IMG/VR virus record: IMGVR_UViG_3300028114_000957 | Location: 1-64,000 of that record | Reading direction: 5' to 3' (one strand) | Length of the DNA stretch: 64,000 nt | Source: a virus | Shown here: in pieces, positions 1 to 64,000 of the stretch | Layout of the letters: the number at the start of each line of letters is the position of its first letter | Position numbering within the stretch: position 1 is the first letter of the stretch | The notes under the pieces: generated by a model | Seen by the model: the letters and a program-made list of their open reading frames with translations, nothing else | Told to the model about the DNA's origin: nothing | Databases searched by the model: none | Position numbers and translations under genes: made by a program

Positions 1-1
1 C

Positions 2-190
2 TCATCAAATTTAAAAAGAAGTGAATATAACTCAGAAGATAAAACACTTAAAGTAACTTTCAATAATGAAATGATTTATGAGTATGAGGAAGTACCACAT
101 TCAATATATGCCCAATTTAGACTTGCAGAATCACAAGGAAAATATTTTAATCAAAATATCGCAAGAAAATTCAAATACAAAAAAATATAA
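2..190 (+). CDS. KTSC domain protein, C-terminal part (runs off the left edge)
   Basis: The frame is open from the window edge to the TAA at 188-190 and gives 62 residues. It ends in a KTSC-type module: a YEYEEVP strand, an ALS-like helix (FRLAESQGKYFNQ) and a final basic strand (FKYKKI). KTSC is a small domain often found alone in phages or next to RNA- and DNA-handling proteins; its activity is not established. The start codon lies outside the window. The gene is followed after 21 nt by the nucleotidyltransferase gene and may be in the same unit. Confidence 0.7.
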   Translation, partial: SSNLKRSEYNSEDKTLKVTFNNEMIYEYEEVPHSIYAQFRLAESQGKYFNQNIARKFKYKKI

Positions 191-200
191 AATACCAAAC

Positions 201-208
201 TATTTATT
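201..208 (+). promoter_or_regulatory. TATTTATT promoter-like motif
   Basis: An octamer of the recurrent TATTTAT(A/T) class ends only 3 nt before the ATG at 212 (TATTTATT-GGT-ATG). The same arrangement occurs at 54169. If this is a -10-like element, the transcript would begin at or next to the start codon (leaderless). Confidence 0.4.
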
Positions 209-211
209 GGT

Positions 212-970
212 ATGAAAGGTTATAATAAGATTATTGATAGTTTTTATCTGCAAAATGATTTGAATTCAGATGTTTGGGATAAAAATAAAAAAGATGAAGT
301 TCAAACTTACAAATTAAAACCAGAAATAAGAAAAAAACTTTTGCAAGTTGCTGATGTTTTTTTAAAAACAATCGACCAAGATATTTTCATCCAAGATATA
401 ATTTTAATTGGCTCACTAACAGGTTACAATTGGTCAGAGTTTTCTGACTTTGATGTTCATCTATTATATGACTTTAATGAAGCCGGTGAAAATAAAGAAT
501 TATATGAAGAGTTATTCAGACTTAAAAAAACTTTATTTAACGCATCTCACGACATAAGAATCAAAGGGTATGAGGTTGAAGTTTTTATTCAAGATTCAAA
601 TGAAAAAGAAAAGAGTATGGGGTCGTATTCTTTGGTATCTGACAAGTGGATTAGAGTACCTGAAAAAGAAAAATTTGAAATAGACGAAAATAAGATTAAA
701 CAAAAGGCTCAACAATGGATGGATATTATTGATGGTGTTTTAGAAAACGCAAAAGATGAAGATTTGGATGAGGCAATTAATTTGGTTAAAAAATACAAAG
801 AGAAATTAAGAAAATATAGAACATGTGGTTTATCAAAAGAAGGTGAGTTTTCATATGAAAATTTGGTGTTCAAATTCTTAAGAAGGTCGGGGTATATTAA
901 AAAATTAGAAGACTTTAAAAACAAAATTACAGACAAAAAACTTTCTTTAGAACATTTAAATATAGAATAA
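212..970 (+). CDS. Nucleotidyltransferase-fold protein
   Basis: 252 residues. Residues 66-84 carry the pol-beta superfamily signature: IGS at 66-68, followed by SDFDVHLL with Asp79 and Asp81 as the probable metal-binding pair. A third acidic strand (EVEVFIQD, near 122-129) fits the usual third carboxylate. The C-terminal half is a lysine-rich helical region of unknown role. The family transfers nucleotides to small molecules, proteins or RNA; the substrate cannot be read from sequence. The only in-frame start is right after the motif at 201-208. It precedes a block of virion genes, so it could be an accessory packaged or early enzyme. Confidence 0.65.
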   Translation: MKGYNKIIDSFYLQNDLNSDVWDKNKKDEVQTYKLKPEIRKKLLQVADVFLKTIDQDIFIQDIILIGSLTGYNWSEFSDFDVHLLYDFNEAGENKELYEELFRLKKTLFNASHDIRIKGYEVEVFIQDSNEKEKSMGSYSLVSDKWIRVPEKEKFEIDENKIKQKAQQWMDIIDGVLENAKDEDLDEAINLVKKYKEKLRKYRTCGLSKEGEFSYENLVFKFLRRSGYIKKLEDFKNKITDKKLSLEHLNIE

Positions 971-1027
971 TTTATCAATTTATATATTAACAATATATTT
1001 ATTAATGAGGTAAACTATCCTTTTGGA

Positions 1028-1035
1028 TATTTATA
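1028..1035 (+). promoter_or_regulatory. TATTTATA promoter-like motif
   Basis: TATTTATA on the coding strand, 28 nt before the ATG at 1064 that opens the terminase/portal gene block. It matches the motif found before most virion transcription units here. Confidence 0.5.
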
Positions 1036-1063
1036 CAAAAATAACTTATTAAGAAAAACACAA

Positions 1064-2392
1064 ATGGCAGATTTAAAAGCACTTGGAAGTGAAAAATTAC
1101 AAGGTATGGACAAAATTAGACGTATCTTAGAAATTGCGCATTATAATGAAAAACCAAAAGAATACATTAACGAAAATGAAACTTTAAACTATACTATTAC
1201 ATTAGCCGATGGTTATACTTATGGTATTGTAAAAGAAAAATTGGGGTATATTATTAAAAAAGGAATTAATGAGTCGTTACTTGACTATTCTGACCCAATA
1301 AGACAAAGAAAATATTTTGATTCTTATTCACAAGCAATGAAGAAATTAAATCTTCACGCTAAAGAAATGAATCGCATTTACGAAAACGAAGAAGAAATTC
1401 CTTTAATTGGCGAGCAAACCGCCCCAAAAAAAAAATTCGTATTAAAATCTCCTAAACCGGCGGCTGAACCCGCACCCGAAGAACCTGCAGCGCCAGCTCC
1501 ACCTGCACCTGAAGCGTCAGCCCCTCCTGCTCCTGAACCTACAGGTATGGAAGGAGAAATGCCACCAGCGGAAGGTGGTCCTGAAATGGGTGGCGAAATG
1601 CCACCGATGGGTGAAGAACCTACAGGTATGGAAGGTGGAATGCCACCTATGGGAGGTGAAGAAGAGACAATGGGTGGAATGCCACCTATGGGAGGTGAAG
1701 AAGAACCAATGGGTGGAATGCCTAATATGGGTGGTGAAGGTGAAGAAGGAGGGTCTTTTAAAACAATTCAAAGATTAACGGGTAAATTATCACAAAAATT
1801 AAGAGCATATAACAACCAAGATGAGGATGGATTGGATTCCCAAGACATTAAATATGTTATCAATATGGTATTATCAGCATTAGATTTAGAAAAATTGGAT
1901 GAAGATGATAAAGAAGATATTTTATCAAAATTTGAAGAAGTTGATATGTACGGTGATGAAGGTCCTGAAAGTTTAGACTTTGGTGGTGATGAAGATATTG
2001 AATTTGGTGAAGAACCACCGATGGGGGGTGAAATGCCACCAATGGGAGATGAAATGCCACCAATGGGTGGTGAAATGCCGCAAGAACCAAAAGAAAATAT
2101 ATTTGGTGAATCAAGAGTTGAAAATGTTTTGAAAGGATATTTTAGAGTTACTGAAGATGAGTTACCAATTTTGGAAGAAAAAAGACAAAAAGATTATATC
2201 AAAAGTAAACTTACAAAATTAAAGGCTAAAAAAGAATTAGAAGAATTAACTGAAACAAGATACCAATTGGAAACTGCAAACAGACTTTTAAATGAAGGGG
2301 CTCAGTTTGTTGGTAAAACTAATTTAAGTAATTTAATTTTTAATCGTAGAGGTCAACAAATTAAAATCGATAGAAAAGGAAACGTTATATGA
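1064..2392 (+). CDS. Virion-type protein with Pro/Gly/Met/Glu repeats
   Basis: 442 residues, not recognised as a named family. A folded N-terminus (about 1-125) is followed by a Pro/Ala-rich hinge (125-165), then imperfect repeats of the PPMGGE type (about 165-230, and again 320-345). An acidic segment and a charged helical C-terminus (360-442) close the protein. The Met/Gly/Glu/Pro repeats resemble the low-complexity tail of the portal in this window. The gene is first in a unit leading to terminase, and the next gene starts inside its stop (ATGA at 2389), so translational coupling is likely. A head-assembly or packaging role is inferred from position only. Confidence 0.6.
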   Translation: MADLKALGSEKLQGMDKIRRILEIAHYNEKPKEYINENETLNYTITLADGYTYGIVKEKLGYIIKKGINESLLDYSDPIRQRKYFDSYSQAMKKLNLHAKEMNRIYENEEEIPLIGEQTAPKKKFVLKSPKPAAEPAPEEPAAPAPPAPEASAPPAPEPTGMEGEMPPAEGGPEMGGEMPPMGEEPTGMEGGMPPMGGEEETMGGMPPMGGEEEPMGGMPNMGGEGEEGGSFKTIQRLTGKLSQKLRAYNNQDEDGLDSQDIKYVINMVLSALDLEKLDEDDKEDILSKFEEVDMYGDEGPESLDFGGDEDIEFGEEPPMGGEMPPMGDEMPPMGGEMPQEPKENIFGESRVENVLKGYFRVTEDELPILEEKRQKDYIKSKLTKLKAKKELEELTETRYQLETANRLLNEGAQFVGKTNLSNLIFNRRGQQIKIDRKGNVI

Positions 2393-2808
2393 ATTTAATT
2401 TATATAAATGAATTAGGACCAAACTTTAGAGGTGATAACATTTATGAATTTATTTTTTCTGATGTTGACGATGCGTATGGTGAAGATTGGGATGTTGAGC
2501 CGGCTGCCGGTAGACCATCACCTCCTAAAATTGACTTTATAAAAAAAGTTGGGATTTTAAAAAATTCAGATATACAATTGGATTTGGTTCAAAATTCAGA
2601 CTTTTTTTGTGTGTATGATGCGGTTGATGGGGTTATTTCTTTGGGGTGGGAAAAATCAGACTCAGACGAAATAACTGTTTTCAAAAAGAAACGATTAGTT
2701 TTTCAATTTGGAGAAAGTATTGAAAATGTTGAAAATAAATTATACGAAAGAGATGTCGTATTAAATTGGGAAAAAAATTTAGTATCAAATGAAACATATG
2801 AATTATAA
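2389..2808 (+). CDS. Conserved-position hypothetical protein
   Basis: 139 residues, not recognised. It starts in a 4-nt ATGA overlap with the upstream gene and its 3' end overlaps the next gene, so the three are probably one translated block. The sequence is acidic and predicted soluble, with alternating hydrophobic strands (LVFQFG, FFCVYDAV) that suggest a compact beta-rich fold. There is no signal peptide or membrane segment. Its place just before terminase suggests a head or packaging accessory protein, but nothing in the sequence proves this. Confidence 0.55.
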   Translation: MNLIYINELGPNFRGDNIYEFIFSDVDDAYGEDWDVEPAAGRPSPPKIDFIKKVGILKNSDIQLDLVQNSDFFCVYDAVDGVISLGWEKSDSDEITVFKKKRLVFQFGESIENVENKLYERDVVLNWEKNLVSNETYEL

Positions 2809-3598
2809 ACTTCAAAGATTACTCCACGAAGGGTTTTCAATGGGAACTTTAGAAAAGTTATCAAACGGACAATTAAACTTACTATATGGTAAGATTATGG
2901 AACAGGCTGGAGTATTAAATGTGAAAAAAGGCTCTGATGATGAAAATAAAGCTAAGGCATCAGGAAAAGCGTTTGTTACATATGAAGAAGAACTTGAAGA
3001 AGATATGGAAGACCCTATGGACTTCGAAATGGGAAAAAGAACACAAAGCCCTAAACAAGTTGGACCAGGAACTGATGATGGTCAAGATAGTTATGGTGAC
3101 GGAATGCCAACAGAGTCTGAAATGTATGAAAAGGCCGTATCAAAAAAACAAAGAGGTTTAATGGGTGCTGCTTATTCAGTTGAAAAAGGTTATAAAAAAA
3201 TGTCCGATATACCAAAAAGTTATAGAGGTAAAGTTAAAGATGTTGTTAAGTCTATGACAAAAAAACAAATCAAAGATTTTGCAAGCACATCCGATGATGA
3301 ACTAAAAGAAGGGTTTGGAGACATTTTTTTCAAAAAACAAAAAAGAGAATTTGAAAGTATGGTGATGGATGCCGATGCCAAATATGAAGAAACAGGTAAT
3401 TGTCATTATGTTGTTGATGGTAACTATGGAATGTATGTTACAGATGATATGACAGAAAACGAAGATAAAGTAGTATATGATACTTGTGAAGATGAAGTAG
3501 GTAATTTGGAAGAAAGTATTTTAAACATTATTCAAAAACATATTCCTCCACACTTTACAAAAAAAGAACTTTTAAGAAACTATAGAAATAGAATTTAA
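2798..3598 (+). CDS. Putative internal head protein with cleavable-type leader
   Basis: The frame is open from an ATG at 2789, but the start at 2798 is preferred because it gives the leader MNYKLQRLLHE-GFS. That short basic amphipathic helix ends in LHE, the (L/I)xE signature cut by T4-type prohead proteases. Similar leaders occur on other proteins in this window. The middle is acidic and polar (about 50-120) and the C-terminal part (about 190-240) has a beta-rich stretch with YVVDGNYGMYV. It overlaps the previous gene by 11 nt and lies 6 nt before terminase. The function is unknown; packaging into the head is inferred. Confidence 0.55.
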   Translation: MNYKLQRLLHEGFSMGTLEKLSNGQLNLLYGKIMEQAGVLNVKKGSDDENKAKASGKAFVTYEEELEEDMEDPMDFEMGKRTQSPKQVGPGTDDGQDSYGDGMPTESEMYEKAVSKKQRGLMGAAYSVEKGYKKMSDIPKSYRGKVKDVVKSMTKKQIKDFASTSDDELKEGFGDIFFKKQKREFESMVMDADAKYEETGNCHYVVDGNYGMYVTDDMTENEDKVVYDTCEDEVGNLEESILNIIQKHIPPHFTKKELLRNYRNRI

Positions 3599-3604
3599 AA
3601 ATGA

Positions 3605-5380
3605 ATGTCGTTATCAAAAGAACAAATATTATTAGAGTATGCTAAGTGTGTAAATGACACACCATATGCGCTTAAAACATATTTGCAAACTTACGACAAC
3701 ACACAATCTAAATACGTTCCATTAGAATTATTTAACGACCAAGTTACTCTTGTAAAAGACTACGATACGGCTGAAGAAAATATTGCATTAAAGTATCGTC
3801 AGGCTGGAGTATCAACCGTTACATCGGCTTGGGCATCTAAAAAATTGGTTTTTGCTAAAAAATCAAAACCAGAAAAAATCCTAATTATTGCAAACAAATT
3901 GGATACTGCTGTTGAAATGGCAAATAAAGTAAGGGCTTTTGTTGAACAATGGCCTTCTTGGTTAGGTGTAGGATTTTCATCTGAAAAAAATGCGGCAAGA
4001 CACTTTAAATTAAGTAATGGTTGTGAAGTAAAAGCCGTTGCAACATCAAAAGATGCTTTACGTGGATATACACCAACAATTCTTATTTTTGATGAGGCCG
4101 CTTATATTGACGCTGATGAAGACTTTTGGTCTGCATGTATGGCGTCTTTATCTACGGGTGGTAAAGTAATTGTAATTTCCACACCAAATGGATTTGACCC
4201 AATTTATTATTCAATTTATTCACAAGCAATCAAAGGAATGAATGACTTTAAGATTACTGAAATGTTTTGGTTTCGTGACCCAAGATATTCTAAAGATTTT
4301 AAGTTAATTAAGTGTGATGATATAATTCACTATATGTTAAATAGAAATGAATATAAAGATGATGAAATAATATTAGATTATTCAAATATAAAAGTATCCG
4401 ATAGAGATTTTGAAGAAATAAAAGAAAAACTAAATCAAGGGTATAAAGCGTATTCTTCTTGGTTTGAATCGATGTCAAAAAAATTAAAGTTTGACAAAAG
4501 AAAAATTTCACAAGAGTTGGAGTGTAACTTTTTAGGTTCGGGGGATAACGTAATACCTCCTGAAACAATGAAAAAAATAAAAGACAATTTTATTAAAGAA
4601 CCTGAAAATAAATTTATGGGCGGTGTATTGTGGCAATGGAAAGAACCGGTTGCAGGACACAGATACATAATGGGAATGGATGTTTCAAGAGGTGATAGTG
4701 AAGATTTTACAACTTTTATTATTATCGATTTTGATGAAAGAGAACAAGTTTTAGAATATATTGCAAAAGTTCCACCTGATATTGTTGCTGAAATCGCCTA
4801 TAAGTGGGCAACAATGTATAATGCATTTATTGTAACGGATATTACCGGTGGTATGGGTGTTGCAACATCAAGAAAGTTACAAGAGTTAGGTTATAAAAAT
4901 TTATATATAGATGGAATAAATCCTGCAGATAAATGGAAGTGGGACCCAAAACAAAATGACAAAATACCAGGAATTAATTTTAACTCAAAAAGAGTTCTTA
5001 TTGTTCAGGCGTTTGAGGAAGCTTTAAGATTTGGGTTTGCTGTAAGGTCTCAGAGGTTGTTTAATGAACTTAATACTTTTGTTTATGTGAATGGACGACC
5101 TGACCACCAAAAGGGTCAACACGATGACTTAATTATGGCAATGGCAATGGCCATTTATGTTGGGGAATCTTCTTTTGCTCAACTTGAAAAGGCCACAGAA
5201 CAGGCAAAAGCGATGATTGATTCTTGGACGACAGATAAAAATGTATTTAGAGAATCATCACAAAATTTTAACCCTTCAATTCCGTCTCAAACCGATATGT
5301 ATAATAGTAGAACGTATTCGGGACCAACAAAAGGTGATTATGAAAATTATTCTTGGTTATTTGGTGGTAGAAGAGTTTAA
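3605..5380 (+). CDS. terL: Terminase large subunit (T4 gp17 type)
   Basis: 591 residues, close to T4 gp17 (610). It is the DNA-packaging motor ATPase and headful nuclease acting at the portal. The Walker A-like loop is at 65-71 (RQAGVST), and Walker B plus the catalytic Glu are at 159-165 (ILIFDEA). The C-terminal RNase H-like nuclease shows its acidic residues at Asp359 (MGMDVSRGD), Asp412 (IVTDITGG) and Asp507/508 (HDDLIMAMA). The start at 3605 is used; an ATG 4 nt upstream is out of frame. No small terminase subunit is recognisable beside it. The portal follows after 33 nt. The identification is firm. Confidence 0.95.
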   Translation: MSLSKEQILLEYAKCVNDTPYALKTYLQTYDNTQSKYVPLELFNDQVTLVKDYDTAEENIALKYRQAGVSTVTSAWASKKLVFAKKSKPEKILIIANKLDTAVEMANKVRAFVEQWPSWLGVGFSSEKNAARHFKLSNGCEVKAVATSKDALRGYTPTILIFDEAAYIDADEDFWSACMASLSTGGKVIVISTPNGFDPIYYSIYSQAIKGMNDFKITEMFWFRDPRYSKDFKLIKCDDIIHYMLNRNEYKDDEIILDYSNIKVSDRDFEEIKEKLNQGYKAYSSWFESMSKKLKFDKRKISQELECNFLGSGDNVIPPETMKKIKDNFIKEPENKFMGGVLWQWKEPVAGHRYIMGMDVSRGDSEDFTTFIIIDFDEREQVLEYIAKVPPDIVAEIAYKWATMYNAFIVTDITGGMGVATSRKLQELGYKNLYIDGINPADKWKWDPKQNDKIPGINFNSKRVLIVQAFEEALRFGFAVRSQRLFNELNTFVYVNGRPDHQKGQHDDLIMAMAMAIYVGESSFAQLEKATEQAKAMIDSWTTDKNVFRESSQNFNPSIPSQTDMYNSRTYSGPTKGDYENYSWLFGGRRV

Positions 5381-5413
5381 AATATTATAAAATCAACTAT
5401 TTTAAAAAATAAA

Positions 5414-8185
5414 ATGGCAGAAGAAAAATATACAGTTTGGCAAAGATTAGGTAAAGTTTTTGGACCAAATTCAACAATGGACCAACAGTCCCCTGTTTTT
5501 AAATTCGATAAAAAAGAACTTTTAAAAACACCAATAAAACAAGATTACGAAAGAGAAAAACTACAGGCTCAACAAACAATGTACATTGGTCAACAATGGC
5601 AAAAAGTTGAAAGTAACCTGTATCAACAGGCAGTATATTATGAACCAACAAGAATGGCTTCATATTATGATTATGAGTCAATGGAATATTGTTTAGCGGG
5701 TGACACTAAAATTGCAACTCCAAGTGGTTTTGTAACAATCAAAGAGTTAGCGGAAAAAGGTAGAGATTATGAATTTATTACTTATGCGTACGATTACAAT
5801 CTTAAAAAAGTGGTACCTGCAATTGCAAGAAATGCACATTACACTAGAGATGAAATGACTTATAAAATTACCTTTGATGACAAAAGTTTTATTATTGCAA
5901 CTTGGGAACACCAGTTTATGAAAAGAGATGGTTCATTTGAAAGGGTTATGAACTTGAAACTGGGGGATTCAATGATGCCGTTTTATCGTAAATCATTCTT
6001 TAATAATCAAAAATATAATTGGGTTTATACGTGTAATTCAAATGAGGGTCATAATGGATGGATTTCCGAACATAATTTAATTGCTGAATGGTTTTATGAT
6101 AAAAAAATAAATAAGGATGAAGAAGTTCATCATATAGATTTTGATGGTAAAAATAATTTACCTGAAAATTTACAAATAATGAAAATATCAGAACACAGAG
6201 CATATCACGCAAAAATAAATAATGAAAAATTATGGTCTAATCCTGATTATAGAAAAAAAATGTCAGAAGTTGCAAAAAGAAAAGGTAAATTAGTTTGGGG
6301 AGGAAGACGTAGTGGTGACAAAAATCCTGCATATATACAAATTGGTTGGGATAATATTATTGAAACGGCAAGAAAAATAAAAACTTTAAAAGGAACCTCT
6401 AAAGAATTAAATATATCTTATCGAAAATTACAAAGAGAAATTGTATCAAATGGGTATAAAGATTGGAATACTTTTTTGATGGCATATGGTATTAAAAAAT
6501 CACCGTTATCGACCGCAAAGGCAAAAAATGACGTAATTAATCTAAACCACAAAATATTATCAATTGAACCTTATGGTGTTGTTCCTGTTTATGATTTAAC
6601 GGTTCCAGGGTATAAAAATTTTGCAACAGATTCTATTTTTTCACATAATACTCCTGAAATTTCGGCAGCATTAGACATTTATGCTGAAGAATCAACAACA
6701 CCTGATAAAGATGGACACATTCTTCAAATTTATTCAGAATCAAAAAGAATCAAATCAGTTTTAACCGACTTATTCAACAATAAGTTAGATATTAATACAA
6801 ACTTACCAATGTGGATTAGAAATACGTGTAAGTTTGGTGACAACTTTGTGTATTTAAAATTGGACCCAGAACGAGGTGTTGTTGGTTGTCAACAATTACC
6901 TAACATTCAAATTGAACGTTTAGAAAAAGGTATGAAATTCCAACCTGAAAAATATTCTGCAGAAATTGAAAATGATGCGTTGAAGTTTACTTGGAAGGAA
7001 AAAAATATGGAGTTTAATACTTGGGAAGTTGCTCACTTTAGAATTTTAGGCGACGACAGAAAACTACCATACGGAACTTCAATGTTAGAAAAAGCACGTC
7101 GTATTTGGAAACAACTTTTGTTATCTGAAGACGCTATGTTGATTTATCGTGTATCAAGAGCTCCTGAAAGACGTGTATTTAAAGTTTTTGTTGGTAATAT
7201 GGACGATAAAGATGTTGATGCATACGTACAAAGAGTTGCAAACAAATTTAAAAGAGACCAAATTGTTGACCAAAAAACAGGAAATGTTGATATGAGATAT
7301 AATCAAATGGCGGTAGACCAAGATTACTTTATTCCTGTAAGAGATATGGCAGCCCCTGAACCAATAACAACATTAGCAGGAGCTCAAAACTTGGCTGAAA
7401 TTGCAGATATTGAATATATTCAAAAGAAATTAGTTACAGCATTAAGAATTCCAAAAGCGTATTTAGGATTTGAAGAGGCTGTTGGTGATGGTAAAAACTT
7501 ATCACTTCTCGACATTAGATTTGCAAGAACAATCAACCGAATTCAAAAATCTATGATTGCAGAAATGAACAAAATTGCAATCATTCATTTATTTTTATTA
7601 GGGTTTGAAGATGAATTAACAAACTTTACTCTTGGACTTACAAATCCGTCAAAACAATCTGACCTTCTTGGTATAGAACTATGGAAAGAAAAAATCACAT
7701 TGTTTAAAGATGCTGTTGCACCAATTCAAGATAGTGTTGCTCCTGTATCTGCGTCTTGGGCCAAAAAACATATTTTAGGATTTTCTGATGATGAAATTAG
7801 ACTTGATTTACAACAACAAAGAATTGAAAGAGCGGTATCTGCCGAGTTAGGTAAAACTGCTGAGGTAATAACTAAAACAGGATTATTTGATACTCTTGAT
7901 TCATTATACGGTAAAAAAGATGTGCCAGCCGCTGGTGGTGAAGCCGGAGGGGCGGCACCTGAAGGAGGAATGCCGCCTGAAGAAGGAGGAGGAGCACCTC
8001 CTGCACCTGAAGCTCCTCCAGCACCTGAAGGTGGAGGGGTAACTCCTGAAAGTTTTAACAAAAAAGATTTAAATTTAATTTTAGAAAATACTTTTTTTGA
8101 TAAGGACAACACTTTAGATTTATCAAAAGGACGAATGTCCCTAAATGAAATAGATGATAAAATTAAAAACTTATTGAATAAGTAA
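5414..8185 (+). CDS. Portal protein (T4 gp20 type) interrupted by an intein
   Basis: 923 residues encoded. Removing the predicted intein (residues 93-412) leaves a 603-residue portal, a typical gp20-like size. The extein resumes with TPEISAALDIYAEEST and continues with the portal core (DDRKLPYGTSML, RAPERRVFKVFVGNM). The dodecameric portal forms the unique head vertex and channel through which terminase packs DNA. After the core comes a Pro/Gly/Ala/Glu-rich stretch (about 835-880) and a conserved-looking helical tail. The order terminase-portal-protease-scaffold-capsid follows T4. No Shine-Dalgarno is present; the leader is A-rich. Confidence 0.93.
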   Translation: MAEEKYTVWQRLGKVFGPNSTMDQQSPVFKFDKKELLKTPIKQDYEREKLQAQQTMYIGQQWQKVESNLYQQAVYYEPTRMASYYDYESMEYCLAGDTKIATPSGFVTIKELAEKGRDYEFITYAYDYNLKKVVPAIARNAHYTRDEMTYKITFDDKSFIIATWEHQFMKRDGSFERVMNLKLGDSMMPFYRKSFFNNQKYNWVYTCNSNEGHNGWISEHNLIAEWFYDKKINKDEEVHHIDFDGKNNLPENLQIMKISEHRAYHAKINNEKLWSNPDYRKKMSEVAKRKGKLVWGGRRSGDKNPAYIQIGWDNIIETARKIKTLKGTSKELNISYRKLQREIVSNGYKDWNTFLMAYGIKKSPLSTAKAKNDVINLNHKILSIEPYGVVPVYDLTVPGYKNFATDSIFSHNTPEISAALDIYAEESTTPDKDGHILQIYSESKRIKSVLTDLFNNKLDINTNLPMWIRNTCKFGDNFVYLKLDPERGVVGCQQLPNIQIERLEKGMKFQPEKYSAEIENDALKFTWKEKNMEFNTWEVAHFRILGDDRKLPYGTSMLEKARRIWKQLLLSEDAMLIYRVSRAPERRVFKVFVGNMDDKDVDAYVQRVANKFKRDQIVDQKTGNVDMRYNQMAVDQDYFIPVRDMAAPEPITTLAGAQNLAEIADIEYIQKKLVTALRIPKAYLGFEEAVGDGKNLSLLDIRFARTINRIQKSMIAEMNKIAIIHLFLLGFEDELTNFTLGLTNPSKQSDLLGIELWKEKITLFKDAVAPIQDSVAPVSASWAKKHILGFSDDEIRLDLQQQRIERAVSAELGKTAEVITKTGLFDTLDSLYGKKDVPAAGGEAGGAAPEGGMPPEEGGGAPPAPEAPPAPEGGGVTPESFNKKDLNLILENTFFDKDNTLDLSKGRMSLNEIDDKIKNLLNK
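5690..6649 (+). other. Intein with HNH-type endonuclease domain, in the portal gene
   Basis: 320 residues, in frame with the portal. Block A begins at Cys93 (CLAGDTKIAT). Block B is ATWEHQFM. The C-terminal blocks are VYDLTVPGYKNFATDS and the splice end SHN, followed by Thr413 as the +1 nucleophile. The central part has an HNH_3-like motif (EEVHHIDFDGKNNLPENL, about 236-253), so this is a full homing intein rather than a mini-intein. The catalytic residues for splicing (Cys1, block B His, penultimate His, terminal Asn, +1 Thr) are all present, so it should be active. The insertion point lies in the conserved EY|TPEIS segment of the portal. Confidence 0.92.
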
Positions 8186-8186
8186 G

Positions 8187-8194
8187 TATTTATT
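8187..8194 (+). promoter_or_regulatory. TATTTATT promoter-like motif
   Basis: TATTTATT begins just after the portal stop and ends 13 nt before the ATG at 8208. It belongs to the recurrent motif class and would imply a very short leader. Confidence 0.4.
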
Positions 8195-8207
8195 ATAAAA
8201 AATTATT

Positions 8208-8945
8208 ATGGCAACTTTTGGTGAAATTAAAACTAAAATAGAAGAAACTTTTATCAATTTATATGGTAAAGATGAGTTTAAATATTTTTCTAATCAATTT
8301 AGAACTATTGTATTAGAAAATAAGGATATTGCAGAATTGTATTACATATATGATGATTTAACTGAAAACAAAGGTATGTCATCAGATTTGGTAAATGACT
8401 ATGTAAATGAATCTGTTGAATATTCACAAATTTTAGTAGAAAATAACACAAGAGTTTTGAATAAAATTGGTTCTTGGATTAACGCAATTGACTTACACAA
8501 CAACTCAAGTAACAAATACGAAACAATTGATACTGTCATATATAATAAGTCTATTAAAAATTTAGAGTCAATTTTAGAATCCAAAAAACAAATATCTAAA
8601 GTTTTAACAACAAACAAAATAGAAAAAACTATTTCTGAATCAATCAATTTACCTTTAGAAACAATGTTAAAGGTTGCAAACTCAAAGTTAAATGAAGAAA
8701 TTTCTACATTATCTGAAAGTGAAAAAAATGAAATAAAAGAAATTGTTTTTTTATCAAAAGATGAGTTAGAGTTAAGAATGGTAAGATTAAAAGAATCTAT
8801 TGTTGATAGTTTGAAAGTAAAGTTAAACGAATCAACTGAAAATGATTTAAAAAATACAATAGAAAAAACTGTAGATAAAATACAGAATTCACCAGTAGAT
8901 TTTTACAACTACTACAAGTTAAAGCAACTTCAAGAAGGTTTATGA
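8208..8945 (+). CDS. Helical hypothetical protein
   Basis: 245 residues, not recognised. It is almost entirely helix-forming and rich in Glu, Lys, Asn and Ser, with long heptad-like stretches (about 100-240) that suggest a coiled coil. There is no Cys cluster, membrane segment or enzymatic motif. It sits between the portal and a two-helix membrane protein, whose ATG overlaps its stop (4 nt), so the two are translationally coupled. A core or scaffold-type structural role is possible given its position, but this is inference. Confidence 0.5.
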   Translation: MATFGEIKTKIEETFINLYGKDEFKYFSNQFRTIVLENKDIAELYYIYDDLTENKGMSSDLVNDYVNESVEYSQILVENNTRVLNKIGSWINAIDLHNNSSNKYETIDTVIYNKSIKNLESILESKKQISKVLTTNKIEKTISESINLPLETMLKVANSKLNEEISTLSESEKNEIKEIVFLSKDELELRMVRLKESIVDSLKVKLNESTENDLKNTIEKTVDKIQNSPVDFYNYYKLKQLQEGL

Positions 8946-9193
8946 TTCAATTCTTTAAAAATATGATGGAAGGTGCCAACGGAGGTATATCTTCAAAAAG
9001 ATTTATTGGTCTTTTGTGTAGTATTTCTTTAATTGCCGCTTTATTTGTTTCTTTGTTCAGTTGTGGGAAATATGAGGCACCTGAAATTTTAATAGAAACT
9101 ATCGGTTTATTGGCCTTTGGAACTTTAGGTCTTACTTCTGTTGATTTTTTTACCCACAAAAAAAAGGTAGATAAAAATCAAGAAGATAAATGA
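8942..9193 (+). CDS. Small two-helix membrane protein, holin-like
   Basis: 83 residues. A short polar N-terminus is followed by two hydrophobic segments: about 21-42 (FIGLLCSISLIAALFV and on) and about 48-68 (ILIETIGLLAFGTLGL and on). A Lys-rich tail ends the protein. Size and topology fit a class II-type holin or another small inner-membrane phage protein. No endolysin was recognised next to it, so lysis is only a suggestion. It starts within the stop of the previous gene, and its 3' end overlaps the convergent bS21 gene by 16 nt. Confidence 0.55.
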   Translation: MIQFFKNMMEGANGGISSKRFIGLLCSISLIAALFVSLFSCGKYEAPEILIETIGLLAFGTLGLTSVDFFTHKKKVDKNQEDK

Positions 9194-9369
9194 TTTCTTT
9201 TCTTTTGAAGGTAAGCCGCCTTTATTTTTTGTTTTCTATTTCTAACAGATTTTTTTTCAAACTCTTGTCTATCTCTTAAAAATTCTAATTGTTTTGTTTT
9301 ATAAACTTTAAATTTATATTGTTTTAACGCTTGCTCAATATTGTTTTTTTTAACTTCAATAATAATCAT
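9178..9369 (-). CDS. rpsU: Ribosomal protein bS21
   Basis: 63 residues, the normal bS21 length. The family pattern is clear: MIIIEVKKNNIEQALKQYK, then a KTKQLEFLRDRQEFEKKSV core, then a basic tail with AAYLQKKRN. bS21 sits on the 30S platform near the 3' end of 16S rRNA and affects translation initiation. A Tyr at residue 53 lies where bS21 of flavobacterial ribosomes has the Tyr that contacts the masked anti-Shine-Dalgarno. The gene is alone on the minus strand between plus-strand head genes and has its own upstream TATTTATA motif. An AAGGG tract lies about 11 nt before the start, unusual for this window. Phage bS21 genes are known from large phages; replacing the host protein is the usual hypothesis. 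Confidence 0.9.
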   Translation of the reverse strand: MIIIEVKKNNIEQALKQYKFKVYKTKQLEFLRDRQEFEKKSVRNRKQKIKAAYLQKKRNHLSS

Positions 9370-9389
9370 AAATTTTTTACCCTTTTTGA

Positions 9390-9397
9390 TATAAATA
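9390..9397 (-). promoter_or_regulatory. TATTTATA promoter-like motif (minus strand)
   Basis: TATAAATA on the plus strand, so TATTTATA reading toward bS21, 20 nt before its ATG. Confidence 0.45.
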
Positions 9398-9415
9398 TAC
9401 GAACTTTTTTAGGTT

Positions 9416-9444
9416 TTGACAAATTCTTTTATAATTGTTATATT
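9416..9444 (+). promoter_or_regulatory. Host-type promoter candidate TTGACA-N17-TATATT
   Basis: TTGACA at 9416-9421 and TATATT(TT) at 9439-9444 are separated by exactly 17 nt. Seen as a Bacteroidota promoter, it is TTG-N20-TAnnTTT. It lies 30 nt before the ATG at 9475. The same spacing recurs before DNA polymerase (46125) and the SNF2 helicase (54134). Confidence 0.5.
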
Positions 9445-9474
9445 TTATAAAAATAAACCTCTTACATATGAAAA

Positions 9475-9924
9475 ATGAAGAAAGGAAAAACATCAAAACT
9501 AAACATTTTTGATGATGCAAAATGTCAATATGGAACAGTCGATTCCAAAAATTTTAAATCAATTTATTTAATTTTACAAACGTGGGTTGAACCAAAAGAT
9601 GATTACACAAACTGGGTTTCAATCACAGGAAGTATAAAAAGACAAATATTACACACATTACTTGAAGTTGTAGACCATAAAATTTTTGAAAAAAAATATA
9701 TAGTAGACTTGGACCTTAGAACAAGTGGACTTCAAAAAAACAAAAAAAGTTTTTTAAATTTAGAAGTAACACTTTTTATTCACAACGATACTTACGATTT
9801 TAAATCTTTAATTTTAAGGTCAAAAATAAAAAATATTTTATCTGCAATTTATAAGGATGATTTAAAAAATTCACTTTATTTCACATTAAGTAAGACAAAA
9901 TTGGCAGAAACACAAGAAATATAA
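9475..9924 (+). CDS. Hypothetical protein with own host-type promoter
   Basis: 149 residues, not recognised. It is basic, with alternating strands and helices (ITGSIKRQILHTLLEVVD, KSFLNLEVTLFIHND), and looks like a small soluble alpha/beta protein. No Cys motif or membrane segment is seen. Its promoter looks like the host sigma type rather than the virion-gene motif, suggesting expression earlier than the neighbouring head genes. An ATG at 9468 is in another frame and closes quickly, so 9475 is the start. It lies divergent to bS21 and 20 nt before the prohead protease. Confidence 0.55.
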   Translation: MKKGKTSKLNIFDDAKCQYGTVDSKNFKSIYLILQTWVEPKDDYTNWVSITGSIKRQILHTLLEVVDHKIFEKKYIVDLDLRTSGLQKNKKSFLNLEVTLFIHNDTYDFKSLILRSKIKNILSAIYKDDLKNSLYFTLSKTKLAETQEI

Positions 9925-9932
9925 TATTTATT
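9925..9932 (+). promoter_or_regulatory. TATTTATT promoter-like motif
   Basis: TATTTATT overlaps the end of the upstream gene and ends 12 nt before the ATG of the prohead protease at 9945. Confidence 0.4.
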
Positions 9933-9944
9933 AATAAAAATATT

Positions 9945-10658
9945 ATGAAAATTTTAGGACCAAAAGATACGGGTAAAGGAATTCTTGTTGAATGGGATGC
10001 AGGAATTATAAATCCAAACGAACCAAGAAACCAAAATATAATTAGAGAATCATACGGACAACTTGACCATTCAAAACCATTTGTTTTTTATGCAACACTA
10101 CAGAAATACGGTGTTCCAAATAGAAACGGAAGAGTTTATCCCGAAAAAATATTAAAAAGAGAATCTGAAAAATACCAAGATGTTATCAAAAGAGGAATGT
10201 CTATATCAGAACTTAATCACCCTGAATCATCGTTAGTAGATTTAGATAGAGTATCTCACCTCATTACTGAAACGTGGTGGGAAGGAAATATTTTAATGGG
10301 TAAAATTAAATTATTAACTAGCCCCGGTTTTCACGAAAGAGGAATAGTAACATCAAAGGGTGATGTTGCCGCAAATCTTATGAGACAAGGAGTCACCATG
10401 GGAGTATCTTCTCGTGGAGTCGGGTCTTTGGTAAAAAAGGGTGACGAAAACGAAGTACAAGATGATTTTGAGTTAATTTGTTTTGACCTTGTATCTTCAC
10501 CATCAACACCTGGAGCTTATCTATATTTAAATGCTGAAGACAGACCAAGATATGAAGAAAAATTGGCTGAACACGAAAATACATATGGTGGTGGTAATAG
10601 TGGTTTAGATAAATCTGTTGACTTAATGAAAAGATTATCGGATTATTTAGGTAAATAA
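9945..10658 (+). CDS. Prohead maturation protease (T4 gp21 type)
   Basis: 237 residues. This serine protease of the prohead core cleaves scaffold, capsid and internal proteins after (L/I)xE before DNA packaging. Family marks are the opening beta segment with NRNGRVYP (59-66), the catalytic His in ISELNHPE (His92), the Ser in TMGVSSRG (Ser155/156), and Asp181 in ICFDLVSSPS. The length matches gp21 (212) with a modest extension. It is followed by a small gene and then the scaffold and capsid genes, as in T4. Possible targets with matching sites are seen in the capsid protein and several small proteins of this window. Confidence 0.9.
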   Translation: MKILGPKDTGKGILVEWDAGIINPNEPRNQNIIRESYGQLDHSKPFVFYATLQKYGVPNRNGRVYPEKILKRESEKYQDVIKRGMSISELNHPESSLVDLDRVSHLITETWWEGNILMGKIKLLTSPGFHERGIVTSKGDVAANLMRQGVTMGVSSRGVGSLVKKGDENEVQDDFELICFDLVSSPSTPGAYLYLNAEDRPRYEEKLAEHENTYGGGNSGLDKSVDLMKRLSDYLGK

Positions 10659-10668
10659 TATTAATAAA

Positions 10669-10878
10669 ATGGATGAGAAGTATTTTGTAGCAAAAATCAC
10701 AACTGATATGGTTGATGATAACACAGGAAAAATTAAAAAAATGAGAGAAGAAAAACTTGTTAAAGGTTTTTCACCAACGGATGTTGAGGCGAAAGTCACA
10801 AAAGTTTATGAAACTTATACTTTAGATTGGCGTATAACCGCTATTGTTGAAAGTAAGATTGATGAAGTGATTGAGTAA
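10669..10878 (+). CDS. Small protein, DUF4494-like
   Basis: 69 residues. It resembles the short Bacteroidota DUF4494 pattern: a strand with a K-[IV]-x-x-D core, a KK-x-x-E-x-x-LV segment, then FSPTDVEAKVTKVYE and a final strand. The match is by eye and moderate. It lies 10 nt after the protease gene and 22 nt before a strong terminator, so it ends this transcription unit. The function is unknown. Confidence 0.5.
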   Translation: MDEKYFVAKITTDMVDDNTGKIKKMREEKLVKGFSPTDVEAKVTKVYETYTLDWRITAIVESKIDEVIE

Positions 10879-10899
10879 TTTTTTTATTATCTAATGATG

Positions 10900-10925
10900 A
10901 GGTCCCCAAAAGGGACCTTTTTTAT
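10900..10925 (+). terminator. Rho-independent terminator
   Basis: Perfect 7-bp stem AGGTCCC / GGGACCT with a CAAAA loop, followed by a T-rich tract. It separates the protease unit from the scaffold/capsid unit. Confidence 0.85.
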
Positions 10926-10971
10926 TTTATGGGTTTTTTGTGTTAAAATAAAACTTTTTGGAATGTAGATA

Positions 10972-10979
10972 TATTTATT
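10972..10979 (+). promoter_or_regulatory. TATTTATT promoter-like motif
   Basis: TATTTATT lies 31 nt before the ATG at 11011 and downstream of the terminator at 10900, the expected place for the scaffold/capsid promoter. Confidence 0.5.
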
Positions 10980-11010
10980 ATAAAATAAACGCAAATATTA
11001 ATGCTTTTTA

Positions 11011-12501
11011 ATGAGTAACAGAAAAACAGAATCCTTAGTCGAAGAGGCTTTATTACAAATGAAGTCTATTGAGGAAGCGATTAGTGAAAATGCAAAAGGA
11101 ATACTTGCTTCAACTATGAAGGAAGAAATCGGCGAATTAGTAAGAGAATCTATTTTAGGTTCTAAAAGGTCTTTAAGGGAACAATCACAAGGTGGTGAAG
11201 AACCACAAGAACCAGAACAAGAAGGCGAAGAAGATGTGTCTGCTGAAGAGGAAGTTGTAACACAACAACCTGAAGTAGGTGCTGATAATGGTAAAGGTGC
11301 GATGCCACCATCAGGTGAAGAATTACCTCCACTTGATATGTCAAACGCTTCAATGCCCGAGTTAATGAAAGTTTTCAAGGCTATGGGTGATGAGGATGGT
11401 TTTATTATCAAAAAAGATGGTGATTATGTTCATTTAAAAGATGGTAAAGCAAATACTGAATATTTAATCAGTTTAGCGGCAGAAGAACCCGAACAACCAA
11501 TGGAACAACCAATTGAACAAATGGCTGAAAACACAACATATGAGTTGGTTTTTGAAGATGATTCAATGATGGGAGGTATGTCAGAACTTGACTATAGAGA
11601 AGGTATGGGTCATATGGACGAAGACATGTACGAAATGGACTACAACGAAGGTATGGGTCATATGGATGAAGACATGTACGAAATGGACTACAACGAAGGT
11701 ATGGGTCATATGGATGAAATGTATGAAGATATGGATGAAGACATGTACGAAATGGACTACAACGAAGGTATGGGTCATATGGATGAAATGTATGAAGATA
11801 TGGATGAAGACATGTACGAAATGGACGACCAAGTTTATGAAATCGACCAAGAATCATTGGAAAATGTTGTTGAAGCTTTTAAAGCGAAAGGAAAAATCGG
11901 AAAACTTAAAACTAAGATTTATCCTTCAAAATTAAAGCATGGTGTTACTGAAACTGATGAGGATGAAATCTCAGATGGTTGGATGGACGAAGAAGAAGAT
12001 GATGATGATGATGTAGAAACTGCTGAAGCTGCTAGAACTTATGGAAATGGTTCTAAAAAAGGTAGAGGTTTAAGAAAGGCAATCACTCCAAACAGAAATT
12101 TAACTTTTGAGTCTCACGAATTTGAAACTTTAAAAGAAAAAAATGAAGAGTATAGAAAAGCATTAGACTTTTTTAGAAATAAATTAAATGAAGTTGCAAT
12201 TTTCAATTCAAACTTGGCTTACGCTACACGTTTGTTTACAGAACACTCAACAACAAAACAAGAAAAAATCAACATTCTTAGAAGATTCGATAATGTAGAC
12301 TCTTTGAAAGAATCAAAAACACTTTATAAATCAATCAAGGAAGAATTAGGTGATACACCAAATTCAGTAGTAACTGAATCAATTACACAAAAAGTTATTA
12401 AAACTCCAAGTAATGGTTCATCTTCTAACTTGATTGAATCTAAAGCTTATGAAAATCCTCAATTTATGAGGATGAAGGATTTAATGTCCAAAATAAAATA
12501 A
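11011..12501 (+). CDS. Prohead core scaffold protein (T4 gp22 position), with tandem repeats
   Basis: 496 residues, strongly acidic. It lies between the prohead protease and the capsid protein, where T4 has gp22. The N-terminal helix is followed by Pro/Glu/Gln-rich sequence. Residues 197-274 are four tandem Met/Asp/Glu/Tyr repeats of the form EGMGHMDEDMYEMDYN, two of 16 and two of 23 residues. A second acidic patch and a helical C-terminus (about 365-496) follow, with KNEEYRKALDFFRNKLNEV. Several (L/I)xE sites (for example SLRE-QSQ) suit degradation by the protease. The assignment rests on position and composition rather than on direct similarity. Confidence 0.7.
   Translation: MSNRKTESLVEEALLQMKSIEEAISENAKGILASTMKEEIGELVRESILGSKRSLREQSQGGEEPQEPEQEGEEDVSAEEEVVTQQPEVGADNGKGAMPPSGEELPPLDMSNASMPELMKVFKAMGDEDGFIIKKDGDYVHLKDGKANTEYLISLAAEEPEQPMEQPIEQMAENTTYELVFEDDSMMGGMSELDYREGMGHMDEDMYEMDYNEGMGHMDEDMYEMDYNEGMGHMDEMYEDMDEDMYEMDYNEGMGHMDEMYEDMDEDMYEMDDQVYEIDQESLENVVEAFKAKGKIGKLKTKIYPSKLKHGVTETDEDEISDGWMDEEEDDDDDVETAEAARTYGNGSKKGRGLRKAITPNRNLTFESHEFETLKEKNEEYRKALDFFRNKLNEVAIFNSNLAYATRLFTEHSTTKQEKINILRRFDNVDSLKESKTLYKSIKEELGDTPNSVVTESITQKVIKTPSNGSSSNLIESKAYENPQFMRMKDLMSKIK
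11599..11832 (+). repeat. In-frame tandem repeats, 48/48/69/69 nt
   Basis: Four consecutive in-frame units at 11599, 11647, 11695 and 11764. The last two carry an extra 21-nt insert coding DEMYEDM. The copies are nearly identical at the DNA level, including third positions, so the expansion is recent. They encode the acidic Met/Tyr repeats of the scaffold-position protein. Confidence 0.9.
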
Positions 12502-12535
12502 AAAAAATAAAATAAACTCTAAAAAAAATTTAAAA

Positions 12536-14422
12536 ATGGGAGCATTATTAGAATCAGGTCTTGTTGGTAACATCGGGTTAAAACACCTTAAAGTTATCAA
12601 AGAAGATACAATTAACAAATGGGATAGATTAGGATTCCTAGACGGTCTTAAAGGACACATCAAAGAGAACATGGCACAGTTATATGAAAACCAAGCGTCT
12701 CACCTAATTAACGAAGCTGCGTCTACAGATAGCTCAGGTTCTTTTGAAACTGTAGTTTTCCCTATCGTAAGACGTGTATTCTCTAAATTGTTGGCTAACG
12801 ATTTAGTTTCTGTACAAGCAATGAACTTACCTATTGGTAAATTGTTCTATTTTGTACCTAAAATCCAAGGATACTCTGGTGGTACTGTTCAAAATAATTT
12901 GGGTATCACTTCAGGAACACATTATGGACCAATCGGTTCACCAAGTATGCAAGGACAAACTAACGATGGTTATAATAACACAAATGGTGATTACAATCCT
13001 TCTTATACTAGAAGTCTTTATGATTTATTTTATGAAGGTTCTGAACCAGGATTGAATCCATCTGGTTTATTCGATTACTCAAAAGGTCAGTTTGTAACTG
13101 TAACAGGTTCTACACCAACAGTTGCTTGGTCAAATGGAAGTCTTATCGCATCTGCATATACAACAGCTGTAAGTGCAATTGCGGGTGTTGAGTATAGAAA
13201 AATCCTTGTAGCTATGTCAGGATTTTCTTCTGCGGGTGTTGGTAAATTAATTGGACCTGATGGTCAAGAAATTGATAACGAAGCGTTTTTATCTAATTTG
13301 GTATTGTATACTGAAAGTTCAGCAGCAGCTGCTAACCTTGGGACATCTACATACACACCATTATTATTCAGAGTGGTTACTCAAAAATATGGTCAAGGTA
13401 TTGTAGGACCAACTTCAACAAGTACTTCAGCCCCTTTTGGTAGTGGATTTGCAAGTTCTACAGCAGGTAACGGAGGTTCTTATGATAATATCTGTTCTCA
13501 AACAGGTTTTATATATTTAGAAATCGACGCACAAGTACCAGTATGTGTATCTTGTTCTAACGCACAAACTATTGATGGTTATTCAGGAGCAACTCTTACA
13601 AGTGCTTGGTCTGGAGCAGGTGCTAACACAGTTATCAAGGCGGCTTACAGACGTTACAAAGAACTTGAATTCGAAGACCAAATTGGTGAGGTTTCTTTCG
13701 ACCTTGAGTCAGTTACTGTATCTGTGACAGAAAGAAAACTAAGAGCACAATGGTCTCCTGAATTGGCACAAGACGTTTCTGCATTCCACAACATCGACGC
13801 TGAAGCTGAATTAACAGCTTTATTGTCTGAGCAAGTTGCTGCAGAAATTGACCGTGAGATTCTTCGTGACCTTCGTAAAGGAGCGGCTTGGAACTTACGT
13901 TGGGATTACAACGGATGGAGAAGATTGTCTAACACAACTTCTTACACTCAAAAAGACTGGAACCAAACTTTGATTACAGCAATCAACCAATTGTCAGCAC
14001 AAATCCACAAGTCTACACTTCGTGGTGGAGCTAACTGGATTGTTGTTTCTTCTGAGGTTTCTGCAATCTTTGATGACCTTGAGTACTTCCACGTATCAAA
14101 CGCATCTCCTGAGCAAGACCAATACAACATGGGTATTGAAAGAGTTGGTACATTAGCAGGTCGTTACCAAGTATATCGTGACCCTTACTTCCCAGCAAAC
14201 CAAGTATTGTTAGGACACAAAGGTACATCACTTCTTGATACTGGTTACGTATATGCACCATATGTTCCACTTCAATTAACACCTACAATGTACAACCCAT
14301 TCAACTTTACACCTATTAAAGGTATAATGACAAGATACGCTAAGAAAATGGTTAACAACCGTTTCTACGGACGTATCACAGTTGATGGTGTTCGTTCATT
14401 CGACTTACAAGAATTGAGATAA
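12536..14422 (+). CDS. Major capsid protein (T4 gp23 type)
   Basis: 628 residues against 521 in T4 gp23. The HK97-fold family is recognised from the N-terminal run NKWDRLGFLDGLKGHIKENM, then ENQASHLINE-AAS, then FPIVRRVFSKLLANDLVSVQ and MNLPIGKLFYFVP. The C-terminal half has EIDREILRDLRKGA and the closing DGVRSFDLQELR. LINE-A at residues 57-61 sits where T4 gp23 is cut (LTE-A), so maturation after Glu60 is predicted. A Gly/Ser/Thr-rich region (about 110-370) is likely the surface insertion. The leader is extremely A-rich with no Shine-Dalgarno. A terminator follows. Confidence 0.95.
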   Translation: MGALLESGLVGNIGLKHLKVIKEDTINKWDRLGFLDGLKGHIKENMAQLYENQASHLINEAASTDSSGSFETVVFPIVRRVFSKLLANDLVSVQAMNLPIGKLFYFVPKIQGYSGGTVQNNLGITSGTHYGPIGSPSMQGQTNDGYNNTNGDYNPSYTRSLYDLFYEGSEPGLNPSGLFDYSKGQFVTVTGSTPTVAWSNGSLIASAYTTAVSAIAGVEYRKILVAMSGFSSAGVGKLIGPDGQEIDNEAFLSNLVLYTESSAAAANLGTSTYTPLLFRVVTQKYGQGIVGPTSTSTSAPFGSGFASSTAGNGGSYDNICSQTGFIYLEIDAQVPVCVSCSNAQTIDGYSGATLTSAWSGAGANTVIKAAYRRYKELEFEDQIGEVSFDLESVTVSVTERKLRAQWSPELAQDVSAFHNIDAEAELTALLSEQVAAEIDREILRDLRKGAAWNLRWDYNGWRRLSNTTSYTQKDWNQTLITAINQLSAQIHKSTLRGGANWIVVSSEVSAIFDDLEYFHVSNASPEQDQYNMGIERVGTLAGRYQVYRDPYFPANQVLLGHKGTSLLDTGYVYAPYVPLQLTPTMYNPFNFTPIKGIMTRYAKKMVNNRFYGRITVDGVRSFDLQELR

Positions 14423-14447
14423 TCAATTTAAAGGTTAATAAAAGAAA

Positions 14448-14475
14448 AGGTCAGAGAAATCTGACCTTTTTTTAT
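14448..14475 (+). terminator. Rho-independent terminator after the capsid gene
   Basis: Perfect 8-bp stem AGGTCAGA / TCTGACCT closed by a GAAA tetraloop and followed by a T run. It ends the scaffold/capsid unit. Confidence 0.9.
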
Positions 14476-14491
14476 TTATATAATATTTATA
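14473..14491 (+). promoter_or_regulatory. Double TATTTATA promoter-like motif
   Basis: Two TATTTATA octamers (14473-14480 and 14484-14491) lie directly before the ATG at 14495, the second ending 3 nt from it. The first overlaps the end of the capsid terminator. Confidence 0.4.
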
Positions 14492-14494
14492 ATT

Positions 14495-15229
14495 ATGATA
14501 GAAAATATTATTCAAAAAGTCATAAAAGAAATAACTTCAAGTAGATATGCTGGATATTATAATGGTCCTTTAACTATGGGTGAAATTGATTGGGAAGAAA
14601 GTGAATTAGGCCCTTTTAAAACAAAAGTTTCTAAATATTTTAATGCAGATTTAGAATACGATAGTTATGATGGTTCATTGGAATCTAATAGAAAAAATGT
14701 TAAAAACCTTGAACAAAAATCAAAAAAAATATCCCATTATAATAAAAAACACAAAAAACAAAATGATGAGGATGGAGGTATTATAAATCAAAATGCCGAC
14801 AGTAAGTTAAGAATAGTCCCAATTGAAGTAATCGGAAAAAAAATGAATGAATGGTATGATTTAAACAAAATTCCATTGAATGAAGATTTAGCCGTATGGT
14901 TTGGTAAAAAAAAGAAACCTAAAGGTTCTTCACAACCAAAAGGTCCTTGGGTTGATATTTGTAGAAAAGTAGATGGTAAACATCCTCCTTGTGGTCGAAG
15001 TGACACATCTAAAGGTTCTTATCCGAAATGTAGAGCTGCTGGGGTTGCAGGTAAAATGAGTACATCTGAAAAAAGGGCTGCATGTCAACAAAAAAGAAGG
15101 GCTGAAAAACAAGATACACAAACAGGTAAAGGTCAAAAACCAATAATGACATCATACAAACCAAAAAAGAAAAGGACTCAAAATGAGTCCTTAGAAATTC
15201 TTATAAATAAAATATTAAGGTCTATTTAA
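14495..15229 (+). CDS. Putative packaged basic protein with cleavable-type leader and Cys-containing module
   Basis: 244 residues, strongly basic. The N-terminus MIENIIQKVIKE-ITSS is a short amphipathic helix ending in IKE, a possible prohead-protease site. Residues about 140-205 hold a Cys-containing module starting GPWVDICRK, then PPCGRSD and YPKCRAAG. A Lys/Arg-rich stretch (KRAACQQKRRAEKQ) follows. The module resembles DUF5872-like segments known from phages and giant viruses; this match is by eye. Basic charge, leader and position after the capsid gene fit an internal DNA-associated head protein. Its 3' end overlaps the convergent gene by 4 nt. Confidence 0.6.
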   Translation: MIENIIQKVIKEITSSRYAGYYNGPLTMGEIDWEESELGPFKTKVSKYFNADLEYDSYDGSLESNRKNVKNLEQKSKKISHYNKKHKKQNDEDGGIINQNADSKLRIVPIEVIGKKMNEWYDLNKIPLNEDLAVWFGKKKKPKGSSQPKGPWVDICRKVDGKHPPCGRSDTSKGSYPKCRAAGVAGKMSTSEKRAACQQKRRAEKQDTQTGKGQKPIMTSYKPKKKRTQNESLEILINKILRSI

Positions 15230-15690
15230 CAAAAAGCACCAGAACATCTTCTCTTTCCGTCAAGTCCTTTAATTTTTCCTTTACATACTTGTATTGCGTG
15301 TCCATTACTATAGGCTGAGGGGTGAACCTCATATTTTGCTTTGGCGGACGCCAATCCCCTAGCGCAAAGTTTTGTACCTGTTTTTTTACGACCTTCTTGC
15401 ATCATCATTTCTTCGTTGTCGTACATATCGTCTTTTTGGAAATCTGCGTTAACTTCATTCATTAAAAAATCAAAAACTTGGTCCATATTATTTTTAGCTT
15501 CAGAAATATGGTCTTGAGCCCAATCGTGGCCATTTTCAAGAATTTCTTCAATCATAGAGTGGTCCAAATCAAGTAACAAATCACATTGTCTTCTCATCTG
15601 TTCTAAATTTGAAAAGAACATATATCTAGAACTTTTATTTTCGTGTTCTTCTCTTAGAACTTTATTAATTATTTGTGATAAATTTTTCAT
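15226..15690 (-). CDS. Putative packaged protein with cleavable-type leader and basic C-terminal module
   Basis: 154 residues. It opens with MKNLSQIINKVLRE-EHEN, a basic amphipathic helix ending in LRE. A helical acidic middle (about 25-100) is followed by a compact basic module (about 103-154): GTKLCARGLASAKAKY, then PSAYSNGHAIQVCKGKIKG, ending in GAFC. I recall related modules in other large environmental phages, but know no function. It faces the 14495 gene tail to tail, and both have the same kind of leader, so they may be functionally linked internal head proteins. The upstream gene ends 2 nt away, so it is in the minus-strand virion unit. Confidence 0.6.
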   Translation of the reverse strand: MKNLSQIINKVLREEHENKSSRYMFFSNLEQMRRQCDLLLDLDHSMIEEILENGHDWAQDHISEAKNNMDQVFDFLMNEVNADFQKDDMYDNEEMMMQEGRKKTGTKLCARGLASAKAKYEVHPSAYSNGHAIQVCKGKIKGLDGKRRCSGAFC

Positions 15691-15692
15691 AT

Positions 15693-16316
15693 TTAAGAAT
15701 TTAATCCGTTAAAACCTCCGAGTGTAATCATGTTCAATTGTGTTACAGAATTACCTTGAGTGTTAGAATATTGTGGGTGTGGAGGTGTTACAACAACAAC
15801 AGAACTTCCTGTACCTCCAGTCACACATATATATTCACAAACAAATACTTCAGTATTCGCTGATTGAGGTAAACTTAAAACTGTACATTGGGGGCAATCA
15901 ACATATGGTCCTTCTATACTTACTAATCCTTCTGTCGCACTACCAACTGATTCATAACTAAGAAAAGTAAAACAGTTTAAAGTGCCGGAGCTTGTCAATA
16001 TACTATAAACTTGATTGAGTTGTGGAACTATTGGAAATTCAATAACGTCTATTGATGGTTGGTCGGAAGGATTTGCACAATTTTCGAATTCAAAAACCCC
16101 TCCAGTAGTTTGTATACATTCTAAACAAGTTGTATATACCGATACAAAATTTAAAGTTGCAACCCCAACCAAATTAACCTCAGTTATTGTGTAACACCCA
16201 ATTGATGGGGTAAATAATGATACAACTTGACCAACCGAGTATAGTGTGGTTGAACTAAAAACTCCTGTATCGTTTTGGTCAACACAATTTTCAACCGTAT
16301 AAAAATAATCTGCCAT
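15693..16316 (-). CDS. Cys-bracketed repeat protein, probable tail/fibre component
   Basis: 207 residues. Two tandem modules of about 70-75 residues share a pattern: an NC near the start, then GCYTI or NCFTF in the middle, then a final C-x2-C (TTCLEC, VDCPQC). A Gly/Ser-rich tail ends the protein. There is no signal peptide. Comparable Cys spacing occurs near the end of the 901-residue protein at 43049. It starts a minus-strand unit behind a TATTTATA motif, next to tail-type genes. A receptor-contact or decoration role is inferred; the family is not named. Confidence 0.55.
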   Translation of the reverse strand: MADYFYTVENCVDQNDTGVFSSTTLYSVGQVVSLFTPSIGCYTITEVNLVGVATLNFVSVYTTCLECIQTTGGVFEFENCANPSDQPSIDVIEFPIVPQLNQVYSILTSSGTLNCFTFLSYESVGSATEGLVSIEGPYVDCPQCTVLSLPQSANTEVFVCEYICVTGGTGSSVVVVTPPHPQYSNTQGNSVTQLNMITLGGFNGLNS

Positions 16317-16328
16317 AATCTTTTATAA

Positions 16329-16336
16329 TATAAATA
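16329..16336 (-). promoter_or_regulatory. TATTTATA promoter-like motif (minus strand)
   Basis: Reads TATTTATA toward the gene at 15693-16316, 12 nt before its ATG. Confidence 0.45.
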
Positions 16337-16341
16337 TATCT

Positions 16342-17823
16342 TTATTTTTTATTTACAATTTGAAATTGTAATTCTCTTTTATAAGTGTCCACATTTCTAT
16401 CACTAACAACTTTAATATCGACAAAATATTCATTTGGAATTTTATCAGTTGTATCAAAAATGAAATAAAACCCATCAGGAACTTCATTAATTCTTGTCCA
16501 ATCTTGTACTTGTACTTCAGTACTTGCCCCTTCTCTAACATATATTCTATAGTATGCCTCAACAGTTGTGAGTGGCGTATTAGAAGAATATGCTTGTTTT
16601 ATTATTACGTTAACTTTTCTAATATCCGTATTTAAAACTTTTTCATTTTGTCTTATGCCGTTAAATTCAAAACCATATATTTTTGGTTGTTGGGTGACTG
16701 AACCTATTTGAAAATTACCATTTTTAGGTAGTAGTGCAAATTCCAAAGTCACATCTGATATGGATACGGTGTTTGCAGATAAACCTTTCCATACGTCGTA
16801 GTATAAACAAGGTACGGTAGACGCTGTTAAATTATTTATATCACATTTATAAACACCCTTTGTTACTTGACATGTTGATAATCCTGTAAATCCGGTCAGT
16901 GGGTTTTGGTTTAAATCCAATATGTCTACTGTTGGAAGTGCGTCTAAATTAACCGCATTACCGTTTTCATAAACATATAAATAAAGTTCATTATTATTTC
17001 CTGAATAAAATTTATTTCTATCATCAAGTATTAAATCGTCATAATTTGTTTCTAAAAATGGTTCGTAAAATGTTTGGGTATGTGGTGAAAAGAATCCAAC
17101 GGAATAGTTTTCAGTCATACCACTAATATTTTCCACATCAGGATAAAATGCAACACCCCATCCTGTTACCCCAGTTAGTGTTCCATTCAAAATATTATTT
17201 ATTTCACTTGACATATCAAATTCAATATCTTCATCACCAAATTCAAAATGTTGTGTATCAACAATAGTCAATGCCGAATAATTTAATCCACTAAATCCAC
17301 CCGTTTGCGAATTTGTATTATCATAAATCCCATTTAAACTCCACCCACTTATAATTGTTGCTTCATACCAATTTGAGGGTCTTTGTGAAAATGACCTATC
17401 ATTTAAATTTGTTACTTGATAATCATAATAGTCATAACCAACACCACTATCCCAATTTTGAGCAAGTCCTGTGGTTCCTGATGTTTTGGGTATTCTAAAT
17501 AACACTAAATCAAAAGACGTGGCCCTTCTTCTACCTTGTGATGTTTTATCGTTAATTAAACTTTCATCAAAGTACGAAGTATTTGTCATACGAAGGGTAT
17601 GTGTAAAATTTGTGCCACAGCCAGAAGTAATAATTTTATCTGAAATTCTTGATTGGAGGTCTGTTAAATCTATATCAAAAATATAACGACTAAATCCTAT
17701 TGGCGCACTTAAATTATCTACGCGACCATAAAATAATTCCACAATCGGGTTTCTTCCCGTGTTTGTGTAACTATTTTGTATTATTGTATCACTTTTATCG
17801 AAGTATGACCTGTAAATTGACAT
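16342..17823 (-). CDS. Virion-type structural protein, family unknown
   Basis: 493 residues, not recognised. It is rich in Tyr, Asn, Thr and beta-forming stretches with little charge, as in tail fibre or baseplate-associated proteins. Several segments look like repeated beta-sandwich strands (TVDILDLNQNPLTGFTG, then a final domain with DKIPNEYFVDIKVVSD), so an Ig-like C-terminal domain is possible. It has its own TATTTATA motif, 14 nt upstream of the start, and lies beside the gp5-like gene. A tail-structure role is inferred from composition and position. Confidence 0.55.
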   Translation of the reverse strand: MSIYRSYFDKSDTIIQNSYTNTGRNPIVELFYGRVDNLSAPIGFSRYIFDIDLTDLQSRISDKIITSGCGTNFTHTLRMTNTSYFDESLINDKTSQGRRRATSFDLVLFRIPKTSGTTGLAQNWDSGVGYDYYDYQVTNLNDRSFSQRPSNWYEATIISGWSLNGIYDNTNSQTGGFSGLNYSALTIVDTQHFEFGDEDIEFDMSSEINNILNGTLTGVTGWGVAFYPDVENISGMTENYSVGFFSPHTQTFYEPFLETNYDDLILDDRNKFYSGNNNELYLYVYENGNAVNLDALPTVDILDLNQNPLTGFTGLSTCQVTKGVYKCDINNLTASTVPCLYYDVWKGLSANTVSISDVTLEFALLPKNGNFQIGSVTQQPKIYGFEFNGIRQNEKVLNTDIRKVNVIIKQAYSSNTPLTTVEAYYRIYVREGASTEVQVQDWTRINEVPDGFYFIFDTTDKIPNEYFVDIKVVSDRNVDTYKRELQFQIVNKK

Positions 17824-17837
17824 TAAACTATTTTATA

Positions 17838-17845
17838 TATAAATA
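17838..17845 (-). promoter_or_regulatory. TATTTATA promoter-like motif (minus strand)
   Basis: Reads TATTTATATATAAAATA toward the ATG at 17823, 14 nt away. The context is nearly identical to that before the sheath gene at 56175. Confidence 0.5.
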
Positions 17846-17846
17846 G

Positions 17847-19439
17847 TTAGTTAATTCGAATATTACTGTTTAAAACTTTTTGATATGCCTCTAACATTTT
17901 TTTGGTTAAATCGTCAATACTAGTTCCATCATAAGCAACCCCTGACGGAGGTAATAATGGATATGGGTGAACGTGACTAACTAAAAATCCAACAATAGAT
18001 TCTAATAGTTCCAATAGTTCTTCACCTCTAACCATAGAAGACGTTTTAGGTTCCACCTCATCAAAAACTTGTGTTGGACTGATTCCCGAAACTGAACCAG
18101 GTAAAGATATTTTACCTTTTCCGGGTATTGATGTGTCGTGTGATAGTAGATAAAGTTGGGACGCTCCAATAAGACCTACTGTATTATCAATTTGTTCTGT
18201 TTTAATTGGTGTGAAAACTTCTCTTTTTGGTAAGAATGGTAACTCAGGGCTTACTTTTCTATCCAAAACTAACCCATAACCAGGGCTAACATCGGTTGTT
18301 GTAATTAAAACTTTTGATATTAACTGATTCATATTTGTAAAATCAGTAATTGTGTTTTGACTTGGTAAAGATTTTATTATATTTCTAATTCTTTTTGACG
18401 GTCTGTAATAAAAAGGAAATTGTAACTCATTTGCCGAGTTGTTGTTTTGATTTACCGTACCATTTGCCGGTAAATTAGAAATCATTAGTTCAGGAGTATC
18501 TTTAAGTGCAACTATTTGGTCAGATACAAATTTTGCAAAATCATCAATACCCAAAGGTTGGTCTATTTTTACAATTCTGACTTTGGATAAAGTTGAACCG
18601 GTGATTTCAGTATCCCACTCAAATTGACTTGTTTTAGTTGACCTCGATTCTTTATCAGGTAATTGATAAATTGTTACATCTCCTTGAAAAATTTGAGGAG
18701 CACTTTCAGGGTTATAGACATCATATTCAATTAAGTATTTTAATTGTTGTTCTTGTCTTTCTAATCTGACATAAGATTCAGGAGCACCGTATGAAAGTTT
18801 GTTTGTAAATTTTGATAATTGAATAAAAGCTCTGTTGTCATCATATTCAGGTATTTCCCCTGTTTTAAAAGGTTTGTGTTTACCTGCTCTTAATAACAAA
18901 TCATTATTTTTTAATATAAAATCTGCCGTACCTCTACCATTAATTGATATGTCATCAGGTTCTGGAAAAACTCCCGCATTTTTGTTATTTGGGTATTCTT
19001 TTGAATAAGGGTCTTTGATATTTGGTAATTTTTCTCTTGAGTTTTGATACCCCATATCTGTATGAGTCCTTGATGACCTATTATCTTCATTTTCAATCGT
19101 TGTGGGGGATGAGTATGGTCCAATTAAATAAAACCTATTTCTACCCTTTGTAAGTTGGTTATTAAAGTATATAATCATAACCATTTCATCCTTTTTAGGT
19201 ACTTGATTAACAAAATATGGTAAAAATGGTAAAAATATAAATGGGTCTTTTTCACCCCAAGGACCATTTAAAGTACTTTTACTTTTTTCATTAAACCCTT
19301 TAATGGTGCCTTTCATCGCCTCGATGTTTTCTTGTATTGGATGACATCTTATTCTTCCAAGCATCAATGGGTCTTGATTGTCTACACAAACACCAAAGAA
19401 AATTATTTGACTATTGGGAAGTGGTAATTCGTTTGACAT
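17847..19439 (-). CDS. Baseplate hub/needle protein with gp5-like OB domain (putative)
   Basis: 530 residues. The N-terminal 60 residues (FFGVCVDNQDPLMLGRIRCHP) match the opening OB-fold pattern of gp5/VgrG-type baseplate proteins: G-V-V-x-D-N-x-D-P followed by G-R-V-R-C. The middle is polar with strands. The C-terminus is helical and includes HVHPYPLLPPSGVAYDG, a pattern also common near the end of phage spike or hub proteins. No lysozyme domain is visible. Its ATG coincides with the stop region of the 73-residue upstream gene (shared base at 19439). Hub function is inferred from this pattern and the tail-gene context. Confidence 0.6.
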   Translation of the reverse strand: MSNELPLPNSQIIFFGVCVDNQDPLMLGRIRCHPIQENIEAMKGTIKGFNEKSKSTLNGPWGEKDPFIFLPFLPYFVNQVPKKDEMVMIIYFNNQLTKGRNRFYLIGPYSSPTTIENEDNRSSRTHTDMGYQNSREKLPNIKDPYSKEYPNNKNAGVFPEPDDISINGRGTADFILKNNDLLLRAGKHKPFKTGEIPEYDDNRAFIQLSKFTNKLSYGAPESYVRLERQEQQLKYLIEYDVYNPESAPQIFQGDVTIYQLPDKESRSTKTSQFEWDTEITGSTLSKVRIVKIDQPLGIDDFAKFVSDQIVALKDTPELMISNLPANGTVNQNNNSANELQFPFYYRPSKRIRNIIKSLPSQNTITDFTNMNQLISKVLITTTDVSPGYGLVLDRKVSPELPFLPKREVFTPIKTEQIDNTVGLIGASQLYLLSHDTSIPGKGKISLPGSVSGISPTQVFDEVEPKTSSMVRGEELLELLESIVGFLVSHVHPYPLLPPSGVAYDGTSIDDLTKKMLEAYQKVLNSNIRIN

Positions 19440-19660
19440 TAAAATTGATTTGTTCTTTTATTTATTTCTTCTAAAATTTTGTTGTAACTATTTTCCGTTG
19501 TATCCAAATGATTGGTTAATTTAATAATTAGGTCTTTTGTTTTTTCAAAATCTTCATATAGAAAATCTAAAACCGCAATCAAATCTTTATTTGGTGTTTT
19601 TTTATACTCTGATAAAATTTCCAATACTTTTTCAGATGATAATTTAGAGTGCTTTTCCAT
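19439..19660 (-). CDS. Small helical protein
   Basis: 73 residues, not recognised. It is almost wholly helical with heptad-like Leu/Ile spacing (VLEILSEYKK, DLIIKLTNHLDTTENSYNKI), so a short coiled coil is likely. The start overlaps the end of the 660-residue upstream gene by 17 nt and its stop touches the next start, which implies coupled translation inside a tail-gene unit. A chaperone or small baseplate component is possible but unsupported. Confidence 0.5.
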   Translation of the reverse strand: MEKHSKLSSEKVLEILSEYKKTPNKDLIAVLDFLYEDFEKTKDLIIKLTNHLDTTENSYNKILEEINKRTNQF

Positions 19661-21626
19661 ATCCTTTTGAAGGTAAAGTTATACCAGCCGGTGTCATAGT
19701 CAATGGTGGAATAAAAATTTCAGCTTTACCATTTTCCGCCTGTTCTTGATTCATTCCTTTAATTAAAGACATCATAGACATATTCATAAAGTTTGGACCA
19801 CCGTCAGGGGCCGCTCCGGTTGGTAGACCTTGACTCTGTAGTTTTTCAACAACATTTGAAAATGCTCTTGTATCAGATACACCACCTAATAAAGAAGACC
19901 CAGCTAAAATAAACTGAGGTAATCCCAAATTTAATTGTGAAAGACCAAGATTCAATAATTTTAATATTTCATCAATAACACTTTTACAGTTTCTAAAATC
20001 TACAACCCCCTGACCAATCACTAAAAGTATATATACAATATTTGCGTACATACTAATTTGTTTATTTTTAGCCTCTTTAATTATTTCTAAAAGTATTGTT
20101 TCTACTAACACTTTAATTTGTTTTTTTAAAATTTTAAAAAGTTCTTCAACAAATATGGATGTGATTTTTTTCATAAAGTTTAAAATAAACTTTTTAAAGG
20201 TTTTCATAAAATTTGTTAGGTCATCAAATGCGTCGTCTAACTTTTCTGATATTTCATTTTTAATTGCTTTAACCATAATTAAAAACCCTAACATAACTTT
20301 TGGTGATAAAATGGTTTTAAGAACCATCAAAGGTAGTCCTAAAATTATATTACTTTGTAAAAGTGACTTTATATTTAAATCTAAACCAAGACCCGGAACT
20401 AATGATTTCCATTTTGGGTCATTTGCCATATTATCTAAAGACTTTTCAAATTTTTCAATTTTTGCATTATCTGAGTTTTCATTTACAATTTCTTCTTGTG
20501 ATTTTCTATCTGCCAAAACATTAATAGGTAATTTAATACCTTCACACCCTTCGTATTCAACAACACCATTGAGTGTGTTGTTTATTTTTTGTTCAATAGA
20601 CATCAATTCTTGATTTGTAACATCAAAGAAAGAATCATCAATTTCATCCACATCACTTAGTTTGGAAGTCCCTGCAACATCGATTTTTTTGTTTGGGTCT
20701 TCACAAATCCCCATTATTCTTTTTAAAACTTTTTCAAATTTAGACTCTTCCCTTAATTGGTCACTTGATAATCCGGCCGAAAAATCAAATGAACCACTTA
20801 ACATATTTTTTAAATTAACTGCTAAATTATCAAAAGGCATAACATCAATACTTGTGTAATAATCTTGTAAAAAATCTGTAACAGTAGTTCTATTATTTGC
20901 CTGATTATTAAGAGTAACTTTGAAAAAGTCCCCAGTAACCTGAAGGTTATTCGGACCCAAATAATTTTGTACATATTGTATATCAAAAATTTGTGATGCC
21001 GATGCTCCTTTATATGTTTGACCATTACCACCCGTAGTATCTTGTAAAAACGATTGTGAAGGATTTTGTAATCTTTTATATAATTGTTGGTTCATTGCAT
21101 AAGGTGTTGAACCATTGTTTGTTGTATTTTTTTCGTATTGAAACTTGTAATCTTCGTCATCAGGAGAGTATTTTAATATCTTAAATAAATCTACCTGATT
21201 AACTTTAATATATATTGGTTGGTTTGGAGTGTACGCTTGTTCTTCTGAACAACCAATAGTTGTTACAATTTCACTAACAAGAGCTTCTTGTATTCTAGGT
21301 TTTGTGTTATTTGCTGCTTGAAGAAATACATTAGTTAAAACTTTTAATGATGAACCCCCACCACTTGGTAGAGTTGATTTAAATAAATCTAAAAGTTGTT
21401 CTAATTGATTTTTAACTTCATTTTTAATTTCTTTTTTTTTGTCGCTAGCCCCTTTCTTTAAATCGTTGATACTTTTTTGAACCTCACTTTTCTTTTTGTC
21501 AGTATTGGCTTTTGTTTTTTCTTTCTGTTGTTTATTATCGTCTTCCTTACTTTGTTTTACAGTTTGGTATGCACTGATTTTACTTTTAGCGTCCGAGTAA
21601 CCTTTATTAATATCTAAATTAGCCAT
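19644..21626 (-). CDS. Large tail/baseplate-type protein, family unknown
   Basis: 660 residues. The N-terminal 80 residues are a Lys/Gln-rich charged coil. A mixed region (90-330) with NQPIYIKVNQVDLF follows, then an acidic stretch. Residues about 420-600 contain several long hydrophobic helices (ILGLPLMVLKTILSPKVMLGFLIMV is part of one) that could insert in a membrane or pack in a helical bundle. The tail is Gly/Pro-rich and ends PSKGYGKAL. Long amphipathic helices plus tail-gene neighbours suit a baseplate or DNA-injection role. This is inference; no family was recognised. Confidence 0.55.
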   Translation of the reverse strand: MANLDINKGYSDAKSKISAYQTVKQSKEDDNKQQKEKTKANTDKKKSEVQKSINDLKKGASDKKKEIKNEVKNQLEQLLDLFKSTLPSGGGSSLKVLTNVFLQAANNTKPRIQEALVSEIVTTIGCSEEQAYTPNQPIYIKVNQVDLFKILKYSPDDEDYKFQYEKNTTNNGSTPYAMNQQLYKRLQNPSQSFLQDTTGGNGQTYKGASASQIFDIQYVQNYLGPNNLQVTGDFFKVTLNNQANNRTTVTDFLQDYYTSIDVMPFDNLAVNLKNMLSGSFDFSAGLSSDQLREESKFEKVLKRIMGICEDPNKKIDVAGTSKLSDVDEIDDSFFDVTNQELMSIEQKINNTLNGVVEYEGCEGIKLPINVLADRKSQEEIVNENSDNAKIEKFEKSLDNMANDPKWKSLVPGLGLDLNIKSLLQSNIILGLPLMVLKTILSPKVMLGFLIMVKAIKNEISEKLDDAFDDLTNFMKTFKKFILNFMKKITSIFVEELFKILKKQIKVLVETILLEIIKEAKNKQISMYANIVYILLVIGQGVVDFRNCKSVIDEILKLLNLGLSQLNLGLPQFILAGSSLLGGVSDTRAFSNVVEKLQSQGLPTGAAPDGGPNFMNMSMMSLIKGMNQEQAENGKAEIFIPPLTMTPAGITLPSKGYGKAL

Positions 21627-21629
21627 TTT

Positions 21630-21998
21630 TTAGAGTGTAAAATCATTATTATTATTTTGACTAACGTCTTTTTGAATTAAACTTTGTAATACGGTTTCAT
21701 CCATATCAGACAACGAAAAGTTATCTTCTTTGGCGTTGTTTGATTTTTCCCAAATAGTTGATTGAAGTTTTGACAAACTAAGTTTTTTCTCAATAGTGTC
21801 GTTAATAATTTTTTGTTGTTCTTTAATGACAGGACCAATAACCGTCATATCTTCGGCATCTTTTAGAAGAGCTAACATTTTATTTTGAATTCGTATGGCT
21901 GTCGACCTTTGCTCAACGAGTTCGTTATATATTTCTTGCATAAGACCTAAAACGGAGTCTTTATTAAGTGCAATTTCTTTTTTTCTTTTTCTATCCAT
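21630..21998 (-). CDS. Small helical protein at the head of a tail-gene unit
   Basis: 122 residues, not recognised. Charged helical sequence (LVEQRSTAIRIQNKMLALLKDAEDM, split by polar turns) ending in a low-complexity acidic and Asn-rich tail (DVSQNNNNDFTL). It starts a unit: a TATTTATT motif lies 4 nt before its ATG and the 660-residue gene follows after 3 nt. Possible tail-assembly accessory; nothing more can be said from sequence. Confidence 0.5.
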   Translation of the reverse strand: MDRKRKKEIALNKDSVLGLMQEIYNELVEQRSTAIRIQNKMLALLKDAEDMTVIGPVIKEQQKIINDTIEKKLSLSKLQSTIWEKSNNAKEDNFSLSDMDETVLQSLIQKDVSQNNNNDFTL

Positions 21999-22002
21999 AC
22001 TA

Positions 22003-22010
22003 AATAAATA
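22003..22010 (-). promoter_or_regulatory. TATTTATT promoter-like motif (minus strand)
   Basis: Reads TATTTATT toward the gene at 21630-21998 and ends 4 nt before its ATG. It lies in the 20-nt gap after the sigma factor gene. Confidence 0.4.
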
Positions 22011-22018
22011 GATAAATT

Positions 22019-22762
22019 TTAATTATTATTTATTCTTCTAATGGTACTTAAATATAAAACTTTATATTTTTTTAAGTATGTTCTTATTTCTTTTGTTGAA
22101 AGATTTGTCATTTCACGAAGTGATAATAAAACAATATTTTTATTGAACTTATTATTATCATTTCCTATAAAAATGTTACCATAATTTTCAAATAATTCAA
22201 TGAGTGCGCTTCCCAACTTATACTCACCATCATGCATTGAAGTTGTTTTTACATGTTCTTTCAGGTCATTAAGAAATATATCAATAATTTTTTCAGCATC
22301 CATTTTCTCAAATTCTAAATAATAAACCATATCTGGTCTATTTTCTAATGTTGCTGATATATCTTCGTAAGACACCCTTCTATTTGTTTCCTTTTGGTCT
22401 TTTTGTATTTGACCCATAAGGTAATTTTTACAAATAGTACCAAAGTATGAATACGCTTTTTTGTTTTTAGCAGGTTTAAACTTATCCACTTTAGTTATCA
22501 AAAAAGAATGCGTATCAGTGTGTAAATCCCTATACTCCATATCTTTTCGATATAACTTATAACGTCTGATAATAGATTCAATCATTTTATCTAACGGTTC
22601 TTTAAGAAATTTATTATATATTTCTTCTTTTTCTAATTGGGTTTCGGCGGTGATATAATTTTTCACCGCCTCTTCCTCTCTAACATCAAAATAATTTTTA
22701 CTTTTTTTTTCTGTCTTTTGCTTTTCTTCTAAATTGTTGGGGTTTGTCTCCTCCAAAAACAT
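22019..22762 (-). CDS. Late-transcription sigma factor (T4 gp55 type)
   Basis: 247 residues. It is related to the sigma-70 family through the T4 gp55 branch that directs host RNA polymerase to late promoters. The key segment is residues 92-115, with FKPAKNKKAYSYFGTICKNYL, matching the region-2 helix of gp55-like proteins. Upstream helices (EPLDKMIESIIRRYKLYRK) and a C-terminal helix-turn-helix-like part (LSLREMTNLSTKEIRTYLKKY, 215-236) complete it. It overlaps the glycosyltransferase gene by 1 nt. It is the natural candidate to read the TATTTAT(A/T) sites, though this is inference. Confidence 0.8.
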   Translation of the reverse strand: MFLEETNPNNLEEKQKTEKKSKNYFDVREEEAVKNYITAETQLEKEEIYNKFLKEPLDKMIESIIRRYKLYRKDMEYRDLHTDTHSFLITKVDKFKPAKNKKAYSYFGTICKNYLMGQIQKDQKETNRRVSYEDISATLENRPDMVYYLEFEKMDAEKIIDIFLNDLKEHVKTTSMHDGEYKLGSALIELFENYGNIFIGNDNNKFNKNIVLLSLREMTNLSTKEIRTYLKKYKVLYLSTIRRINNN

Positions 22763-23574
22763 TATACACTTTGCGGTTCAAATTTTATGTTTCTATCGGT
22801 CGTAAAGAAATGTTCTTTTTTGGCCGACTCAATCCAAAAAGATACCTCATCATCTGTAATTTTATTTTCTCCGTTTTTGTATTTCCAAAATATTGAACCT
22901 GGTCTTAAGTTCATATGTTTGTACCCAATTCTTGGGATTGTCATAATTTTAACAGAATTATATGTCAATCTTAAAAGGTATTCATAAACAAATGTTAATT
23001 TCATACTTGGTTTAAAACCTCCGTTATCTTCAAATACTGATTTTCTAATAACCATTCCACTTGATTGGAAGTTTTGATAATTTAATAATGTGTCATTATT
23101 TAAATAACCAATTTCTGAATTCATACTTACTGCAAATGTTGCTTCATTAGTAAACCCAACAAATACTCCTTTCTCGTCTGTGTCAATTACAATTGGTAAA
23201 AACGCATCTACCTCAGGATAAGCCTTTTCATATCTATCAAAGTTTTTAAACCAAATTGTTGAATACTCGTCGTCAAATTCTAAAATGGAAATCCAACTAC
23301 TTTTAGCGTGTTTTACTCCAATATTAATCTGTGAACAAAAATCAAATTCATTTTCGTTTTCAACTAATGTCACAGTAAGACCACTGAAATCAAAATTATC
23401 AAGTGTATTTTTCAACAACTCTTCTCCTGAATGTACAATTACAAGTTCATTAATTGGTTTAGTTTGTGATTGAATTGAAATGATTGCTCGATTAAATAAA
23501 TCATTGAACATTACATTTTTTGCCGAATCTATTGGTAAAATTACCGATACATCTAATTTTTCTAAGTTTTCCAT
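22762..23574 (-). CDS. GT2-type glycosyltransferase
   Basis: 270 residues with a GT-A fold. The opening strand DVSVILPI is followed by the usual IISIQSQTKPINELVIVHSG, then a NIGVKHAKSSWISILEFDDEYS segment carrying the Asp pair (FDDE) that binds the nucleotide-sugar metal. A later GYLNNDTLLNYQNFQSSGMVIRK part is typical of the acceptor side. The transfer specificity is unknown. It is followed directly by the sigma factor (1-nt overlap) and preceded by another glycosyltransferase, so it closes the long sugar island. It lacks membrane segments, so it acts in the cytoplasm. Confidence 0.75.
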   Translation of the reverse strand: MENLEKLDVSVILPIDSAKNVMFNDLFNRAIISIQSQTKPINELVIVHSGEELLKNTLDNFDFSGLTVTLVENENEFDFCSQINIGVKHAKSSWISILEFDDEYSTIWFKNFDRYEKAYPEVDAFLPIVIDTDEKGVFVGFTNEATFAVSMNSEIGYLNNDTLLNYQNFQSSGMVIRKSVFEDNGGFKPSMKLTFVYEYLLRLTYNSVKIMTIPRIGYKHMNLRPGSIFWKYKNGENKITDDEVSFWIESAKKEHFFTTDRNIKFEPQSV

Positions 23575-23578
23575 ATTT

Positions 23579-24643
23579 TTAATTTTCTTCAGTTATTTTT
23601 AATTTTTCCAATTGTTGACTAAACATTTCTTTTCTTACTTGAAAATATTCATTAAATAATGTTTCCACTTTTTCATCAAACAAAGGTTTGTTTTGAAACT
23701 TTTCTCCCGTTTCAGTCATATTAGTGTATAAATCTTCACTAATATTATCTTCAAGCCAGTTTTGTGAAAAGTTTGCCAAAATATCAATAACCTCATTAAA
23801 AGAGTAAGTCCAAACACCATTATTTTCATTCATCCAATCAGGTTTTAAGTTTGGAACCACACCAATTACCGGTGTATTTGAAATCATACTTTCAATTGGG
23901 AAAGTACCAAATCCAGATTCTCTATCAATCCAAACAGATACAAAAGACTCTTTTAAAAATTTAGAAAAGTCTGTTTGACTAATGTTTTTCATATCACGAA
24001 AAGTAAACCATCTATATTGTGGATATTTCATATAGAAACTTTTAATGATTTTTGCAGTATCTCTTGGTTCTCTACAATGAATAGAAACGATTGGTTTAGA
24101 AGGTTTTTCTTTTTTTGTGAAAATTTCAGAAACAACAGGTTCAACAATATCAACACTAACGTTTTTAAATACTGAACGAATATATTCTTTTTGGAATTCA
24201 GATGTTGTAATACATTTTATAAATCCATAATTAGCCCAAGAAATACCAGGAGGTAATGTTTCCAACATATAATCATAAGCTTGACATAATACTAATTTAC
24301 CACAAGGATAGTTCTTTAATTGTTCCATAACGTGAGCGTATAGCTCAGGAATAACAACAAAGTCTTCAGGTGAAATTGGAAGGTTCTGACCTTCAATAGG
24401 TAAATGTTCAATTTCCATATACTCTTTTCCTAACCATTCTTCAACTCCTTGGTAGTCTTTTGTTTCGTGAATCATTTTCACATTAAATCCTTTATTTCTT
24501 AATGACATTGCCATTTGATAAATGTAAGCAATACCCGCTTTAGGATTTCCTTTAGTATCCTGTACTAAAAAATAAATTCTAGCAGATTTGTCCCCAAGTT
24601 TTTCAACCGAGGTTTCGATTTTTTTGATTTTGTCTAATTCCAT
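23579..24643 (-). CDS. GT4-like (GT-B) glycosyltransferase
   Basis: 354 residues. The N-terminal Rossmann half has the strand ARIYFLVQDTKGNPKAGIAY, a Gly-rich acceptor loop. The C-terminal half has the GT4 E-x7-E element at Glu243-Glu251 (ESGFGTFPIE), which binds the donor sugar nucleotide. The GT4 fold and retaining mechanism are expected, but donor and acceptor are unknown. It sits 4 nt before the GT2 gene and 3 nt after a 100-residue unknown gene, within one continuous minus-strand unit. Confidence 0.7.
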   Translation of the reverse strand: MELDKIKKIETSVEKLGDKSARIYFLVQDTKGNPKAGIAYIYQMAMSLRNKGFNVKMIHETKDYQGVEEWLGKEYMEIEHLPIEGQNLPISPEDFVVIPELYAHVMEQLKNYPCGKLVLCQAYDYMLETLPPGISWANYGFIKCITTSEFQKEYIRSVFKNVSVDIVEPVVSEIFTKKEKPSKPIVSIHCREPRDTAKIIKSFYMKYPQYRWFTFRDMKNISQTDFSKFLKESFVSVWIDRESGFGTFPIESMISNTPVIGVVPNLKPDWMNENNGVWTYSFNEVIDILANFSQNWLEDNISEDLYTNMTETGEKFQNKPLFDEKVETLFNEYFQVRKEMFSQQLEKLKITEEN

Positions 24644-24646
24644 TTT

Positions 24647-24949
24647 TTATAACTTTTTTATTATGTTGTTTATTAATAGTGTATTAAATGCAAACTTAAA
24701 AGGGATTGATAAATTTTTAGCACTGTGAATACCCAAATTTTCATCAAGTTCTTCTCTTTCTGATAATATAACATCTATTAAATTTTTATATACTTCCCAC
24801 TTTGCAACACTTATATGTGGTTCATTTTGACCATCAATCTCAATTGATTCTAACGTATATGGGATTGCTATTTTATTATCAATTTCTTGTACGTCAATAT
24901 AATACTGTTCTCCTAAAAATTCTAACATATTCCTAATTTTTGTAAACAT
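24647..24949 (-). CDS. Hypothetical protein
   Basis: 100 residues, not recognised. Soluble, acidic N-terminal two thirds with a hydrophobic C-terminal helix (FKFAFNTLLINNIIKKL). It overlaps the end of the HAD-like gene upstream by 28 nt, consistent with a real, coupled gene in the dense minus-strand unit. No functional motif is visible. Confidence 0.5.
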   Translation of the reverse strand: MFTKIRNMLEFLGEQYYIDVQEIDNKIAIPYTLESIEIDGQNEPHISVAKWEVYKNLIDVILSEREELDENLGIHSAKNLSIPFKFAFNTLLINNIIKKL

Positions 24950-25572
24950 TCATCTAACTCACCAAGTGAACTGATTTCGTGTTTTGATTTATTTTTTTTG
25001 TTATAATCAGTTTTAAATTTAATTATAACTTTATCTGATGGGTGTTCATCAATTAAGTTTGGGTTTGCGGTTATTAAAATATCAACCTCATCCCATATGG
25101 AGTTTTTAGTTGTATCTGAATAAAATTTTACTTTTTCTAATTGACATCCAAACTTTGATAAAAAGAAAAGAGTTGCCGGTTTTGATTTACCTATTTCATC
25201 TGACAATATTAAAAAGTCATTACTGTTTCTATATTTAATATAAACATCATTTAGTGTATGAAAAGTATGCATCTCTGTAGATTCAGCATGACCAAAAATT
25301 TGCATTGCAAACTCTTGATATAAAAAATCATATAATTCGTCTTCTGATTTAAAGGCAAAATGGGACATCAAATTTAAACTGTCCACATTTTCTAATAACT
25401 TATATTCAAAAGATTCATTTTCAACAATAGATTCAGTATTTCCCGATGAATCCAACATAAATGTTTTTTCTTCGGAATTATTTTCAATCATAAATTTTTC
25501 ATAAGTTTGGCGTATTTTACCTAAAGTATTTCTTAAAACACCATTAACTTCAATCCCGATTTTCTTCGTCAT
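24922..25572 (-). CDS. HAD-like protein with degraded active site
   Basis: 216 residues. The outline of a HAD hydrolase is visible: an N-terminal strand IGIEVNGVLRNTLGK at the position of motif I, SDEIGKSKPATLFFLSKFG at the motif III position with a Lys, and a late strand DILITANPNLI at motif IV. The motif I nucleophile pattern D-x-D-G is replaced by E-V-N-G, so the catalytic Asp is missing. It may bind a ligand without phosphatase activity. It overlaps phoH by 23 nt and the next gene by 28 nt. Confidence 0.5.
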   Translation of the reverse strand: MTKKIGIEVNGVLRNTLGKIRQTYEKFMIENNSEEKTFMLDSSGNTESIVENESFEYKLLENVDSLNLMSHFAFKSEDELYDFLYQEFAMQIFGHAESTEMHTFHTLNDVYIKYRNSNDFLILSDEIGKSKPATLFFLSKFGCQLEKVKFYSDTTKNSIWDEVDILITANPNLIDEHPSDKVIIKFKTDYNKKNKSKHEISSLGELDECLQKLGIC

Positions 25573-26284
25573 ACCTTTCTAGAATTTTACCAATAAGTGG
25601 ATTTCTAACGTTTTTAGCATTTCTAAAGTCATATATACCAATGTCATTAACATTTTGAAACCTTTGAAGTGCGTCGTATAACCCTGATTGTTTTTTATCT
25701 TTATATCGGTCAGTTTGTTCTAAATCCCCCGATATAAAAAATTTACTATTATAACCAATCCTTGTCAATAGTAATTTAATTTGGTTTGGGGTTGCATTTT
25801 GTGCTTCTTCAAAAATTAAAATAGAATTATCGATATTCATTCCTCGCATATATGCCAATGCAAACACTTCAATAATTTCAGCCTCTTTTAGTTTTTCTCT
25901 TGTATCTTTCCCAATAATTTTATTTAATAGGTAATAAGATGGAAAAATATATGGGTCCAATTTTTCTTCCAAATTACCAGGTAAACTACCTAACTTTTCT
26001 TCTGCTTCAACCGCCGGCCTTACAATTATAATTTTTTCGTAAGTGTTAGTTGGGTCCATAAGTAAATCAACAGCAGCTTTCATTGCTATGTAACTTTTAC
26101 CAACACCTGCAGGACCTGAACAAATTGTAATTTGACTACTTACTAATATGTCGTAGTAGTCTTTTTGGTTATCAGATAAAAATTTACTTTTTTGTTTTCT
26201 TTTTATTACTGAATTAATAAAGTCTTTTTTTGTAAAAGACTGCGGTATAACAGGTTCATCTGTTGTTGTTTTTTTTCTTGTCAT
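25550..26284 (-). CDS. phoH: PhoH-like ATPase
   Basis: 244 residues. P-loop ATPase of the PhoH family, common in large phages. Walker A is GPAGVGKS at 57-64. The family strand IIIVRPAVEAEEKLGSLPG is at 86-103. Walker B is SILIFEEAQN at 154-163, followed by TRIGYNSKFFISGDLEQTD. PhoH proteins are linked to RNA metabolism and phosphate stress in bacteria; the phage role is unsettled. It lies 1 nt after gmd within the sugar island, an odd neighbour that suggests a single long unit rather than a dedicated pathway operon. Confidence 0.9.
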   Translation of the reverse strand: MTRKKTTTDEPVIPQSFTKKDFINSVIKRKQKSKFLSDNQKDYYDILVSSQITICSGPAGVGKSYIAMKAAVDLLMDPTNTYEKIIIVRPAVEAEEKLGSLPGNLEEKLDPYIFPSYYLLNKIIGKDTREKLKEAEIIEVFALAYMRGMNIDNSILIFEEAQNATPNQIKLLLTRIGYNSKFFISGDLEQTDRYKDKKQSGLYDALQRFQNVNDIGIYDFRNAKNVRNPLIGKILERYDEENRD

Positions 26285-26285
26285 A

Positions 26286-27272
26286 TTATAATATTTTTTT
26301 GTTCAATAGTTTCTCCATCCACCCATCAATCATGTTATCCATTAATGATTCAAAACTATATTCTGGTTCCCATCCTAAAACTGTTCTAATTTTTGTGGAG
26401 TCTCCTTTTAAGTATTTTAACTCCTCTGACCTTAAAAACTTTTCATTTTGAGTTACATATTTTGTATAGTCCAAATCAAGTTTTTTAAATACATATTCAA
26501 CCATTTCTCTTACGGAGTGTGTAGTCATTGTTGAAACAACAAAATCATCAGGATTTTCGTGGTTGACTATCATGTGCATAGCCCTTACATAATCTTTTGA
26601 GTGACCCCAATCTCTATATGAATCCATATTACCTAATTCTAATTTGTTAGTTAAACCTAATTTGATTTCTACCGCAGTTTTAACAACTTTATTTGTAACA
26701 AAATTAGAACCACGTCTTGGGGATTCGTGGTTGAAAAGAATACCGTTACAGGCGTGTAGATTGTATGCGTTTCTATAGTTCCTAACAATATTATATCCAA
26801 ATACTTTAGAACAACCATAAGGGGATACAGGATTCATTGGTGTTGTTTCTCTTTGGAACCCATCGGAGTCAACCGAATTTCCAAACATTTCAGAAGAGCT
26901 GGCTTGATAGAATTTAGCAGTTGGACATGAACGTCTGTAGGCTTCTAATATGTTTAAGATACCAATCGCATTTGTTTGAACGGTAAATTGTGGGATATCA
27001 AAACTAATTCTAACATGGCTTTGAGCGGCAAGATTATAGATTTCATCTGGTTGGATTTGGTCTAATAACTTTTCTAATCCGCCTTGGTCTAATAAATCTC
27101 CGTAGTGAATATTGACTTTGTTTCTTACCTCATCTGAAAACCTACTTTGTTGTGATTCTACACTTGAATTTCTTCTTATAATTCCGTGCACTTCATATCC
27201 TAATTCTAAAAGATATTCAGTTAAATATGAACCATCTTGTCCATTAATTCCTGTGATAAATGCTTTTTTCAT
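26286..27272 (-). CDS. gmd: GDP-mannose 4,6-dehydratase
   Basis: 328 residues, full family length. Converts GDP-mannose to GDP-4-keto-6-deoxymannose, the branch point to GDP-fucose, GDP-rhamnose and GDP-perosamine. The NADP-binding Rossmann loop is ITGINGQDGSYL (6-17). The catalytic Ser/Glu pair is in ASSSEMFG (about 124-131) and YGCSK carries Tyr152 and Lys156. FNHESPRRGSNFVTNK and GNMDSYRDWGHSKDYV are Gmd signatures. No reductase (fucose synthase) is seen in this window. The neighbouring aminotransferase-like and fucosyltransferase-like genes suggest the use of its product. Confidence 0.95.
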   Translation of the reverse strand: MKKAFITGINGQDGSYLTEYLLELGYEVHGIIRRNSSVESQQSRFSDEVRNKVNIHYGDLLDQGGLEKLLDQIQPDEIYNLAAQSHVRISFDIPQFTVQTNAIGILNILEAYRRSCPTAKFYQASSSEMFGNSVDSDGFQRETTPMNPVSPYGCSKVFGYNIVRNYRNAYNLHACNGILFNHESPRRGSNFVTNKVVKTAVEIKLGLTNKLELGNMDSYRDWGHSKDYVRAMHMIVNHENPDDFVVSTMTTHSVREMVEYVFKKLDLDYTKYVTQNEKFLRSEELKYLKGDSTKIRTVLGWEPEYSFESLMDNMIDGWMEKLLNKKIL

Positions 27273-27304
27273 TTTTTGTTTTTATTTTTATATTTTTAGT
27301 TCTT

Positions 27305-28747
27305 TTATTTTAATAAGTCAAGCTTGGAAAACACTTTACTTGCATCAACATATGTTGTGTGATTTCCGGTATCTTCATTAACGTTCGGAACGTTATCCAT
27401 TAAAATAATACCTCTAGCGGCATCTTCTGGTGTCATATACATGTGATACCCAAGCATTTTAATATGGTTTTCATCGGTATATGGTGTTGTTAAATCTCTA
27501 CCGTCATATGAGGCCAATTTGAGCCATTTATAAGACTCTAAACTATCGGTTAAAATAATACCACCTTTACCTATTGGTACTCTTTTTTTTAATTGGAATG
27601 ATACTATTTGTAATGCATTACCCCCAACATACATATTTTTGGTCCATCTAACCGCACCATCCCAAACTCTAGAACCTTTAAGTTGGTAAACACCGGACCA
27701 CTCCAAGTCTTCGAATTCTACTTTATTTCCTGCTTGTATGATTTGCATAGGTGCGGAAATGTATGTCATTTTTGGTATGGTAAGGGTAGAGTCTTTTTCT
27801 AGCTCACCAATCGATTGTAAATATTTTAAAGCTAAAAATAATCCGTGAGAACAACAATCAACCGTTACCGCATATTTGCAACCGGCAAAATTGGCGACTT
27901 TAGTTTCAAAAATGTCAATCACATCTCTAGGGTCCGCCCAATTATACCCTAATTCTTTTAATTGGTCTAACTCCGGTCTTTGCATGTGTTTTGGTACCCG
28001 ACCAATTGGCCAACTATCATATTTGACTTCATTTGATATATTTGGAATTGAGTCAATAACTTCTTTAGAAACTCTAACATCTTCAATATCGTAAGATTTG
28101 ATGATGTTTATGTAGTTGTTGTTATCTATTTCATTTAAAAACAATCCCCCTGTAAAACTATTTGGTTGAATATTTAATTCCCAAATGTCATAAAATTCAG
28201 TTGTTTTAACCAAAGTGGCACCTTTATCATAGGTAGTCTTAATGGCAATAAAACAAACTTTAAAGTTTTTGAAATTATGAACAGTTTGTAACAACCCAAC
28301 CATTTTTTCTAGTTGTTGAATTGTTGGTGCATTTTCCCAAGTATTGTATGTGTAATTGAATAATGTATTAAAATTAACTAATTTTTTAAATCTTTGGTGG
28401 CACTTAATAAAATGACTTTTATCTTTTTCATTATTTAAGTTGTGGTGCGGAAATAATGCGTTGTCCATACTTACAGTTTCATCATAAAAACGATTTGCCG
28501 TTCTTAAGGAGTTTGGTAAGCGAACTCCGGTTTCTGGGTCGATTGTCAATACGTTACATTCAACGGTCACATTATTTTCAGGTTTTAATAATTCTTTAAA
28601 ATCATCGGCAATTATATGGTTTATAATTTCAATTTTAGATGTGTTCATAAAATCAAAAAATCCAGAAAACTCTCTATAGTTGTAATGTTTCAAAATTTCA
28701 GAATTTTGACATCTACTACCTAAACTGTGTATTGTATTAAATTTCAT
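27305..28747 (-). CDS. Fusion: DUF1796-like domain plus short DegT/StrS-type aminotransferase
   Basis: 480 residues. Residues 1-225 resemble DUF1796 (papain-like putative peptidase fold): SLGSRCQNSEIL at 8-19 and SGFFDFMNT nearby. From about 250 a DegT/DnrJ/EryC1/StrS-like aminotransferase follows: FETKVANFAGCKYAVTVDCC, then WDGAV, then VSFQLKKRVPIGKGGIILTD, where a Lys would hold PLP. The aminotransferase part is only about 230 residues and lacks the usual C-terminal domain, so activity is uncertain. Next to Gmd it could be a perosamine-synthase-like enzyme (4-keto to 4-amino); this is inference. The ATG overlaps the GT10 gene by 11 nt. Confidence 0.7.
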   Translation of the reverse strand: MKFNTIHSLGSRCQNSEILKHYNYREFSGFFDFMNTSKIEIINHIIADDFKELLKPENNVTVECNVLTIDPETGVRLPNSLRTANRFYDETVSMDNALFPHHNLNNEKDKSHFIKCHQRFKKLVNFNTLFNYTYNTWENAPTIQQLEKMVGLLQTVHNFKNFKVCFIAIKTTYDKGATLVKTTEFYDIWELNIQPNSFTGGLFLNEIDNNNYINIIKSYDIEDVRVSKEVIDSIPNISNEVKYDSWPIGRVPKHMQRPELDQLKELGYNWADPRDVIDIFETKVANFAGCKYAVTVDCCSHGLFLALKYLQSIGELEKDSTLTIPKMTYISAPMQIIQAGNKVEFEDLEWSGVYQLKGSRVWDGAVRWTKNMYVGGNALQIVSFQLKKRVPIGKGGIILTDSLESYKWLKLASYDGRDLTTPYTDENHIKMLGYHMYMTPEDAARGIILMDNVPNVNEDTGNHTTYVDASKVFSKLDLLK

Positions 28748-29543
28748 TTTTAATGTATTTTAAATATATATAATCTTCGGCGACCAATAAATCTTTCGCC
28801 CTTTTAAAGTTGTCTATGACTGCATTTATTTTTGAATTATATAAATCAAAAGATAAATCTTCAATTTTAAATTCTTCATTTAATACAATAATACCATCTT
28901 TGTTGAAAAAATCACCTATGTTGGGTATTCCGTAATAAACTGGTATAGTTCCAGTCATAAAACAATCAGTAATTTTTTCAGTAAACATATTCGAATAAGT
29001 CCCATTTTCCATTGTGATAGAAAAACAATAATCTCTTAAACCATCTTCTTTGTTTGATAATTCTCTAAAACCTCTACCATAATGGTCACATTGGTTTGAA
29101 AATTTATTAATCATTTGTTGTCTAAAAACGTGTTCACTACATATTACTTTATTAGATGCAATCATTGAAACTATTTTTGTTTTTTTGTAAATTTCACCTT
29201 CATTAATAAATGATTTGCCGCTACATTGAGTTAATGCAAAAATATCAGAATATTTGGCTAACTCTACATCGTGTGTGAATACCAAAATAAAGTTTTGTTT
29301 TAAATAATCAACATTATTTTTAGCCCATTCATATAAATCGTTAATTATTGTTTTTGATTCAGATAACCATCCATAATTTTTTGTATTTGGATTAGTTGGT
29401 GACGTTAACCCTTGGTCAACATAGATTGATATTGGTGCCGTTTGAACACCTTTGACCCATTTTATGTATAATGGGTCAAAACCTGATGTTGATGGGCTGT
29501 GTTGGAAACCACCACCTATTAAATTAATTTCTTGTCTGTTCAT
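28737..29543 (-). CDS. GT10-type (alpha-1,3/4-fucosyltransferase-like) glycosyltransferase
   Basis: 268 residues. The GT10 signature is in the C-terminal half (about 170-205): FSITMENGTYSNMFTEKI, then TGTIPVYYGIPNIGDFF. It corresponds to the donor-binding motif of bacterial FucT enzymes that use GDP-fucose or similar GDP-sugars. The N-terminal half is variable, as usual for the family. The neighbouring Gmd produces the precursor of GDP-6-deoxysugars, which fits. It overlaps the SGNH gene by 20 nt and the aminotransferase fusion by 11 nt. Confidence 0.75.
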   Translation of the reverse strand: MNRQEINLIGGGFQHSPSTSGFDPLYIKWVKGVQTAPISIYVDQGLTSPTNPNTKNYGWLSESKTIINDLYEWAKNNVDYLKQNFILVFTHDVELAKYSDIFALTQCSGKSFINEGEIYKKTKIVSMIASNKVICSEHVFRQQMINKFSNQCDHYGRGFRELSNKEDGLRDYCFSITMENGTYSNMFTEKITDCFMTGTIPVYYGIPNIGDFFNKDGIIVLNEEFKIEDLSFDLYNSKINAVIDNFKRAKDLLVAEDYIYLKYIKNEI

Positions 29544-30222
29544 CTATATATTTTGAAAAGGCCTTAATCAATAGTGGCATCGCCTCTTGTGATAAGTGTA
29601 TGTCATCCATAATGAATTTTGGGTCCGTTGTCCCATCCGGTAACATTAGAGATTTTGATATATCTACAAAAGGTATATTGTTTTCAATACATTTATTATT
29701 TAGATAACTATTAAAAATCAACGTCATATTATTTCTAAAAACGACTTCACCATAGTCAATCGGTGTTTGTCTACCAACAGATGATGCCGGTGACCCATAA
29801 ACACCCACATTAATACCTTTGTTTTTTAAATATAAAACTGTTTCCATATACCTATCAATACAAATTTTAATACCTTCTTCAAAAGTAATACCTTGTCTAT
29901 CAGCATTAAATCCAATGTGGTTTCTTATGTCTATTTCACCAAAACACGTAAAAACATAATCTTTTTCACTAACACCATATTCTAATATTGCTTGTTCTAT
30001 TCTTGGTAATTTATCAAAAGAATTATATGCAGTATTTGACCCAATTTTGATAGGACAAAAATACGGTATTCTTTGTTCAAAACGATTAATTAAAGGTCTT
30101 AATTGACCCGAAGACAGTGTGTAACACGTCCCAAATTCTGGTTGAATGTGCCTCAACCCATCATGTGTCTTATCGGTGCCCGAAAAAACTGAAACATGAC
30201 TATCACCAATTATATAAATCAT
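29524..30222 (-). CDS. SGNH/GDSL-type hydrolase or acyltransferase
   Basis: 232 residues. Block I is IIGDSHVS with Ser8, block II-type Gly lies in the following loop, block III is in FTCFGEIDIRNH, and block V DDIH (206-209) supplies the Asp/His pair. This family removes or transfers acyl groups, including O-acetyl groups on glycans. In a sugar island it may edit acetylation of the phage-encoded glycan. There is no signal peptide, so it is cytoplasmic. It overlaps both neighbours slightly (4 and 20 nt). Confidence 0.75.
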   Translation of the reverse strand: MIYIIGDSHVSVFSGTDKTHDGLRHIQPEFGTCYTLSSGQLRPLINRFEQRIPYFCPIKIGSNTAYNSFDKLPRIEQAILEYGVSEKDYVFTCFGEIDIRNHIGFNADRQGITFEEGIKICIDRYMETVLYLKNKGINVGVYGSPASSVGRQTPIDYGEVVFRNNMTLIFNSYLNNKCIENNIPFVDISKSLMLPDGTTDPKFIMDDIHLSQEAMPLLIKAFSKYIDEQTRN

Positions 30223-31046
30223 ACTCTATAAACTTGTTTTATGTTTTCTGCTAAAATACTAGCAATAATAGATACTGAAGAAACATCTGCCTTTAACATA
30301 TAATCACATTTTGCTAATGTAAATATTTCTTGAATACACTCAATACCTAGTTTGTATTTGTGTTGTTCTCTATTCCCAATAAACCTATCATATGGGTGTA
30401 GGTGAGGGTTCTGTTCATCTGCTCTGAACATATCTTTATAATATATAACGGGTATTTTAACACTTTCTTTTATGTTTTTTATTATCGTACCGTCATCTGT
30501 TGCTAAAAAAATCTGTTTTATTTCTGGTTTTTCAACCAAAATATTATTTATTTTGTCAAGGTATTTGTCAATAGTTGAAACATTATGATAATGTTTCATG
30601 TCTGTTAATCTAACTTGAACACCTAAAGTAGTCTTTCCCTCAATATTATTAACATAAAAGTCTTCTAACATTTCTTTCAAATAAGTCTTTAATTGAAACG
30701 AATTGTAAAATTTATTTTTCAATTCAATGAAGTTTTGCGGATACATAAACATTTCTCTGTCCTCATAATTTATCTTAGCAGAAATCAGACTATTCATGTT
30801 GGTGAATGCCTCACCTTCATTTATTTTTGTTTGCTCAAAGTAATATTCCCAACAATTATTTGTGTTGTGAATAGTTGAGCCAATTTCCGTACAAACACAT
30901 TCATTTGTTTCCATATCAACGTGTAACTTATCATCTAAATTTATATGTGTTAAAGCGTTTAACGTAATAAATATGTTACCAGCAAAACCAACGCCAGCAA
31001 ACTGGTGTGATGGTGATATTTTTACAAATTGTAAATTATATTTCAT
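30219..31046 (-). CDS. O-fucosyltransferase-like GT-B protein (GT11/GT23-like), copy 1
   Basis: 275 residues. The segment TLGVQVRLTDMKHYH corresponds to the H-x-R-R-x-D donor loop of fucosyltransferases, followed by IFLATDDGTII and an end region with CDYMLKADVSSVSIIAS. The same layout and the final ENIKQV(Y/F)(R/K) occur in the protein at 32141, so the two are probably paralogues. The donor may be GDP-fucose or another GDP-sugar; this is inferred from fold and from Gmd nearby. Overlaps the acetyltransferase gene by 11 nt. Confidence 0.6.
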   Translation of the reverse strand: MKYNLQFVKISPSHQFAGVGFAGNIFITLNALTHINLDDKLHVDMETNECVCTEIGSTIHNTNNCWEYYFEQTKINEGEAFTNMNSLISAKINYEDREMFMYPQNFIELKNKFYNSFQLKTYLKEMLEDFYVNNIEGKTTLGVQVRLTDMKHYHNVSTIDKYLDKINNILVEKPEIKQIFLATDDGTIIKNIKESVKIPVIYYKDMFRADEQNPHLHPYDRFIGNREQHKYKLGIECIQEIFTLAKCDYMLKADVSSVSIIASILAENIKQVYRV

Positions 31047-31563
31047 AACCTAATTTTTTATAGTTTTCAATTATCTTTTCTGAATTTATTTTTTTTACTA
31101 ATACGGCGGGGTTACCTTTGTAAACCCCCCATTCTTCAGTATCACCAATAAGTAAGCTACCTGCGGTTAAAAGTACCCCACGTCTAAGTATTGACCCAGG
31201 TAATACAATCGCGTTTGTCCCAATATTAGAAAACTTTTCCATAATAACGGGTTTGATTATTTGACTACCTTTTAAATCATCAGGAATCATAGCGCCAAAT
31301 AAACCACTATCATCAAATCTATCTGAACCACAAATAATTCTAGCACCTGCCATTATGTTATTAAAACCTTTTGCCGTAAAAGAACTATTTTTTCCACCTA
31401 TAATTGTAACGTATGGACTAATATGTACATAATCACCTATTGTGACGTTTGTTGAGCAATATACACCTTTATCTATTGCAACATGTGAACCACTTATAGT
31501 TAAATTTTGTTTAGATAATACATCGTTATCAATAAACACGTCATCACCAATTATATTAATCAT
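31036..31563 (-). CDS. Left-handed beta-helix (hexapeptide) acyltransferase
   Basis: 175 residues. Hexapeptide-repeat coils run through the protein (ISGSHVAIDKGVYCSTNVTIG, with ISPYVTIIGG and IGTNAIVLPGSILRRGVLL). It ends in the usual GDTEEWGVYKGNPAVLVKKI cap of WbbJ/CatB-like O- or N-acetyltransferases. No His in a standard catalytic loop could be assigned with certainty. With Gmd and the aminotransferase fusion, a GDP-N-acetylperosamine route (dehydratase, aminotransferase, N-acetyltransferase) is conceivable. It overlaps the methyltransferase gene by 4 nt. Confidence 0.75.
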   Translation of the reverse strand: MINIIGDDVFIDNDVLSKQNLTISGSHVAIDKGVYCSTNVTIGDYVHISPYVTIIGGKNSSFTAKGFNNIMAGARIICGSDRFDDSGLFGAMIPDDLKGSQIIKPVIMEKFSNIGTNAIVLPGSILRRGVLLTAGSLLIGDTEEWGVYKGNPAVLVKKINSEKIIENYKKLGYEI

Positions 31564-32138
31564 ATCGTTTTTTTAAAATCTTCAACAGAAATCAAATTTA
31601 ATAATCTAATTCTATCATTTTCTAACATTTCCCACGTTAATTCTGAATCAATTGTTATGATTTTTTGTTTACCTTTTTTGATAATCCCACATCCGTAATC
31701 TGTATCAACTACCACCATATACAAATCATCACGTTCTGTTTTTAGTTTGACCCAAGCTTTCCAACAATCACCAGTCCATTCAGATTCCAACTTTGGTTGG
31801 GGATATCTTTGAATAAACTCTGAATGTGGGTTCATGTCGTGGCAAATAATAAATCCACCATCGTTTAAAACACGTAACGAATTATTAATATCTTTATAAA
31901 CTTGCTCGGACCAATGTAAACCATCAATAAAAATAATATCAAAAGTTTCATTGTTTTGGTCAAAAAAGTCATCCGAAGTTAATCTAAATGTCACAGGAAC
32001 AGTAGGTGTTGGGTCAACACAAATTTTATATTCACATTGAATGTTATTAAAATTAATTCCTGGCCCCATACCTATTTCTAGATATTTTTTTCCATTCGTT
32101 TTATTTATTAAAAATTGGATAATTTCTGTTCTTGTCAT
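31560..32138 (-). CDS. Class I SAM-dependent methyltransferase
   Basis: 192 residues. Motif I is KYLEIGMGPGINF (the SAM-binding Gly loop). An acidic strand end lies at YKICVDPTP, and the core strand is FDIIFIDGLHWSEQV, followed by LNDGGFIICHDMNP. It belongs with the Methyltransf_24-like small-molecule/sugar methyltransferases often found in O-antigen clusters. The substrate is likely a sugar or glycan, inferred from context. 4-nt overlap with the acetyltransferase gene suggests coupling. Confidence 0.75.
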   Translation of the reverse strand: MTRTEIIQFLINKTNGKKYLEIGMGPGINFNNIQCEYKICVDPTPTVPVTFRLTSDDFFDQNNETFDIIFIDGLHWSEQVYKDINNSLRVLNDGGFIICHDMNPHSEFIQRYPQPKLESEWTGDCWKAWVKLKTERDDLYMVVVDTDYGCGIIKKGKQKIITIDSELTWEMLENDRIRLLNLISVEDFKKTI

Positions 32139-32140
32139 AA

Positions 32141-32998
32141 TTAAATTTTGAATACTTGTTTTATATTTTCATTCCAAATCACAGCACCCGCTAAAACACC
32201 TGATAGTCGACCAAACAAATAATCACATTTACCTAATAATTTAGCTTGTATTATTGTTTCTTCACCTAATAACTTACAATGGTCGGGTCTTTTTGTACTA
32301 ACATTTGGCCAACAATGAACTTGGTTAATATACTCCATCGATTCATCTGTTCTTCTAAAAACGTTAGGCATAAAATAAGATGACGGAAATTTTTTATGTA
32401 GTTCATTAATATATTCCATGTCTTCACTGACAATTAAAAGTTTTGTTATTTTTGGGTTTTCATCCAGTATCTTACTGATTTCTTTAATGTAATCATTTAC
32501 ATCAAACACCCCGTACATTGGGTGATGTAGGTTATATTCAGTACCTCTGGCCATAACACCTAATACCACATGACCTTTTAATTCTTGTTCATATATTTTG
32601 TCAATTTTATCTAAAATATATTGTTTAGGTTTAATATATAATTTATCAATTGTTTGTTGTCGGTTTAATTCCGATGGCTCATCAAAGTAATGTTTACTAT
32701 GGTCAATTAAATCTGGTCTAGGTTTGTTGGTACAAAAGTTAACCGAATCTTCGGGACTCGGTATCTTTTGGTCAAACCAAAAATCAAAAGGATTGCCATT
32801 AGGGACTAATGTTGTTGATTCAAACGGATTAAATCCCTCAACCCAAGTTGTTTGACCCCAATCGATATATGGTATACCATTACCTCCAGTTTCGTGATGA
32901 TGGATTAATTGCTCCAAACAAATTCTATAGTTTGAAAAAAATCCATACCCAAATCCCCATCCATGATTGATAGGTGCTATACGATAAAAATTAGTCAT
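32141..32998 (-). CDS. O-fucosyltransferase-like GT-B protein, copy 2
   Basis: 285 residues. VVLGVMARGTEYN occupies the donor-loop position (H-x-R-R-x-D in relatives; here R-G-T-E). LLIVSEDMEYI matches the strand after it, and GKCDYLFGRLSGVLAGAVIW closes the domain. The end ENIKQVFKI parallels the protein at 30219. The variant donor loop may mean another GDP-sugar or a changed mechanism. It overlaps the cupin gene by 8 nt. Confidence 0.6.
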   Translation of the reverse strand: MTNFYRIAPINHGWGFGYGFFSNYRICLEQLIHHHETGGNGIPYIDWGQTTWVEGFNPFESTTLVPNGNPFDFWFDQKIPSPEDSVNFCTNKPRPDLIDHSKHYFDEPSELNRQQTIDKLYIKPKQYILDKIDKIYEQELKGHVVLGVMARGTEYNLHHPMYGVFDVNDYIKEISKILDENPKITKLLIVSEDMEYINELHKKFPSSYFMPNVFRRTDESMEYINQVHCWPNVSTKRPDHCKLLGEETIIQAKLLGKCDYLFGRLSGVLAGAVIWNENIKQVFKI

Positions 32999-33410
32999 TC
33001 TTAATGAAGGTTTTATCTAAGGATTGACCTTCATAAGGTCCTGTTTTATACTCATAAACAATCGTATCATCTTCTAAAATCTCGTATGTGTGCCCACCAT
33101 ATAGTGTGAAGCTGGCATCACCAGCACCTAAAATTGGCGTTGATATTATTGTATCATCAATGTCGTATAATATACATTTAACACGACCTTTTATAACCAC
33201 CCAAGATTCTTGTGCAATTTGTTTTGGGTGGTGTCTATCTTTGGTTATGTGTTTGTGTGGCGGGAAAGTTTTTCTCCTTTCCATTCTTAATGTGGCACAC
33301 TGAATAAAATTATCTTCTGGGACAATTTCAGTTCTTCCTTGTATTTCAGATAATCTATTAATAACATGTAATAGTTTTCCTTTTTCAATTTTTGAATAAA
33401 TTTTTTCCAT
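32991..33410 (-). CDS. Cupin-fold protein, WbuC-like
   Basis: 139 residues. A single cupin barrel: metal motif 1 is around FPPHKHITKDRHHP, and the second half has LGAGDASFTLYGGHTYEIL and a closing GPYEGQSLDKTFI. The ending is characteristic of the WbuC-type cupins of O-antigen loci. An isomerase or binding role in sugar-nucleotide metabolism is plausible; no reaction is established for this branch. It lies 3 nt after the GT11 gene. Confidence 0.7.
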   Translation of the reverse strand: MEKIYSKIEKGKLLHVINRLSEIQGRTEIVPEDNFIQCATLRMERRKTFPPHKHITKDRHHPKQIAQESWVVIKGRVKCILYDIDDTIISTPILGAGDASFTLYGGHTYEILEDDTIVYEYKTGPYEGQSLDKTFIKND

Positions 33411-33413
33411 TTT

Positions 33414-34217
33414 TTAAAACCTAATCCAATTTTCGGGTAATATATCCCCTGTGTTATGATGTATTGATTCTCCAAACCATTTTAAAGGTCCAATGACTTT
33501 TTTAAAAGGGTTATTATTTAACCATGCTCCCCACCAAGAAAATGAAGAGTTAGAAATAATATTATTCCTACACAAACTCATTAAATACATTTCAATATAA
33601 TCCTTTTCATTTTCAATGTAAAGTGAGTTGGGTAGATTTAAATTTTTCTTACACCATTCTATGTCGTCACTAAATGTTACAAACATATCAGTAATATTTT
33701 TTAATTTTTCAACCGCACAAAGGTAATATTCTAAGCTCTGTGTGGGGTGATGGTTTGGGAAATTTAAATAATCTCCCCTCCTAATATGAAGTGATGTACA
33801 ATTTTTTTGAAAAATTATTGGGTATTTTTCAAAAAGGTATTCTTTATCAATAAAACTAAAATCAATAAAATCTATTATATGTGTACGATTGTGTTTAAAA
33901 TACTTTTCACTCTGAAAAAACCCATCTATGAAAACATCTTGTGTGATTGGGTCGGTTTCAATAAACTCAAAGGGATATTTAATTATTTGCGGTTGTGGGT
34001 TTGTTACGTTATCTGTTTTTAAATTTTTAAAAATTTTTATATACTCATTACTATGATTTAATTTTGGGTTGTGAGTATTTTCTAAATCTAAATAAGATAA
34101 ATGATGATGTAAGTTTGGAAATGAGCAATTGGTGTTATTATCGATTGATAAGGATTTAGTAGCTGCAATTTGAAAAAACATATTTCCTAAACCCCCTTTC
34201 AAATTACAATATATCAT
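33414..34217 (-). CDS. Alpha-1,2-fucosyltransferase-type glycosyltransferase (GT11)
   Basis: 267 residues, normal GT11 length. The N-terminal signature is LKGGLGNMFFQ (6-16). The donor loop is LHIRRGDYLN, and the C-terminal signature is ISNSSFSWWGAWLN, followed by a K-V-I-G-P-x-x-W end. GT11 enzymes transfer L-fucose from GDP-fucose. No GDP-fucose synthase is in the window, so fucose could come from the host or a gene elsewhere. Overlaps the GT2 gene by 4 nt. Confidence 0.88.
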   Translation of the reverse strand: MIYCNLKGGLGNMFFQIAATKSLSIDNNTNCSFPNLHHHLSYLDLENTHNPKLNHSNEYIKIFKNLKTDNVTNPQPQIIKYPFEFIETDPITQDVFIDGFFQSEKYFKHNRTHIIDFIDFSFIDKEYLFEKYPIIFQKNCTSLHIRRGDYLNFPNHHPTQSLEYYLCAVEKLKNITDMFVTFSDDIEWCKKNLNLPNSLYIENEKDYIEMYLMSLCRNNIISNSSFSWWGAWLNNNPFKKVIGPLKWFGESIHHNTGDILPENWIRF

Positions 34218-34933
34218 AACTTAGTATATGGTTTTTTATTTCTTATGATATTAACAATTTTTAAAATTTTTTCCATATTAACTTTGTGGTCATTAATTGG
34301 GTTACTTTCATTATAAATGTAATTAATTTCAGACATAAATTTATAATGCTCAATACCACTCATTTCGGCCATCGGGTACATGAATGATAAATCCCCAGCA
34401 ACGCTCCAATACTCCCCATCATGATTTTTCAAATCATCTTGATTTATTTTTCTCCATAAAAAAACTTTCCAAGTCCTAAGGTGTGTTAACGTAAACGTCT
34501 CATTTCTAATATTATCAAAACTTGTATATGGTTGAGCAAATCCCATTCTACCATCGTGGTATTTAAAAGAACCATTTGCCAGCCAAATGTCACCACTATT
34601 ATAATGATTCACTATTCTTTCAAAAACTTTGCTATCGGGTAACCAATCATCACCATCTACCTCAATACAAATATCATCATCTTCTACCCCATAGTTTCCT
34701 CTTATTACTTGGTCATAATTACCCGGCTGGTACATTTTGTTTTTGTTTTCAATTAAAATGAATCTATTATCCTCTTTTATAAAATTTTTTATTTTATTAA
34801 CGGTTTGGTCAGTCGACATGTCATCGGTAATAAAACATCTAAAATCTTTATGTGTTTGTGTCATTATGGTTGCCAAACATTTTTCAATATAATCTTGACA
34901 GTTATATGTTGTTGTTAAAATAACTAAACTCAT
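34214..34933 (-). CDS. GT2 glycosyltransferase
   Basis: 239 residues, compact GT-A domain. SLVILTTTYNCQDYIEKCL opens the fold, DDMSTDQTVNKI follows, and IEVDGDDWLPD carries the DxD metal site. The C-terminal His-containing segment (YWSVAGDLSFMYPMAE) is typical for the acceptor region. No membrane helices. It lies 0-1 nt after the bifunctional glycosyltransferase and overlaps the GT11 gene by 4 nt, so all three are likely cotranslated. Confidence 0.8.
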   Translation of the reverse strand: MSLVILTTTYNCQDYIEKCLATIMTQTHKDFRCFITDDMSTDQTVNKIKNFIKEDNRFILIENKNKMYQPGNYDQVIRGNYGVEDDDICIEVDGDDWLPDSKVFERIVNHYNSGDIWLANGSFKYHDGRMGFAQPYTSFDNIRNETFTLTHLRTWKVFLWRKINQDDLKNHDGEYWSVAGDLSFMYPMAEMSGIEHYKFMSEINYIYNESNPINDHKVNMEKILKIVNIIRNKKPYTKL

Positions 34934-36571
34934 TTAATTTAAAATTTTAATATATAATTCTTTTATTTTTTTACTTACTTCCAATGAATCAAATTTTTCA
35001 ATATCACTTGGAGGTTCGTGTAATTTTTTATCTACAATATATCCACTACTTTCAACATTGTAAATCCATCCAGGTTTTCCACACATCCAACCTTCAATGG
35101 TTGTTCTTCCAAGAAGTATTCCTGCAGTTTCTGAACAGTTTTTAACAAACGTTTCAACTCTACTTGTTGCATTGGAATGTTTTACGTGTTGATTAGTTAA
35201 CAAGTCATCAAGGTAGTTTGATTTATTTTCTCCCACCAACCATAATTCTTTTCCCACTTCTTTAGAATATGAAACCAAATCTCTAATTGCGTTTTCTCTT
35301 AAGTAATCAATTGTTCCAACAAATAAAATGTAGTTTTCATCTTTTGTATTATTGGTATTAAATCTTTTTGAATCAATTGGATTATAAACAACTTCAGTAT
35401 TACTTGTATCAATATTAAATTTTTCTATAATATGTTCTTGAATTTCAGGTCTTATGCAAACATATTTTTTAATTGATTCGTGTAATATCGGATTTTCTAA
35501 CTCAATAACTTCTGAATGTATTGTTGATATTTTATTAATATTTGGATACATCTGACAAATTTGATTTGATACAGGTGTATGTTGAGTATGTATAATATCA
35601 AAATTAACATCAGATATTTTATACATTACATTTGGTTGTGTTGGTTTAAACCCTTCTGGTGTGTTAAACCCCCATTTACCATCACCCAACTTATATCCGG
35701 GCGATTGTTGAAAAGGTAAAACTTTAATTCCTTGTTGTTTTGCCAATTGTGATAGAGGTCCATTAATATCAGACACAACCGTAACATCACAATTTAATTT
35801 TTTTAACCCTCTTGCCAATTCATAAACATACATTTCTGAACCTGTAAAAGTTTTGAAAAACAAACATGACAACATAACTTTCAATGGTGATTCTAAAGTT
35901 AAATTTCTTTTAATTTTTAATGGTAAAACATCTTTAAATTTTTCTGCAAATTCTTCTCTATTTTTTTCCCATTGTTCATTTGTCATCCCGATTGATTTAT
36001 GTGTAATTCTTACATCATACATAACACCAATTTTAACTCCTTCCAAATGGTTTCTAAATGAAAAGTCCACATCATAAAAATGAAATCCTTTTACGTCTTC
36101 GTTGAAATTCTTTTTGATATTTTTTTTATTTATTGCAAGAAAAAGACCATCAACAAGTAAAACGTTGTCTAATTGATTTCCAAGACTTGTAGAATATTTA
36201 GATTCCCATTTTTTTCCATCGTGTTCGTGATTGACAATTCCTTTTAATTTTGAAAAGTCTTCCCACCATTTGCCTGATGATGGAAGTGAAGTTGACCCTG
36301 CAACACCAAGAATGCCATAATCAGAATTTCTTTTAAAATAATTTAATATTTTGGAACCCCAATTTTTGCTATCAAAATATATATCATCGTGACATAGAAC
36401 AATAATGTCATTTTCAGATTTCTCTATCAATTTGTTGTAAACCTGACTTAGTGAAAATTCACCATTGTTTTCAACAGGTAATATTTCAATTTTAGAAACT
36501 CCTGATGTTTTTTTTAACATGGACACAAAATTGTCGTCCACTTTTCTTGTTGAAAATCCTACTGTTAACAT
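34934..36571 (-). CDS. Two-domain glycosyltransferase (GT2-like plus GT4-like)
   Basis: 545 residues from the preferred start at 36571 (MLTVGFSTRK). The frame is open to an ATG at 36640, but those 23 residues are basic and overlap a small upstream gene. Residues 1-220 form a GT2-like domain (ENDIIVLCHDDIYFDS, with a DDI metal site). The rest is GT4-like: MLSCLFFKTFTGSEMYVYELARGL, IHTQHTPVSNQ, and a donor site with a shortened E-x7-E (ETAGILLGRTTIEG). Such fusions build two consecutive linkages. Substrates are unknown. Confidence 0.75.
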   Translation of the reverse strand: MLTVGFSTRKVDDNFVSMLKKTSGVSKIEILPVENNGEFSLSQVYNKLIEKSENDIIVLCHDDIYFDSKNWGSKILNYFKRNSDYGILGVAGSTSLPSSGKWWEDFSKLKGIVNHEHDGKKWESKYSTSLGNQLDNVLLVDGLFLAINKKNIKKNFNEDVKGFHFYDVDFSFRNHLEGVKIGVMYDVRITHKSIGMTNEQWEKNREEFAEKFKDVLPLKIKRNLTLESPLKVMLSCLFFKTFTGSEMYVYELARGLKKLNCDVTVVSDINGPLSQLAKQQGIKVLPFQQSPGYKLGDGKWGFNTPEGFKPTQPNVMYKISDVNFDIIHTQHTPVSNQICQMYPNINKISTIHSEVIELENPILHESIKKYVCIRPEIQEHIIEKFNIDTSNTEVVYNPIDSKRFNTNNTKDENYILFVGTIDYLRENAIRDLVSYSKEVGKELWLVGENKSNYLDDLLTNQHVKHSNATSRVETFVKNCSETAGILLGRTTIEGWMCGKPGWIYNVESSGYIVDKKLHEPPSDIEKFDSLEVSKKIKELYIKILN

Positions 36572-36717
36572 TCTAAATTTAATTTTTTCAATTCTTCTAC
36601 TAAAAGGTTTAGTTTTTCTTTCATGTGAATATTCCACCACCCATCATTTTTTTTTGACATCACTAATTCGATTTTAGTTTTATATATTTCTTCACACAGT
36701 TTTTTTTTATCTTTCAT
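36565..36717 (-). CDS. Small unannotated-size protein between dUTPase and the glycosyltransferase
   Basis: 50 residues (MKDKKKLCEEIYKTKIEL start). The ATG lies in a 4-nt ATGA overlap with the dUTPase stop, and the stop overlaps the next ATG as ATGTTAA. These junctions are the same as those of accepted gene pairs here, so this is probably real. It is charged and helical, with a WW pair in the middle (DGWWNIH). The function is unknown. Confidence 0.6.
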   Translation of the reverse strand: MKDKKKLCEEIYKTKIELVMSKKNDGWWNIHMKEKLNLLVEELKKLNLEC

Positions 36718-37313
36718 AGACCAGTACTTCCAAATCCATTATCGTTTCTGTCTTTGTCATCCATACTTTTTGTTTGAATTAAAGAAACCCATTTACCATT
36801 TACCACAGGACAAAGAACGGCTTGTGCGATTTTCTGACCTTTTACTATTTTTACTTTTTCTGTTGTTGTATTAAAAATAATAACTTTAACTTCACCTAAA
36901 TAACCACTATCAACGGTTCCTGGTGAATTTAAAACGAATAGTCCTTGGTTTAATGCCAAACCACTTTTTGACCTAACTTGGATTTCATATCCGTCAGGAA
37001 TATTGAATTTTAGACCGGTTGGTACTAATGACCTTGAGTTTGGAAAAACCCAAACATCTTCCGACGCTCTTAAATCAAAACCTGAATCACTTTTGTAAGC
37101 ATATTCAGGATTAACATTTTCACTTTCATTAATAAATTTTAATTCAACTGAACTTGTAAATTGACTTTCAAAATGTTGGTTTAAGTCATTCATATCAACA
37201 CCCATAGACTTTAACATCGCTTCAGGGTTTGACATATCCACATCACCAAACTGTGTTTGAAGGTCTTTAAGTGCCTTCACGCTACTTTTAATATCTTTTA
37301 TTTTATCAAACAT
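36714..37313 (-). CDS. dut: dUTPase with N-terminal extension
   Basis: 199 residues. Hydrolyses dUTP to dUMP and PPi, keeping uracil out of phage DNA. All five trimeric dUTPase motifs are present: SDSGFDLRA (I), RSKSGLALNQG (II), GTVDSGYLGEVKV (III), KGQKIAQAVLCP (IV) and RNDNGFGSTGL (V). About 55 extra N-terminal residues form a charged helical segment (VDMSNPEAMLKSMGVDMNDL) not normally found in the enzyme. It overlaps the exonuclease gene by 1 nt. Confidence 0.92.
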   Translation of the reverse strand: MFDKIKDIKSSVKALKDLQTQFGDVDMSNPEAMLKSMGVDMNDLNQHFESQFTSSVELKFINESENVNPEYAYKSDSGFDLRASEDVWVFPNSRSLVPTGLKFNIPDGYEIQVRSKSGLALNQGLFVLNSPGTVDSGYLGEVKVIIFNTTTEKVKIVKGQKIAQAVLCPVVNGKWVSLIQTKSMDDKDRNDNGFGSTGL

Positions 37314-38041
37314 TATTTTAATGATTTTAATTTTTTTATTGTTGAAATTAATACATCAACATCTTTTTCACAATATTTTGCAATTTCATCTAATCTGTTA
37401 GACTCCCAATAAGCCGAATGAACCATTCCTCCATTGATTTCGCCATCTTTAGGTGTTGGTATATCTAAACAAGAGCACATTAAATCTAAAGAACCAATTG
37501 AGGTGTACGCTCCGTATTGCCATATTTCTTTAGTGTCAATGGCTTTAACTTCCCAAGGTTTAGTATCGTAAGACGGTAGTATTTTAGATGGCATAATACC
37601 ATTTACAATCATACGTTTAGCTAACATCGGTATGTCAAAGTTTTTAAGGTTGTGACCACAAAGATAAAAATCCAATTTATGACAACGGTCCAAAAGATTT
37701 CTCACTTCCAAAAGAAGTTTTTCTTCATCATCGTTTTTAAATGTTTGTTTTTTAACCTCACCATTTTCTAAAACAAATGCCATTGACACACAAACAATTT
37801 TTGCAAACTCAGGCACTAACGCGGTACGTAATGAATAGACATCATTCATTTTTTGCATTTCATCTTCTAACCCGTTTGTTTCAACATCATCTTCAGGGAA
37901 TCTTTTTAAAAACCAATCAAAGTATTTAACAAATTGTTCCGCAATAGTTGGGTTTGTTTTTTGACAAGTAGACCAGTCTTTACAGATACCTACAGTTTCG
38001 ATATCTAAAAATAAAATTTTTGTTATAGGAATATTAATCAT
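37313..38041 (-). CDS. 3'-5' exonuclease, PolB-exonuclease-like (DEDD fold)
   Basis: 242 residues. RNase H-like DEDD exonuclease, similar to stand-alone predicted 3'-5' exonucleases related to the PolB proofreading domain. Exo I is LFLDIETVG (Asp/Glu at the strand end), Exo II is CGHNLKNFDIPML, and Exo III is AKYCEKDVDVLI with Tyr and Asp. It has no polymerase domain. It may clean DNA ends in replication or repair, and it adjoins dUTPase in the same unit. Its start is 6 nt downstream of the 80-residue gene. Confidence 0.82.
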   Translation of the reverse strand: MINIPITKILFLDIETVGICKDWSTCQKTNPTIAEQFVKYFDWFLKRFPEDDVETNGLEDEMQKMNDVYSLRTALVPEFAKIVCVSMAFVLENGEVKKQTFKNDDEEKLLLEVRNLLDRCHKLDFYLCGHNLKNFDIPMLAKRMIVNGIMPSKILPSYDTKPWEVKAIDTKEIWQYGAYTSIGSLDLMCSCLDIPTPKDGEINGGMVHSAYWESNRLDEIAKYCEKDVDVLISTIKKLKSLK

Positions 38042-38047
38042 TTTTAT

Positions 38048-38290
38048 TTAATTATTTGATGTTATTTTACCACCAAAAGGAAATCCAGCAAACCCTTCTA
38101 AATCCATAATTGACTCTAAAAGTGAAATACAATAGGTTTCGTCTTTTGAATTAAATTGATGTGATTTAAACTTATATGATGAGTCATCAGTGATAATATA
38201 AAACAACATAAAATTTTCGTTTGTTGACGGATGATTGATATAGTTATCGTATACTTCTTGTGGTGTTAATTGTTGTGTTAATGTGTTCAT
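38048..38290 (-). CDS. Hypothetical protein
   Basis: 80 residues, not recognised. Mixed alpha/beta composition, with ENFMLFYIITDDSSYKF and a Gly-rich end (GFAGFPFGGKI). It is separated from its neighbours by 3 and 6 nt and is therefore part of the same unit. No motif suggests a function. Confidence 0.5.
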   Translation of the reverse strand: MNTLTQQLTPQEVYDNYINHPSTNENFMLFYIITDDSSYKFKSHQFNSKDETYCISLLESIMDLEGFAGFPFGGKITSNN

Positions 38291-38293
38291 ATT

Positions 38294-39511
38294 TTATTTA
38301 ATTAGGGATTTATATAGGTCTGCTCTATTTTTTGTGACAATATTAAGGTCGTACGTGTCTTTAACAGTTTCATACAATTTTTGACCTAAGTCATATGCGA
38401 AGTTAGGGTTATCAATTAACTTTTTCATATATTTTGCCCAATCACTATGATTTCTTGATTCATCTACTAAAAGTGCATTTCCATCTGTAAATTGACCATT
38501 TTTTAATGAATGTTTTAAATCAATTGTATAAGGACCTATATTTGATGCAATAATCGCTTTTTTATAGAATCCAGCTTCAATTACTTTTAATTGTGATTTT
38601 ACTCTGTTAAAAATATGATTTTTAATAGGGGATAAAGATACATCAAAAAGTCTATAATTTGATGCGTAAGATGTTACAGGTTTGGTCCAAACACGATTGT
38701 AAAATGGTTCTTGTTCTAAGGTGTACTCAACGTCTTCAAACTTTTTTAAATACTCTAAATGTTGTGGTGAAACCATTTTGTAGTTATCTGTAAAAATTTC
38801 TTCATAACGAGCCCAAACAGTTTCTTCAGGTTTAATTGGTCTTTGTTTTTGTTCTCCTGTTTGTTTGTTAATTTCAGTTACAGTTCCTCTAGTATCAAAA
38901 CCACATAAATGTAAAGAATATTTATCTTTTGAGTCTTTAAGTTTATTTACAACACCATCTAATAACTTTAAATCGTGTAAGTGTGAAGAACCCCCTAACC
39001 AACCAAAACGAAGTTTTTCTGATGGTTTTGTTTCGTAATTAAACTGAGGTTCTTTTGGGTTAATCGCATTTGGTAAAACGTGAACATTTTTATTTATTTT
39101 AGAAATTTCTGAAGCAAATAAAGATGTAGTTGTTGTTATATGTGATGCAACTTTTAAATTTGCAACTATCTTTTGGTTTAATTTATTTTGCACAATTAAC
39201 TGATGGATAGGATGTTCTTTTGTTGGTAACCAATAATCATCTAAATCCATTATTGTAATAATACCAATAGAGTTTAATTTTTGAATTAAATCAACCGCCA
39301 TATCAAAATCTTGACCTATAGACCTATGAAAATGTACAATGTCATATTGTTTCCAATAGTTATAGTCATTGATTTTGGGGTCGTAGTCAATATCTACGTG
39401 AAACTCATCTGAGTGATTATTTTGAAGACAAACGTGGGGGTCTACTGAACGGAATTTTCCAACTCCGGTCCGGTCGCTAGGGGTGACTAAAACCTTAATT
39501 TTTTTTGACAT
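38294..39511 (-). CDS. GT4-like glycosyltransferase
   Basis: 405 residues. GT-B fold: N-terminal KVLVTPSDRTGVGKFRSV is the acceptor-side Rossmann loop, YDIVHFHRSI and TIMDLDDYWLPTK follow, and a C-terminal Rossmann part begins LRFGWLGGSSHLHDL. The donor-site region near IEAGFYKKAIIASNIGPY replaces the canonical E-x7-E. Donor and acceptor are unknown. Its start overlaps the homing endonuclease gene by 17 nt. Confidence 0.72.
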   Translation of the reverse strand: MSKKIKVLVTPSDRTGVGKFRSVDPHVCLQNNHSDEFHVDIDYDPKINDYNYWKQYDIVHFHRSIGQDFDMAVDLIQKLNSIGIITIMDLDDYWLPTKEHPIHQLIVQNKLNQKIVANLKVASHITTTTSLFASEISKINKNVHVLPNAINPKEPQFNYETKPSEKLRFGWLGGSSHLHDLKLLDGVVNKLKDSKDKYSLHLCGFDTRGTVTEINKQTGEQKQRPIKPEETVWARYEEIFTDNYKMVSPQHLEYLKKFEDVEYTLEQEPFYNRVWTKPVTSYASNYRLFDVSLSPIKNHIFNRVKSQLKVIEAGFYKKAIIASNIGPYTIDLKHSLKNGQFTDGNALLVDESRNHSDWAKYMKKLIDNPNFAYDLGQKLYETVKDTYDLNIVTKNRADLYKSLIK

Positions 39512-40352
39512 ATTTTTTTATAATTTTATTTATTAATTTTGGGTTTTTGTTGTATTCCGTTTCCCAAATCACTTCTAAATTATAACCATTACTTTTTATT
39601 AAATCAATTTTCTTTTTGTCATAATTCCATATTTCTTCTGCGGACATTTTTTTTAATTCATGATAATAATCAAAATTATACTTATTAGGGTTACAATGCC
39701 AATAGTCGCCATTATATTCTATAATTAAATTTAATTCAGGAATAAAAATATCACAAATATATGGCCTTAAAACTTTACTATGTTTTGTATTAGTAAATTG
39801 TTTTTTTATTTTTTCAAATATTTCTATTTCACTTTTTGACCTACTATTAAAATTTATAGGATTAATTTCTATTCTTTTTAGTAATATTTCTTTTAATTTT
39901 TCTCTGTTTTCTAATTTTGCCATAGAATTGTTTTTCCCCATTCCCTTACCCTTTCTACTTTTAGAAATTTCTTTTTTTGTTTTTTTTGTGTGTTTCTTTC
40001 CATAAAACGGGTTACCTGTTCCGATTTGGGATTCAAGTGAACATTTTTTACATTCTATATTTTTTTCAATTTTATTGAAATGATTTCTACATGCGATTGT
40101 TTTATTTTTTGACTTAGTTAAAATAGTTTTCTTACAACTAGGACAAACTCTTTCAACAATATAAAACTCATCTTTTTTAATAATATTTAAACTATTACAC
40201 CTATCTCGTTTTCTTGTTACATTGTGTTTTTTTAATATTTTTAAAATTGTTGGTTTAGAAACCCCAAACTCTGATGACAACACCAATGAGCTTTTTCCAC
40301 TAATATATTCTTGTAAAACTTTTTTTTCGTCTAAATTTATTTTATTTCCCAT
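39495..40352 (-). CDS. Free-standing homing endonuclease, NUMOD3 plus Vsr-like nuclease
   Basis: 285 residues. Domains in order: a helix-turn-helix (SSEFGVSKPTILKILKKHNV, about 24-43), a Cys cluster with VCPSCKKT and ECKKCSL, a NUMOD3-like DNA-binding stretch (GNPFYGKKHTKKTKKEIS), and a Vsr/EDxHD-like nuclease. The nuclease shows an Asp in ICDIFIP, then LIIEYNGDYWHCN, then a Lys helix and LEVIWETEYN. Such proteins nick or cut DNA to spread their gene. It is inserted between a terminator and a glycosyltransferase gene, with which it overlaps by 17 nt. Confidence 0.82.
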   Translation of the reverse strand: MGNKINLDEKKVLQEYISGKSSLVLSSEFGVSKPTILKILKKHNVTRKRDRCNSLNIIKKDEFYIVERVCPSCKKTILTKSKNKTIACRNHFNKIEKNIECKKCSLESQIGTGNPFYGKKHTKKTKKEISKSRKGKGMGKNNSMAKLENREKLKEILLKRIEINPINFNSRSKSEIEIFEKIKKQFTNTKHSKVLRPYICDIFIPELNLIIEYNGDYWHCNPNKYNFDYYHELKKMSAEEIWNYDKKKIDLIKSNGYNLEVIWETEYNKNPKLINKIIKKYVKKN

Positions 40353-40391
40353 GCTTTTGTTTTCTTGAATGTTTTATTTCACTTTAATAAT

Positions 40392-40399
40392 CATAAATA
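40392..40399 (-). promoter_or_regulatory. TATTTATG promoter-like motif (minus strand)
   Basis: One mismatch to the recurrent motif, 39 nt before the homing endonuclease ATG and just after the terminator at 40431 in transcription order. Confidence 0.3.
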
Positions 40400-40430
40400 G
40401 TCCTGTTCTATCAAATGGTAAATTATTACA

Positions 40431-40460
40431 ATAAAAAATCCACCCTTTTGAGGTGGATTT
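40431..40460 (-). terminator. Rho-independent terminator (minus strand)
   Basis: Reading on the minus strand: stem AAATCCACC / GGTGGATTT with a 7-nt loop, followed by TTTTTAT. It ends the unit that starts at 42999, so the sugar island needs its own promoter. Confidence 0.85.
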
Positions 40461-40479
40461 AATTATTAATCTTTTTAAA

Positions 40480-41121
40480 TTATTTAAGTTTTTGAATTTT
40501 GGTAACTCTACCCATAAAAATATGTTTACCAACTTTAAATTGTATTACTTCATTTGCGTTTTCAGTTGACTCACTTAAAATACCCGCCTCTTGTAATTCT
40601 TCTCTAATAACATCTCTAACCGTATCTCTAATAACATCTCTAATCATTGTTTTCATTTCATTCATATTGAATGAAGTATTTGTTGTTTGTTGTTGTTGTT
40701 TTTGTTGTGTTTTAGGTTGTGATGTTACATTATCTTGTACCATATTTGGTTTATCCATTTTCATAAGTCTTTGGGCACCTTCTATGATATCATTTGAAAT
40801 TGTGGTACTGCCCATTGAGTTTGGTTGAACAATTGGTTGTTCAATCATTAATTTTTTAATTTCATCGGGTAGTTTTGAATTCAAAATTTTTGTTTGTTCA
40901 ATTGGTTTAGTTGGGTCAAAATTTGACCTTGGTTGTGATTGTGGTTGTTCAGACAAAAACTCTTGTGGTAAATTATAAGTTGCTTGAGGTGTTTCAAAAC
41001 TTTCAAGCATCGGTGTTGTATTAATATGTTGTGGTAAATCACCTCTTTTGATTGAGCTTTGTCTATCCATAATTTTTTTGGATACTGCCAATCTTTGCAT
41101 TAAATCTTCAGCTGCTGACAT
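40480..41121 (-). CDS. Virion-type hypothetical protein with Gln/Pro-rich middle
   Basis: 213 residues, not recognised. A helical N-terminus is followed by a long disordered Gln/Pro/Thr-rich region (about 40-145, with QKQQQQTTN). Next come a helical repeat (MIRDVIRDTVRDVIREELQEAG) and a C-terminal strand-rich KVGKHIFMGRVTKIQKLK. The helix looks like a short coiled coil for oligomerisation. Located at the end of a unit of small structural-type proteins; a virion role is inferred. Confidence 0.5.
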   Translation of the reverse strand: MSAAEDLMQRLAVSKKIMDRQSSIKRGDLPQHINTTPMLESFETPQATYNLPQEFLSEQPQSQPRSNFDPTKPIEQTKILNSKLPDEIKKLMIEQPIVQPNSMGSTTISNDIIEGAQRLMKMDKPNMVQDNVTSQPKTQQKQQQQTTNTSFNMNEMKTMIRDVIRDTVRDVIREELQEAGILSESTENANEVIQFKVGKHIFMGRVTKIQKLK

Positions 41122-41137
41122 AATATTTTAATTTTTT

Positions 41138-41527
41138 TTATTCGTTATCAAATTTAGCGTTAACTAAAACTCTAATCATTGATTTATCCCCTGTTGGGTT
41201 GTAGTTAGGTCTTACTGTATCAAACTTATCAAAGGTTGGTTTATATGTAAAGATTTTATCAACTCTAAATAACCTCCATCCTGGTAAGAAATTACCATCG
41301 TTTTTCGCACTATAGGATGAACCTTCTCTTTCCCACGCTCTTAATACCATATTGTCTCTTTTTGAAAACCCAAGACAAACGGGTTCTATAACTCTATATC
41401 CCTTACCTCCATTGTCTTTACCGTCGTAATAAATTGATACTACGTTTCTTTTTTTAATAGAATCCGTCATATCAGAAATTGCCGCAATCTCTGTAATCAA
41501 TTGACTAAGATTATTGACTAGTTTCAT
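41138..41527 (-). CDS. WYL-like domain protein
   Basis: 129 residues. After a short leader (MKLVNNLSQLITE-IAAI, ending in ITE) the rest follows the WYL pattern: KRNVVSIYYDG, then GYRVIEPVCLGFSKRDNMVLRAW, then FLPGWRLFRVDKIF. WYL domains bind ligands or nucleic acids and regulate transcription or defence in bacteria. A virus version without a DNA-binding domain is unusual. It overlaps the 97-residue gene by 4 nt. The role is unknown. Confidence 0.55.
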   Translation of the reverse strand: MKLVNNLSQLITEIAAISDMTDSIKKRNVVSIYYDGKDNGGKGYRVIEPVCLGFSKRDNMVLRAWEREGSSYSAKNDGNFLPGWRLFRVDKIFTYKPTFDKFDTVRPNYNPTGDKSMIRVLVNAKFDNE

Positions 41528-41817
41528 GTTACTGTGTAGTAAGGATTTTGTGGTGAAAATTTATTAACTTTTAAATCATCTTTTCTTTCAAATCTGTCGG
41601 TAATTGTTCCTGCGTTTTGATTATATATATCTAAATCACCACCAGTACCTCTTCCTTTACCATCACCATCAGCCAACGCTGCAGGATTTACAGATGAATA
41701 CGGGTTAACTTCTTTAAAGTCGTTTCTTGCAAACATCTTTTTTCTTTGTTCTTCTGCAATTTTAGACAATGTATTGTCTGGTTGCGAAAAATCTAATTTA
41801 TCTGATTGAACTGCCAT
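41524..41817 (-). CDS. Small Gly/Asp-rich hypothetical protein
   Basis: 97 residues, not recognised. Mostly disordered-looking with GDGKGRGTGGDLDIYN and no hydrophobic core; it ends PQNPYYTVT. The overlaps with both neighbours (4 nt and 1 nt) support a real coupled gene. A small virion or assembly component is a guess from context. Confidence 0.45.
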   Translation of the reverse strand: MAVQSDKLDFSQPDNTLSKIAEEQRKKMFARNDFKEVNPYSSVNPAALADGDGKGRGTGGDLDIYNQNAGTITDRFERKDDLKVNKFSPQNPYYTVT

Positions 41818-42281
41818 TATAATATTTTTTTAATTAAATAGTTTATTTTTTCAACTTCTTCTTTTATTGAGGTGTCAAATTTGTTTATTCCTTTTTCGTG
41901 TCTTTTGTTAGGTGAAATATTAACTCCATTTTTTTCGTGAGTATCTAAAAATTGATTTTGCATTCCTGTATCACTTTTTATTTTTTTTCCACCCTCAACA
42001 TTATTTCTCCAAGTATTTAAAACCTCATCACACCAATTTTTCATTCTATCACCCCCGTTTAAAATGAATGGTGCATCTTCTTTATTTCCATTAAAGTTAT
42101 CAAACCAACTTTTAATTCTTTTTATTTGTTGGTATGTTGCAACTTTTGAATCTCTTAATTCTTTATTTCTTTTATACCCTTCAGTGTTTTCATTACCATT
42201 AGAAGAACTAAAACATTGTTCTAAATGTTTCAATAATGTGTCGGGTATAACGGCTTTTCTATCGTATAATGAACTATTCAT
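41817..42281 (-). CDS. Hypothetical protein
   Basis: 154 residues, not recognised. N-terminal helical half with ALTERNATING charged and aromatic positions (KRIKSWFDNFNGNKED, WCDEVLNTWRNNVEGG) and a Lys/Glu-rich tail. The ATG overlaps the upstream stop by 8 nt. The pattern of a Trp-rich helical segment followed by a charged tail is similar to small phage head-gene products near scaffold genes, but no family match is claimed. Confidence 0.45.
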   Translation of the reverse strand: MNSSLYDRKAVIPDTLLKHLEQCFSSSNGNENTEGYKRNKELRDSKVATYQQIKRIKSWFDNFNGNKEDAPFILNGGDRMKNWCDEVLNTWRNNVEGGKKIKSDTGMQNQFLDTHEKNGVNISPNKRHEKGINKFDTSIKEEVEKINYLIKKIL

Positions 42282-42999
42282 CTTTTAACATATAAATTAA
42301 TTCTTGAATGGATACATTATTATCACTCGCCATTTTTTTTAACGCTCTAACATTTTTTTTAATTAAATCCCCAATAACACCATCATCCGTTTTTTTGTCT
42401 TTGTTGAACAACATATCTTCATATAATTCATCGGTTTCAAGTTCTTTTAATATTTCCCTATCAATAAATCCTTTTTTCTTTTTAATACTAGGTGGAGTTT
42501 TTTTGTCCAAACCTTTCTTTTTACCTTGGTCTAGTGTTCTTATTTTTGCATTTTGAGGTTTCAACTTAAGTTCTTTTTTATAAAACTTTTCTGTTTCTTC
42601 TGCATCCATAAATTTAGTATCCTCAAACCCAAACGCTTTAGACATATCAATTTCTTTAACGTGACCTTCACCATAGTATCCATACCAACCTCTTAATAAT
42701 GGGTCTCTTGGGTTTTTACTCATAAAGACAATTTTATCGGTAATTGTTGGATTATTTTTAGTTCCAGTAGTTGCAGGATTTAATATTGGAACTGAAGAAG
42801 TTTCCCACGTTCCATCATAATCTACAAGTTCGGTCACTTCACCTTCGGTGTTTTTTGTCTTTTTCAAAAATATTTCATGGCTCTTACACGGCATGTAAAT
42901 TTTCTTACCTTTTTCAGTATGTTGGTGTGAGCCGGTACAATTAATTGTTTTTGCAACCCTTTCAGCTCTTTCTTTTGTAGAATATTTATAGGTCTTCAT
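42274..42999 (-). CDS. Conserved-type hypothetical protein with Cys/His N-terminal module
   Basis: 241 residues. The first about 60 residues (YSTKERAERVAKTINCTGSH, then KIYMPCKSHEIF) look like a small Cys/His module that I recall in other environmental phage proteins; function unknown. The middle is mixed, and the rest is Lys-rich with a helical C-terminus (LKKMASDNNVSIQELIYML). It heads the minus-strand unit ending at the terminator at 40431, and is divergent to the large fibre-like gene. Confidence 0.5.
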   Translation of the reverse strand: MKTYKYSTKERAERVAKTINCTGSHQHTEKGKKIYMPCKSHEIFLKKTKNTEGEVTELVDYDGTWETSSVPILNPATTGTKNNPTITDKIVFMSKNPRDPLLRGWYGYYGEGHVKEIDMSKAFGFEDTKFMDAEETEKFYKKELKLKPQNAKIRTLDQGKKKGLDKKTPPSIKKKKGFIDREILKELETDELYEDMLFNKDKKTDDGVIGDLIKKNVRALKKMASDNNVSIQELIYMLKDE

Positions 43000-43012
43000 T
43001 TAATACTTTTTA

Positions 43013-43020
43013 TATAAATA
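43013..43020 (-). promoter_or_regulatory. TATTTATA promoter-like motif (minus strand)
   Basis: Reads TATTTATA toward the gene ending at 42274, 13 nt before its ATG at 42999. It forms a back-to-back pair with the plus-strand motif at 43034. Confidence 0.45.
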
Positions 43021-43033
43021 TCTTCGTTTAAAG

Positions 43034-43041
43034 TATTTATA
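43034..43041 (+). promoter_or_regulatory. TATTTATA promoter-like motif
   Basis: TATTTATAAATAAAA lies 7 nt before the ATG at 43049; divergent partner of the motif at 43013. Confidence 0.45.
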
Positions 43042-43048
43042 AATAAAA

Positions 43049-45754
43049 ATGCCAAGTCAAAGTATTAATTCATATTTTACGCCAAAATATTCGCAAAAAT
43101 TAAATTTTGGGAATTATTTTGATTTTACTCTCGTTGGGGATGAAAAAGACTACGACGAGGAGGTAGTTTTTTCAGATGATTTGATAGCAATTAATGACGG
43201 CAATAGGTTACCGATTATATATGATTTATCTAATCCCGACACCTGTCCTCAAGTATCTATGTTATTTAATAATTTTTATAGTAGTGCAACATTAGTTTCC
43301 AAAAATTATTACAACCCAAATAATGTAGATTTGGATTGTATTTCTGCTTTCACAGGTACTTGTGATGTTGGTTTGACAGCAACTGACAACGGACTATTTA
43401 CCCTTTTAACTGGTCAAACATTGAATTATACAATGGGTATAAGAAACGACTTTAAATTTAACCCATACTACTACGATAGAAGAATGAAAATGCATATGGT
43501 CACAGGTTACACTAACTCACCAAATATTGTATTTAATGGTAGACCAAAACAATCTATGTATAATATAGTTTCCGTAGTAGATTTGGTTGCGGGATATCAC
43601 CAACAACTATATGGAGGATTTTATCAAGGTTTTTACAAATTATTCGGTTATGACTATGAAGTTTTTCCAGAAAGACTAAATAAAGGGTGGACAATGGAAA
43701 CTTTGATTAAACCAAGAAACATCGACCTTTATTCTATTGACACTTCAACTCAAGAATATTTAAACACTAAATATCCAAATAATGCCGGTACTTTTTTCTA
43801 CTTTGGTACAAGAGCAGAAAACAAATATTATCATTATGCCGGTGGAAGTCCAGAATCAGATTCAGGATATACTCGTGTAACATCAGGATTTACAAGTTTA
43901 AGTAGTTGTACTTGTTACGAAACCGGATATACAAACGCTAACTGTGTAAATTTATACCCTATGAGTTCTACAACTGCCTACCATAATATTGGTTGTAATT
44001 GCGGTGGAGCTTGTACCGAAGAAATACCGAATCCTCCGTTGGACCCAAAATTTGATGTATTATCAAACGCACTTTCTATGAGATTTAGCGGTTGCCCTTT
44101 AAATCCAAGTTTATGTGTAAAATACATAAAAATCACAGGAGACTGTGTTACCACAGGAGTATGTGAAACTACAGGGGTGACTTTTCAAACAGGTTATACG
44201 ATAACTGAAGTTTGCACACCACCAATTTATGATATATGTGATTATGTATGTGGAACAATCACTGAAGATAGATGGGTTATGGTTACTGCTGTATTTGAAA
44301 GGTATACAACAATAGAAGAATGCGACTTATTGAATCTTGGAGGTCTTGGTGATATTAGAGAAGTTACTTATCAATCAATATTAAATGGAACTTCATATAA
44401 TTTAATAATGCCACCTGAAACTCATTCGGGAGATACAAAAGAAAATAAAGTTTATAGAATTATTTTTGACCGTAAATGGTTTGATGATACTTGGTATAGA
44501 CTCGGTAGATTAAAATTATATATAAATGGTTACTTATTTACGGTAATTGAAAATTTTGAAGAAATAATACCTCGTGAATTAAACTGTGAAAAAGAAAAAC
44601 AAATAGGTGTTCCTTTTAACATTTCTTGGGGTGGAGGTAGTCAGGGTCTTCACGATAATTTAATTTTCAAAGAATGCGCTGATTGGGGATGGTCAGTTGG
44701 TAGTGGAGTTACAACTTTATCATATATTTCGTGTAATGGTTCGTCAGTAAGTTTAACAGGTCTGACTAATCAATCTGGAACTATAAGTACACAACCCGGT
44801 ACTACTCCAACTTTTAACATTTCTTCAAGTGCTAATACTTTAACTTTTAGTGGAAATAGTATTCCTTTAAATGGACCTTACCAACAAGACCCCGAAGCGT
44901 TTCCAAACGAAATATTATCAGCGTCAACTTATAATTCATTGACCACCGATATACTTGTTGAACAAAATTTTGGAGGCTCTTTTATGGGTGGTATTTCACA
45001 ATTTAGAATGTATACAGAACCTTTTTCTAGCCCTCAAGTCCAACATAATTTTAGAATATTAAAAGACCAATTTAATTTATTTGATTATTGGTGTCCGAAT
45101 TGTTTATCTTTACCTTTACCTACACCTACACCAACACCGAGCCCTACACCAACACCTACTCCGACACCTACACCAACACCTACACCAACACCGAGCCCTA
45201 CACCCGCATATATTACGGCGATGGCGTTTCCTTGTGGTGGTGAATTTGCAGCAGAAGTAATATCAATTCCTTCGCAATATCAGAATTTGGATAACTACTA
45301 CGTTGTTGGGGCAACAAATGGGGAATGTTATATTGTCGGAGGACCAACCGCGAGTCCTTCAACTATAACATGGAACGGTCAAGTTTATGGTCAAGGTGGT
45401 GATTGTAATTTATGTCCTCCACCACCAACACCAGTACCTTGTTTAACAACTCACCCATACTTATCTTCTAATATAATATTCGGTGTTAGCTTCGTATCTA
45501 TAACCAACGATTACTCTGCAGCATGTAATGGTCTTGCTTGTTTACAGGCATCAACATGCTCCCCGACTGGTGGTTTTTCCCCAAACTACATAGACACACC
45601 ATTAGTACAAGTTGGCACAGTATTTTATGGAAACGCAACCACTTGTAATTACTACACATTTAGTGGATGGTATATTGTACAAAACTCAGGAAGTTATGTG
45701 TTAATTAGTTTATCTAATGGAATTGTGACAACGGTTTTAACCACTTGTCCATAA
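43049..45754 (+). CDS. Large tail-fibre-like protein with Pro-Thr linker
   Basis: 901 residues. The N-terminal 680 residues are beta-rich with several Cys pairs and a lectin/laminin-G-like look (YRLGRLKLYINGYLFTVIENF). A Pro-Thr/Pro-Ser repeat linker spans about 688-722. The C-terminal part has a Cys-bracketed module (GECYIVGGP and DCNLC) comparable to the modules in the protein at 15693. There is no signal peptide or membrane anchor, so it fits a virion adhesin or fibre. Receptor binding is inferred. The promoter motif is 7 nt upstream. Confidence 0.6.
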   Translation: MPSQSINSYFTPKYSQKLNFGNYFDFTLVGDEKDYDEEVVFSDDLIAINDGNRLPIIYDLSNPDTCPQVSMLFNNFYSSATLVSKNYYNPNNVDLDCISAFTGTCDVGLTATDNGLFTLLTGQTLNYTMGIRNDFKFNPYYYDRRMKMHMVTGYTNSPNIVFNGRPKQSMYNIVSVVDLVAGYHQQLYGGFYQGFYKLFGYDYEVFPERLNKGWTMETLIKPRNIDLYSIDTSTQEYLNTKYPNNAGTFFYFGTRAENKYYHYAGGSPESDSGYTRVTSGFTSLSSCTCYETGYTNANCVNLYPMSSTTAYHNIGCNCGGACTEEIPNPPLDPKFDVLSNALSMRFSGCPLNPSLCVKYIKITGDCVTTGVCETTGVTFQTGYTITEVCTPPIYDICDYVCGTITEDRWVMVTAVFERYTTIEECDLLNLGGLGDIREVTYQSILNGTSYNLIMPPETHSGDTKENKVYRIIFDRKWFDDTWYRLGRLKLYINGYLFTVIENFEEIIPRELNCEKEKQIGVPFNISWGGGSQGLHDNLIFKECADWGWSVGSGVTTLSYISCNGSSVSLTGLTNQSGTISTQPGTTPTFNISSSANTLTFSGNSIPLNGPYQQDPEAFPNEILSASTYNSLTTDILVEQNFGGSFMGGISQFRMYTEPFSSPQVQHNFRILKDQFNLFDYWCPNCLSLPLPTPTPTPSPTPTPTPTPTPTPTPTPSPTPAYITAMAFPCGGEFAAEVISIPSQYQNLDNYYVVGATNGECYIVGGPTASPSTITWNGQVYGQGGDCNLCPPPPTPVPCLTTHPYLSSNIIFGVSFVSITNDYSAACNGLACLQASTCSPTGGFSPNYIDTPLVQVGTVFYGNATTCNYYTFSGWYIVQNSGSYVLISLSNGIVTTVLTTCP
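45109..45210 (+). repeat. Pro-Thr/Pro-Ser coding repeat
   Basis: A 6-nt periodic run (CCTACA / CCAACA type) encodes a P-T/P-S linker of about 34 residues inside the fibre-like protein. It is not a CRISPR or a regulatory repeat. Confidence 0.85.
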
Positions 45755-45774
45755 AAAATATTTTTAAATAGAAA

Positions 45775-46128
45775 ATGGAATTTTTTATAAATCAAAACTC
45801 AACACTACCCATTTTAAAAATGGAACCTGTCATTGATGGGAAAAGTGACTCATATAAAAATATTATAGAAATATTAGACAATGCGATTATTAGGTTTTCT
45901 ATGAAAAATGAAGGCAACGGAATTCAAAAAATATTTATGAATCAAGCATACATTGTAGAAAAATTTAAAAATAATCCTGACACCCCTTGGGAATATTATC
46001 TATACTACAAGTGGAATGCAAATGATACAAAAATTAAAGGTAGGTTCATAGGTGAATTTTCAATTGTATTGGAAAATGGAGAATTAATCACACCAATTAG
46101 AGAAAATCTTTACATCAATATTATTTGA
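45775..46128 (+). CDS. Hypothetical virion-type protein
   Basis: 117 residues, not recognised. Beta-sandwich-like pattern with strands (AIIRFSMKN, KGRFIGEFSIVLENGELITP) and a central helix. It could be a baseplate- or fibre-associated domain of the kind that precedes host-recognition modules; unsupported otherwise. It lies 20 nt after the fibre-like gene, and its stop codon overlaps the -35 of the DNA polymerase promoter. Confidence 0.5.
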   Translation: MEFFINQNSTLPILKMEPVIDGKSDSYKNIIEILDNAIIRFSMKNEGNGIQKIFMNQAYIVEKFKNNPDTPWEYYLYYKWNANDTKIKGRFIGEFSIVLENGELITPIRENLYINII

Positions 46129-46153
46129 CAAGAGTAGATTTTACACTTATATT
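46125..46153 (+). promoter_or_regulatory. Host-type promoter candidate TTGACA-N17-TATATT before DNA polymerase
   Basis: TTGACA at 46125-46130 (overlapping the previous stop) and TATATT at 46148-46153, again with a 17-nt spacer. It is the only promoter-like element before the polymerase and resembles those at 9416 and 54134. Confidence 0.55.
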
Positions 46154-46169
46154 TAAGACTAAGGTAAAT

Positions 46170-46185
46170 GTTACACCTATGTAAC
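46170..46185 (+). promoter_or_regulatory. Inverted repeat in the DNA polymerase leader
   Basis: GTTACA-CCTA-TGTAAC, a perfect 6-bp inverted repeat 31 nt upstream of the polymerase ATG and downstream of its promoter. It may be an operator or an mRNA hairpin. T4 polymerase represses its own translation through a leader hairpin, so this is a candidate site, with no direct evidence. Confidence 0.35.
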
Positions 46186-46216
46186 AGCTAATACACCAAA
46201 CTTAAATATAAACATT

Positions 46217-49045
46217 ATGGTCCCACAAGAAGAAATTGAACGCTTTTTATTAGGCGAAGACGAAGAAAAATATATAGTATCTTTAGAATACGATTACAAA
46301 ACATCAAAAATTTATAAAATAATTCAGGACCCTGTAAAGGGTAAATTGTTACGTCCTGACACATTCATTCCATTTGCTTGGGTTGGTGATTTGAAAGGTA
46401 AAAACTTTTATAAAAGTGATAAACATGCACAAAAACGTGCAATGAGTGAAAATGGTATTATCATTGAAAAATTAGACACTCACGGAGATGAACGTTTAGA
46501 AAACGGACTCAAGTATATTGTTAAAACAACAAAAACATATTCGAACCTTGTAAACTTTTTTAAAGGTGGAGGTTTAGACCCGTGGGGTAGAGATAATACT
46601 GACTCCATACAAATACTTTCACCCGTTGAACAATACTTGGTTCAAAAAAACAAAAGACTTTTTAAAGGATTTGAAGAATACGATGAAATTCACAGATTTG
46701 TATTCGATATTGAGACCACAGGTCTTGACCCCAAAACAAGTAAGATATTCTTGATTGGAATGAAAGATAATCGTGGTTTTATAAAACTATTATCGGCACA
46801 AAATGAAGATGCAGAAAGACAAATGATTATTGATTTTTTTAAAACAATAGACGATTTAAAACCATCTTTAGTTGGTGGTTACAACTCGGCATTCTTTGAC
46901 TTCCCATTTATTTTAAAACGTGCAGAAATTTTAAAAGTTAATATCAAAAAAATATGTAAAACCTTACATCCCGATTATAGTTTAAAACAAAAAGATGGTA
47001 TCTTGAAGTTAGCAAACGAAATGGAACCATATGTTCAAACTCAGATGTGGGGATATAACATTGTGGATATAGCACATGCTGTTCGTAGAGCACAAGCAAT
47101 TAACTCAGACATTAAGAGTTGGTCTTTGAAGTATATTACAAAGTTTATTGAAGCAGAAAAACCAAATCGTGTTTATGTGGAAGGTGATAAGATTGGTAAA
47201 ATATATTTCGAAAACGAAGAGTTTTGGATGAATAAAGAAAATGGAGCATACAAAAAAGTTGGTTTAGATTCTAAAATTGATGAAATATGCGGTAGACGTG
47301 ATGATGTTTATAAATTAGTTACAGGTTCAAAGATTATTGAAGACTACTTGGATGATGACCTTTATGAAACAATGATTGTTGATGAGCAGTTTAATCAAGC
47401 AAACTTTTTGTTGTCCAAACTTGTACCAACAACATATGAAAGACTTTCAACTATGGGGACCGCAACATTATGGAAAATGATTATGGCCTCTTGGTCATAC
47501 AAACATAATTTGGCACTTCCAAAAAAGTTAGAAAAAAGAAAGTTTACAGGTGGTCTTTCTCGTTTGGTTCAAGTTGGGTTCTCTAAAAATGTATTAAAAC
47601 TTGACTACTCTTCACTATACCCATCTATTCAGTTGGTTCACGACGTGTTTCCTGCTTGTGATGTTACAGGTGCGATGAAAAGTATGTTAAAGTATTTTCG
47701 TGATACTCGTATTAAATATAAGAACTTGGCGAGTGAATATAAAACAATAGACCCAAAGTTAGCAATTTCATACGACAGAAAACAATTACCAATTAAAATC
47801 TTTATCAACGCATTCTTTGGTTCATTATCAGCACCTCAAGTATTTCCGTGGGGTGACATTGATATGGGTGAACAGATTACTTGTACAGGAAGACAATATC
47901 TTCGTCAGATGATTATGTTTTTTATGCAAAGAGGATATGTTCCCCTTGTAATGGATACGGATGGTGTTAACTTTGAAACTCCATCAGACCGTGATGAATA
48001 CAAATACATCGGTAAAGGTCTTAACGGATTGGTTAAAGAAAATAAAGAATATGTTGGCGCTGAAGCTGATGTTGCAGAATACAATGATTTATTCTTACGA
48101 GGTGAAATGGGATTAGACATTGATGGGGTTTGGTCTTCAACGATTAATGTGGCTCGAAAAAACTACGCACTTCTTACTGATAAAGGAAAAGTAAAACTTA
48201 CAGGAAATACAATTAAATCTAAAAAACTTCAAACATATGTTGCTGAATTTTTGGATAAAGGACTTCGATTGTTATTAGATGGTAAAGGTGGTGAGTTTTT
48301 AGATTTCTACTATGAGTATGTTGATAAGTTGTATAACAAACAAATTCCTTTAGCAAAAATTGCAAACAAGGCTCGAGTTAAACAATCTATTGATGATTAT
48401 AAAGTTCACATAACAAAAACTACAAGGGCCGGTAATATGATGTCAAGACAAGCTCATATGGAACTTTTGATTAAAGAAAATAAAAGTCCTGGTCTTGGTG
48501 ACACTATCTATTATGTTAATAATGGTGAAAAAAAATCACACGGTGATGTTCAAAAGAAAAAAGATGAACTTGTTTTAAATTGTTATTTAATTAATGAAGA
48601 GGACATTGAAAAAAATCCTGATTTATTAGGAGATTATAATGTTGCAAGATATATGGCAGCATTCAATAAAAGAATTGAACCATTACTTGTTGTGTATAAC
48701 CCTGAAATCAGAGAAGACATTTTAATTGAGGACCCTAAAGATAGACCCATATTTACAAAAACACAAACAGAACTTGTAAGGGGTTACCCAATGAAAGAGG
48801 CTCATCAAGATACTTTAGAGGAGGTTTTGACTCTATCCGATATGGAATTAACTTTTTGGAAAAGTGTTGGGATTGACCCGTATTATATGTATATTGAAAA
48901 CACGTTAGATTTAGTTGATACACAATGGGTTTCAAAAAATAGAAAAATGATGGATGAGTTTGTTAGTAAAAACGACAAAGTAGACCAAGATGAATACTAT
49001 GAGTTTGATGCTGAAGGTGATTTAATGGCTCTTAGTTTTGACTAA
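46217..49045 (+). CDS. DNA polymerase, family B (T4 gp43 type)
   Basis: 942 residues against 898 in T4 gp43. It replicates the phage genome with a proofreading domain. Exonuclease motifs: FDIETTGLD (Exo I, near 163), VGGYNSAFFDFP (Exo II) and a Tyr-containing Exo III region later. Polymerase motifs: LDYSSLYPSI (A, near 463), the Lys-containing INAFFGSLSA helix (B), and MDTDGVNF (C, near 579) with the catalytic Asp pair. A KARVK-type basic region lies near the thumb. It stands alone behind a host-type promoter. No intein is present. Confidence 0.95.
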   Translation: MVPQEEIERFLLGEDEEKYIVSLEYDYKTSKIYKIIQDPVKGKLLRPDTFIPFAWVGDLKGKNFYKSDKHAQKRAMSENGIIIEKLDTHGDERLENGLKYIVKTTKTYSNLVNFFKGGGLDPWGRDNTDSIQILSPVEQYLVQKNKRLFKGFEEYDEIHRFVFDIETTGLDPKTSKIFLIGMKDNRGFIKLLSAQNEDAERQMIIDFFKTIDDLKPSLVGGYNSAFFDFPFILKRAEILKVNIKKICKTLHPDYSLKQKDGILKLANEMEPYVQTQMWGYNIVDIAHAVRRAQAINSDIKSWSLKYITKFIEAEKPNRVYVEGDKIGKIYFENEEFWMNKENGAYKKVGLDSKIDEICGRRDDVYKLVTGSKIIEDYLDDDLYETMIVDEQFNQANFLLSKLVPTTYERLSTMGTATLWKMIMASWSYKHNLALPKKLEKRKFTGGLSRLVQVGFSKNVLKLDYSSLYPSIQLVHDVFPACDVTGAMKSMLKYFRDTRIKYKNLASEYKTIDPKLAISYDRKQLPIKIFINAFFGSLSAPQVFPWGDIDMGEQITCTGRQYLRQMIMFFMQRGYVPLVMDTDGVNFETPSDRDEYKYIGKGLNGLVKENKEYVGAEADVAEYNDLFLRGEMGLDIDGVWSSTINVARKNYALLTDKGKVKLTGNTIKSKKLQTYVAEFLDKGLRLLLDGKGGEFLDFYYEYVDKLYNKQIPLAKIANKARVKQSIDDYKVHITKTTRAGNMMSRQAHMELLIKENKSPGLGDTIYYVNNGEKKSHGDVQKKKDELVLNCYLINEEDIEKNPDLLGDYNVARYMAAFNKRIEPLLVVYNPEIREDILIEDPKDRPIFTKTQTELVRGYPMKEAHQDTLEEVLTLSDMELTFWKSVGIDPYYMYIENTLDLVDTQWVSKNRKMMDEFVSKNDKVDQDEYYEFDAEGDLMALSFD

Positions 49046-49374
49046 GAGTTTTTAAGTCCATCAGAAGAAAGAATATACCAAAACCTATTAACTTTTTTGA
49101 ATTCTACACAAGCTCCTTTTTCCATTTCAACTTCTTCAAACTGTTCATCAATTAATGCGTCCGTCTTAACTAAAACATTTGTCATAGCTTTAACAACTAC
49201 GTGGTCTGTGTTTGATGAATTTAAAAAAAGTTCGCAATTTTCAACACCTGTTACAACAATAACATATTCACCATTTGTTTCGTAAGTTGTATTTGAAACA
49301 ACTGCCGATTCTGATGTTTCTATTTTATTACCATTAATTATTCTGGTAGATGAAACTGACCTAAATACTGCCAT
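49042..49374 (-). CDS. Small virion-type protein
   Basis: 110 residues, not recognised. Beta-rich and Val/Thr-rich (AVVSNTTYETNGEYVIVVTG, then ELFLNSSNTDHVVVKAMT), as in small phage decoration or head-fibre proteins. The stop overlaps the DNA polymerase stop by 4 nt, and it starts 7 nt after the neck-type gene, so they share a transcript. A decoration role is inferred from composition only. Confidence 0.5.
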   Translation of the reverse strand: MAVFRSVSSTRIINGNKIETSESAVVSNTTYETNGEYVIVVTGVENCELFLNSSNTDHVVVKAMTNVLVKTDALIDEQFEEVEMEKGACVEFKKVNRFWYILSSDGLKNS

Positions 49375-49381
49375 AAAAAAA

Positions 49382-50503
49382 TTATATAATATTATAAGGA
49401 CTTGTAAATGGTCTGAATTTTAAAGCTTTATTTATATTTTCAGCTTGAGCCGCCTTTACTTCTAATTGTTTTTCAGGTCTTAATCTTTCAAGTCTAGTTT
49501 TCAATTCTTCCCACAGTGTTGCTTTTTCGTCTTTTGCTTCAGTGTTCAAACTTTGCCATTCTAACGTCAATTCAGAATCAGGAGTTTTCAAACTTCCACT
49601 ATACTTACCTCTTACTTTAGCCAAAGTTTCTTTACAATATGCGGTAAACCATCTTCTAACCCATGTTTGTGCGGGTGAGTTTAATTCATCCCACCTCATT
49701 TCATCTATTGGAACATCAGACGGTAGTCTTACAACATCAGGATTTTTAGCTAAACAATCATCCCTATCAAATGTATCATAATACCAATACCACACACGAT
49801 GCTTTTGGTAGTTAATATTTCCAAAATCAAATTTACCTCCAGGAACATTCATTAAATGTAGTGCCTTCTTACCCTCAGGAAGTGCTGTAATTCTATAAGT
49901 TAAATCTCCTGTTATGATTCTTCTTTTCATTTGAATGTCTGACATTCTTAAAAGAATATCAAATGCTGGAGTAATAAAATAATTGCCCGTTGTCCCCATC
50001 TGAGAAAAACCGGCACCACCACCAAGACCGATACCACCAAATCCACCAAATCCACCCATAAATGGGTCAAAGTAAGCGGCATCTAATTCAGACCTAGCGA
50101 ACCATAAAATTTCGTTTATTTCACGACCTGCCGGAATTTCATATATTTGTTGGTTGGCTACTAATTCGATGTAATCTTTTTTCAACACCCAATCTCCACC
50201 AGCTTGTAATCCCACTATTTTAGAATAAGCATATGTAAACTGAGTTTCATAATCTAAACTTCTTGTTGTAAATGCTCTTGTAAGTGATTGTTCATCTAAG
50301 TTAAGACCCGCTAAAGATGTCCATTGAGATTCAATTAACCAATCATTAACGTGTTGGGCATAATCTTGAATTGACAATTCTAATAATGAATCCATCATTT
50401 CATCTTCCAATTCGACACTACGAAGAGGGGCTCCTAAAAGATTTTTTATTCTTTTATAAAGTTTACTTCTATCAGGTTCAGTAATTATTACAGTAGTTGC
50501 CAT
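49382..50503 (-). CDS. Neck/head-completion protein (T4 gp13 type)
   Basis: 373 residues. It matches the gp13-like neck proteins of large myoviruses. The N-terminus TEPDRSKLYKRIKNLLGAP precedes ELSIQDYAQHVNDWLI. A Gly/Phe-rich insert (about 140-165) follows. The C-terminal block WFTAYCKETLAKVRGKYSGS and TLEWQSLNTEAKDEK are strong family marks, ending in a Glu/Arg-rich helix. gp13 helps seal the filled head and joins the tail. It is on the opposite strand from the other neck genes. A TATTTATA motif lies 13 nt upstream. Confidence 0.72.
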   Translation of the reverse strand: MATTVIITEPDRSKLYKRIKNLLGAPLRSVELEDEMMDSLLELSIQDYAQHVNDWLIESQWTSLAGLNLDEQSLTRAFTTRSLDYETQFTYAYSKIVGLQAGGDWVLKKDYIELVANQQIYEIPAGREINEILWFARSELDAAYFDPFMGGFGGFGGIGLGGGAGFSQMGTTGNYFITPAFDILLRMSDIQMKRRIITGDLTYRITALPEGKKALHLMNVPGGKFDFGNINYQKHRVWYWYYDTFDRDDCLAKNPDVVRLPSDVPIDEMRWDELNSPAQTWVRRWFTAYCKETLAKVRGKYSGSLKTPDSELTLEWQSLNTEAKDEKATLWEELKTRLERLRPEKQLEVKAAQAENINKALKFRPFTSPYNII

Positions 50504-50516
50504 AATATATTTTATA

Positions 50517-50524
50517 TATAAATA
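50517..50524 (-). promoter_or_regulatory. TATTTATA promoter-like motif (minus strand)
   Basis: Reads TATTTATATATAAAATA toward the neck-protein gene, 13 nt before its ATG; the context matches the motifs at 17838 and 56175. Confidence 0.5.
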
Positions 50525-50529
50525 TTCTT

Positions 50530-51249
50530 TTAGTCATTAAGTTTTGACTGCGTCGAATATAAATCATTTACAAACCCCCAATTAACCACCTTCCAAAAGT
50601 TTGAAACGTACTTATCCCTTTGATTTTTATACTTTAAATAATACGCATGTTCCCAAACATCTAACCCCAAAAGAGGATATCCTCTAACTTCTTGGTTGTC
50701 CATTAATGGGTTATCTTGATTTGCGGTTGTAACAATTTTTAGTCTATTAGTTTTAGTTAATATTAACCAAACCCACCCTGAACCAAATCTTGATTTTGCC
50801 TCTTCTTCAAACTTTTCTTTAAATTTTTCAAAAGAACCAAAAGTTTTTTCAATTTTAGATTTTATTGGGTCTTCAAGTTTTTGTTTTTTTGGTGAAAGCA
50901 TTTTCCAAAATAATGCATGATTAAATGCTCCGCCACCATTATTTCTAACAACAGTATTAAACTTTGATATGTCTGAAACTATTTGTTCCAAATCTAAATC
51001 TTTCCCTTTAACTTTTTCTAATTCTTTGTTTAACTTATCAACATAACCTTTGTAATGTTTGTTGTAGTGAGTATTCATAGTCTCACTATCAATAAAAACT
51101 TCTAAAGAATTATAATCATATGGTAATTTATCTATACTGATTTTTTTAATTTCACTAATTAAGGTGATTTTTTCAGATGATTCAATTTCTAATAATGATT
51201 CAATATGATTGATTGTTTTTAAGTACCCTTCGAAAATTTTTGATTTCAT
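50530..51249 (-). CDS. Iron/manganese superoxide dismutase with N-terminal extension
   Basis: 239 residues. Converts superoxide to peroxide and oxygen. Metal ligands are visible: His61 (MNTHYNKHYKGYV), His111 (FNHALFW), Asp197 and His201 (GLDVWEHAYYLKY). The usual core start PYDYNSLE lies at 43-50, so about 40 extra residues precede it. The extension (MKSKIFEGYLKTINHIESLLE) is basic-amphipathic and includes LLE, like the leaders seen on putative packaged proteins. The metal cannot be decided by eye. A TATTTATT motif precedes it. Confidence 0.9.
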   Translation of the reverse strand: MKSKIFEGYLKTINHIESLLEIESSEKITLISEIKKISIDKLPYDYNSLEVFIDSETMNTHYNKHYKGYVDKLNKELEKVKGKDLDLEQIVSDISKFNTVVRNNGGGAFNHALFWKMLSPKKQKLEDPIKSKIEKTFGSFEKFKEKFEEEAKSRFGSGWVWLILTKTNRLKIVTTANQDNPLMDNQEVRGYPLLGLDVWEHAYYLKYKNQRDKYVSNFWKVVNWGFVNDLYSTQSKLND

Positions 51250-51253
51250 ATAG

Positions 51254-51261
51254 AATAAATA
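51254..51261 (-). promoter_or_regulatory. TATTTATT promoter-like motif (minus strand)
   Basis: Reads TATTTATT toward the superoxide dismutase gene, 4 nt before its ATG; it overlaps the end of the helicase gene. Confidence 0.4.
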
Positions 51262-54126
51262 TCACCTCCTATAGGAAATCATATTTAACATTTCTTCAAT
51301 TGTCGATGCGTCATCCATCATATCGTCACCCATAACTGTTGCTATGATTTTTTTCTTCCTATTGAGTATGTCGTATATCGCACCTTCAATAGTGTTTTCA
51401 AAAAGTGGATAATAAACAGATGTGGAATTTTTTTGTCCTATTCTATGGGACCTGTCTTCGGCTTGTGAATGTTCTGCAGGAACAAATGATAAATCATTCA
51501 TTATCACGGCTTCAGCTGACGTTAAAGTAATACCAACCCCTGCAGCTTTCAGGTTTCCAACAAATACTCTTATTTTGTCGTTTGTTTGAAATTCATCCAC
51601 AGCGTTTTGTCTATGAAACTTAGAACAACTACCGTCAAGATAGACCGCTTGTTTTCCAAAATGATTGTAAATTATGTTTAATGTATCTGTAAAATTTGTA
51701 AAAATAATAACCTTTTTACCTTGCTCAATAATATTTTCAGCTAACTCAATTGTATTATTTATTTTTTCTTGAGCGATAACTTTTCTAACTTTCATTAACT
51801 TTGAAAACTGAATTGTTAACGATGAAGACTCTTCAGGTCTTGAATCGTACCAATCAAAATATTCCCCCATTAACTCTTCATAATCTTTTGACTTTAGTCT
51901 TAAATAAACAGGAGTTATAATTTTTTCAGGTAAATCTAACACTTCTTCTTTTAATCTTCTAAGAATATGTGTTTGAGTTCTTTCTCTTAATTCTTCTAAA
52001 TTTGATGCCCCTGTTACGTTCCAAACTTTTCTTTTACCAACACTAAATTGAAACCCATTACAATATCTTTTAGCGTATGCCATCCAATTCGCAGCCACAG
52101 GACTATCAACTAAATTTAATAAGTTATAATAATTCATAGGTCTTGAGGTTATAGGGGTTCCAGTTAATAACCAAACTCTTTCAATCGATGTTGCTATGTC
52201 ATTTATTATTTTAGTGCGTTGAGCTTGTGGGTTACTCACAACATGACAATTACTGACTAAAATATTATTTGCAAAATAATTGTGATTATCTACAACTTCT
52301 AAATCGTATACGCTTGTATTTTTTTCAGACAATCCATTATATTGTTGTCGATTTCTTCGTTCCAAAATCTTAATACTGTCCACCCCAATGAAGTTAATAT
52401 TTCTGTTTTTCTTTTGTCTATAAATTTCCATTTTTTTAGTTTGTGGCTTTTCCCATCTATTTCTATAATTAACATCAGTTTCAAATTGGCGATATCTACA
52501 TTGTAATGATTTGGTAAACTTTTTTGATGTCCAATATAATCTTTTGTTAAAATAGTGTATTCCATTTCCCACTCTTGACTTAAAACTTTGTATAATTTTT
52601 TTTGTTGTTTTGTTAATGTCCCGTTTCCGCCTCTCGATAAAAAAGTTTTTCCAGACAAAGATTTTTTCATTTTTTCCAATGATTCCAAATTGAACATTGG
52701 GTTGTTTTTTTTCATTCTTTCCGACGATTCCTTCCTTATATTTGGATTTTTCCTGTGAACTTCTTTCATTTTTTCTGACATATTGTGTTTTTTCATGGAG
52801 TTTTTCCACTTCTGTCTTGTTTCTTCTTTTTTCCATTTCATTTTGCTTGCGCAACTTATTGAACAACAAATTTGTTTTTTCATTTGTGATTGTGTTTGAA
52901 ATTTCATTATTTCTCCACAATGTAAACATTTTTTTTGATGTTTTAATTCTATTTCTTTTTTTTGTGGTGGATTTTTTTTGTAACGATATGTCGTGCTGCA
53001 AGATTTTGAACAAGTTTGACTCTTCTTCATTATTTGTTTTTTTGTTAATAATTTTTGACAATTCAAACACATAGTCGTTTGTATTAATTTTATCGGCTCT
53101 AACATATCCTTTATCTTTTACATATATTTTATGATTTGGTGTACACTCTATAAATACTCCGTTGTGTAATTTAATTTGAAGTATAGTGTCTGTTTTTTTA
53201 AATAATTTTCTAAATATTTTTTTGTATTCGGTTTTTTTTGTGTTGTGATTATAAGACAAAATATCTACATCTAAATTTTTTTCAACAATATCACCAATTT
53301 TAATTTCACCTTTATTTGTTGTTATTTTAGTGTCGTAAGTAAAACATTCGTCAGCAATTAAAAGGTCAAAATTAGATTTTAATATTTCAGAATTTTCTTT
53401 ATTTTTAGGGTCGTGAAAGTTTTTTAAAATGTCGTAATTTATTATCACAATGTCGTGATTCGTTGAAAACTTCTTCCCTTCAGCAATATAAACATTACGG
53501 TCACTATATATATTAATCTCTCTTTGCCAATTTATTTTAAGCGAAGCGGGACATATTATTAGTATTTTTTTAATATCAGATTCTAACGCGGCGATTACTG
53601 ACGAACCCGTTTTTGCAAGTCCCATATCGTCAGCTAAAATAAACTTTTTATTACCAACCAATTTTTCAATAGCAACCTTTTGATGTTCCATTGGTGGTCT
53701 AACGTAATACTTGCTATAATCAATAACAATATTTTTTACTTCGTTGTCTTTAATGATTGCAGATTTTGGTATCCAAAAATCGTGTAATGTTTCACCACTA
53801 AAAATCTTACCCCAAATATGAAAAGCTTTATCTTTTTCTACTAATAACTTTTCAACATAAATTTCAGAAGGTTCTTTTGTATACATTTTGTCCTCCATAA
53901 GTTTTTTACCAAAATATGAGTCTAACTTAACCCATTTTTTTGCAACCTTTGGATTTGTGTTCCTATAATTTATTATGTATTCAGATTGACTTCTTGTTGG
54001 GGTAAAAGATTTACTATTTTCCTTTTTGTGTTTTAAATTTAGGATATAGTTATTTGACCCTTCATAATCTTCTAATATTAAAAGGGCCTTTGACTCTGGT
54101 GTTTTTGACACAAAATCTTCACTCAT
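51262..54126 (-). CDS. SNF2-type DNA helicase/translocase interrupted by an intein
   Basis: 954 residues encoded, 588 after removal of the intein. SF2/SNF2 motifs: motif I LADDMGLAKTGSS (164-175), motif II split as DE|CH (259-260 and 627-628), motif III LLTGTP (653-658), and motif VI QAEDRSHRIGQ (888-898). The first 140 residues are a phage-specific domain. Such enzymes reanneal or remodel branched DNA or restart replication. A host-type promoter (TTGATT-N17-TATATT) precedes it, like the polymerase. The intein lies exactly in Walker B, so splicing is required for activity. Confidence 0.92.
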   Translation of the reverse strand: MSEDFVSKTPESKALLILEDYEGSNNYILNLKHKKENSKSFTPTRSQSEYIINYRNTNPKVAKKWVKLDSYFGKKLMEDKMYTKEPSEIYVEKLLVEKDKAFHIWGKIFSGETLHDFWIPKSAIIKDNEVKNIVIDYSKYYVRPPMEHQKVAIEKLVGNKKFILADDMGLAKTGSSVIAALESDIKKILIICPASLKINWQREINIYSDRNVYIAEGKKFSTNHDIVIINYDILKNFHDPKNKENSEILKSNFDLLIADECFTYDTKITTNKGEIKIGDIVEKNLDVDILSYNHNTKKTEYKKIFRKLFKKTDTILQIKLHNGVFIECTPNHKIYVKDKGYVRADKINTNDYVFELSKIINKKTNNEEESNLFKILQHDISLQKKSTTKKRNRIKTSKKMFTLWRNNEISNTITNEKTNLLFNKLRKQNEMEKRRNKTEVEKLHEKTQYVRKNERSSQEKSKYKEGIVGKNEKKQPNVQFGIIGKNEKIFVWKNFFIERRKRDINKTTKKIIQSFKSRVGNGIHYFNKRLYWTSKKFTKSLQCRYRQFETDVNYRNRWEKPQTKKMEIYRQKKNRNINFIGVDSIKILERRNRQQYNGLSEKNTSVYDLEVVDNHNYFANNILVSNCHVVSNPQAQRTKIINDIATSIERVWLLTGTPITSRPMNYYNLLNLVDSPVAANWMAYAKRYCNGFQFSVGKRKVWNVTGASNLEELRERTQTHILRRLKEEVLDLPEKIITPVYLRLKSKDYEELMGEYFDWYDSRPEESSSLTIQFSKLMKVRKVIAQEKINNTIELAENIIEQGKKVIIFTNFTDTLNIIYNHFGKQAVYLDGSCSKFHRQNAVDEFQTNDKIRVFVGNLKAAGVGITLTSAEAVIMNDLSFVPAEHSQAEDRSHRIGQKNSTSVYYPLFENTIEGAIYDILNRKKKIIATVMGDDMMDDASTIEEMLNMISYRR
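52249..53346 (-). other. Intein in Walker B of the SNF2 helicase, with out-of-frame endonuclease
   Basis: 366 residues in the helicase frame (residues 261-626). Block A is CFTYDTKITT at Cys261, block B is GVFIECTPNHKIYV, and the end is VYDLEVVDNHNYFANNILVSN, then Cys627 as the +1 nucleophile. The penultimate residue is Ser instead of His, a known but less common variant. Residues about 350-600 have no recognisable domain: they are Lys/Arg/Asn-rich. This is because the same DNA carries the endonuclease in another frame (52299-53105). Confidence 0.9.
52299..53105 (-). CDS. Homing endonuclease nested out of frame inside the helicase intein
   Basis: 268 residues in the frame one base later than the helicase/intein frame. 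The probable start is Met12 at 53072 (MCLNCQKLL); the first 11 residues are shadow. Domains: a zinc-ribbon pair (CLNC ... CSKSC, then CLHCGE ... CCSISC), NUMOD3-like sequence (NPNIRKESSERMKKNNPMF, then LEKMKKSLSGK), and a Vsr/DUF559-like nuclease. The nuclease shows YNVDIANLKLMLIIEIDGKS and LGWTVLRFWNEEI. The layout resembles the free-standing endonuclease at 39495. The whole gene lies between intein blocks B and F. Confidence 0.85.
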   Translation of the reverse strand: MLEPIKLIQTTMCLNCQKLLTKKQIMKKSQTCSKSCSTTYRYKKNPPQKKEIELKHQKKCLHCGEIMKFQTQSQMKKQICCSISCASKMKWKKEETRQKWKNSMKKHNMSEKMKEVHRKNPNIRKESSERMKKNNPMFNLESLEKMKKSLSGKTFLSRGGNGTLTKQQKKLYKVLSQEWEMEYTILTKDYIGHQKSLPNHYNVDIANLKLMLIIEIDGKSHKLKKWKFIDKRKTEILTSLGWTVLRFWNEEIDNNIMDCLKKIQAYTI

Positions 54127-54133
54127 ATATTAT

Positions 54134-54162
54134 AATATAGTATAATACAAACAAAAAATCAA
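54134..54162 (-). promoter_or_regulatory. Host-type promoter candidate TTGATT-N17-TATATT before the helicase
   Basis: On the minus strand: TTGATT at 54162-54157 and TATATT at 54139-54134 with a 17-nt spacer, 7 nt before the helicase ATG at 54126. Third example of this arrangement. It overlaps no virion-type motif. Confidence 0.5.
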
Positions 54163-54168
54163 TTAAAG

Positions 54169-54176
54169 TATTTATA
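54169..54176 (+). promoter_or_regulatory. TATTTATA promoter-like motif
   Basis: TATTTATA-GGT-ATG: the motif ends 3 nt before the ATG at 54180, as at 201-212. A leaderless transcript is possible. Confidence 0.4.
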
Positions 54177-54179
54177 GGT

Positions 54180-54695
54180 ATGACACAACCTAAAGTTCCA
54201 ATTACAAGATTAAATAAGTTTTTTGCCGAAGATGATTTTAATTTAGACATTAAAATGGGTAGAGAATGGTTAGAGGGTGATATGAATTTCACATTGGTAT
54301 TATATAAAATTGACAGACAAAAAACAAATAATGACGATGTTTATGGTGAAGCACTAAAAGGTGGTATCCAATTTTTACCACCTATTGAGTTTAAAGGTTT
54401 AGTAAAAATTGACGCTCCATCAAATTCAGATTACGGTGCCACAAAATTAGAACAGCTTGAACCTGGAAATTTAACAGTTAGTGTTTATCAAGATTATTTA
54501 GATGATTTAGAAATTGATATTGAGTTTGGTGATTACATTGGTTATTACGAAACTGAAACAAGAGTTAGGTATTATAGTGTTGTTAATGATGGTAGAGTTT
54601 TCACCGATAATAAACACACGTATGGTGGTTACAAAAGATTTTATAGAACAATTCTTGCAACACCTGTCACAAATAATGAGTTTGAAGGTATATAA
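54180..54695 (+). CDS. Neck/tail-completion type protein (gp14-like position)
   Basis: 171 residues. A virion protein with the ending TRVRYYSVVNDGRVFTDNKH and YKRFYRTI, a pattern I recall from neck proteins of large myoviruses, in the place of T4 gp14 or gp15 (just before the sheath). Beta-rich and acidic. No alternative start exists before Met26, so the ATG 3 nt after the promoter motif is used. The next gene starts 2 nt after its stop. Exact T4 equivalence is uncertain. Confidence 0.6.
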   Translation: MTQPKVPITRLNKFFAEDDFNLDIKMGREWLEGDMNFTLVLYKIDRQKTNNDDVYGEALKGGIQFLPPIEFKGLVKIDAPSNSDYGATKLEQLEPGNLTVSVYQDYLDDLEIDIEFGDYIGYYETETRVRYYSVVNDGRVFTDNKHTYGGYKRFYRTILATPVTNNEFEGI

Positions 54696-54697
54696 TT

Positions 54698-55930
54698 ATG
54701 GCGTTTCCTAAACAAATAAAAAAACATTTACCTTTAATTCCACAAAAATTTGGTGTGGAAAGAAGGGAAGAAATGCTTGATGATGTCACAAGACACGGAA
54801 CTTATTTACCAAAAGGAGTTCTTCATGCAGATTTAGATAGAGGATTTTTAGATTTTGTTAAAGAAAGATTAATGTTAACTGTTGATGGAAAAAAAGTACC
54901 AACTATCGATAGAATCATTACAAATCAAAATTGGTCTCAATTTACACAAACTTGGAACTTTCAAGATTTAGATAAAAATATATCATTACCATTTGTTGCG
55001 ATTGTTAGAACACCTGAAGTAAAACTTGGTAAATTAGTTGGGGGTAAGTATAATGTTCCCGAAAAATTAAGAATAAATTATTTTACCGTACCTACTTGGG
55101 ATGGTCAAAGAAAAGGGGCCGACGTATACAAAGTACCTCAACCTATTGCTGTTGATTTAGTTTTTAACGTAAAATTATTTTGTAATAGAATGAGAGAAAA
55201 CAACGAGTTTAATAAAATCGTTTTACAAACGTTTGCATCTGCTCAAGCTCACACTCAAATTAACGGTCACTACATGCCAATTCTTTTAGATGAGGTATCT
55301 GATGAATCGGTTAAAGATTTAGAAAAAAGAAAGTATTATATTATAAATTATAAAATGACACTTCAAGGATTTTTATTAGATGAAAAAGACTTTCAAGTAT
55401 CACCAGCAATATCAAGATATTTGACAATGTTTGAAGTTGACACTAAAGTTAAAAGTAAAAGAGTTGAAATAGAACCACCAAGACCTGACAATTTTGATTT
55501 TGATTTTACTTTCTTACCAGGAGTCACCCAACTTTCAGAGGTAATTAGGTATACTGCGGATTTAAAAGTTGTTGAGTTAGAAAATTTAACAAATTGTTAT
55601 AATTTTTCATATACGTCTAATACATCCAACACTTTATTTTTTACCCCTTGTGGTGGTGGACCGGCAACGGTATCGGGAATAACAAGTGGTTCTTCATCAT
55701 CTTATTGTGTACAAGGTGGGACAACACCAACATTTTCAAACCCCACTGGTGTCACAACAAACTCAACAACTTCTTGTGGTAATGCGTTTTCAGTATTTAT
55801 AAACGGATTATATGTGGGTGACGATTTACAAACAATACAAGTTAATGATGGTGATACTTTAGTGGTTAAAGTTTATAAAAAACTAATTAGTGAAACATCA
55901 GTGATTAAAACTGTTGCATACCTAGTTTAA
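54698..55930 (+). CDS. Tail-terminator or neck structural protein (putative)
   Basis: 410 residues. The first 270 residues (KFGVERREEMLDDVTRHG, FNKIVLQTFASAQAHTQING) form a likely alpha/beta core. The last 140 are Gly/Ser/Thr-rich with Cys pairs (NCYNFSYTSN, SYCVQGGTTP) and end in a beta strand repeat. The position between the gp14-like gene and the sheath suits a tail terminator (T4 gp15) or sheath-stabilising protein. The family was not identified. It ends 4 nt inside the convergent RHH gene. Confidence 0.55.
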   Translation: MAFPKQIKKHLPLIPQKFGVERREEMLDDVTRHGTYLPKGVLHADLDRGFLDFVKERLMLTVDGKKVPTIDRIITNQNWSQFTQTWNFQDLDKNISLPFVAIVRTPEVKLGKLVGGKYNVPEKLRINYFTVPTWDGQRKGADVYKVPQPIAVDLVFNVKLFCNRMRENNEFNKIVLQTFASAQAHTQINGHYMPILLDEVSDESVKDLEKRKYYIINYKMTLQGFLLDEKDFQVSPAISRYLTMFEVDTKVKSKRVEIEPPRPDNFDFDFTFLPGVTQLSEVIRYTADLKVVELENLTNCYNFSYTSNTSNTLFFTPCGGGPATVSGITSGSSSSYCVQGGTTPTFSNPTGVTTNSTTSCGNAFSVFINGLYVGDDLQTIQVNDGDTLVVKVYKKLISETSVIKTVAYLV

Positions 55931-56088
55931 TCTTCACCGTATATATCTTTAGGTTTTGCACAAGTTTTAACTATTAAATTTTCTAAAAACTTATACATCT
56001 TTAATCCGTTTTTTTCGCAGTATTTTTTTAATACATCGTGTACCTCTTCAGATATTTTTAAGTTTTTTATTTTTTTGGTTTTTGTCAT
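55927..56088 (-). CDS. Small ribbon-helix-helix-like protein
   Basis: 53 residues. Short basic N-terminus, a strand (IKNLKISEEV), helix 1 (VHDVLKKYCEKNG) and helix 2 (KMYKFLENLIVKTC), the layout of an Arc/MetJ-type RHH DNA-binding unit. Such small proteins repress promoters. It is the only minus-strand gene in this plus-strand tail cluster and overlaps the previous gene by 4 nt. It has a minus-strand promoter motif and a hairpin in its leader. Possible repressor of the divergent sheath promoter; inferred. Confidence 0.6.
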   Translation of the reverse strand: MTKTKKIKNLKISEEVHDVLKKYCEKNGLKMYKFLENLIVKTCAKPKDIYGED

Positions 56089-56105
56089 AATTATGTGGTA
56101 GAAAA

Positions 56106-56127
56106 AAGGCAGAATTTAGTCTGCCTT
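56106..56127 (-). terminator. Hairpin with T run in the leader of the RHH gene (attenuator-like)
   Basis: On the minus strand: stem AAGGCAGA / TCTGCCTT (8 bp) with a 6-nt loop followed by TTTTTTC. It lies between the minus-strand promoter motif (56132-56139) and the RHH start codon at 56088, so it would end most transcripts before the gene. It could also be a protein-binding site. Confidence 0.6.
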
Positions 56128-56131
56128 GTTA

Positions 56132-56139
56132 GATAAATA
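56132..56139 (-). promoter_or_regulatory. TATTTATC promoter-like motif (minus strand)
   Basis: One mismatch to the recurrent motif, directed at the RHH gene, back-to-back with the sheath promoter motif 36 nt away. Confidence 0.35.
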
Positions 56140-56174
56140 TATTATAGTCAATAGTTTTTTGCAAAAATTGAATG

Positions 56175-56182
56175 TATTTATA
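56175..56182 (+). promoter_or_regulatory. TATTTATA promoter-like motif before the sheath gene
   Basis: GTATTTATATATAAAAC, 32 nt before the ATG at 56215. Confidence 0.5.
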
Positions 56183-56214
56183 TATAAAACATAAAAAGCT
56201 AAAACATAATTAAA

Positions 56215-59200
56215 ATGGCATCTAGTAATAAGGTTTTCGTCTCACCGGGAGTTTATACTTCAGAAAGAGATTTAACATTTGTAGCACAAAGCGTTGGTGT
56301 AACAACTTTAGGTATTGTTGGGGAAACTCTACAAGGACCTGCATTCGAACCGATATTCATCACAAATTTTGATGAATACCAAGTTTATTTTGGTGGAACA
56401 AGTCCTGAAAAATTTGTAAACACACAAATTCCAAAATATGAAACGTCATATATTGCAAAATCATATTTAAGTCAATCAAATCAGTTATTTGTAACAAGAG
56501 TTCTTGGTTTATCAGGGTATGACGCTGGTCCGTCTTGGTCAGTTGTTACAATTGCTAATCCTGACCCAGGAACAATATCGGCTACCGGTAACACAACAGG
56601 TATTACTCTTAACTTTACAGGTACAACAGGTACAAGTGGTAACATTACAATCACATCGGTACCTGCTCAATTATCTGCAGATTTCTACAATACTTACACA
56701 ACATTTAATGGTGGTACGTCATCATTAAACGCTGACTTCCAAAATTATATTTCTACAAATGTTAATGCGTTTAGTACAAGTGCTGCGACTTCAGCGACAA
56801 CTGCAATTTATTGGGGTACGTTAAGTGCTGATACATTAACATATGTGTCCGGCTCTTCAGTAAATACCGTAACCACCAACACTGAAACTTTTGGTGTTGA
56901 TAATTTGAATTTATCTTTGGCTAATCTATCAGCAGGTACTAATGACACTTGGTACTACGCACTATTTGATTATAATAAAGTACAGAGTGTTGGAAGTTAC
57001 TATGGATATGGATTTGGGGCATCAATTGGAGGTATGACCACATTAGGTGGTGGAGTTTTCTCAGGTATATGTAATATTGGTATGACATTCTACTCAGGGT
57101 CACCTTATTCTGAATGGGATGATTTAGTTGTTTCAACATTACGTTCAAGAGGTTTAACAAGTTATTCTTCAACACAACACGGTCCACAATATTGGGTTAC
57201 AGGAACAAGTGACGTTCAAATGGTTTGTACTGGTACATACTCGGCTGTAACTAGCAACCCTTATTCAACATTTGTAATTTCAGGTATAACATATGATTCT
57301 GACACATTTAGTTTTGAAACTTCGATGCAGTCTACAAACTCTAACTATATGTCTAGTTTGTTTGGTAAATCAAATTTTGCTAAAGATAGAAATGAAGTTC
57401 CATTATTTGTTGAGGAAATTTACCCAAGTTTATTAAATTCAGGATACAATAATAGTAAAATTAGAGGTTTATTTTGTGATTTAATTGCACTTGACAGTGC
57501 AGAATCTTTGAATACTGAAACAATTGGTTTCTATTTAGAACAATATCAAACACCTAAAACACCTTATTTAGTGTCTGAATTACGTGGTAATTTAGTTTAC
57601 AAATTATTTAGATTTGTATTAATATCTGATGGTAACGCAGCTAACCGATTGGTTAAACTTTCTATCGGTAATATATCATTTACAAATAATACATTTGATG
57701 TATTTGTAAGAGACTTCTTTGACACTGACCAAAATGTTAGAGTTGTTGAAAGTTTTACAAACTGCTCATTAGACCCAACACAAAACAACTTTGTGGCTAA
57801 CAAAATCGGTACATCTAACGGTGAATATCAAGTTAAGTCAAAATACATTATGATTGAAATGGCTGACGAGGCACCTACAAACGCACTTCCTTGTGGTTTT
57901 GAAGGTTACATTATGAGAGAATACTCGAACGCAACACCTCCATTTGTTAATTACAAAACAAGATATTTACAACCTGGTGACCAAATTGATAACCCACCTT
58001 TTGGTTCTGCTAACGGTGGTGATAACATTAGAATATCTTCAGGTGAAAATGTTAGAAGGGCTTATTTGGGTATTTCAAATATCACAGGAGTTGATTATGA
58101 CTTCTTTGATTATAAAGGAAAACAATTACCAACAAATATTGCAACCGATACAACAGGTCCTGATTGGGGTTATGTAACAAAAGGTTTCCACTTAGATAGT
58201 GGAGCGACTATTGTAACAATATCTAACAATTATGTAACATCAGGTCAATCAGCATTTGAAGTTGGAACGGGGTCGTTTTCAAGTGAACCACTTGATTCTG
58301 ATAATCCATATTACAGATTGAATACTCGTAAATATACTTTATATGCTTACGGAGGTTTTGACGGATGGGACATATACAGAGAATATAGAACAAATGCGGA
58401 TACATTCGCACTTGGTCAAACAGGTTACAAATTTGGAGCAGCCGCTTCGGCAACATACCCAACAGCATCAGGATGGGGAGCGTTTAAACAAATATCAGGG
58501 CCTAACCAAGAAACTTGGGCGAATACTGACTTTTACGCATACAAATGGGGTCAAACAACATTTGCAAACCCTGAAGCAACTAACATTAATGTGTTTGTTA
58601 CACCAGGAATTGATTATGTAAATAACAGTAATCTTGTTGAAGATGCGGTTAATATGATTGAAGAAGATAGAGCCGACTCAATTTACATTACAACTACACC
58701 CGATTTTAATTTGTTTTTACCATCTTACCAAAATATAACCGAAGGATTAATTTACCCACAAGAGGTTGTAGATAATTTAGAAAACACAGGTATTGATTCA
58801 AGTTACGCGGCAACTTACTACCCTTGGGTTCTTACTCGGGATGCGGTTAATAACACTCAAATTTATCTACCACCAACCGCTGAAGTAACTAAAAACTTGG
58901 CGTTAACGGATAATATTGCATTCCCTTGGTTCGCATCTGCGGGTTATACAAGAGGTCTTGTAAATGCTATTCAAGCAAGAAAGAAACTGACACAAGAAGA
59001 TAGAGATACTCTTTATAAAGGTAGAGTCAATCCAATTGCAACATATAATGACGTGGGTACAGTGATTTGGGGTAATAAAACATTACAAGTTAGAGAGTCT
59101 GCGCTTGACAGAATTAATGTTAGAAGATTATTGTTACAAGCTCGTAAATTGATTTCTGCGGTAGCTATTAGATTACTATTTGAACAAAACGATGATAAAG

Positions 59201-59418
59201 TAAGACAAGACTTCCTTGATTCAGTTAACCCAATATTAGATTCAATAAGAAGAGATAGAGGTTTAATTGATTTCCGTGTGACGGTATCAAACACACCTGA
59301 AGATTTGGATTCAAATACACTAACAGGTAAAATTTACCTAAAACCAACAAGAGCTCTTGAATATATTGACATTGAATTTGTTATTACACCTACAGGAGCA
59401 TCATTTGATAATGTATAA
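56215..59418 (+). CDS. Tail sheath protein (T4 gp18 type)
   Basis: 1067 residues against 659 in T4. The N-terminus (SPGVYTSERDLTFVAQSVGVT, then GIVGETLQGPAFEPI) and the C-terminal half with YPWVLTRDAVNNTQIYLPPT, WFASAGYTRGLVNAIQARKK and ALDRINVRRLLLQARKLIS are typical sheath features. It forms the contractile tube around the tail. Residues about 105-350 are a Ser/Thr/Gly-rich insertion, probably exposed domains. The unit ends in a terminator at 59424. Confidence 0.93.
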   Translation: MASSNKVFVSPGVYTSERDLTFVAQSVGVTTLGIVGETLQGPAFEPIFITNFDEYQVYFGGTSPEKFVNTQIPKYETSYIAKSYLSQSNQLFVTRVLGLSGYDAGPSWSVVTIANPDPGTISATGNTTGITLNFTGTTGTSGNITITSVPAQLSADFYNTYTTFNGGTSSLNADFQNYISTNVNAFSTSAATSATTAIYWGTLSADTLTYVSGSSVNTVTTNTETFGVDNLNLSLANLSAGTNDTWYYALFDYNKVQSVGSYYGYGFGASIGGMTTLGGGVFSGICNIGMTFYSGSPYSEWDDLVVSTLRSRGLTSYSSTQHGPQYWVTGTSDVQMVCTGTYSAVTSNPYSTFVISGITYDSDTFSFETSMQSTNSNYMSSLFGKSNFAKDRNEVPLFVEEIYPSLLNSGYNNSKIRGLFCDLIALDSAESLNTETIGFYLEQYQTPKTPYLVSELRGNLVYKLFRFVLISDGNAANRLVKLSIGNISFTNNTFDVFVRDFFDTDQNVRVVESFTNCSLDPTQNNFVANKIGTSNGEYQVKSKYIMIEMADEAPTNALPCGFEGYIMREYSNATPPFVNYKTRYLQPGDQIDNPPFGSANGGDNIRISSGENVRRAYLGISNITGVDYDFFDYKGKQLPTNIATDTTGPDWGYVTKGFHLDSGATIVTISNNYVTSGQSAFEVGTGSFSSEPLDSDNPYYRLNTRKYTLYAYGGFDGWDIYREYRTNADTFALGQTGYKFGAAASATYPTASGWGAFKQISGPNQETWANTDFYAYKWGQTTFANPEATNINVFVTPGIDYVNNSNLVEDAVNMIEEDRADSIYITTTPDFNLFLPSYQNITEGLIYPQEVVDNLENTGIDSSYAATYYPWVLTRDAVNNTQIYLPPTAEVTKNLALTDNIAFPWFASAGYTRGLVNAIQARKKLTQEDRDTLYKGRVNPIATYNDVGTVIWGNKTLQVRESALDRINVRRLLLQARKLISAVAIRLLFEQNDDKVRQDFLDSVNPILDSIRRDRGLIDFRVTVSNTPEDLDSNTLTGKIYLKPTRALEYIDIEFVITPTGASFDNV

Positions 59419-59423
59419 TAAAT

Positions 59424-59449
59424 GTGGGGGGAAACCCCTACTTATTTTT
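59424..59449 (+). terminator. Rho-independent terminator after the sheath gene
   Basis: Stem GTGGGG(G) / CCCCTAC with one G-T pair and a GAAA loop, followed by TTATTTTTA. It precedes the small gene at 59464. Confidence 0.7.
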
Positions 59450-59463
59450 AAAATTTTAAAAAA

Positions 59464-59601
59464 ATGAAAATTAAAAAGAAAGTTATTAAAGAATCTGTCG
59501 GAATAAGACAAACATCCGATTCTACTTACTCAACAAAAAAACAAAACGTAATTGTAACTGAAAGTCAGTTAGAAAAACTTTTAGAAAAACTTCAAAAGTA
59601 A
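59464..59601 (+). CDS. Small basic protein with cleavable-type leader
   Basis: 45 residues. MKIKKKVIKE-SVGIRQTSD begins with a Lys-rich helix ending in IKE, then Ser/Thr-rich sequence and a helical ending (SQLEKLLEKLQK). The stop overlaps the ATG of the next gene (TAATG), supporting a real, coupled gene. It is too short for the usual annotation cutoffs. It may be an internal head protein; inferred. Confidence 0.5.
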   Translation: MKIKKKVIKESVGIRQTSDSTYSTKKQNVIVTESQLEKLLEKLQK

Positions 59602-60491
59602 TGGATATAAAAGGGTATGTTAGAAAATTTGTTCGACAAAGATTGAACGAAGGTTTTGATGATGTAGGTAGACCCGACTTAAAATATTATGCGTTTGATT
59701 GGGATGACAATATTATGTTTATGCCAACTTCAATTCTTGTTATGGATGAAGATGAAAATGAAGTTCAAATGTCAACTGAAGACTTTGCTGAATATCGTGA
59801 AAAAATTGGTTTTGAATCTTTTAATTATAAGGGAAAAAGAATAGTTGCATATTCTATTGGTGCATTTAAAAACTTTAGAGAACCGGGTAATAAAAGATTT
59901 ATTATTGACTCTATGATTGCAAAAACGGGACCTGCTTGGCCTGATTTTGTGGAGTGTATTAATGGTGGGTCTATATTTGCTATTATTACCGCTAGAGGTC
60001 ATAGTCCAAAAACTTTAAGAGAGGCTGTTTATAATCTTATAATGAGTAATAAAAATGGTTTGGATTCAAGAGAATTGGCAAAAAACCTTCATAAATATAG
60101 AGATATAGGAAACAAAGTGAGTAGTGATAAAACCGTAAAGTCTTTGTCACCGGCAGAACTTAACGAGTATTTAGATATGTGTAAATTTGAACCCGTATCT
60201 TATGGGGCAAATAATGCAGCTAACCCTGAACAAGCAAAGTTTGATGCACTCAAAAACTTTGTATCTTATTGTAGAAGTTTGGCAAGTGAATTAAAAAGTA
60301 AGTATGGGGTGGACGGTAATCCAATGTTTAAAAATGATTTGGAGTTTAACGCTTCTTGGGAACCATATATAGGTTTTTCAGATGACGATTTAAGAAATAT
60401 TGAAAAAATTAAAGAATTAATATCAAAAGAATATGAAGAATCGCCAGTAAACTTATATTTAACTAAAGGAGGTAATAAAACTAGATATTAA
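59601..60491 (+). CDS. HAD-like protein with leader peptide
   Basis: 296 residues. Leader MDIKGYVRKFVRQRLNE-GFDD (LNE site). HAD motif I is YYAFDWDDNIMFM (Asp-x-Asp at 33-35), motif II is IFAIITARGHS (Thr/Ser position), motif III Lys lies around HKYRDIGNK, and motif IV is IGFSDDDLRN (Asp-Asp). The active-site residues look complete, so phosphatase or kinase-phosphatase activity is possible. It sits between the sheath and tube genes, an unusual place for an enzyme. Packaging is inferred from the leader. Confidence 0.65.
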   Translation: MDIKGYVRKFVRQRLNEGFDDVGRPDLKYYAFDWDDNIMFMPTSILVMDEDENEVQMSTEDFAEYREKIGFESFNYKGKRIVAYSIGAFKNFREPGNKRFIIDSMIAKTGPAWPDFVECINGGSIFAIITARGHSPKTLREAVYNLIMSNKNGLDSRELAKNLHKYRDIGNKVSSDKTVKSLSPAELNEYLDMCKFEPVSYGANNAANPEQAKFDALKNFVSYCRSLASELKSKYGVDGNPMFKNDLEFNASWEPYIGFSDDDLRNIEKIKELISKEYEESPVNLYLTKGGNKTRY

Positions 60492-60552
60492 GTTCTAGTT
60501 ATAGGATAACTTTAAAAAAATTCAAAGTAAATAGAAAAAATTAATTTACAGA

Positions 60553-60560
60553 TATTTATA
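60553..60560 (+). promoter_or_regulatory. TATTTATA promoter-like motif before the tube gene
   Basis: GATATTTATAATAAAAA, 31 nt before the ATG at 60592. Confidence 0.5.
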
Positions 60561-60591
60561 ATAAAAATAAAAAAAACAAAAAACAAAAGAT

Positions 60592-61080
60592 ATGGCTGAT
60601 TTATTAATGAGAATGCCCTTTCAGTATGAACCGAAATTAAAAAATCGTTTTATATTAACATTCCCTTCATCATTGGGGATTAACTCTTGGTATGTTGAAA
60701 GTTCAGGTAAACCTTCAATTACAATTGATAAAAAAGAAATTAAATTTTTGAACACCGAAACTTACGTATCAACTAACTTTAAATGGGGTGAAATCACAGT
60801 TAAATTTAGAGACCCAATTGGTCCTTCTGCGACACAGGCAGTAATGGAATGGGTACGTTTACATGCTGAGTCAGTTACTGGTCGTATGGGTTACGCTGCT
60901 GGTTATAAAAAAGACGTTGATTTAGAAATGTTAGACCCTACAGGAGTTGCAGTAGAAAAATGGATTCTTCAAAACTGTCTTATAACAAGTGCATCTTTTG
61001 ATGGTGCCGATTATGGTAGTGCGGACTTATCAACAGTAGAAATAAAATTGCAACCTGATAGATGTATATTAGTTTACTAA
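60592..61080 (+). CDS. Tail tube protein (T4 gp19 type)
   Basis: 162 residues, exactly the T4 gp19 size range (163). It polymerises into the inner tail tube that carries DNA into the cell. Recognised from KNRFILTFPSSLGINSWYVE, then KWGEITVKFRDPIGPSAT and the ending STVEIKLQPDRCIL. It has its own promoter motif and terminator, suiting a highly expressed structural gene. Confidence 0.92.
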   Translation: MADLLMRMPFQYEPKLKNRFILTFPSSLGINSWYVESSGKPSITIDKKEIKFLNTETYVSTNFKWGEITVKFRDPIGPSATQAVMEWVRLHAESVTGRMGYAAGYKKDVDLEMLDPTGVAVEKWILQNCLITSASFDGADYGSADLSTVEIKLQPDRCILVY

Positions 61081-61103
61081 AAAAATAATTCAAATTTTTA
61101 TAA

Positions 61104-61133
61104 AAATCCCGTCAATATGATGGGATTTTTTAT
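61104..61133 (+). terminator. Rho-independent terminator after the tube gene
   Basis: Stem AAATCCCGTC / GATGGGATTT (one G-T pair) with a 5-nt loop and a TTTTTTATTT tail. Confidence 0.85.
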
Positions 61134-61174
61134 TTACTAACGTATTTTGTAAAGTATTTTTTTATTAAAAAACT

Positions 61175-61927
61175 ATGGAAGATAATATAAAATATGGTCA
61201 GGAAAATTTTTCATTACCACACGATGTAATAAAATTACCATCAAAAGGTGTTTTTTACAAACCAAAAAGAGATTCTATTAAAGTTGGTTATTTAACGGCT
61301 AATGATGAAAACACTTTAATGTCACAAAACAATGATAAGGAAGGAATTATCTATACGTTACTAAGACAAAAAATTTATGAACCAGGATTTAATATTAACG
61401 ATATGTTAGATTGTGACGTTCAGGCTGTATTAATTTTTCTTAGAAACACTGCGTTTGGACCTGAATATAATTTTACGGTTACCGACCCAAATACACAAAA
61501 AACATTTGAAACAACAGTTTTGTTGGACTCTTTGGATTATAAAGAAATGGAACATAATCCTGATTTTGAAGGGTTATTTTCATACCTTCTTCCGAAGTCA
61601 AAAAAAATGGTTAAATTTAAACTTCTAACAATTGGTGACCAAAAAGAAATTGATAAAATTGTTTCACAATATCCAAAAGGTATGACGGCACCTATCGCAA
61701 CAAAAAGGTTGGAAAAACAAATAGTTGAAATAGATGGAGTTAAAGATACTTTAGAAATAACTAAATTTATAAATCAAATGCCAATATCAGATGCGAAGGA
61801 CCTTAGAAAATTTTCAAATAAATGCGAACCAAAAATAGATTTACAAAAAGTAATTCAAACCCCGTCTGGAGAAAAAGTGACTATCGATGTTACTTTTGGG
61901 GTGGAGTTTTTTCGCCCTTTCTTCTGA
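61175..61927 (+). CDS. Baseplate protein (T4 gp26 type)
   Basis: 250 residues. Matches the T4 baseplate/gp26 pattern: LPSKGVFYKPKRDSIKVGYLTANDENTLMS near the start is the hallmark (shown in parts: LPSKGVFY, LTANDENTL), then LRQKIYEPG and DCDVQAVLIFLRNTAFGPEY. The C-terminal region is an alpha/beta domain. gp26 takes part in hub assembly. The last 41 nt overlap a second frame, see the gene at 61887. The position right before the tape measure gene parallels the G/GT assembly chaperones of other tails. Confidence 0.75.
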   Translation: MEDNIKYGQENFSLPHDVIKLPSKGVFYKPKRDSIKVGYLTANDENTLMSQNNDKEGIIYTLLRQKIYEPGFNINDMLDCDVQAVLIFLRNTAFGPEYNFTVTDPNTQKTFETTVLLDSLDYKEMEHNPDFEGLFSYLLPKSKKMVKFKLLTIGDQKEIDKIVSQYPKGMTAPIATKRLEKQIVEIDGVKDTLEITKFINQMPISDAKDLRKFSNKCEPKIDLQKVIQTPSGEKVTIDVTFGVEFFRPFF

Positions 61928-62066
61928 TTATCAAAAATATTTATTGGACGAAATTTATTATTTGGTTAAGTACGGTAGATTTTCATACCGAGATGTCACA
62001 CAAATGCCCACATTTGAAAGAAAGTACTTTATAAATAAACTTGTTGAAGAAAATCAACCAAAATAG
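61887..62066 (+). CDS. Small overlapping-frame ORF, gp51-like or frameshift extension
   Basis: 59 residues if started at the ATG at 61887. The frame is +1 to the gp26-like gene and overlaps its last 41 nt. The C-terminal part (YLVKYGRFSYRDV, then TQMPTFERKYFINKL) looks like the small hub assembly protein that follows gp26 in T4-type phages, or a frameshifted C-terminal extension. A T6 run at 61907-61912 (TTT TTT C) in the overlap could permit a +1 slip. Its real expression is uncertain. Confidence 0.45.
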   Translation: MLLLGWSFFALSSDYQKYLLDEIYYLVKYGRFSYRDVTQMPTFERKYFINKLVEENQPK

Positions 62067-62074
62067 TATTTATC
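62067..62074 (+). promoter_or_regulatory. TATTTATC promoter-like motif before the tape measure gene
   Basis: One mismatch to the motif, 12 nt before the ATG at 62087. Confidence 0.35.
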
Positions 62075-62086
62075 AAATAAAAGAAT

Positions 62087-64000
62087 ATGTGGCTTTTACA
62101 AACTACTGACCCATTTAAATCTACTACGCCAGGTTTATATACCGAAGACCAATTAGTTTCTAACTTTGCACAAAAAGTTAATCAAGCATTCAACGATGCT
62201 ACATCTTTACAAAGAATTGAAGATTTCTTTTTAACTTTAGAAAGTAATGCTAAAAAGTTTAATACAACTTTAGGTAATGGAATGGCAACTAGTGCCAAAA
62301 AGTTTGAACAAGTTATTTATGATGTTTATAAAGGTGGTTTAGAATTTGGAATTGCGTTTAATGATACTGGAAAATATTTAGATAAAGTTGGTACCGCAAT
62401 GGAACGTTTGGTACCAATTAACGCCCAAACAACTAAAGACGCTCTTATATTCGGAAAGACAATTGGAGCAACACCTGAAGTGGTTGGAGAATTAATTTCA
62501 AATATGACAGCTTATGGTGTAACTCAGTCTAAATCTGTAGAAATAATGAACAAAGTCGCCGCCACCGCAAAGGCCTCAGGACTGAATGCTAGTAAATTAA
62601 CCTCGGCGGTTTCAAAGGATTTATACAAAACACAGATTTATGGATTTAGAAATGGTGTGGATGGATTAACTAAAATGGCAGCACAGGCTCAAAGAGTTGG
62701 ATTTTCATTAGAAAAAGCTCAAGTAACCGCAAATAAAATTTTGGATGGGGGACCTGAAAGGGCCATAGAAATGGCTAGTCAATTACAGGCACTTGGAGGA
62801 AACATAGGAGCTCTGGGTGACCCATTTCAATTAATTCATATGGCTCAGTATGATATGGAAGGTCTTCAAGACCAAATAATTAATGCTTCTGCATCTGCCG
62901 TTCAATTTAATGAAACAACCGGTGATTTTAAAATTTCTGGTGAAGAAATGTTAAGATTAAGACAACAGGCTGACATTTTAGGATTATCATATGAAGATGT
63001 AGCTAAGGGTGCGATTAATATGAGAAAGGAGCAAGAAATTGCATCAAGAATAACATTCCCCTCAACAATTTCTGAAGAACAGAAAAATTTGGTAGCAAGT
63101 TTAGCAGAAATTGGTCCAGGGGGTTCAGTAAAAATTGACTTACCTGGGTTTGAAGGCGGAGTCCAAGATTTACAAACAGCAATGAATAATCCGGGCTTTA
63201 TGGATGCATTGAATAAGTATGGTGAAGATTTAAAAATTTCAAATGACCCAGCAGCCTTACAACTGGCTATGTATACAAATGCTCAAAATCAGTTAAGTAC
63301 TTCAGACAAAATGTTATTAACTTTACAGACAATTCAAAACCAAGGTATTTTTGGTATGGGATTAGATAGAGGTCAAAAAATTGTTAAATCTGGTGAAGAT
63401 GAAACAATGTATGGGAAAATTGCACCAACATACGATAAAATGTTTGCCGAGTTCCAAAAACAATATCAAGCTGGAGGTGACGCTATAGTTGTAGCCTACC
63501 AAAACTTTTCTACTGTAGTTCAAACTTACTTAACAACATTAACAAATAGCATTGCAACTTTGGTTGATAGTATATCATTATTGGTCGGAAGTATACCACT
63601 ACCAACACCAGCAGGTCCTGCGGCTACAATCAACGATGCATTTATACCTTCAGGTGGAAGCGGTATGGTGAAAACAGATTTTGGGCAATTATTACCTAAC
63701 ACCGCTGATGAAATGTTATTTAGTCCTGGTATAAGTGATTTCTTTGCAAAATACAATGAATCTGAAAAAAGACTTCAAGAGATTGGAATACCTAAAGGTG
63801 GTGATTTATCTATGATGTATAAAAACGCAAGTGCTACACCCACATCTTCCATAACAAACTTGGAGTATCAAAATGCTGTTGCAGCACCAACACCTTCTAT
63901 AACAGACTTGATGAGTAAAATCGGAACAATTTCACAACCACCTATGGAAGTTAAACAAACCGTTGAAATTGGTGGTAAAACTGAAGTTACTTTAAATATT
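62087..64000 (+). CDS. Tape measure protein, N-terminal part (runs off the right edge)
   Basis: 638 codons to the window end, no stop. It is rich in Ala, Gln and long helices, with ANKILDGGPERAIEMASQLQ and the repeated Met/Gly/Ala helical pattern of tail-length proteins (for example KAQVTANKI, LGGNIGALGDPFQLIHM). The tape measure protein sets the tail length and enters the membrane during injection. It follows the gp26-like and overlapping ORF, in the order seen in tail gene clusters. The true end and length are outside this window. Confidence 0.7.
   Translation, partial: MWLLQTTDPFKSTTPGLYTEDQLVSNFAQKVNQAFNDATSLQRIEDFFLTLESNAKKFNTTLGNGMATSAKKFEQVIYDVYKGGLEFGIAFNDTGKYLDKVGTAMERLVPINAQTTKDALIFGKTIGATPEVVGELISNMTAYGVTQSKSVEIMNKVAATAKASGLNASKLTSAVSKDLYKTQIYGFRNGVDGLTKMAAQAQRVGFSLEKAQVTANKILDGGPERAIEMASQLQALGGNIGALGDPFQLIHMAQYDMEGLQDQIINASASAVQFNETTGDFKISGEEMLRLRQQADILGLSYEDVAKGAINMRKEQEIASRITFPSTISEEQKNLVASLAEIGPGGSVKIDLPGFEGGVQDLQTAMNNPGFMDALNKYGEDLKISNDPAALQLAMYTNAQNQLSTSDKMLLTLQTIQNQGIFGMGLDRGQKIVKSGEDETMYGKIAPTYDKMFAEFQKQYQAGGDAIVVAYQNFSTVVQTYLTTLTNSIATLVDSISLLVGSIPLPTPAGPAATINDAFIPSGGSGMVKTDFGQLLPNTADEMLFSPGISDFFAKYNESEKRLQEIGIPKGGDLSMMYKNASATPTSSITNLEYQNAVAAPTPSITDLMSKIGTISQPPMEVKQTVEIGGKTEVTLNI

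Follow-up and report, generated by a model that had tools for sequence, protein, structure and literature searches.

We identified a gene for ribosomal protein bS21 in the window, by which we mean the whole 64,000-nucleotide stretch analysed here (positions 1 to 64,000 of IMG/VR record IMGVR_UViG_3300028114_000957, a record of 77,671 bases with a single bS21 match). The protein belongs to the superfamily of Pfam PF01165 (38 bits, E 1.4e-9, cut-off 27; 37 bits in the genome search) and matches the PHROG 'ribosomal protein S21' (E 3.2e-4). Against the NCBIfam S21p equivalog model TIGR00030 it scores 28.8 bits, 0.15 under the cut-off of 28.95, and we therefore file it in the superfamily and do not claim the equivalog. 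The ORF is no chance reading frame, given that it has relatives in 107 of 128 candidate IMG/VR stretches and a pN/pS of 0.16-0.32 against seven relatives, a range which indicates that the gene is under purifying selection. It is also the sole minus-strand member of the non-overlapping ORF set from 212 to 15229. A preliminary description of this DNA had called the gene a short but clear bS21, isolated on the opposite strand, and both points are borne out.

The gene is embedded among structural genes (Table 1), and both of its flanking genes lie on the opposite strand. A protein like the convergent 83-aa one also adjoins bS21 in two related phage loci, L051 and L376. An insert of about 320 residues, in frame and placed between MEY and TPEIS, interrupts the portal gene and is similar to HNH homing endonucleases; the portal of L051 is uninterrupted, and the insert of the window looks like a portal intein. 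At the scaffold position, the window encodes tandem MDYNEGMGHMDEDMYE-type acidic repeats, and L051 has other repeats in the same place. The major capsid protein, whose best relative is 42.5% identical, is probably T4-like, judging from its matches.

Table 1. Features of the bS21 locus and other features of the window discussed in the text.
Feature	Position	Strand	Remarks
Large terminase	3605-5380		
Portal	5414..8185	+	Conserved context; interrupted by intein-like HNH insert
Convergent 83-aa protein	8942..9193	+	Hydrophobic stretch; overlaps bS21 3' end by 16 nt
bS21 gene	9178..9369	-	63 aa, ATG start, 19 K/R vs 6 D/E
Short A-rich bS21 leader AAAAAGGGTAAAAAATTT	9370..9387	-	Shine-Dalgarno pairing -5.1 kcal/mol
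-7-type promoter box TATATTTATA for bS21	9390..9399	-	Putative, sequence pattern
Shared core TTGTCAA (minus) / TTGACAA (plus)	9416..9422		TTG -33-like for both putative promoters
-7-type box TATATTTT for divergent neighbour	9439..9446	+	Putative, sequence pattern
Divergent neighbour, 149 aa	9475..9924	+	No Pfam/PHROG match
Prohead protease	9945..10658	+	Conserved context
Acidic repeats, scaffold position	11011-12501	+	
Major capsid protein	12536..14422	+	Conserved context; relatives in 1,613 phage records
Two glycosyltransferase domains	34934-36571	-	
Fe/Mn superoxide dismutase	50530-51249	-	
SNF2-type helicase	51262-54126	-	

The gene of the window is a phage bS21 of the kind already described in 2022 by Chen et al. 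(PMC9723584), who reported 47 genomes of phages with Bacteroidetes hosts in which a reverse-strand bS21 lies in the structural block, carries an aromatic residue at position 54 and is transcribed with late structural genes. They proposed that the phage protein is taken up into host ribosomes, where it selects phage transcripts (PMC9723584). The window shares with these phages the reverse-strand bS21 within a terL/portal/protease/MCP block, the hypothetical neighbours on the opposite strand, the aromatic residue (Tyr54), a GC content of 31.0% (31.0-33.7% in the phages of Chen et al.) and a tail sheath gene, which fits a myovirus as in their case. In contrast, the record of the window measures 77.7 kb and is perhaps a fragment, whereas the published genomes are complete at 293-331 kb, and the 64-kb window yielded no tRNA while those phages have 5-25. 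The kind of gene and its context, the observation on Tyr54 and the idea of a hijack were thus all in print in 2022; the details added here are the control region, the closely linked neighbour, the likeness of virus leaders to flavobacterial ones and the Shine-Dalgarno (SD) sequence on some phage bS21 genes.

To place the gene among its relatives, we drew on three partly overlapping sets from IMG/VR, retaining the best 80 of each scan; besides the scan mentioned above, an alignment-based scan confirmed 348 of 570 candidates and a third one 171 of 179. Because the same contig had been fetched twice for several loci, all leader, protein and intergenic counts refer to distinct sequences, and the protein counts and the tree exclude proteins shorter than 54-55 aa, those with X and near-duplicates. 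One locus (L166), in which no bS21 was detected, was dropped before counting. In a tree of 135 thinned rows and 64 columns (55 phage, 74 cellular, 6 chromosomal paralogues), all 55 phage rows form one group among Bacteroidota bS21 with an SH-aLRT of 88, which is under the star of the tool, and the window protein falls into a starred phage group of 30 rows. This supports a Bacteroidota origin of phage bS21, although with few columns and one non-Bacteroidota row the donor is not nameable. The preliminary description had likewise expected a bS21 of Bacteroidota type, and a position remote from Bacteroidota bS21 was not seen in this tree. Flagellimonas/Allomuricauda chromosomes (L082-L088, L312) carry extra bS21 paralogues that lie near the phage group but outside it; these lack a strong SD, keep Tyr54 and have an RNT segment like that of phage bS21. 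The ORF downstream of the L082 paralogue resembles, as we take it, proC.

Among solved structures, the window protein scores best with 9i5v (37 bits, organism not shown) and F. johnsoniae 7JIL (35 bits, 47% identity to its bS21), the next match having 23 bits. It is of the same family as the F. johnsoniae bS21 studied by McNutt et al. (2023, PMC9976891) and has the equivalent of its Tyr54, but differs by a one-residue deletion near residue 9 and by KTKQ in place of KTGT in helix 1. After this one-residue gap, Tyr53 of the window aligns with F. johnsoniae Tyr54 and is by alignment the predicted A1534-stacking Tyr, so the preliminary placing of Tyr53 where flavobacterial bS21 has its anti-SD Tyr stands. 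Position 54 is aromatic in all 75 distinct phage proteins (Y 73, F 1, H 1); in 92 distinct cellular bS21 it is Y in 82, F in 4, R in 3, H in 2 and a gap in 1. The wider expectation that residues in contact with rRNA are kept thus holds for Tyr54, the sole contact residue compared. Helix 1 is another matter. Phage bS21 has K27 in 69 of 75 and Q28 in 71 of 75 distinct proteins, whereas in the cellular proteins position 27 is G (76/92) and position 28 mostly T (35/92) or V (31/92). Phage proteins further have F (35/75) or Q (10/75) at position 21 and V or I (71/75) at position 23. This matches the divergence that Chen et al. reported (PMC9723584).

The bS21 gene and its divergent neighbour are separated by 105 nt, and this gap reads as TTG-N20-TATATTTATA toward bS21 and TTG-N20-TATATTTT toward the neighbour, both TTG elements lying within one core, each followed by a 20-nt spacer. 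Going by this promoter-like layout, the two genes appear to have near-symmetric divergent promoters with a common TTGTCAA core. The putative -7 boxes resemble the Bacteroidetes promoter consensus TTTG/TAnnTTTG (PMC6847099, PMC9723704), with a final A or T in place of G. Where a close neighbour homologue is present, 51 distinct intergenic sequences could be compared, and 43 of them contain such a core, TTGWCAA. The pattern TTG-N18-22-TAnnTTT was found on the bS21 side in 39 of 51 (shuffle mean 2.8, maximum 8), on the neighbour side in 33 (mean 7.9, maximum 16) and on both sides in 23 (mean 0.5, maximum 2), counts that are inflated by related sequences and from which loci with less than 60 nt upstream were dropped. 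Counted by a second rule, the figures were 36, 29 and 20 of 47, respectively. In the more distant group B this second rule gave 5 on the bS21 side, 17 on the neighbour side and 5 on both, of 24, and there the bS21-side pattern (5/24) was not above shuffles (mean 2.3, maximum 6). The words 'promoter' and 'intergenic' are absent from the main text of Chen et al. (PMC9723584), and the preliminary description contained neither the near-symmetric promoter region nor the linked divergent neighbour.

Across the record, 12 of 66 ORFs have the core TATTTATA in the 60 nt upstream, where 0.8 would be expected. These include bS21, the tail sheath gene and a head-tail adaptor-like gene; an exact copy before the capsid gene was not found. 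Being common to bS21 and virion genes, TATTTATA fits late expression. As a candidate late signal, the T4-type promoter TATAAATA was set aside in favour of TATTTATA, since it precedes 3 of 66 ORFs (expected 0.8) as against 12.

In F. johnsoniae, rpsU has an exceptionally strong SD that is read by ribosomes lacking bS21 (PMC9976891), and in many Bacteroidota rpsU stands out by an SD below -13 kcal/mol (McNutt et al. 2023, PMC9976891). In the parts of the main texts covered here, the literature on phage bS21 holds no analysis of leaders. We scored pairing with ViennaRNA duplexfold, unlike the free_scan of PMC9976891, dropping leaders shorter than 45 nt; 16S tails were read in 11 of 15 bacterial genomes searched, and the best of three tails was used, so that tails are not genome-matched. 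Among 97 distinct cellular bS21 leaders, two of them those of paralogues, 21 pair at -13 kcal/mol or lower, from -13.6 to -21.4, with one mock window at -10, and 76 have no strong SD. Outside these 97, one of the ten leaders L082-L091 is strong, that of the Selenomonadales row. Of 85 distinct phage bS21 leaders four reach -10, all at -12.2, with no mock window doing so, and the next best stands at -6.2 (canonical tail). The window leader, at -5.1, ranks fifth of 66 ORFs and lies far from the values below -13 of F. johnsoniae rpsU; its mRNA probably starts near 9387, as we infer from the -7 box coordinates in PMC6847099.

The four strong phage leaders belong to one clade and can be explained by one change (support 100/99 in a 52-row tree of bS21 plus neighbour). 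Scanning IMG/VR by pattern with one form of the start peptide returned 14 contigs, 12 of the SD clade and 2 in which the match is not bS21, against 0 with a scrambled SD. In a 166-kb record of this clade, bS21 is the sole ORF at or below -8 among 149 (160 kb sampled; 0 mock), and in a second record 1 of 44 ORFs is (1 mock); in G142 one mock window likewise reaches -10. Farther away, a 735-kb phage with another gene context has a bS21 SD of -12.1, second of 159 ORFs in the 100 kb sampled, without a clear general SD excess (5 of 159 ORFs vs 6 mock windows at -8; 3 vs 1 at -10). In this record (LR756501) an 81-aa ORF, with an SD of -12.7, tops bS21. Judged by predicted pairing, an rpsU-type SD is missing from most sampled phage bS21 genes and present in at least two lineages. 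The weak leader of the window suggests that its bS21 gene may bypass the autoregulation of host bS21. Given the strong SDs of one clade and of the 735-kb phage, such a bypass is not general, and since 76 of 97 host leaders lack a strong SD, rpsU autoregulation may be absent altogether from the host of this phage. We also considered whether the SD-clade phage G140 uses SDs generally and rejected this, AGGAGG-N3-12-ATG having 6 sites there against 7 in the reversed control; in nine other records the balance varies (e.g., 9 vs 4 in G144). Likewise, the site AGGAGGTGATATG, 1.4 kb from bS21 in L051, turned out to lie inside the portal coding sequence.

The claim that the phage genes lack SD motifs is generally true: over the 66 ORFs of the 77.7-kb record (ORFs below 60 aa left out), median SD pairing is -0.5 kcal/mol against -1.6 for mock windows. 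The one exception is a phage Fe/Mn superoxide dismutase (SOD), whose leader is the strongest of the 66 (-14.5). We considered it as a second SD-regulated gene and judged the pairing to be chance: among 10 SOD-bearing records it is not conserved, being present only in the record of the window and in G003, which has an identical bS21. The leaders of seven others score between -6.9 and 1.6; the tenth record (L384) breaks off near a contig end, and its first ATG is internal to the gene. A further point against the SD is its position, upstream of the TATTTAT element. Of 18 related phage records, 10 encode a SOD domain, which in five of them forms the end of a 361-362-aa ORF.

We also compared the leaders of ORFs of at least 100 aa from the record of the window (60), the phage G140 (129) and 200 kb of a flavobacterial genome, G021 (163), which stands in for the true host and encodes a bS21 almost identical to the F. 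johnsoniae protein. All three sets show an A-rich, SD-less profile in which G is scarce, with A at -3 in 0.62, 0.56 and 0.64 of leaders, respectively, and 1, 0 and 0 SD hits at -8 against 1, 0 and 4 mock hits. The same leader profile tunes initiation in F. johnsoniae (Baez et al., PMC6847099). No phage-specific mark is visible in the base profile relative to G021. The suggestion of the preliminary description that phage mRNAs are recognised differently through bS21 hence finds no support here, phage and flavobacterial leaders sharing one base profile.

The 149-aa neighbour is presumably bS21_CN (fam498) of Chen et al. It matches no Pfam or PHROG family, and a tblastn search of 50,697 phage records gave no hit. 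Of the 85 distinct bS21 leaders, 77 have a divergent homologue of this protein beside them (52 close ones and 25 distant ones, in two phage groups); none was seen for the other 8, among which L026 ends 163 nt upstream. Conversely, among the best 80 of at least 555 relatives, 79 loci were long enough to judge, and every one of these holds a divergent bS21. A more distant neighbour query gave 5 of 5; one of these is the contig of the query itself, and the remaining four are alike (53% identity). The AlphaFold2 model of the neighbour is confident (pLDDT 87.7, pTM 0.84). No clear solved relative of the fold was found: the best PDB Foldseek match has an E of 0.018, and the best VIA-align match is a type III secretion chaperone with a Z of 7.8, a value at which a match may reflect no more than a common arrangement. 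One clear and uncharacterised relative came from BFVD, A0A8S5L9A5 of Myoviridae sp. ctPuP5 (E 2.6e-9).

Other phage bS21 proteins occur in LR756504, LR756502, LR756501/503 and LR745206, which we take to be huge-phage records of Al-Shayeb et al. 2020. They are 47.5-51% identical to the window protein at 87-92% query coverage but have another gene context: in all 4 records examined, the 3 kb around bS21 hold no homologue of the divergent neighbour. This count leaves out LR756503 (hit H4), which has the same length and position as LR756501, and MT837542 (hit H6). The latter (L481, MT837542.1) comes from a phage collection, and its bS21 region resembles a fragment of a bacterial chromosome; bS21 there adjoins a XerC-like recombinase and an HPF-like protein, which we assume to be bacterial genes. 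A further system is that of HTVC008M, presumably a proteobacterial phage. The bS21 of this pelagiphage enters E. coli ribosomes (Mizuno et al. 2019, PMC6375957), and for huge-phage rpS21 a hijack was proposed by Al-Shayeb et al. 2020 (PMC7162821).

bS21 is the commonest ribosomal protein in phage genomes (PMC9723584, PMC9976891). As to its use, we lean, with somewhat less than even confidence, towards the explanation that late phage bS21 keeps Bacteroidota ribosomes complete during the production of virion proteins. Its basis in the sequence is the identity of the gene, the conserved Tyr, the promoter-like layout, the SD-less leaders and the linked neighbour. Late in infection, bS21 and the divergent neighbour would be transcribed from the near-symmetric promoters around one core. 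The short leader without a strong SD would be translated by replete ribosomes, bypassing the strong-SD feedback that limits rpsU in those hosts that have it. Phage bS21 would then bind to bS21-less 30S subunits and stack its Tyr on the 16S tail in the manner of the host protein. Refilled subunits could regain efficient initiation on SD-less mRNAs, including phage mRNAs generally, and with the anti-SD covered again, SD-dependent translation of host rpsU would be damped. F. johnsoniae ribosomes without bS21 or its C-terminus are slower on SD-less mRNAs and faster on rpsU (PMC9976891), and it is because ribosomes lacking bS21 initiate poorly on SD-less mRNA that we favour replenishment. It is further favoured by the bS21 identity and its selection, the aromatic residue at position 54 in 75 of 75 proteins, the generally SD-less phage genes, a promoter element common to bS21 and virion genes, the transcription of bS21 together with late structural genes in related phages (PMC9723584), and a window leader far weaker than the strong host leaders. 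Against replenishment speak the K27/Q28 differences in helix 1, which selectivity for mRNAs or factors might explain, and the -7 boxes, whose last base is A and not the G of the host consensus.

The published alternative, that ribosomes with phage bS21 prefer phage mRNAs (Chen et al. 2022; Al-Shayeb et al. 2020), draws on the same residues: positions 21 and 23, K27 and Q28 are consistently phage-specific, and Chen et al. place the helix 1 region where mRNA would bind and report late expression with structural genes (PMC9723584). Nonetheless, phage and flavobacterial start regions are alike in base profile (60 and 129 vs 163 ORFs), so selective hijack has no leader signature, at least in the base profile that this comparison covers, and ribosome upkeep explains more than mRNA selection. 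We consider hijack unlikely, though with so distinctive a helix 1 it deserves to be kept in view. Slightly less probable, in our judgement, and the boldest of the readings, is that bS21 and its neighbour act as a refitting module, in which the neighbour helps to remove host bS21 or to load the phage protein in an active remodelling of the ribosome. The divergent bS21 at 79 of 79 neighbour loci and at 5 of 5 from the distant query, the neighbour at 77 of 85 leaders and the near-symmetric promoters would all fit such a module, as would the matching expression of bS21 and bS21_CN, the absence of bS21_CN from two outgroup phages without bS21 (PMC9723584) and the phage-encoded bS21-exchange factor speculated on by McNutt et al. 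(PMC9976891). However, the linkage may mean only that one ancestral insertion was kept by synteny, and the 80 neighbour loci are the closest of at least 555 and partly contigs already counted. Moreover, 7 bS21 leaders with upstream sequence and the 4 huge-phage records lack the neighbour (within 3 kb in the latter). The fold of this protein is without a clear solved relative and, located among head genes, the protein could belong to the virion structure. Chen et al. also suggested counter-defence, citing stalled phage protein synthesis as a defence in Cellulophaga (PMC9723584); that phage bS21 rescues translation which host defence has stalled or damaged seems to us very improbable.

A combined scheme, which we regard as doubtful, would give a two-gene module two settings. 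The neighbour would be a loading or exchange factor co-expressed from the mirror-image promoter; SD-less leaders, the setting of most lineages including that of the window, would let the phage escape feedback and, through the filling of bS21-less subunits, switch host rpsU off, and SD leaders (one clade and the 735-kb phage) would sense bS21-depleted ribosomes to turn bS21 on. The general idea of a hijack is now split into sharper choices, upkeep versus mRNA selection. A phage bS21 gene with a strong SD should respond to bS21-depleted ribosomes and one without it should not, and the linked 149-aa protein is a concrete candidate for the exchange factor that McNutt et al. speculated on.

Two features far from the bS21 locus may be added. 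The SNF2-type helicase contains an intein splicing domain (PF14890) and is apparently the site of a second intein of this phage. Within a long minus-strand block, one gene encodes two glycosyltransferase domains, in agreement with the sugar-chemistry genes of bS21 phages (PMC9723584).

What the first reader, a model, noticed from the sequence alone, without database searches (positions are those of the whole stretch)
52249..53346. Homing endonuclease encoded out of frame inside an intein, with both frames open
The helicase frame is open across the whole intein. It starts with Cys261 and block B and ends with VYDLE...VSN|C, so splicing needs an intact main frame. The middle of that frame has no domain. 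One base later, another frame encodes 268 residues with zinc-ribbon, NUMOD3-like and Vsr-like nuclease parts. Two fully open frames over about 800 bases of AT-rich DNA are very unlikely by chance. It implies an intein linker and a free-standing nuclease read from the same DNA, instead of the usual in-frame endonuclease. I know of no family described exactly like this, but I cannot search.
Basis: partly seen in the sequence, partly recalled or inferred. Interest (0 to 1): 0.92.

Follow-up and report, generated by a model that had tools for sequence, protein, structure and literature searches.

The report
Intein with hidden overlapping endonuclease gene
In this phage, one stretch of DNA is read in two frames at once: one frame makes a self-removing protein insert (an intein) inside a helicase, the other makes the DNA-cutting enzyme that probably spreads it, and about 170 distinct viral and bacterial relatives keep exactly this arrangement.

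Summary
The helicase gene (54126..51262, - strand) carries a 366-residue intein (53346..52249). Inside it, shifted by +1, lies a 268-codon ORF (53105..52299) for a Zn-ribbon/DUF559 nuclease. Both frames are real. If the nuclease protein is kept and its codons redrawn, the intein frame should hold about 22 stops; it holds none (P = 4e-15). Of 184 non-redundant relatives, 171 are contiguous inteins with the nuclease in +1, none is in frame and none is in +2. They sit in helicase and clamp-loader genes, mostly at the Walker B site DE|C. The nuclease resembles the EDxHD homing endonuclease I-Bth0305I; the intein frame folds as Hint halves joined by a disordered linker. At the 3' end one DNA stretch encodes an ordered strand in both frames. 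Nested start codons often carry Shine-Dalgarno sequences, so the nuclease is probably initiated separately. In four relatives the linker is full of stops and the intein is split, which suggests a route to 'fractured genes'. A divergent tract around the insertion looks like a homing footprint. Out-of-frame HNH inserts are published, but without a splicing domain; a 2025 preprint on 'non-canonical' phage inteins could not be read. Verdict: a real, widespread new intein architecture.

The parts
51262..54126 (-). Host gene: SNF2-type helicase with the intein, 954 codons
   Evidence: ORF list; Pfam SNF2-rel_dom 1.3e-19, Helicase_C 1.8e-16, Intein_splicing 5.9e-11
52249..53346 (-). Intein in the helicase frame, 366 codons, inserted as DE|C...SN|CH in Walker B (motif II)
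   Evidence: intein-less alleles read DEAH at the site
53053..53346 (-). N-terminal Hint half (residues 1-98; Cys1, TxxH at 69-72)
   Evidence: TIGR01445 1.8e-13; AF2 pLDDT mostly above 90; Foldseek to mini-inteins, prob 1.0
52405..53046 (-). Linker (residues 101-314) of the intein frame; no domain, predicted disordered, apparently required only to be free of stops
   Evidence: AF2 pLDDT about 42-61; no Pfam domain; full of stops in the split relatives
52360..52398 (-). Dual-coded segment: intein residues 317-329 (GVDSIKILERRNR, Hint strand) and nuclease residues 237-249 (LTSLGWTVLRFWN, conserved core)
   Evidence: Both AF2 models ordered there; pattern seen in the 73 aligned elements; both frames printed
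52249..52314 (-). C-terminal Hint part, blocks F and G (residues 345-366)
   Evidence: TIGR01443; pLDDT 94-95
52299..53105 (-). Nested nuclease gene, +1 frame, 268 codons plus TAG
   Evidence: DUF559 2.2e-16; AF2 pLDDT 92.3
53118..53120 (-). TAA in the nuclease frame 12 nt upstream of its ATG; limits how far upstream the nuclease frame could be entered
52998..53069 (-). First Cys set of the nuclease, C13 C16 ... C32 C36 (zinc-ribbon-like)
   Evidence: Sequence; alignment
52851..52928 (-). Second zinc-ribbon-like set, C60 C63 ... C81 C85, nearly invariant in 70 sequences
52689..52727 (-). Conserved RMKxNNPM segment (NUMOD3-like by eye only; no profile match)
   Evidence: no NUMOD hit
52311..52619 (-). 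Catalytic domain of the nuclease (residues 163-265), invariant E215, D217, H221, D230
   Evidence: Foldseek 3hrl and 3r3p (I-Bth0305I), prob 1.0; profile hit to 3r3p E=5.8e-4
52129..53766 (-). Intein plus flanking tract (about 420 nt upstream, 120 nt downstream) that is ~65-82% identical to the intein-less relative L011 while the rest of the gene is mostly 92-100%: probable co-conversion tract

Best explanation
A mobile intein with a two-gene, one-DNA design. The helicase frame is translated through and the Hint domain is expected to splice itself out and restore the helicase; the middle is only a flexible, stop-free linker. From an internal start codon in the +1 frame the same mRNA also gives a separate Zn-ribbon/EDxHD-type endonuclease. 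That enzyme is expected to cut intein-less helicase alleles at the Walker B codons, so that repair copies the intein with its nuclease and some flank. The two frames are tied together: at the 3' end the nuclease's conserved LGWxVLRFxN and a needed Hint strand are written in the same bases, which can explain why the offset is +1 in all 171 contiguous cases. Shown by computation: both ORFs, purifying selection on the nuclease, strict avoidance of stops in the intein frame, folds, insertion site, a mosaic flank. Inferred: splicing, independent initiation, cleavage and homing.
For: Recurrence: 171 of 184 non-redundant nucleases lie in a contiguous intein in +1, 0 in frame, 0 in +2; 73 of them examined at the site, 63 exactly at DE|C..N|[CS] and the rest within a few codons. 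Selection for an open intein frame: nuclease codons before AA/AG/GA end in T 0 of 6790 times against 35% elsewhere, while split (42 v 44%) and free-standing (39 v 38%) relatives show no avoidance; P(no stop) median 2e-10. Selection on the nuclease: amino-acid identity is higher in the nuclease frame than in the intein frame in the 15 pairs compared, and changes pile up at nuclease third positions. Folds: nuclease pLDDT 92 with I-Bth0305I as top hit beside 3hrl; intein frame Hint ends above 90, middle about 42-61. Dual-coded strand. Internal initiation: Shine-Dalgarno match of 5 nt or more at 25 of 73 first nested ATGs against 32 of 505 out-of-frame control ATGs, p = 3e-10; median 4 codons from upstream stop to first start codon. 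Mobility: divergent flank tract against L011, element less diverged than its host gene in L091/L093, sporadic presence among near relatives.
Against: No splicing, cleavage or protein expression was measured. The window's nested ATG has no well-spaced Shine-Dalgarno (AAAGGA ends 1 nt before it), though only 2 of 54 window genes have a match of 5 nt or more, so that is uninformative here. The window's penultimate intein residue is Ser instead of the usual His. The class 'contiguous' requires an open frame, so the 0/6790 figure is partly by definition; the weight comes from 171 of the 176 intein-borne cases with both blocks found being open.
Confidence: 0.86

Rival explanations
1. The nuclease is reached by programmed +1 ribosomal frameshifting from the helicase/N-intein frame, giving an N-extein-N-intein-nuclease fusion instead of a separate protein.
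For: The offset is always +1; some elements have nuclease frames open far upstream of the first plausible start.
Against: Strong Shine-Dalgarno sequences stand in front of the nested ATG in a third of elements; the frame usually opens only a few codons before a start codon; in the window the only entry region upstream of the ATG is 12 nt; the four split relatives have a separate nuclease ORF of the same kind.
Confidence: 0.08
2. Artefact or decay: an ordinary in-frame endonuclease was shifted by two compensating indels (natural or assembly), so the nuclease is dead.
For: None beyond the general plausibility of paired indels.
Against: Recurs in 171 non-redundant contigs, including isolate phage genomes; no in-frame relative exists among those found; active-site residues invariant in 70 sequences; nuclease frame is the better conserved one.
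Confidence: 0.01
3. The two frames are real but the element is no longer mobile here: the nuclease has been kept for another role (for example recombination, or exclusion of rival phages) and the intein is a passenger.
For: Activity and homing are not shown; DUF559 proteins have varied uses.
Against: Nearly all insertions are at or within a few codons of one short conserved target; co-conversion-like tract; sporadic presence in close relatives.
Confidence: 0.05

Closest known systems
Canonical mobile inteins with an in-frame endonuclease (PI-SceI type; also the portal-gene intein with HNH in this same window, 5732-6649)
   Same: Hint splicing domain, Cys1, TxxH, terminal Asn, Cys+1, insertion in a conserved active-site motif, endonuclease carried between blocks B and F
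   Different: The endonuclease is not part of the spliced polypeptide: it is a separate ORF in the +1 frame. Stoddard 2014 (PMC3943268) describes intein endonucleases as translated as a fusion with the intein
ShiLan domain and Pacc40 insertion: out-of-frame ('hidden') HNH endonucleases in phage methylase genes (Arsenault 2025, PMC11855218)
   Same: Endonuclease in another frame of an insertion whose host frame stays open; mobile distribution
   Different: HNH nuclease, no splicing domain detected, insert thought to stay in the methylase, no Shine-Dalgarno detected. Here a Hint intein and a DUF559/EDxHD nuclease
Fractured genes: split inteins with a free-standing Vsr-like endonuclease between the halves (Dassa 2009, from memory; EDxHD family with I-Bth0305I described in PMC3943268)
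   Same: Same nuclease fold, Hint halves on either side; relatives L160, L328, L330, L331 have a split three-ORF layout
   Different: The window intein is contiguous and the nuclease lies wholly inside it in another frame
Gosselin 2025 preprint 'Actinobacteriophage Inteins: ... Non-Canonical Architecture' and Gorbalenya 1998 'Non-canonical inteins' (cited in PMC11855218 for overlapping frames; neither could be read)
   Same: May describe inteins with overlapping-frame endonucleases
   Different: Unknown. In the phage record collection this nuclease was found only in Vibrio phages, Corynebacterium phi673 and Pseudomonas MR14, so a PhagesDB survey would probably have missed most of this family
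Spl DnaX mini-intein (PDB 7cfv)
   Same: Best profile hit of the splicing domain, 5e-23; a clamp-loader host like part of this family
   Different: Mini-intein by its PDB name; not examined further

Membership tests
Intein (Hint protein-splicing element) | Intein N- and C-terminal profiles in one open frame within a host protein | tested here: met
   TIGR01445 and TIGR01443 over cut-off, PF14890 over cut-off
Intein (Hint protein-splicing element) | Cys/Ser1, TxxH in block B, C-terminal Asn, Cys/Ser/Thr +1 | tested here: met
   C1, T69..H72, N366, C+1 in sequence and alignment; penultimate residue is Ser in the window, His in most relatives
Intein (Hint protein-splicing element) | Self-splicing activity | not testable with these tools
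   needs expression
Canonical mobile intein | Endonuclease domain in frame between blocks B and F | tested here: not met
   linker without domain, low pLDDT; nuclease in +1 frame
EDxHD (I-Bth0305I) homing endonuclease | Conserved E, D, H, D catalytic residues in a Vsr-like fold | tested here: met
   E215, D217, H221, D230 invariant in 70 sequences; 3r3p by Foldseek prob 1.0 and profile 5.8e-4. That these four are the family's catalytic four was judged from the motif name and spacing, not from a residue-by-residue superposition
EDxHD (I-Bth0305I) homing endonuclease | Site-specific cleavage of the empty allele | not testable with these tools
   indirect only: co-conversion-like tract
ShiLan-type hidden HNH insertion | HNH nuclease and no splicing domain | tested here: not met
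   DUF559 nuclease and full Hint domain
Fractured gene with split intein | Host gene and intein on two separate ORFs with an endonuclease ORF between | tested here: not met
   window ORF is contiguous; met in L160, L328, L330, L331

The most novel reading that the evidence does not exclude
This is the founding arrangement of a large, old intein class ('nested-frame inteins') in which splicing domain and homing endonuclease are two overlapping genes that share coding bases for ordered structure in both proteins, spread over Walker B sites of several ATPase families; loss of the open linker turns them into split inteins of the fractured-gene kind.
Probability: 0.6. Interest if true: 0.88.

Novelty: new variant of a known kind. 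Interest (0 to 1): 0.82.

Why it matters
The textbook rule is that an intein's endonuclease is fused in frame with the intein. Here it is a separate gene hidden in the other frame, annotated in none of the five isolate phage regions read. The family gives (1) a clear natural case of two ordered protein segments written in one DNA stretch across about 170 lineages, (2) a testable origin of natural split inteins, which are used as protein-ligation tools, (3) possibly new split inteins and rare-cutting nucleases, and (4) a warning that gene callers lose such nested genes.

Tried and rejected
Assembly or double-indel artefact: rejected by recurrence. Nuclease in frame in some relatives: none found among 184. 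Linker as a hidden domain: no Pfam match and low AF2 confidence. NUMOD3: no profile match. Vsr proper: only 0.0062; DUF559/EDxHD fits better. PHROGs: nothing for the window nuclease; weak HNH for a Vibrio relative, over the Zn-ribbon part only. Plasmids: only distant DUF559 hits. Chromosomal DUF559 hits L195-L248 are distant domain matches without intein blocks and were left out. The deep root of the nuclease tree is weak because the outgroup fills only about 30% of the columns. Literature searches found no paper that describes an intein with an out-of-frame DUF559/EDxHD nuclease; Gorbalenya 1998 and the Gosselin preprint were not held.

Full report
What is there. On the - strand a 954-codon SNF2-type helicase gene (54126..51262) carries an intein of 366 codons (53346..52249) between DE and CH of Walker B. 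Intein-less relatives read DEAH at that site, so the invaded allele carries Cys in place of Ala, as the +1 nucleophile. The +1 frame inside the intein holds an ORF of 268 codons (53105..52299): two CxxC..CxxxC zinc-ribbon-like sets, a conserved RMKxNNPM stretch and a DUF559 domain (2.2e-16). It opens with an ATG within the codons for Tyr-Val after block B, 12 nt after a TAA in its own frame, and ends with a TAG inside block F.

More than chance. Keeping the nuclease protein and drawing its codons from the host gene's usage, the intein frame should contain 21.9 stops; it has none (P = 4e-15). For 73 non-redundant elements the median probability is 2e-10. The GC-rich cases alone are weak (up to 0.1).

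The family. Scans of viral and bacterial contigs with nuclease alignments, classed with profiles of the nuclease and of the two intein ends, gave 184 non-redundant nucleases. 171 lie inside a contiguous open intein, all in +1; none is in frame and none in +2. Five have intein halves on different ORFs (L131 with one stop; L160, L328, L330, L331 with 15-30 stops), three are free-standing (L169, L171, L172), and the other five lie at contig ends or lack one detected block. Isolate phages of Vibrio, Pseudomonas (MR14) and Corynebacterium (phi673) carry it in genes mostly annotated as helicase; in the five regions read, no nested gene is annotated. All 40 hits in the phage record collection are from these three hosts. 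Hosts of the insert include SF2 and SNF2 helicases and DNA polymerase III clamp-loader subunits; 63 of 73 insertions are exactly at DE|C..N|[CS], one more at EE|C, the others a few codons further on.

Selection. In the 15 pairs compared, amino-acid identity is higher in the nuclease frame than in the intein frame over the same bases, and changes concentrate at nuclease third positions; four-fold sites of the intein frame changed in 0-0.36 of cases (mostly under 0.2) while those of the host gene differ by up to 0.77. The intein frame is held open: nuclease codons ending in T never precede AA, AG or GA (0 of 6790) although 35% of other codons end in T. In split and free-standing relatives this avoidance is absent (42 v 44%; 39 v 38%). 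So the middle of the intein frame appears to be kept only stop-free, and that demand vanishes when the intein is split. Part of this contrast is by definition of the classes; the informative fact is that 171 of 176 intein-borne cases with both blocks found are open.

Structure. AF2 with 70 family sequences gives the nuclease pLDDT 92.3. Foldseek's top hits are 3hrl and 3r3p, the catalytic domain of the homing endonuclease I-Bth0305I (probability 1.0, E about 2e-3 to 4e-3), and E215, D217, H221 and D230 are invariant. The intein frame gives Hint residues 1-98 mostly above 90, residues 101-314 at about 42-61, a strand at 317-329 near 91 and the last 22 residues at about 95, with mini- and split inteins as matches. 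The strand at 317-329 (GVDSIKILERRNR) is written in the same bases as nuclease residues 237-249 (LTSLGWTVLRFWN), which holds invariant G241, W242, R246, F247 and N249. The same pairing (RVESVEIL over LGWKVLRF) is seen across the 73 elements. This lock is my explanation for the constant +1 offset; it is an inference, because part of the intein-frame motif follows from the nuclease motif.

Translation. At the first nested ATG, 25 of 73 elements have a Shine-Dalgarno match of 5 nt or more (up to AAGGAGGT), against 32 of 505 out-of-frame ATGs in the host genes (p = 3e-10). The frame opens a median of 4 codons before the first start codon. This favours internal initiation over frameshifting. The window's own ATG lacks a well-spaced Shine-Dalgarno, but so do almost all genes of this phage (2 of 54 with 5 nt or more).

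Mobility. Against the intein-less relative L011 the helicase gene is mostly 92-100% identical except for about 420 nt before and 120 nt after the insertion, which are 65-82% identical: a mosaic as expected of co-conversion. The element is less diverged than its host gene in L091/L093, and most near relatives lack it. Some relatives carry a different, in-frame intein in Walker A of the same gene.

Origin of split forms. The four split relatives form one group (SH-aLRT 100) that falls among contiguous ones (sets of 20 and 56 rows with 81 and 86; immediate neighbours unsupported). Their N-half stops shortly after the nuclease start and their C-half can start before the nuclease stop, so the overlaps at both ends persist. 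This fits decay of an open linker into a split intein with a free endonuclease, the fractured-gene layout. The root of the tree is weak.

What is known. PMC11855218 reports hidden out-of-frame HNH endonucleases in phage methylases without any splicing domain and suggests leaderless initiation. It cites a 2025 preprint on actinobacteriophage inteins with 'non-canonical architecture' and Gorbalenya 1998 for overlapping frames; neither was available, so earlier cases may exist. PMC3943268 describes EDxHD enzymes and states that intein endonucleases are made as fusions. I therefore call this a new variant of a known kind: an element that should work like a mobile intein, with an EDxHD-type nuclease, but with the endonuclease as an overlapping gene.

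Noticed in passing
window 5414-8185 (+), intein about 5732-6649: A second intein in the T4-like portal protein gene, with a weak in-frame HNH_3 match (0.00033): an ordinary in-frame arrangement in the same phage, useful as an internal contrast.
   Followed up: partly
L016, L032, L037, L039, L047, L055, L056: Relatives of the helicase carry another intein, in frame, after GK of Walker A; it looks LAGLIDADG-type by eye. Two ATPase motifs of one gene are rival homing sites.
   Followed up: partly
window helicase, Walker A, about 53600-53630: The intein-bearing window and L003 read GLAKTG where intein-less relatives read GLGKTT; the change lies in the probable co-conversion tract and alters Walker A, possibly shielding it from the Walker A intein (speculation).
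   Followed up: no
L169: 2946-3591 nuclease, helicase from 3556, site near 3900: A free-standing copy of the nuclease directly upstream of an intein-less helicase whose Walker B codons carry a frameshift exactly at the insertion point, as after error-prone repair of a cut, or an assembly error.
   Followed up: partly
window 50530-51249 (-): A phage-encoded Fe/Mn superoxide dismutase gene (Sod_Fe_C 3.7e-42) next to the helicase, kept in relatives; in several it has an extra N-terminal segment.
   Followed up: no
L131: 3272: A clamp-loader intein of the family with a single in-frame stop in the linker: either a first step to a split intein or a sequencing error.
   Followed up: partly
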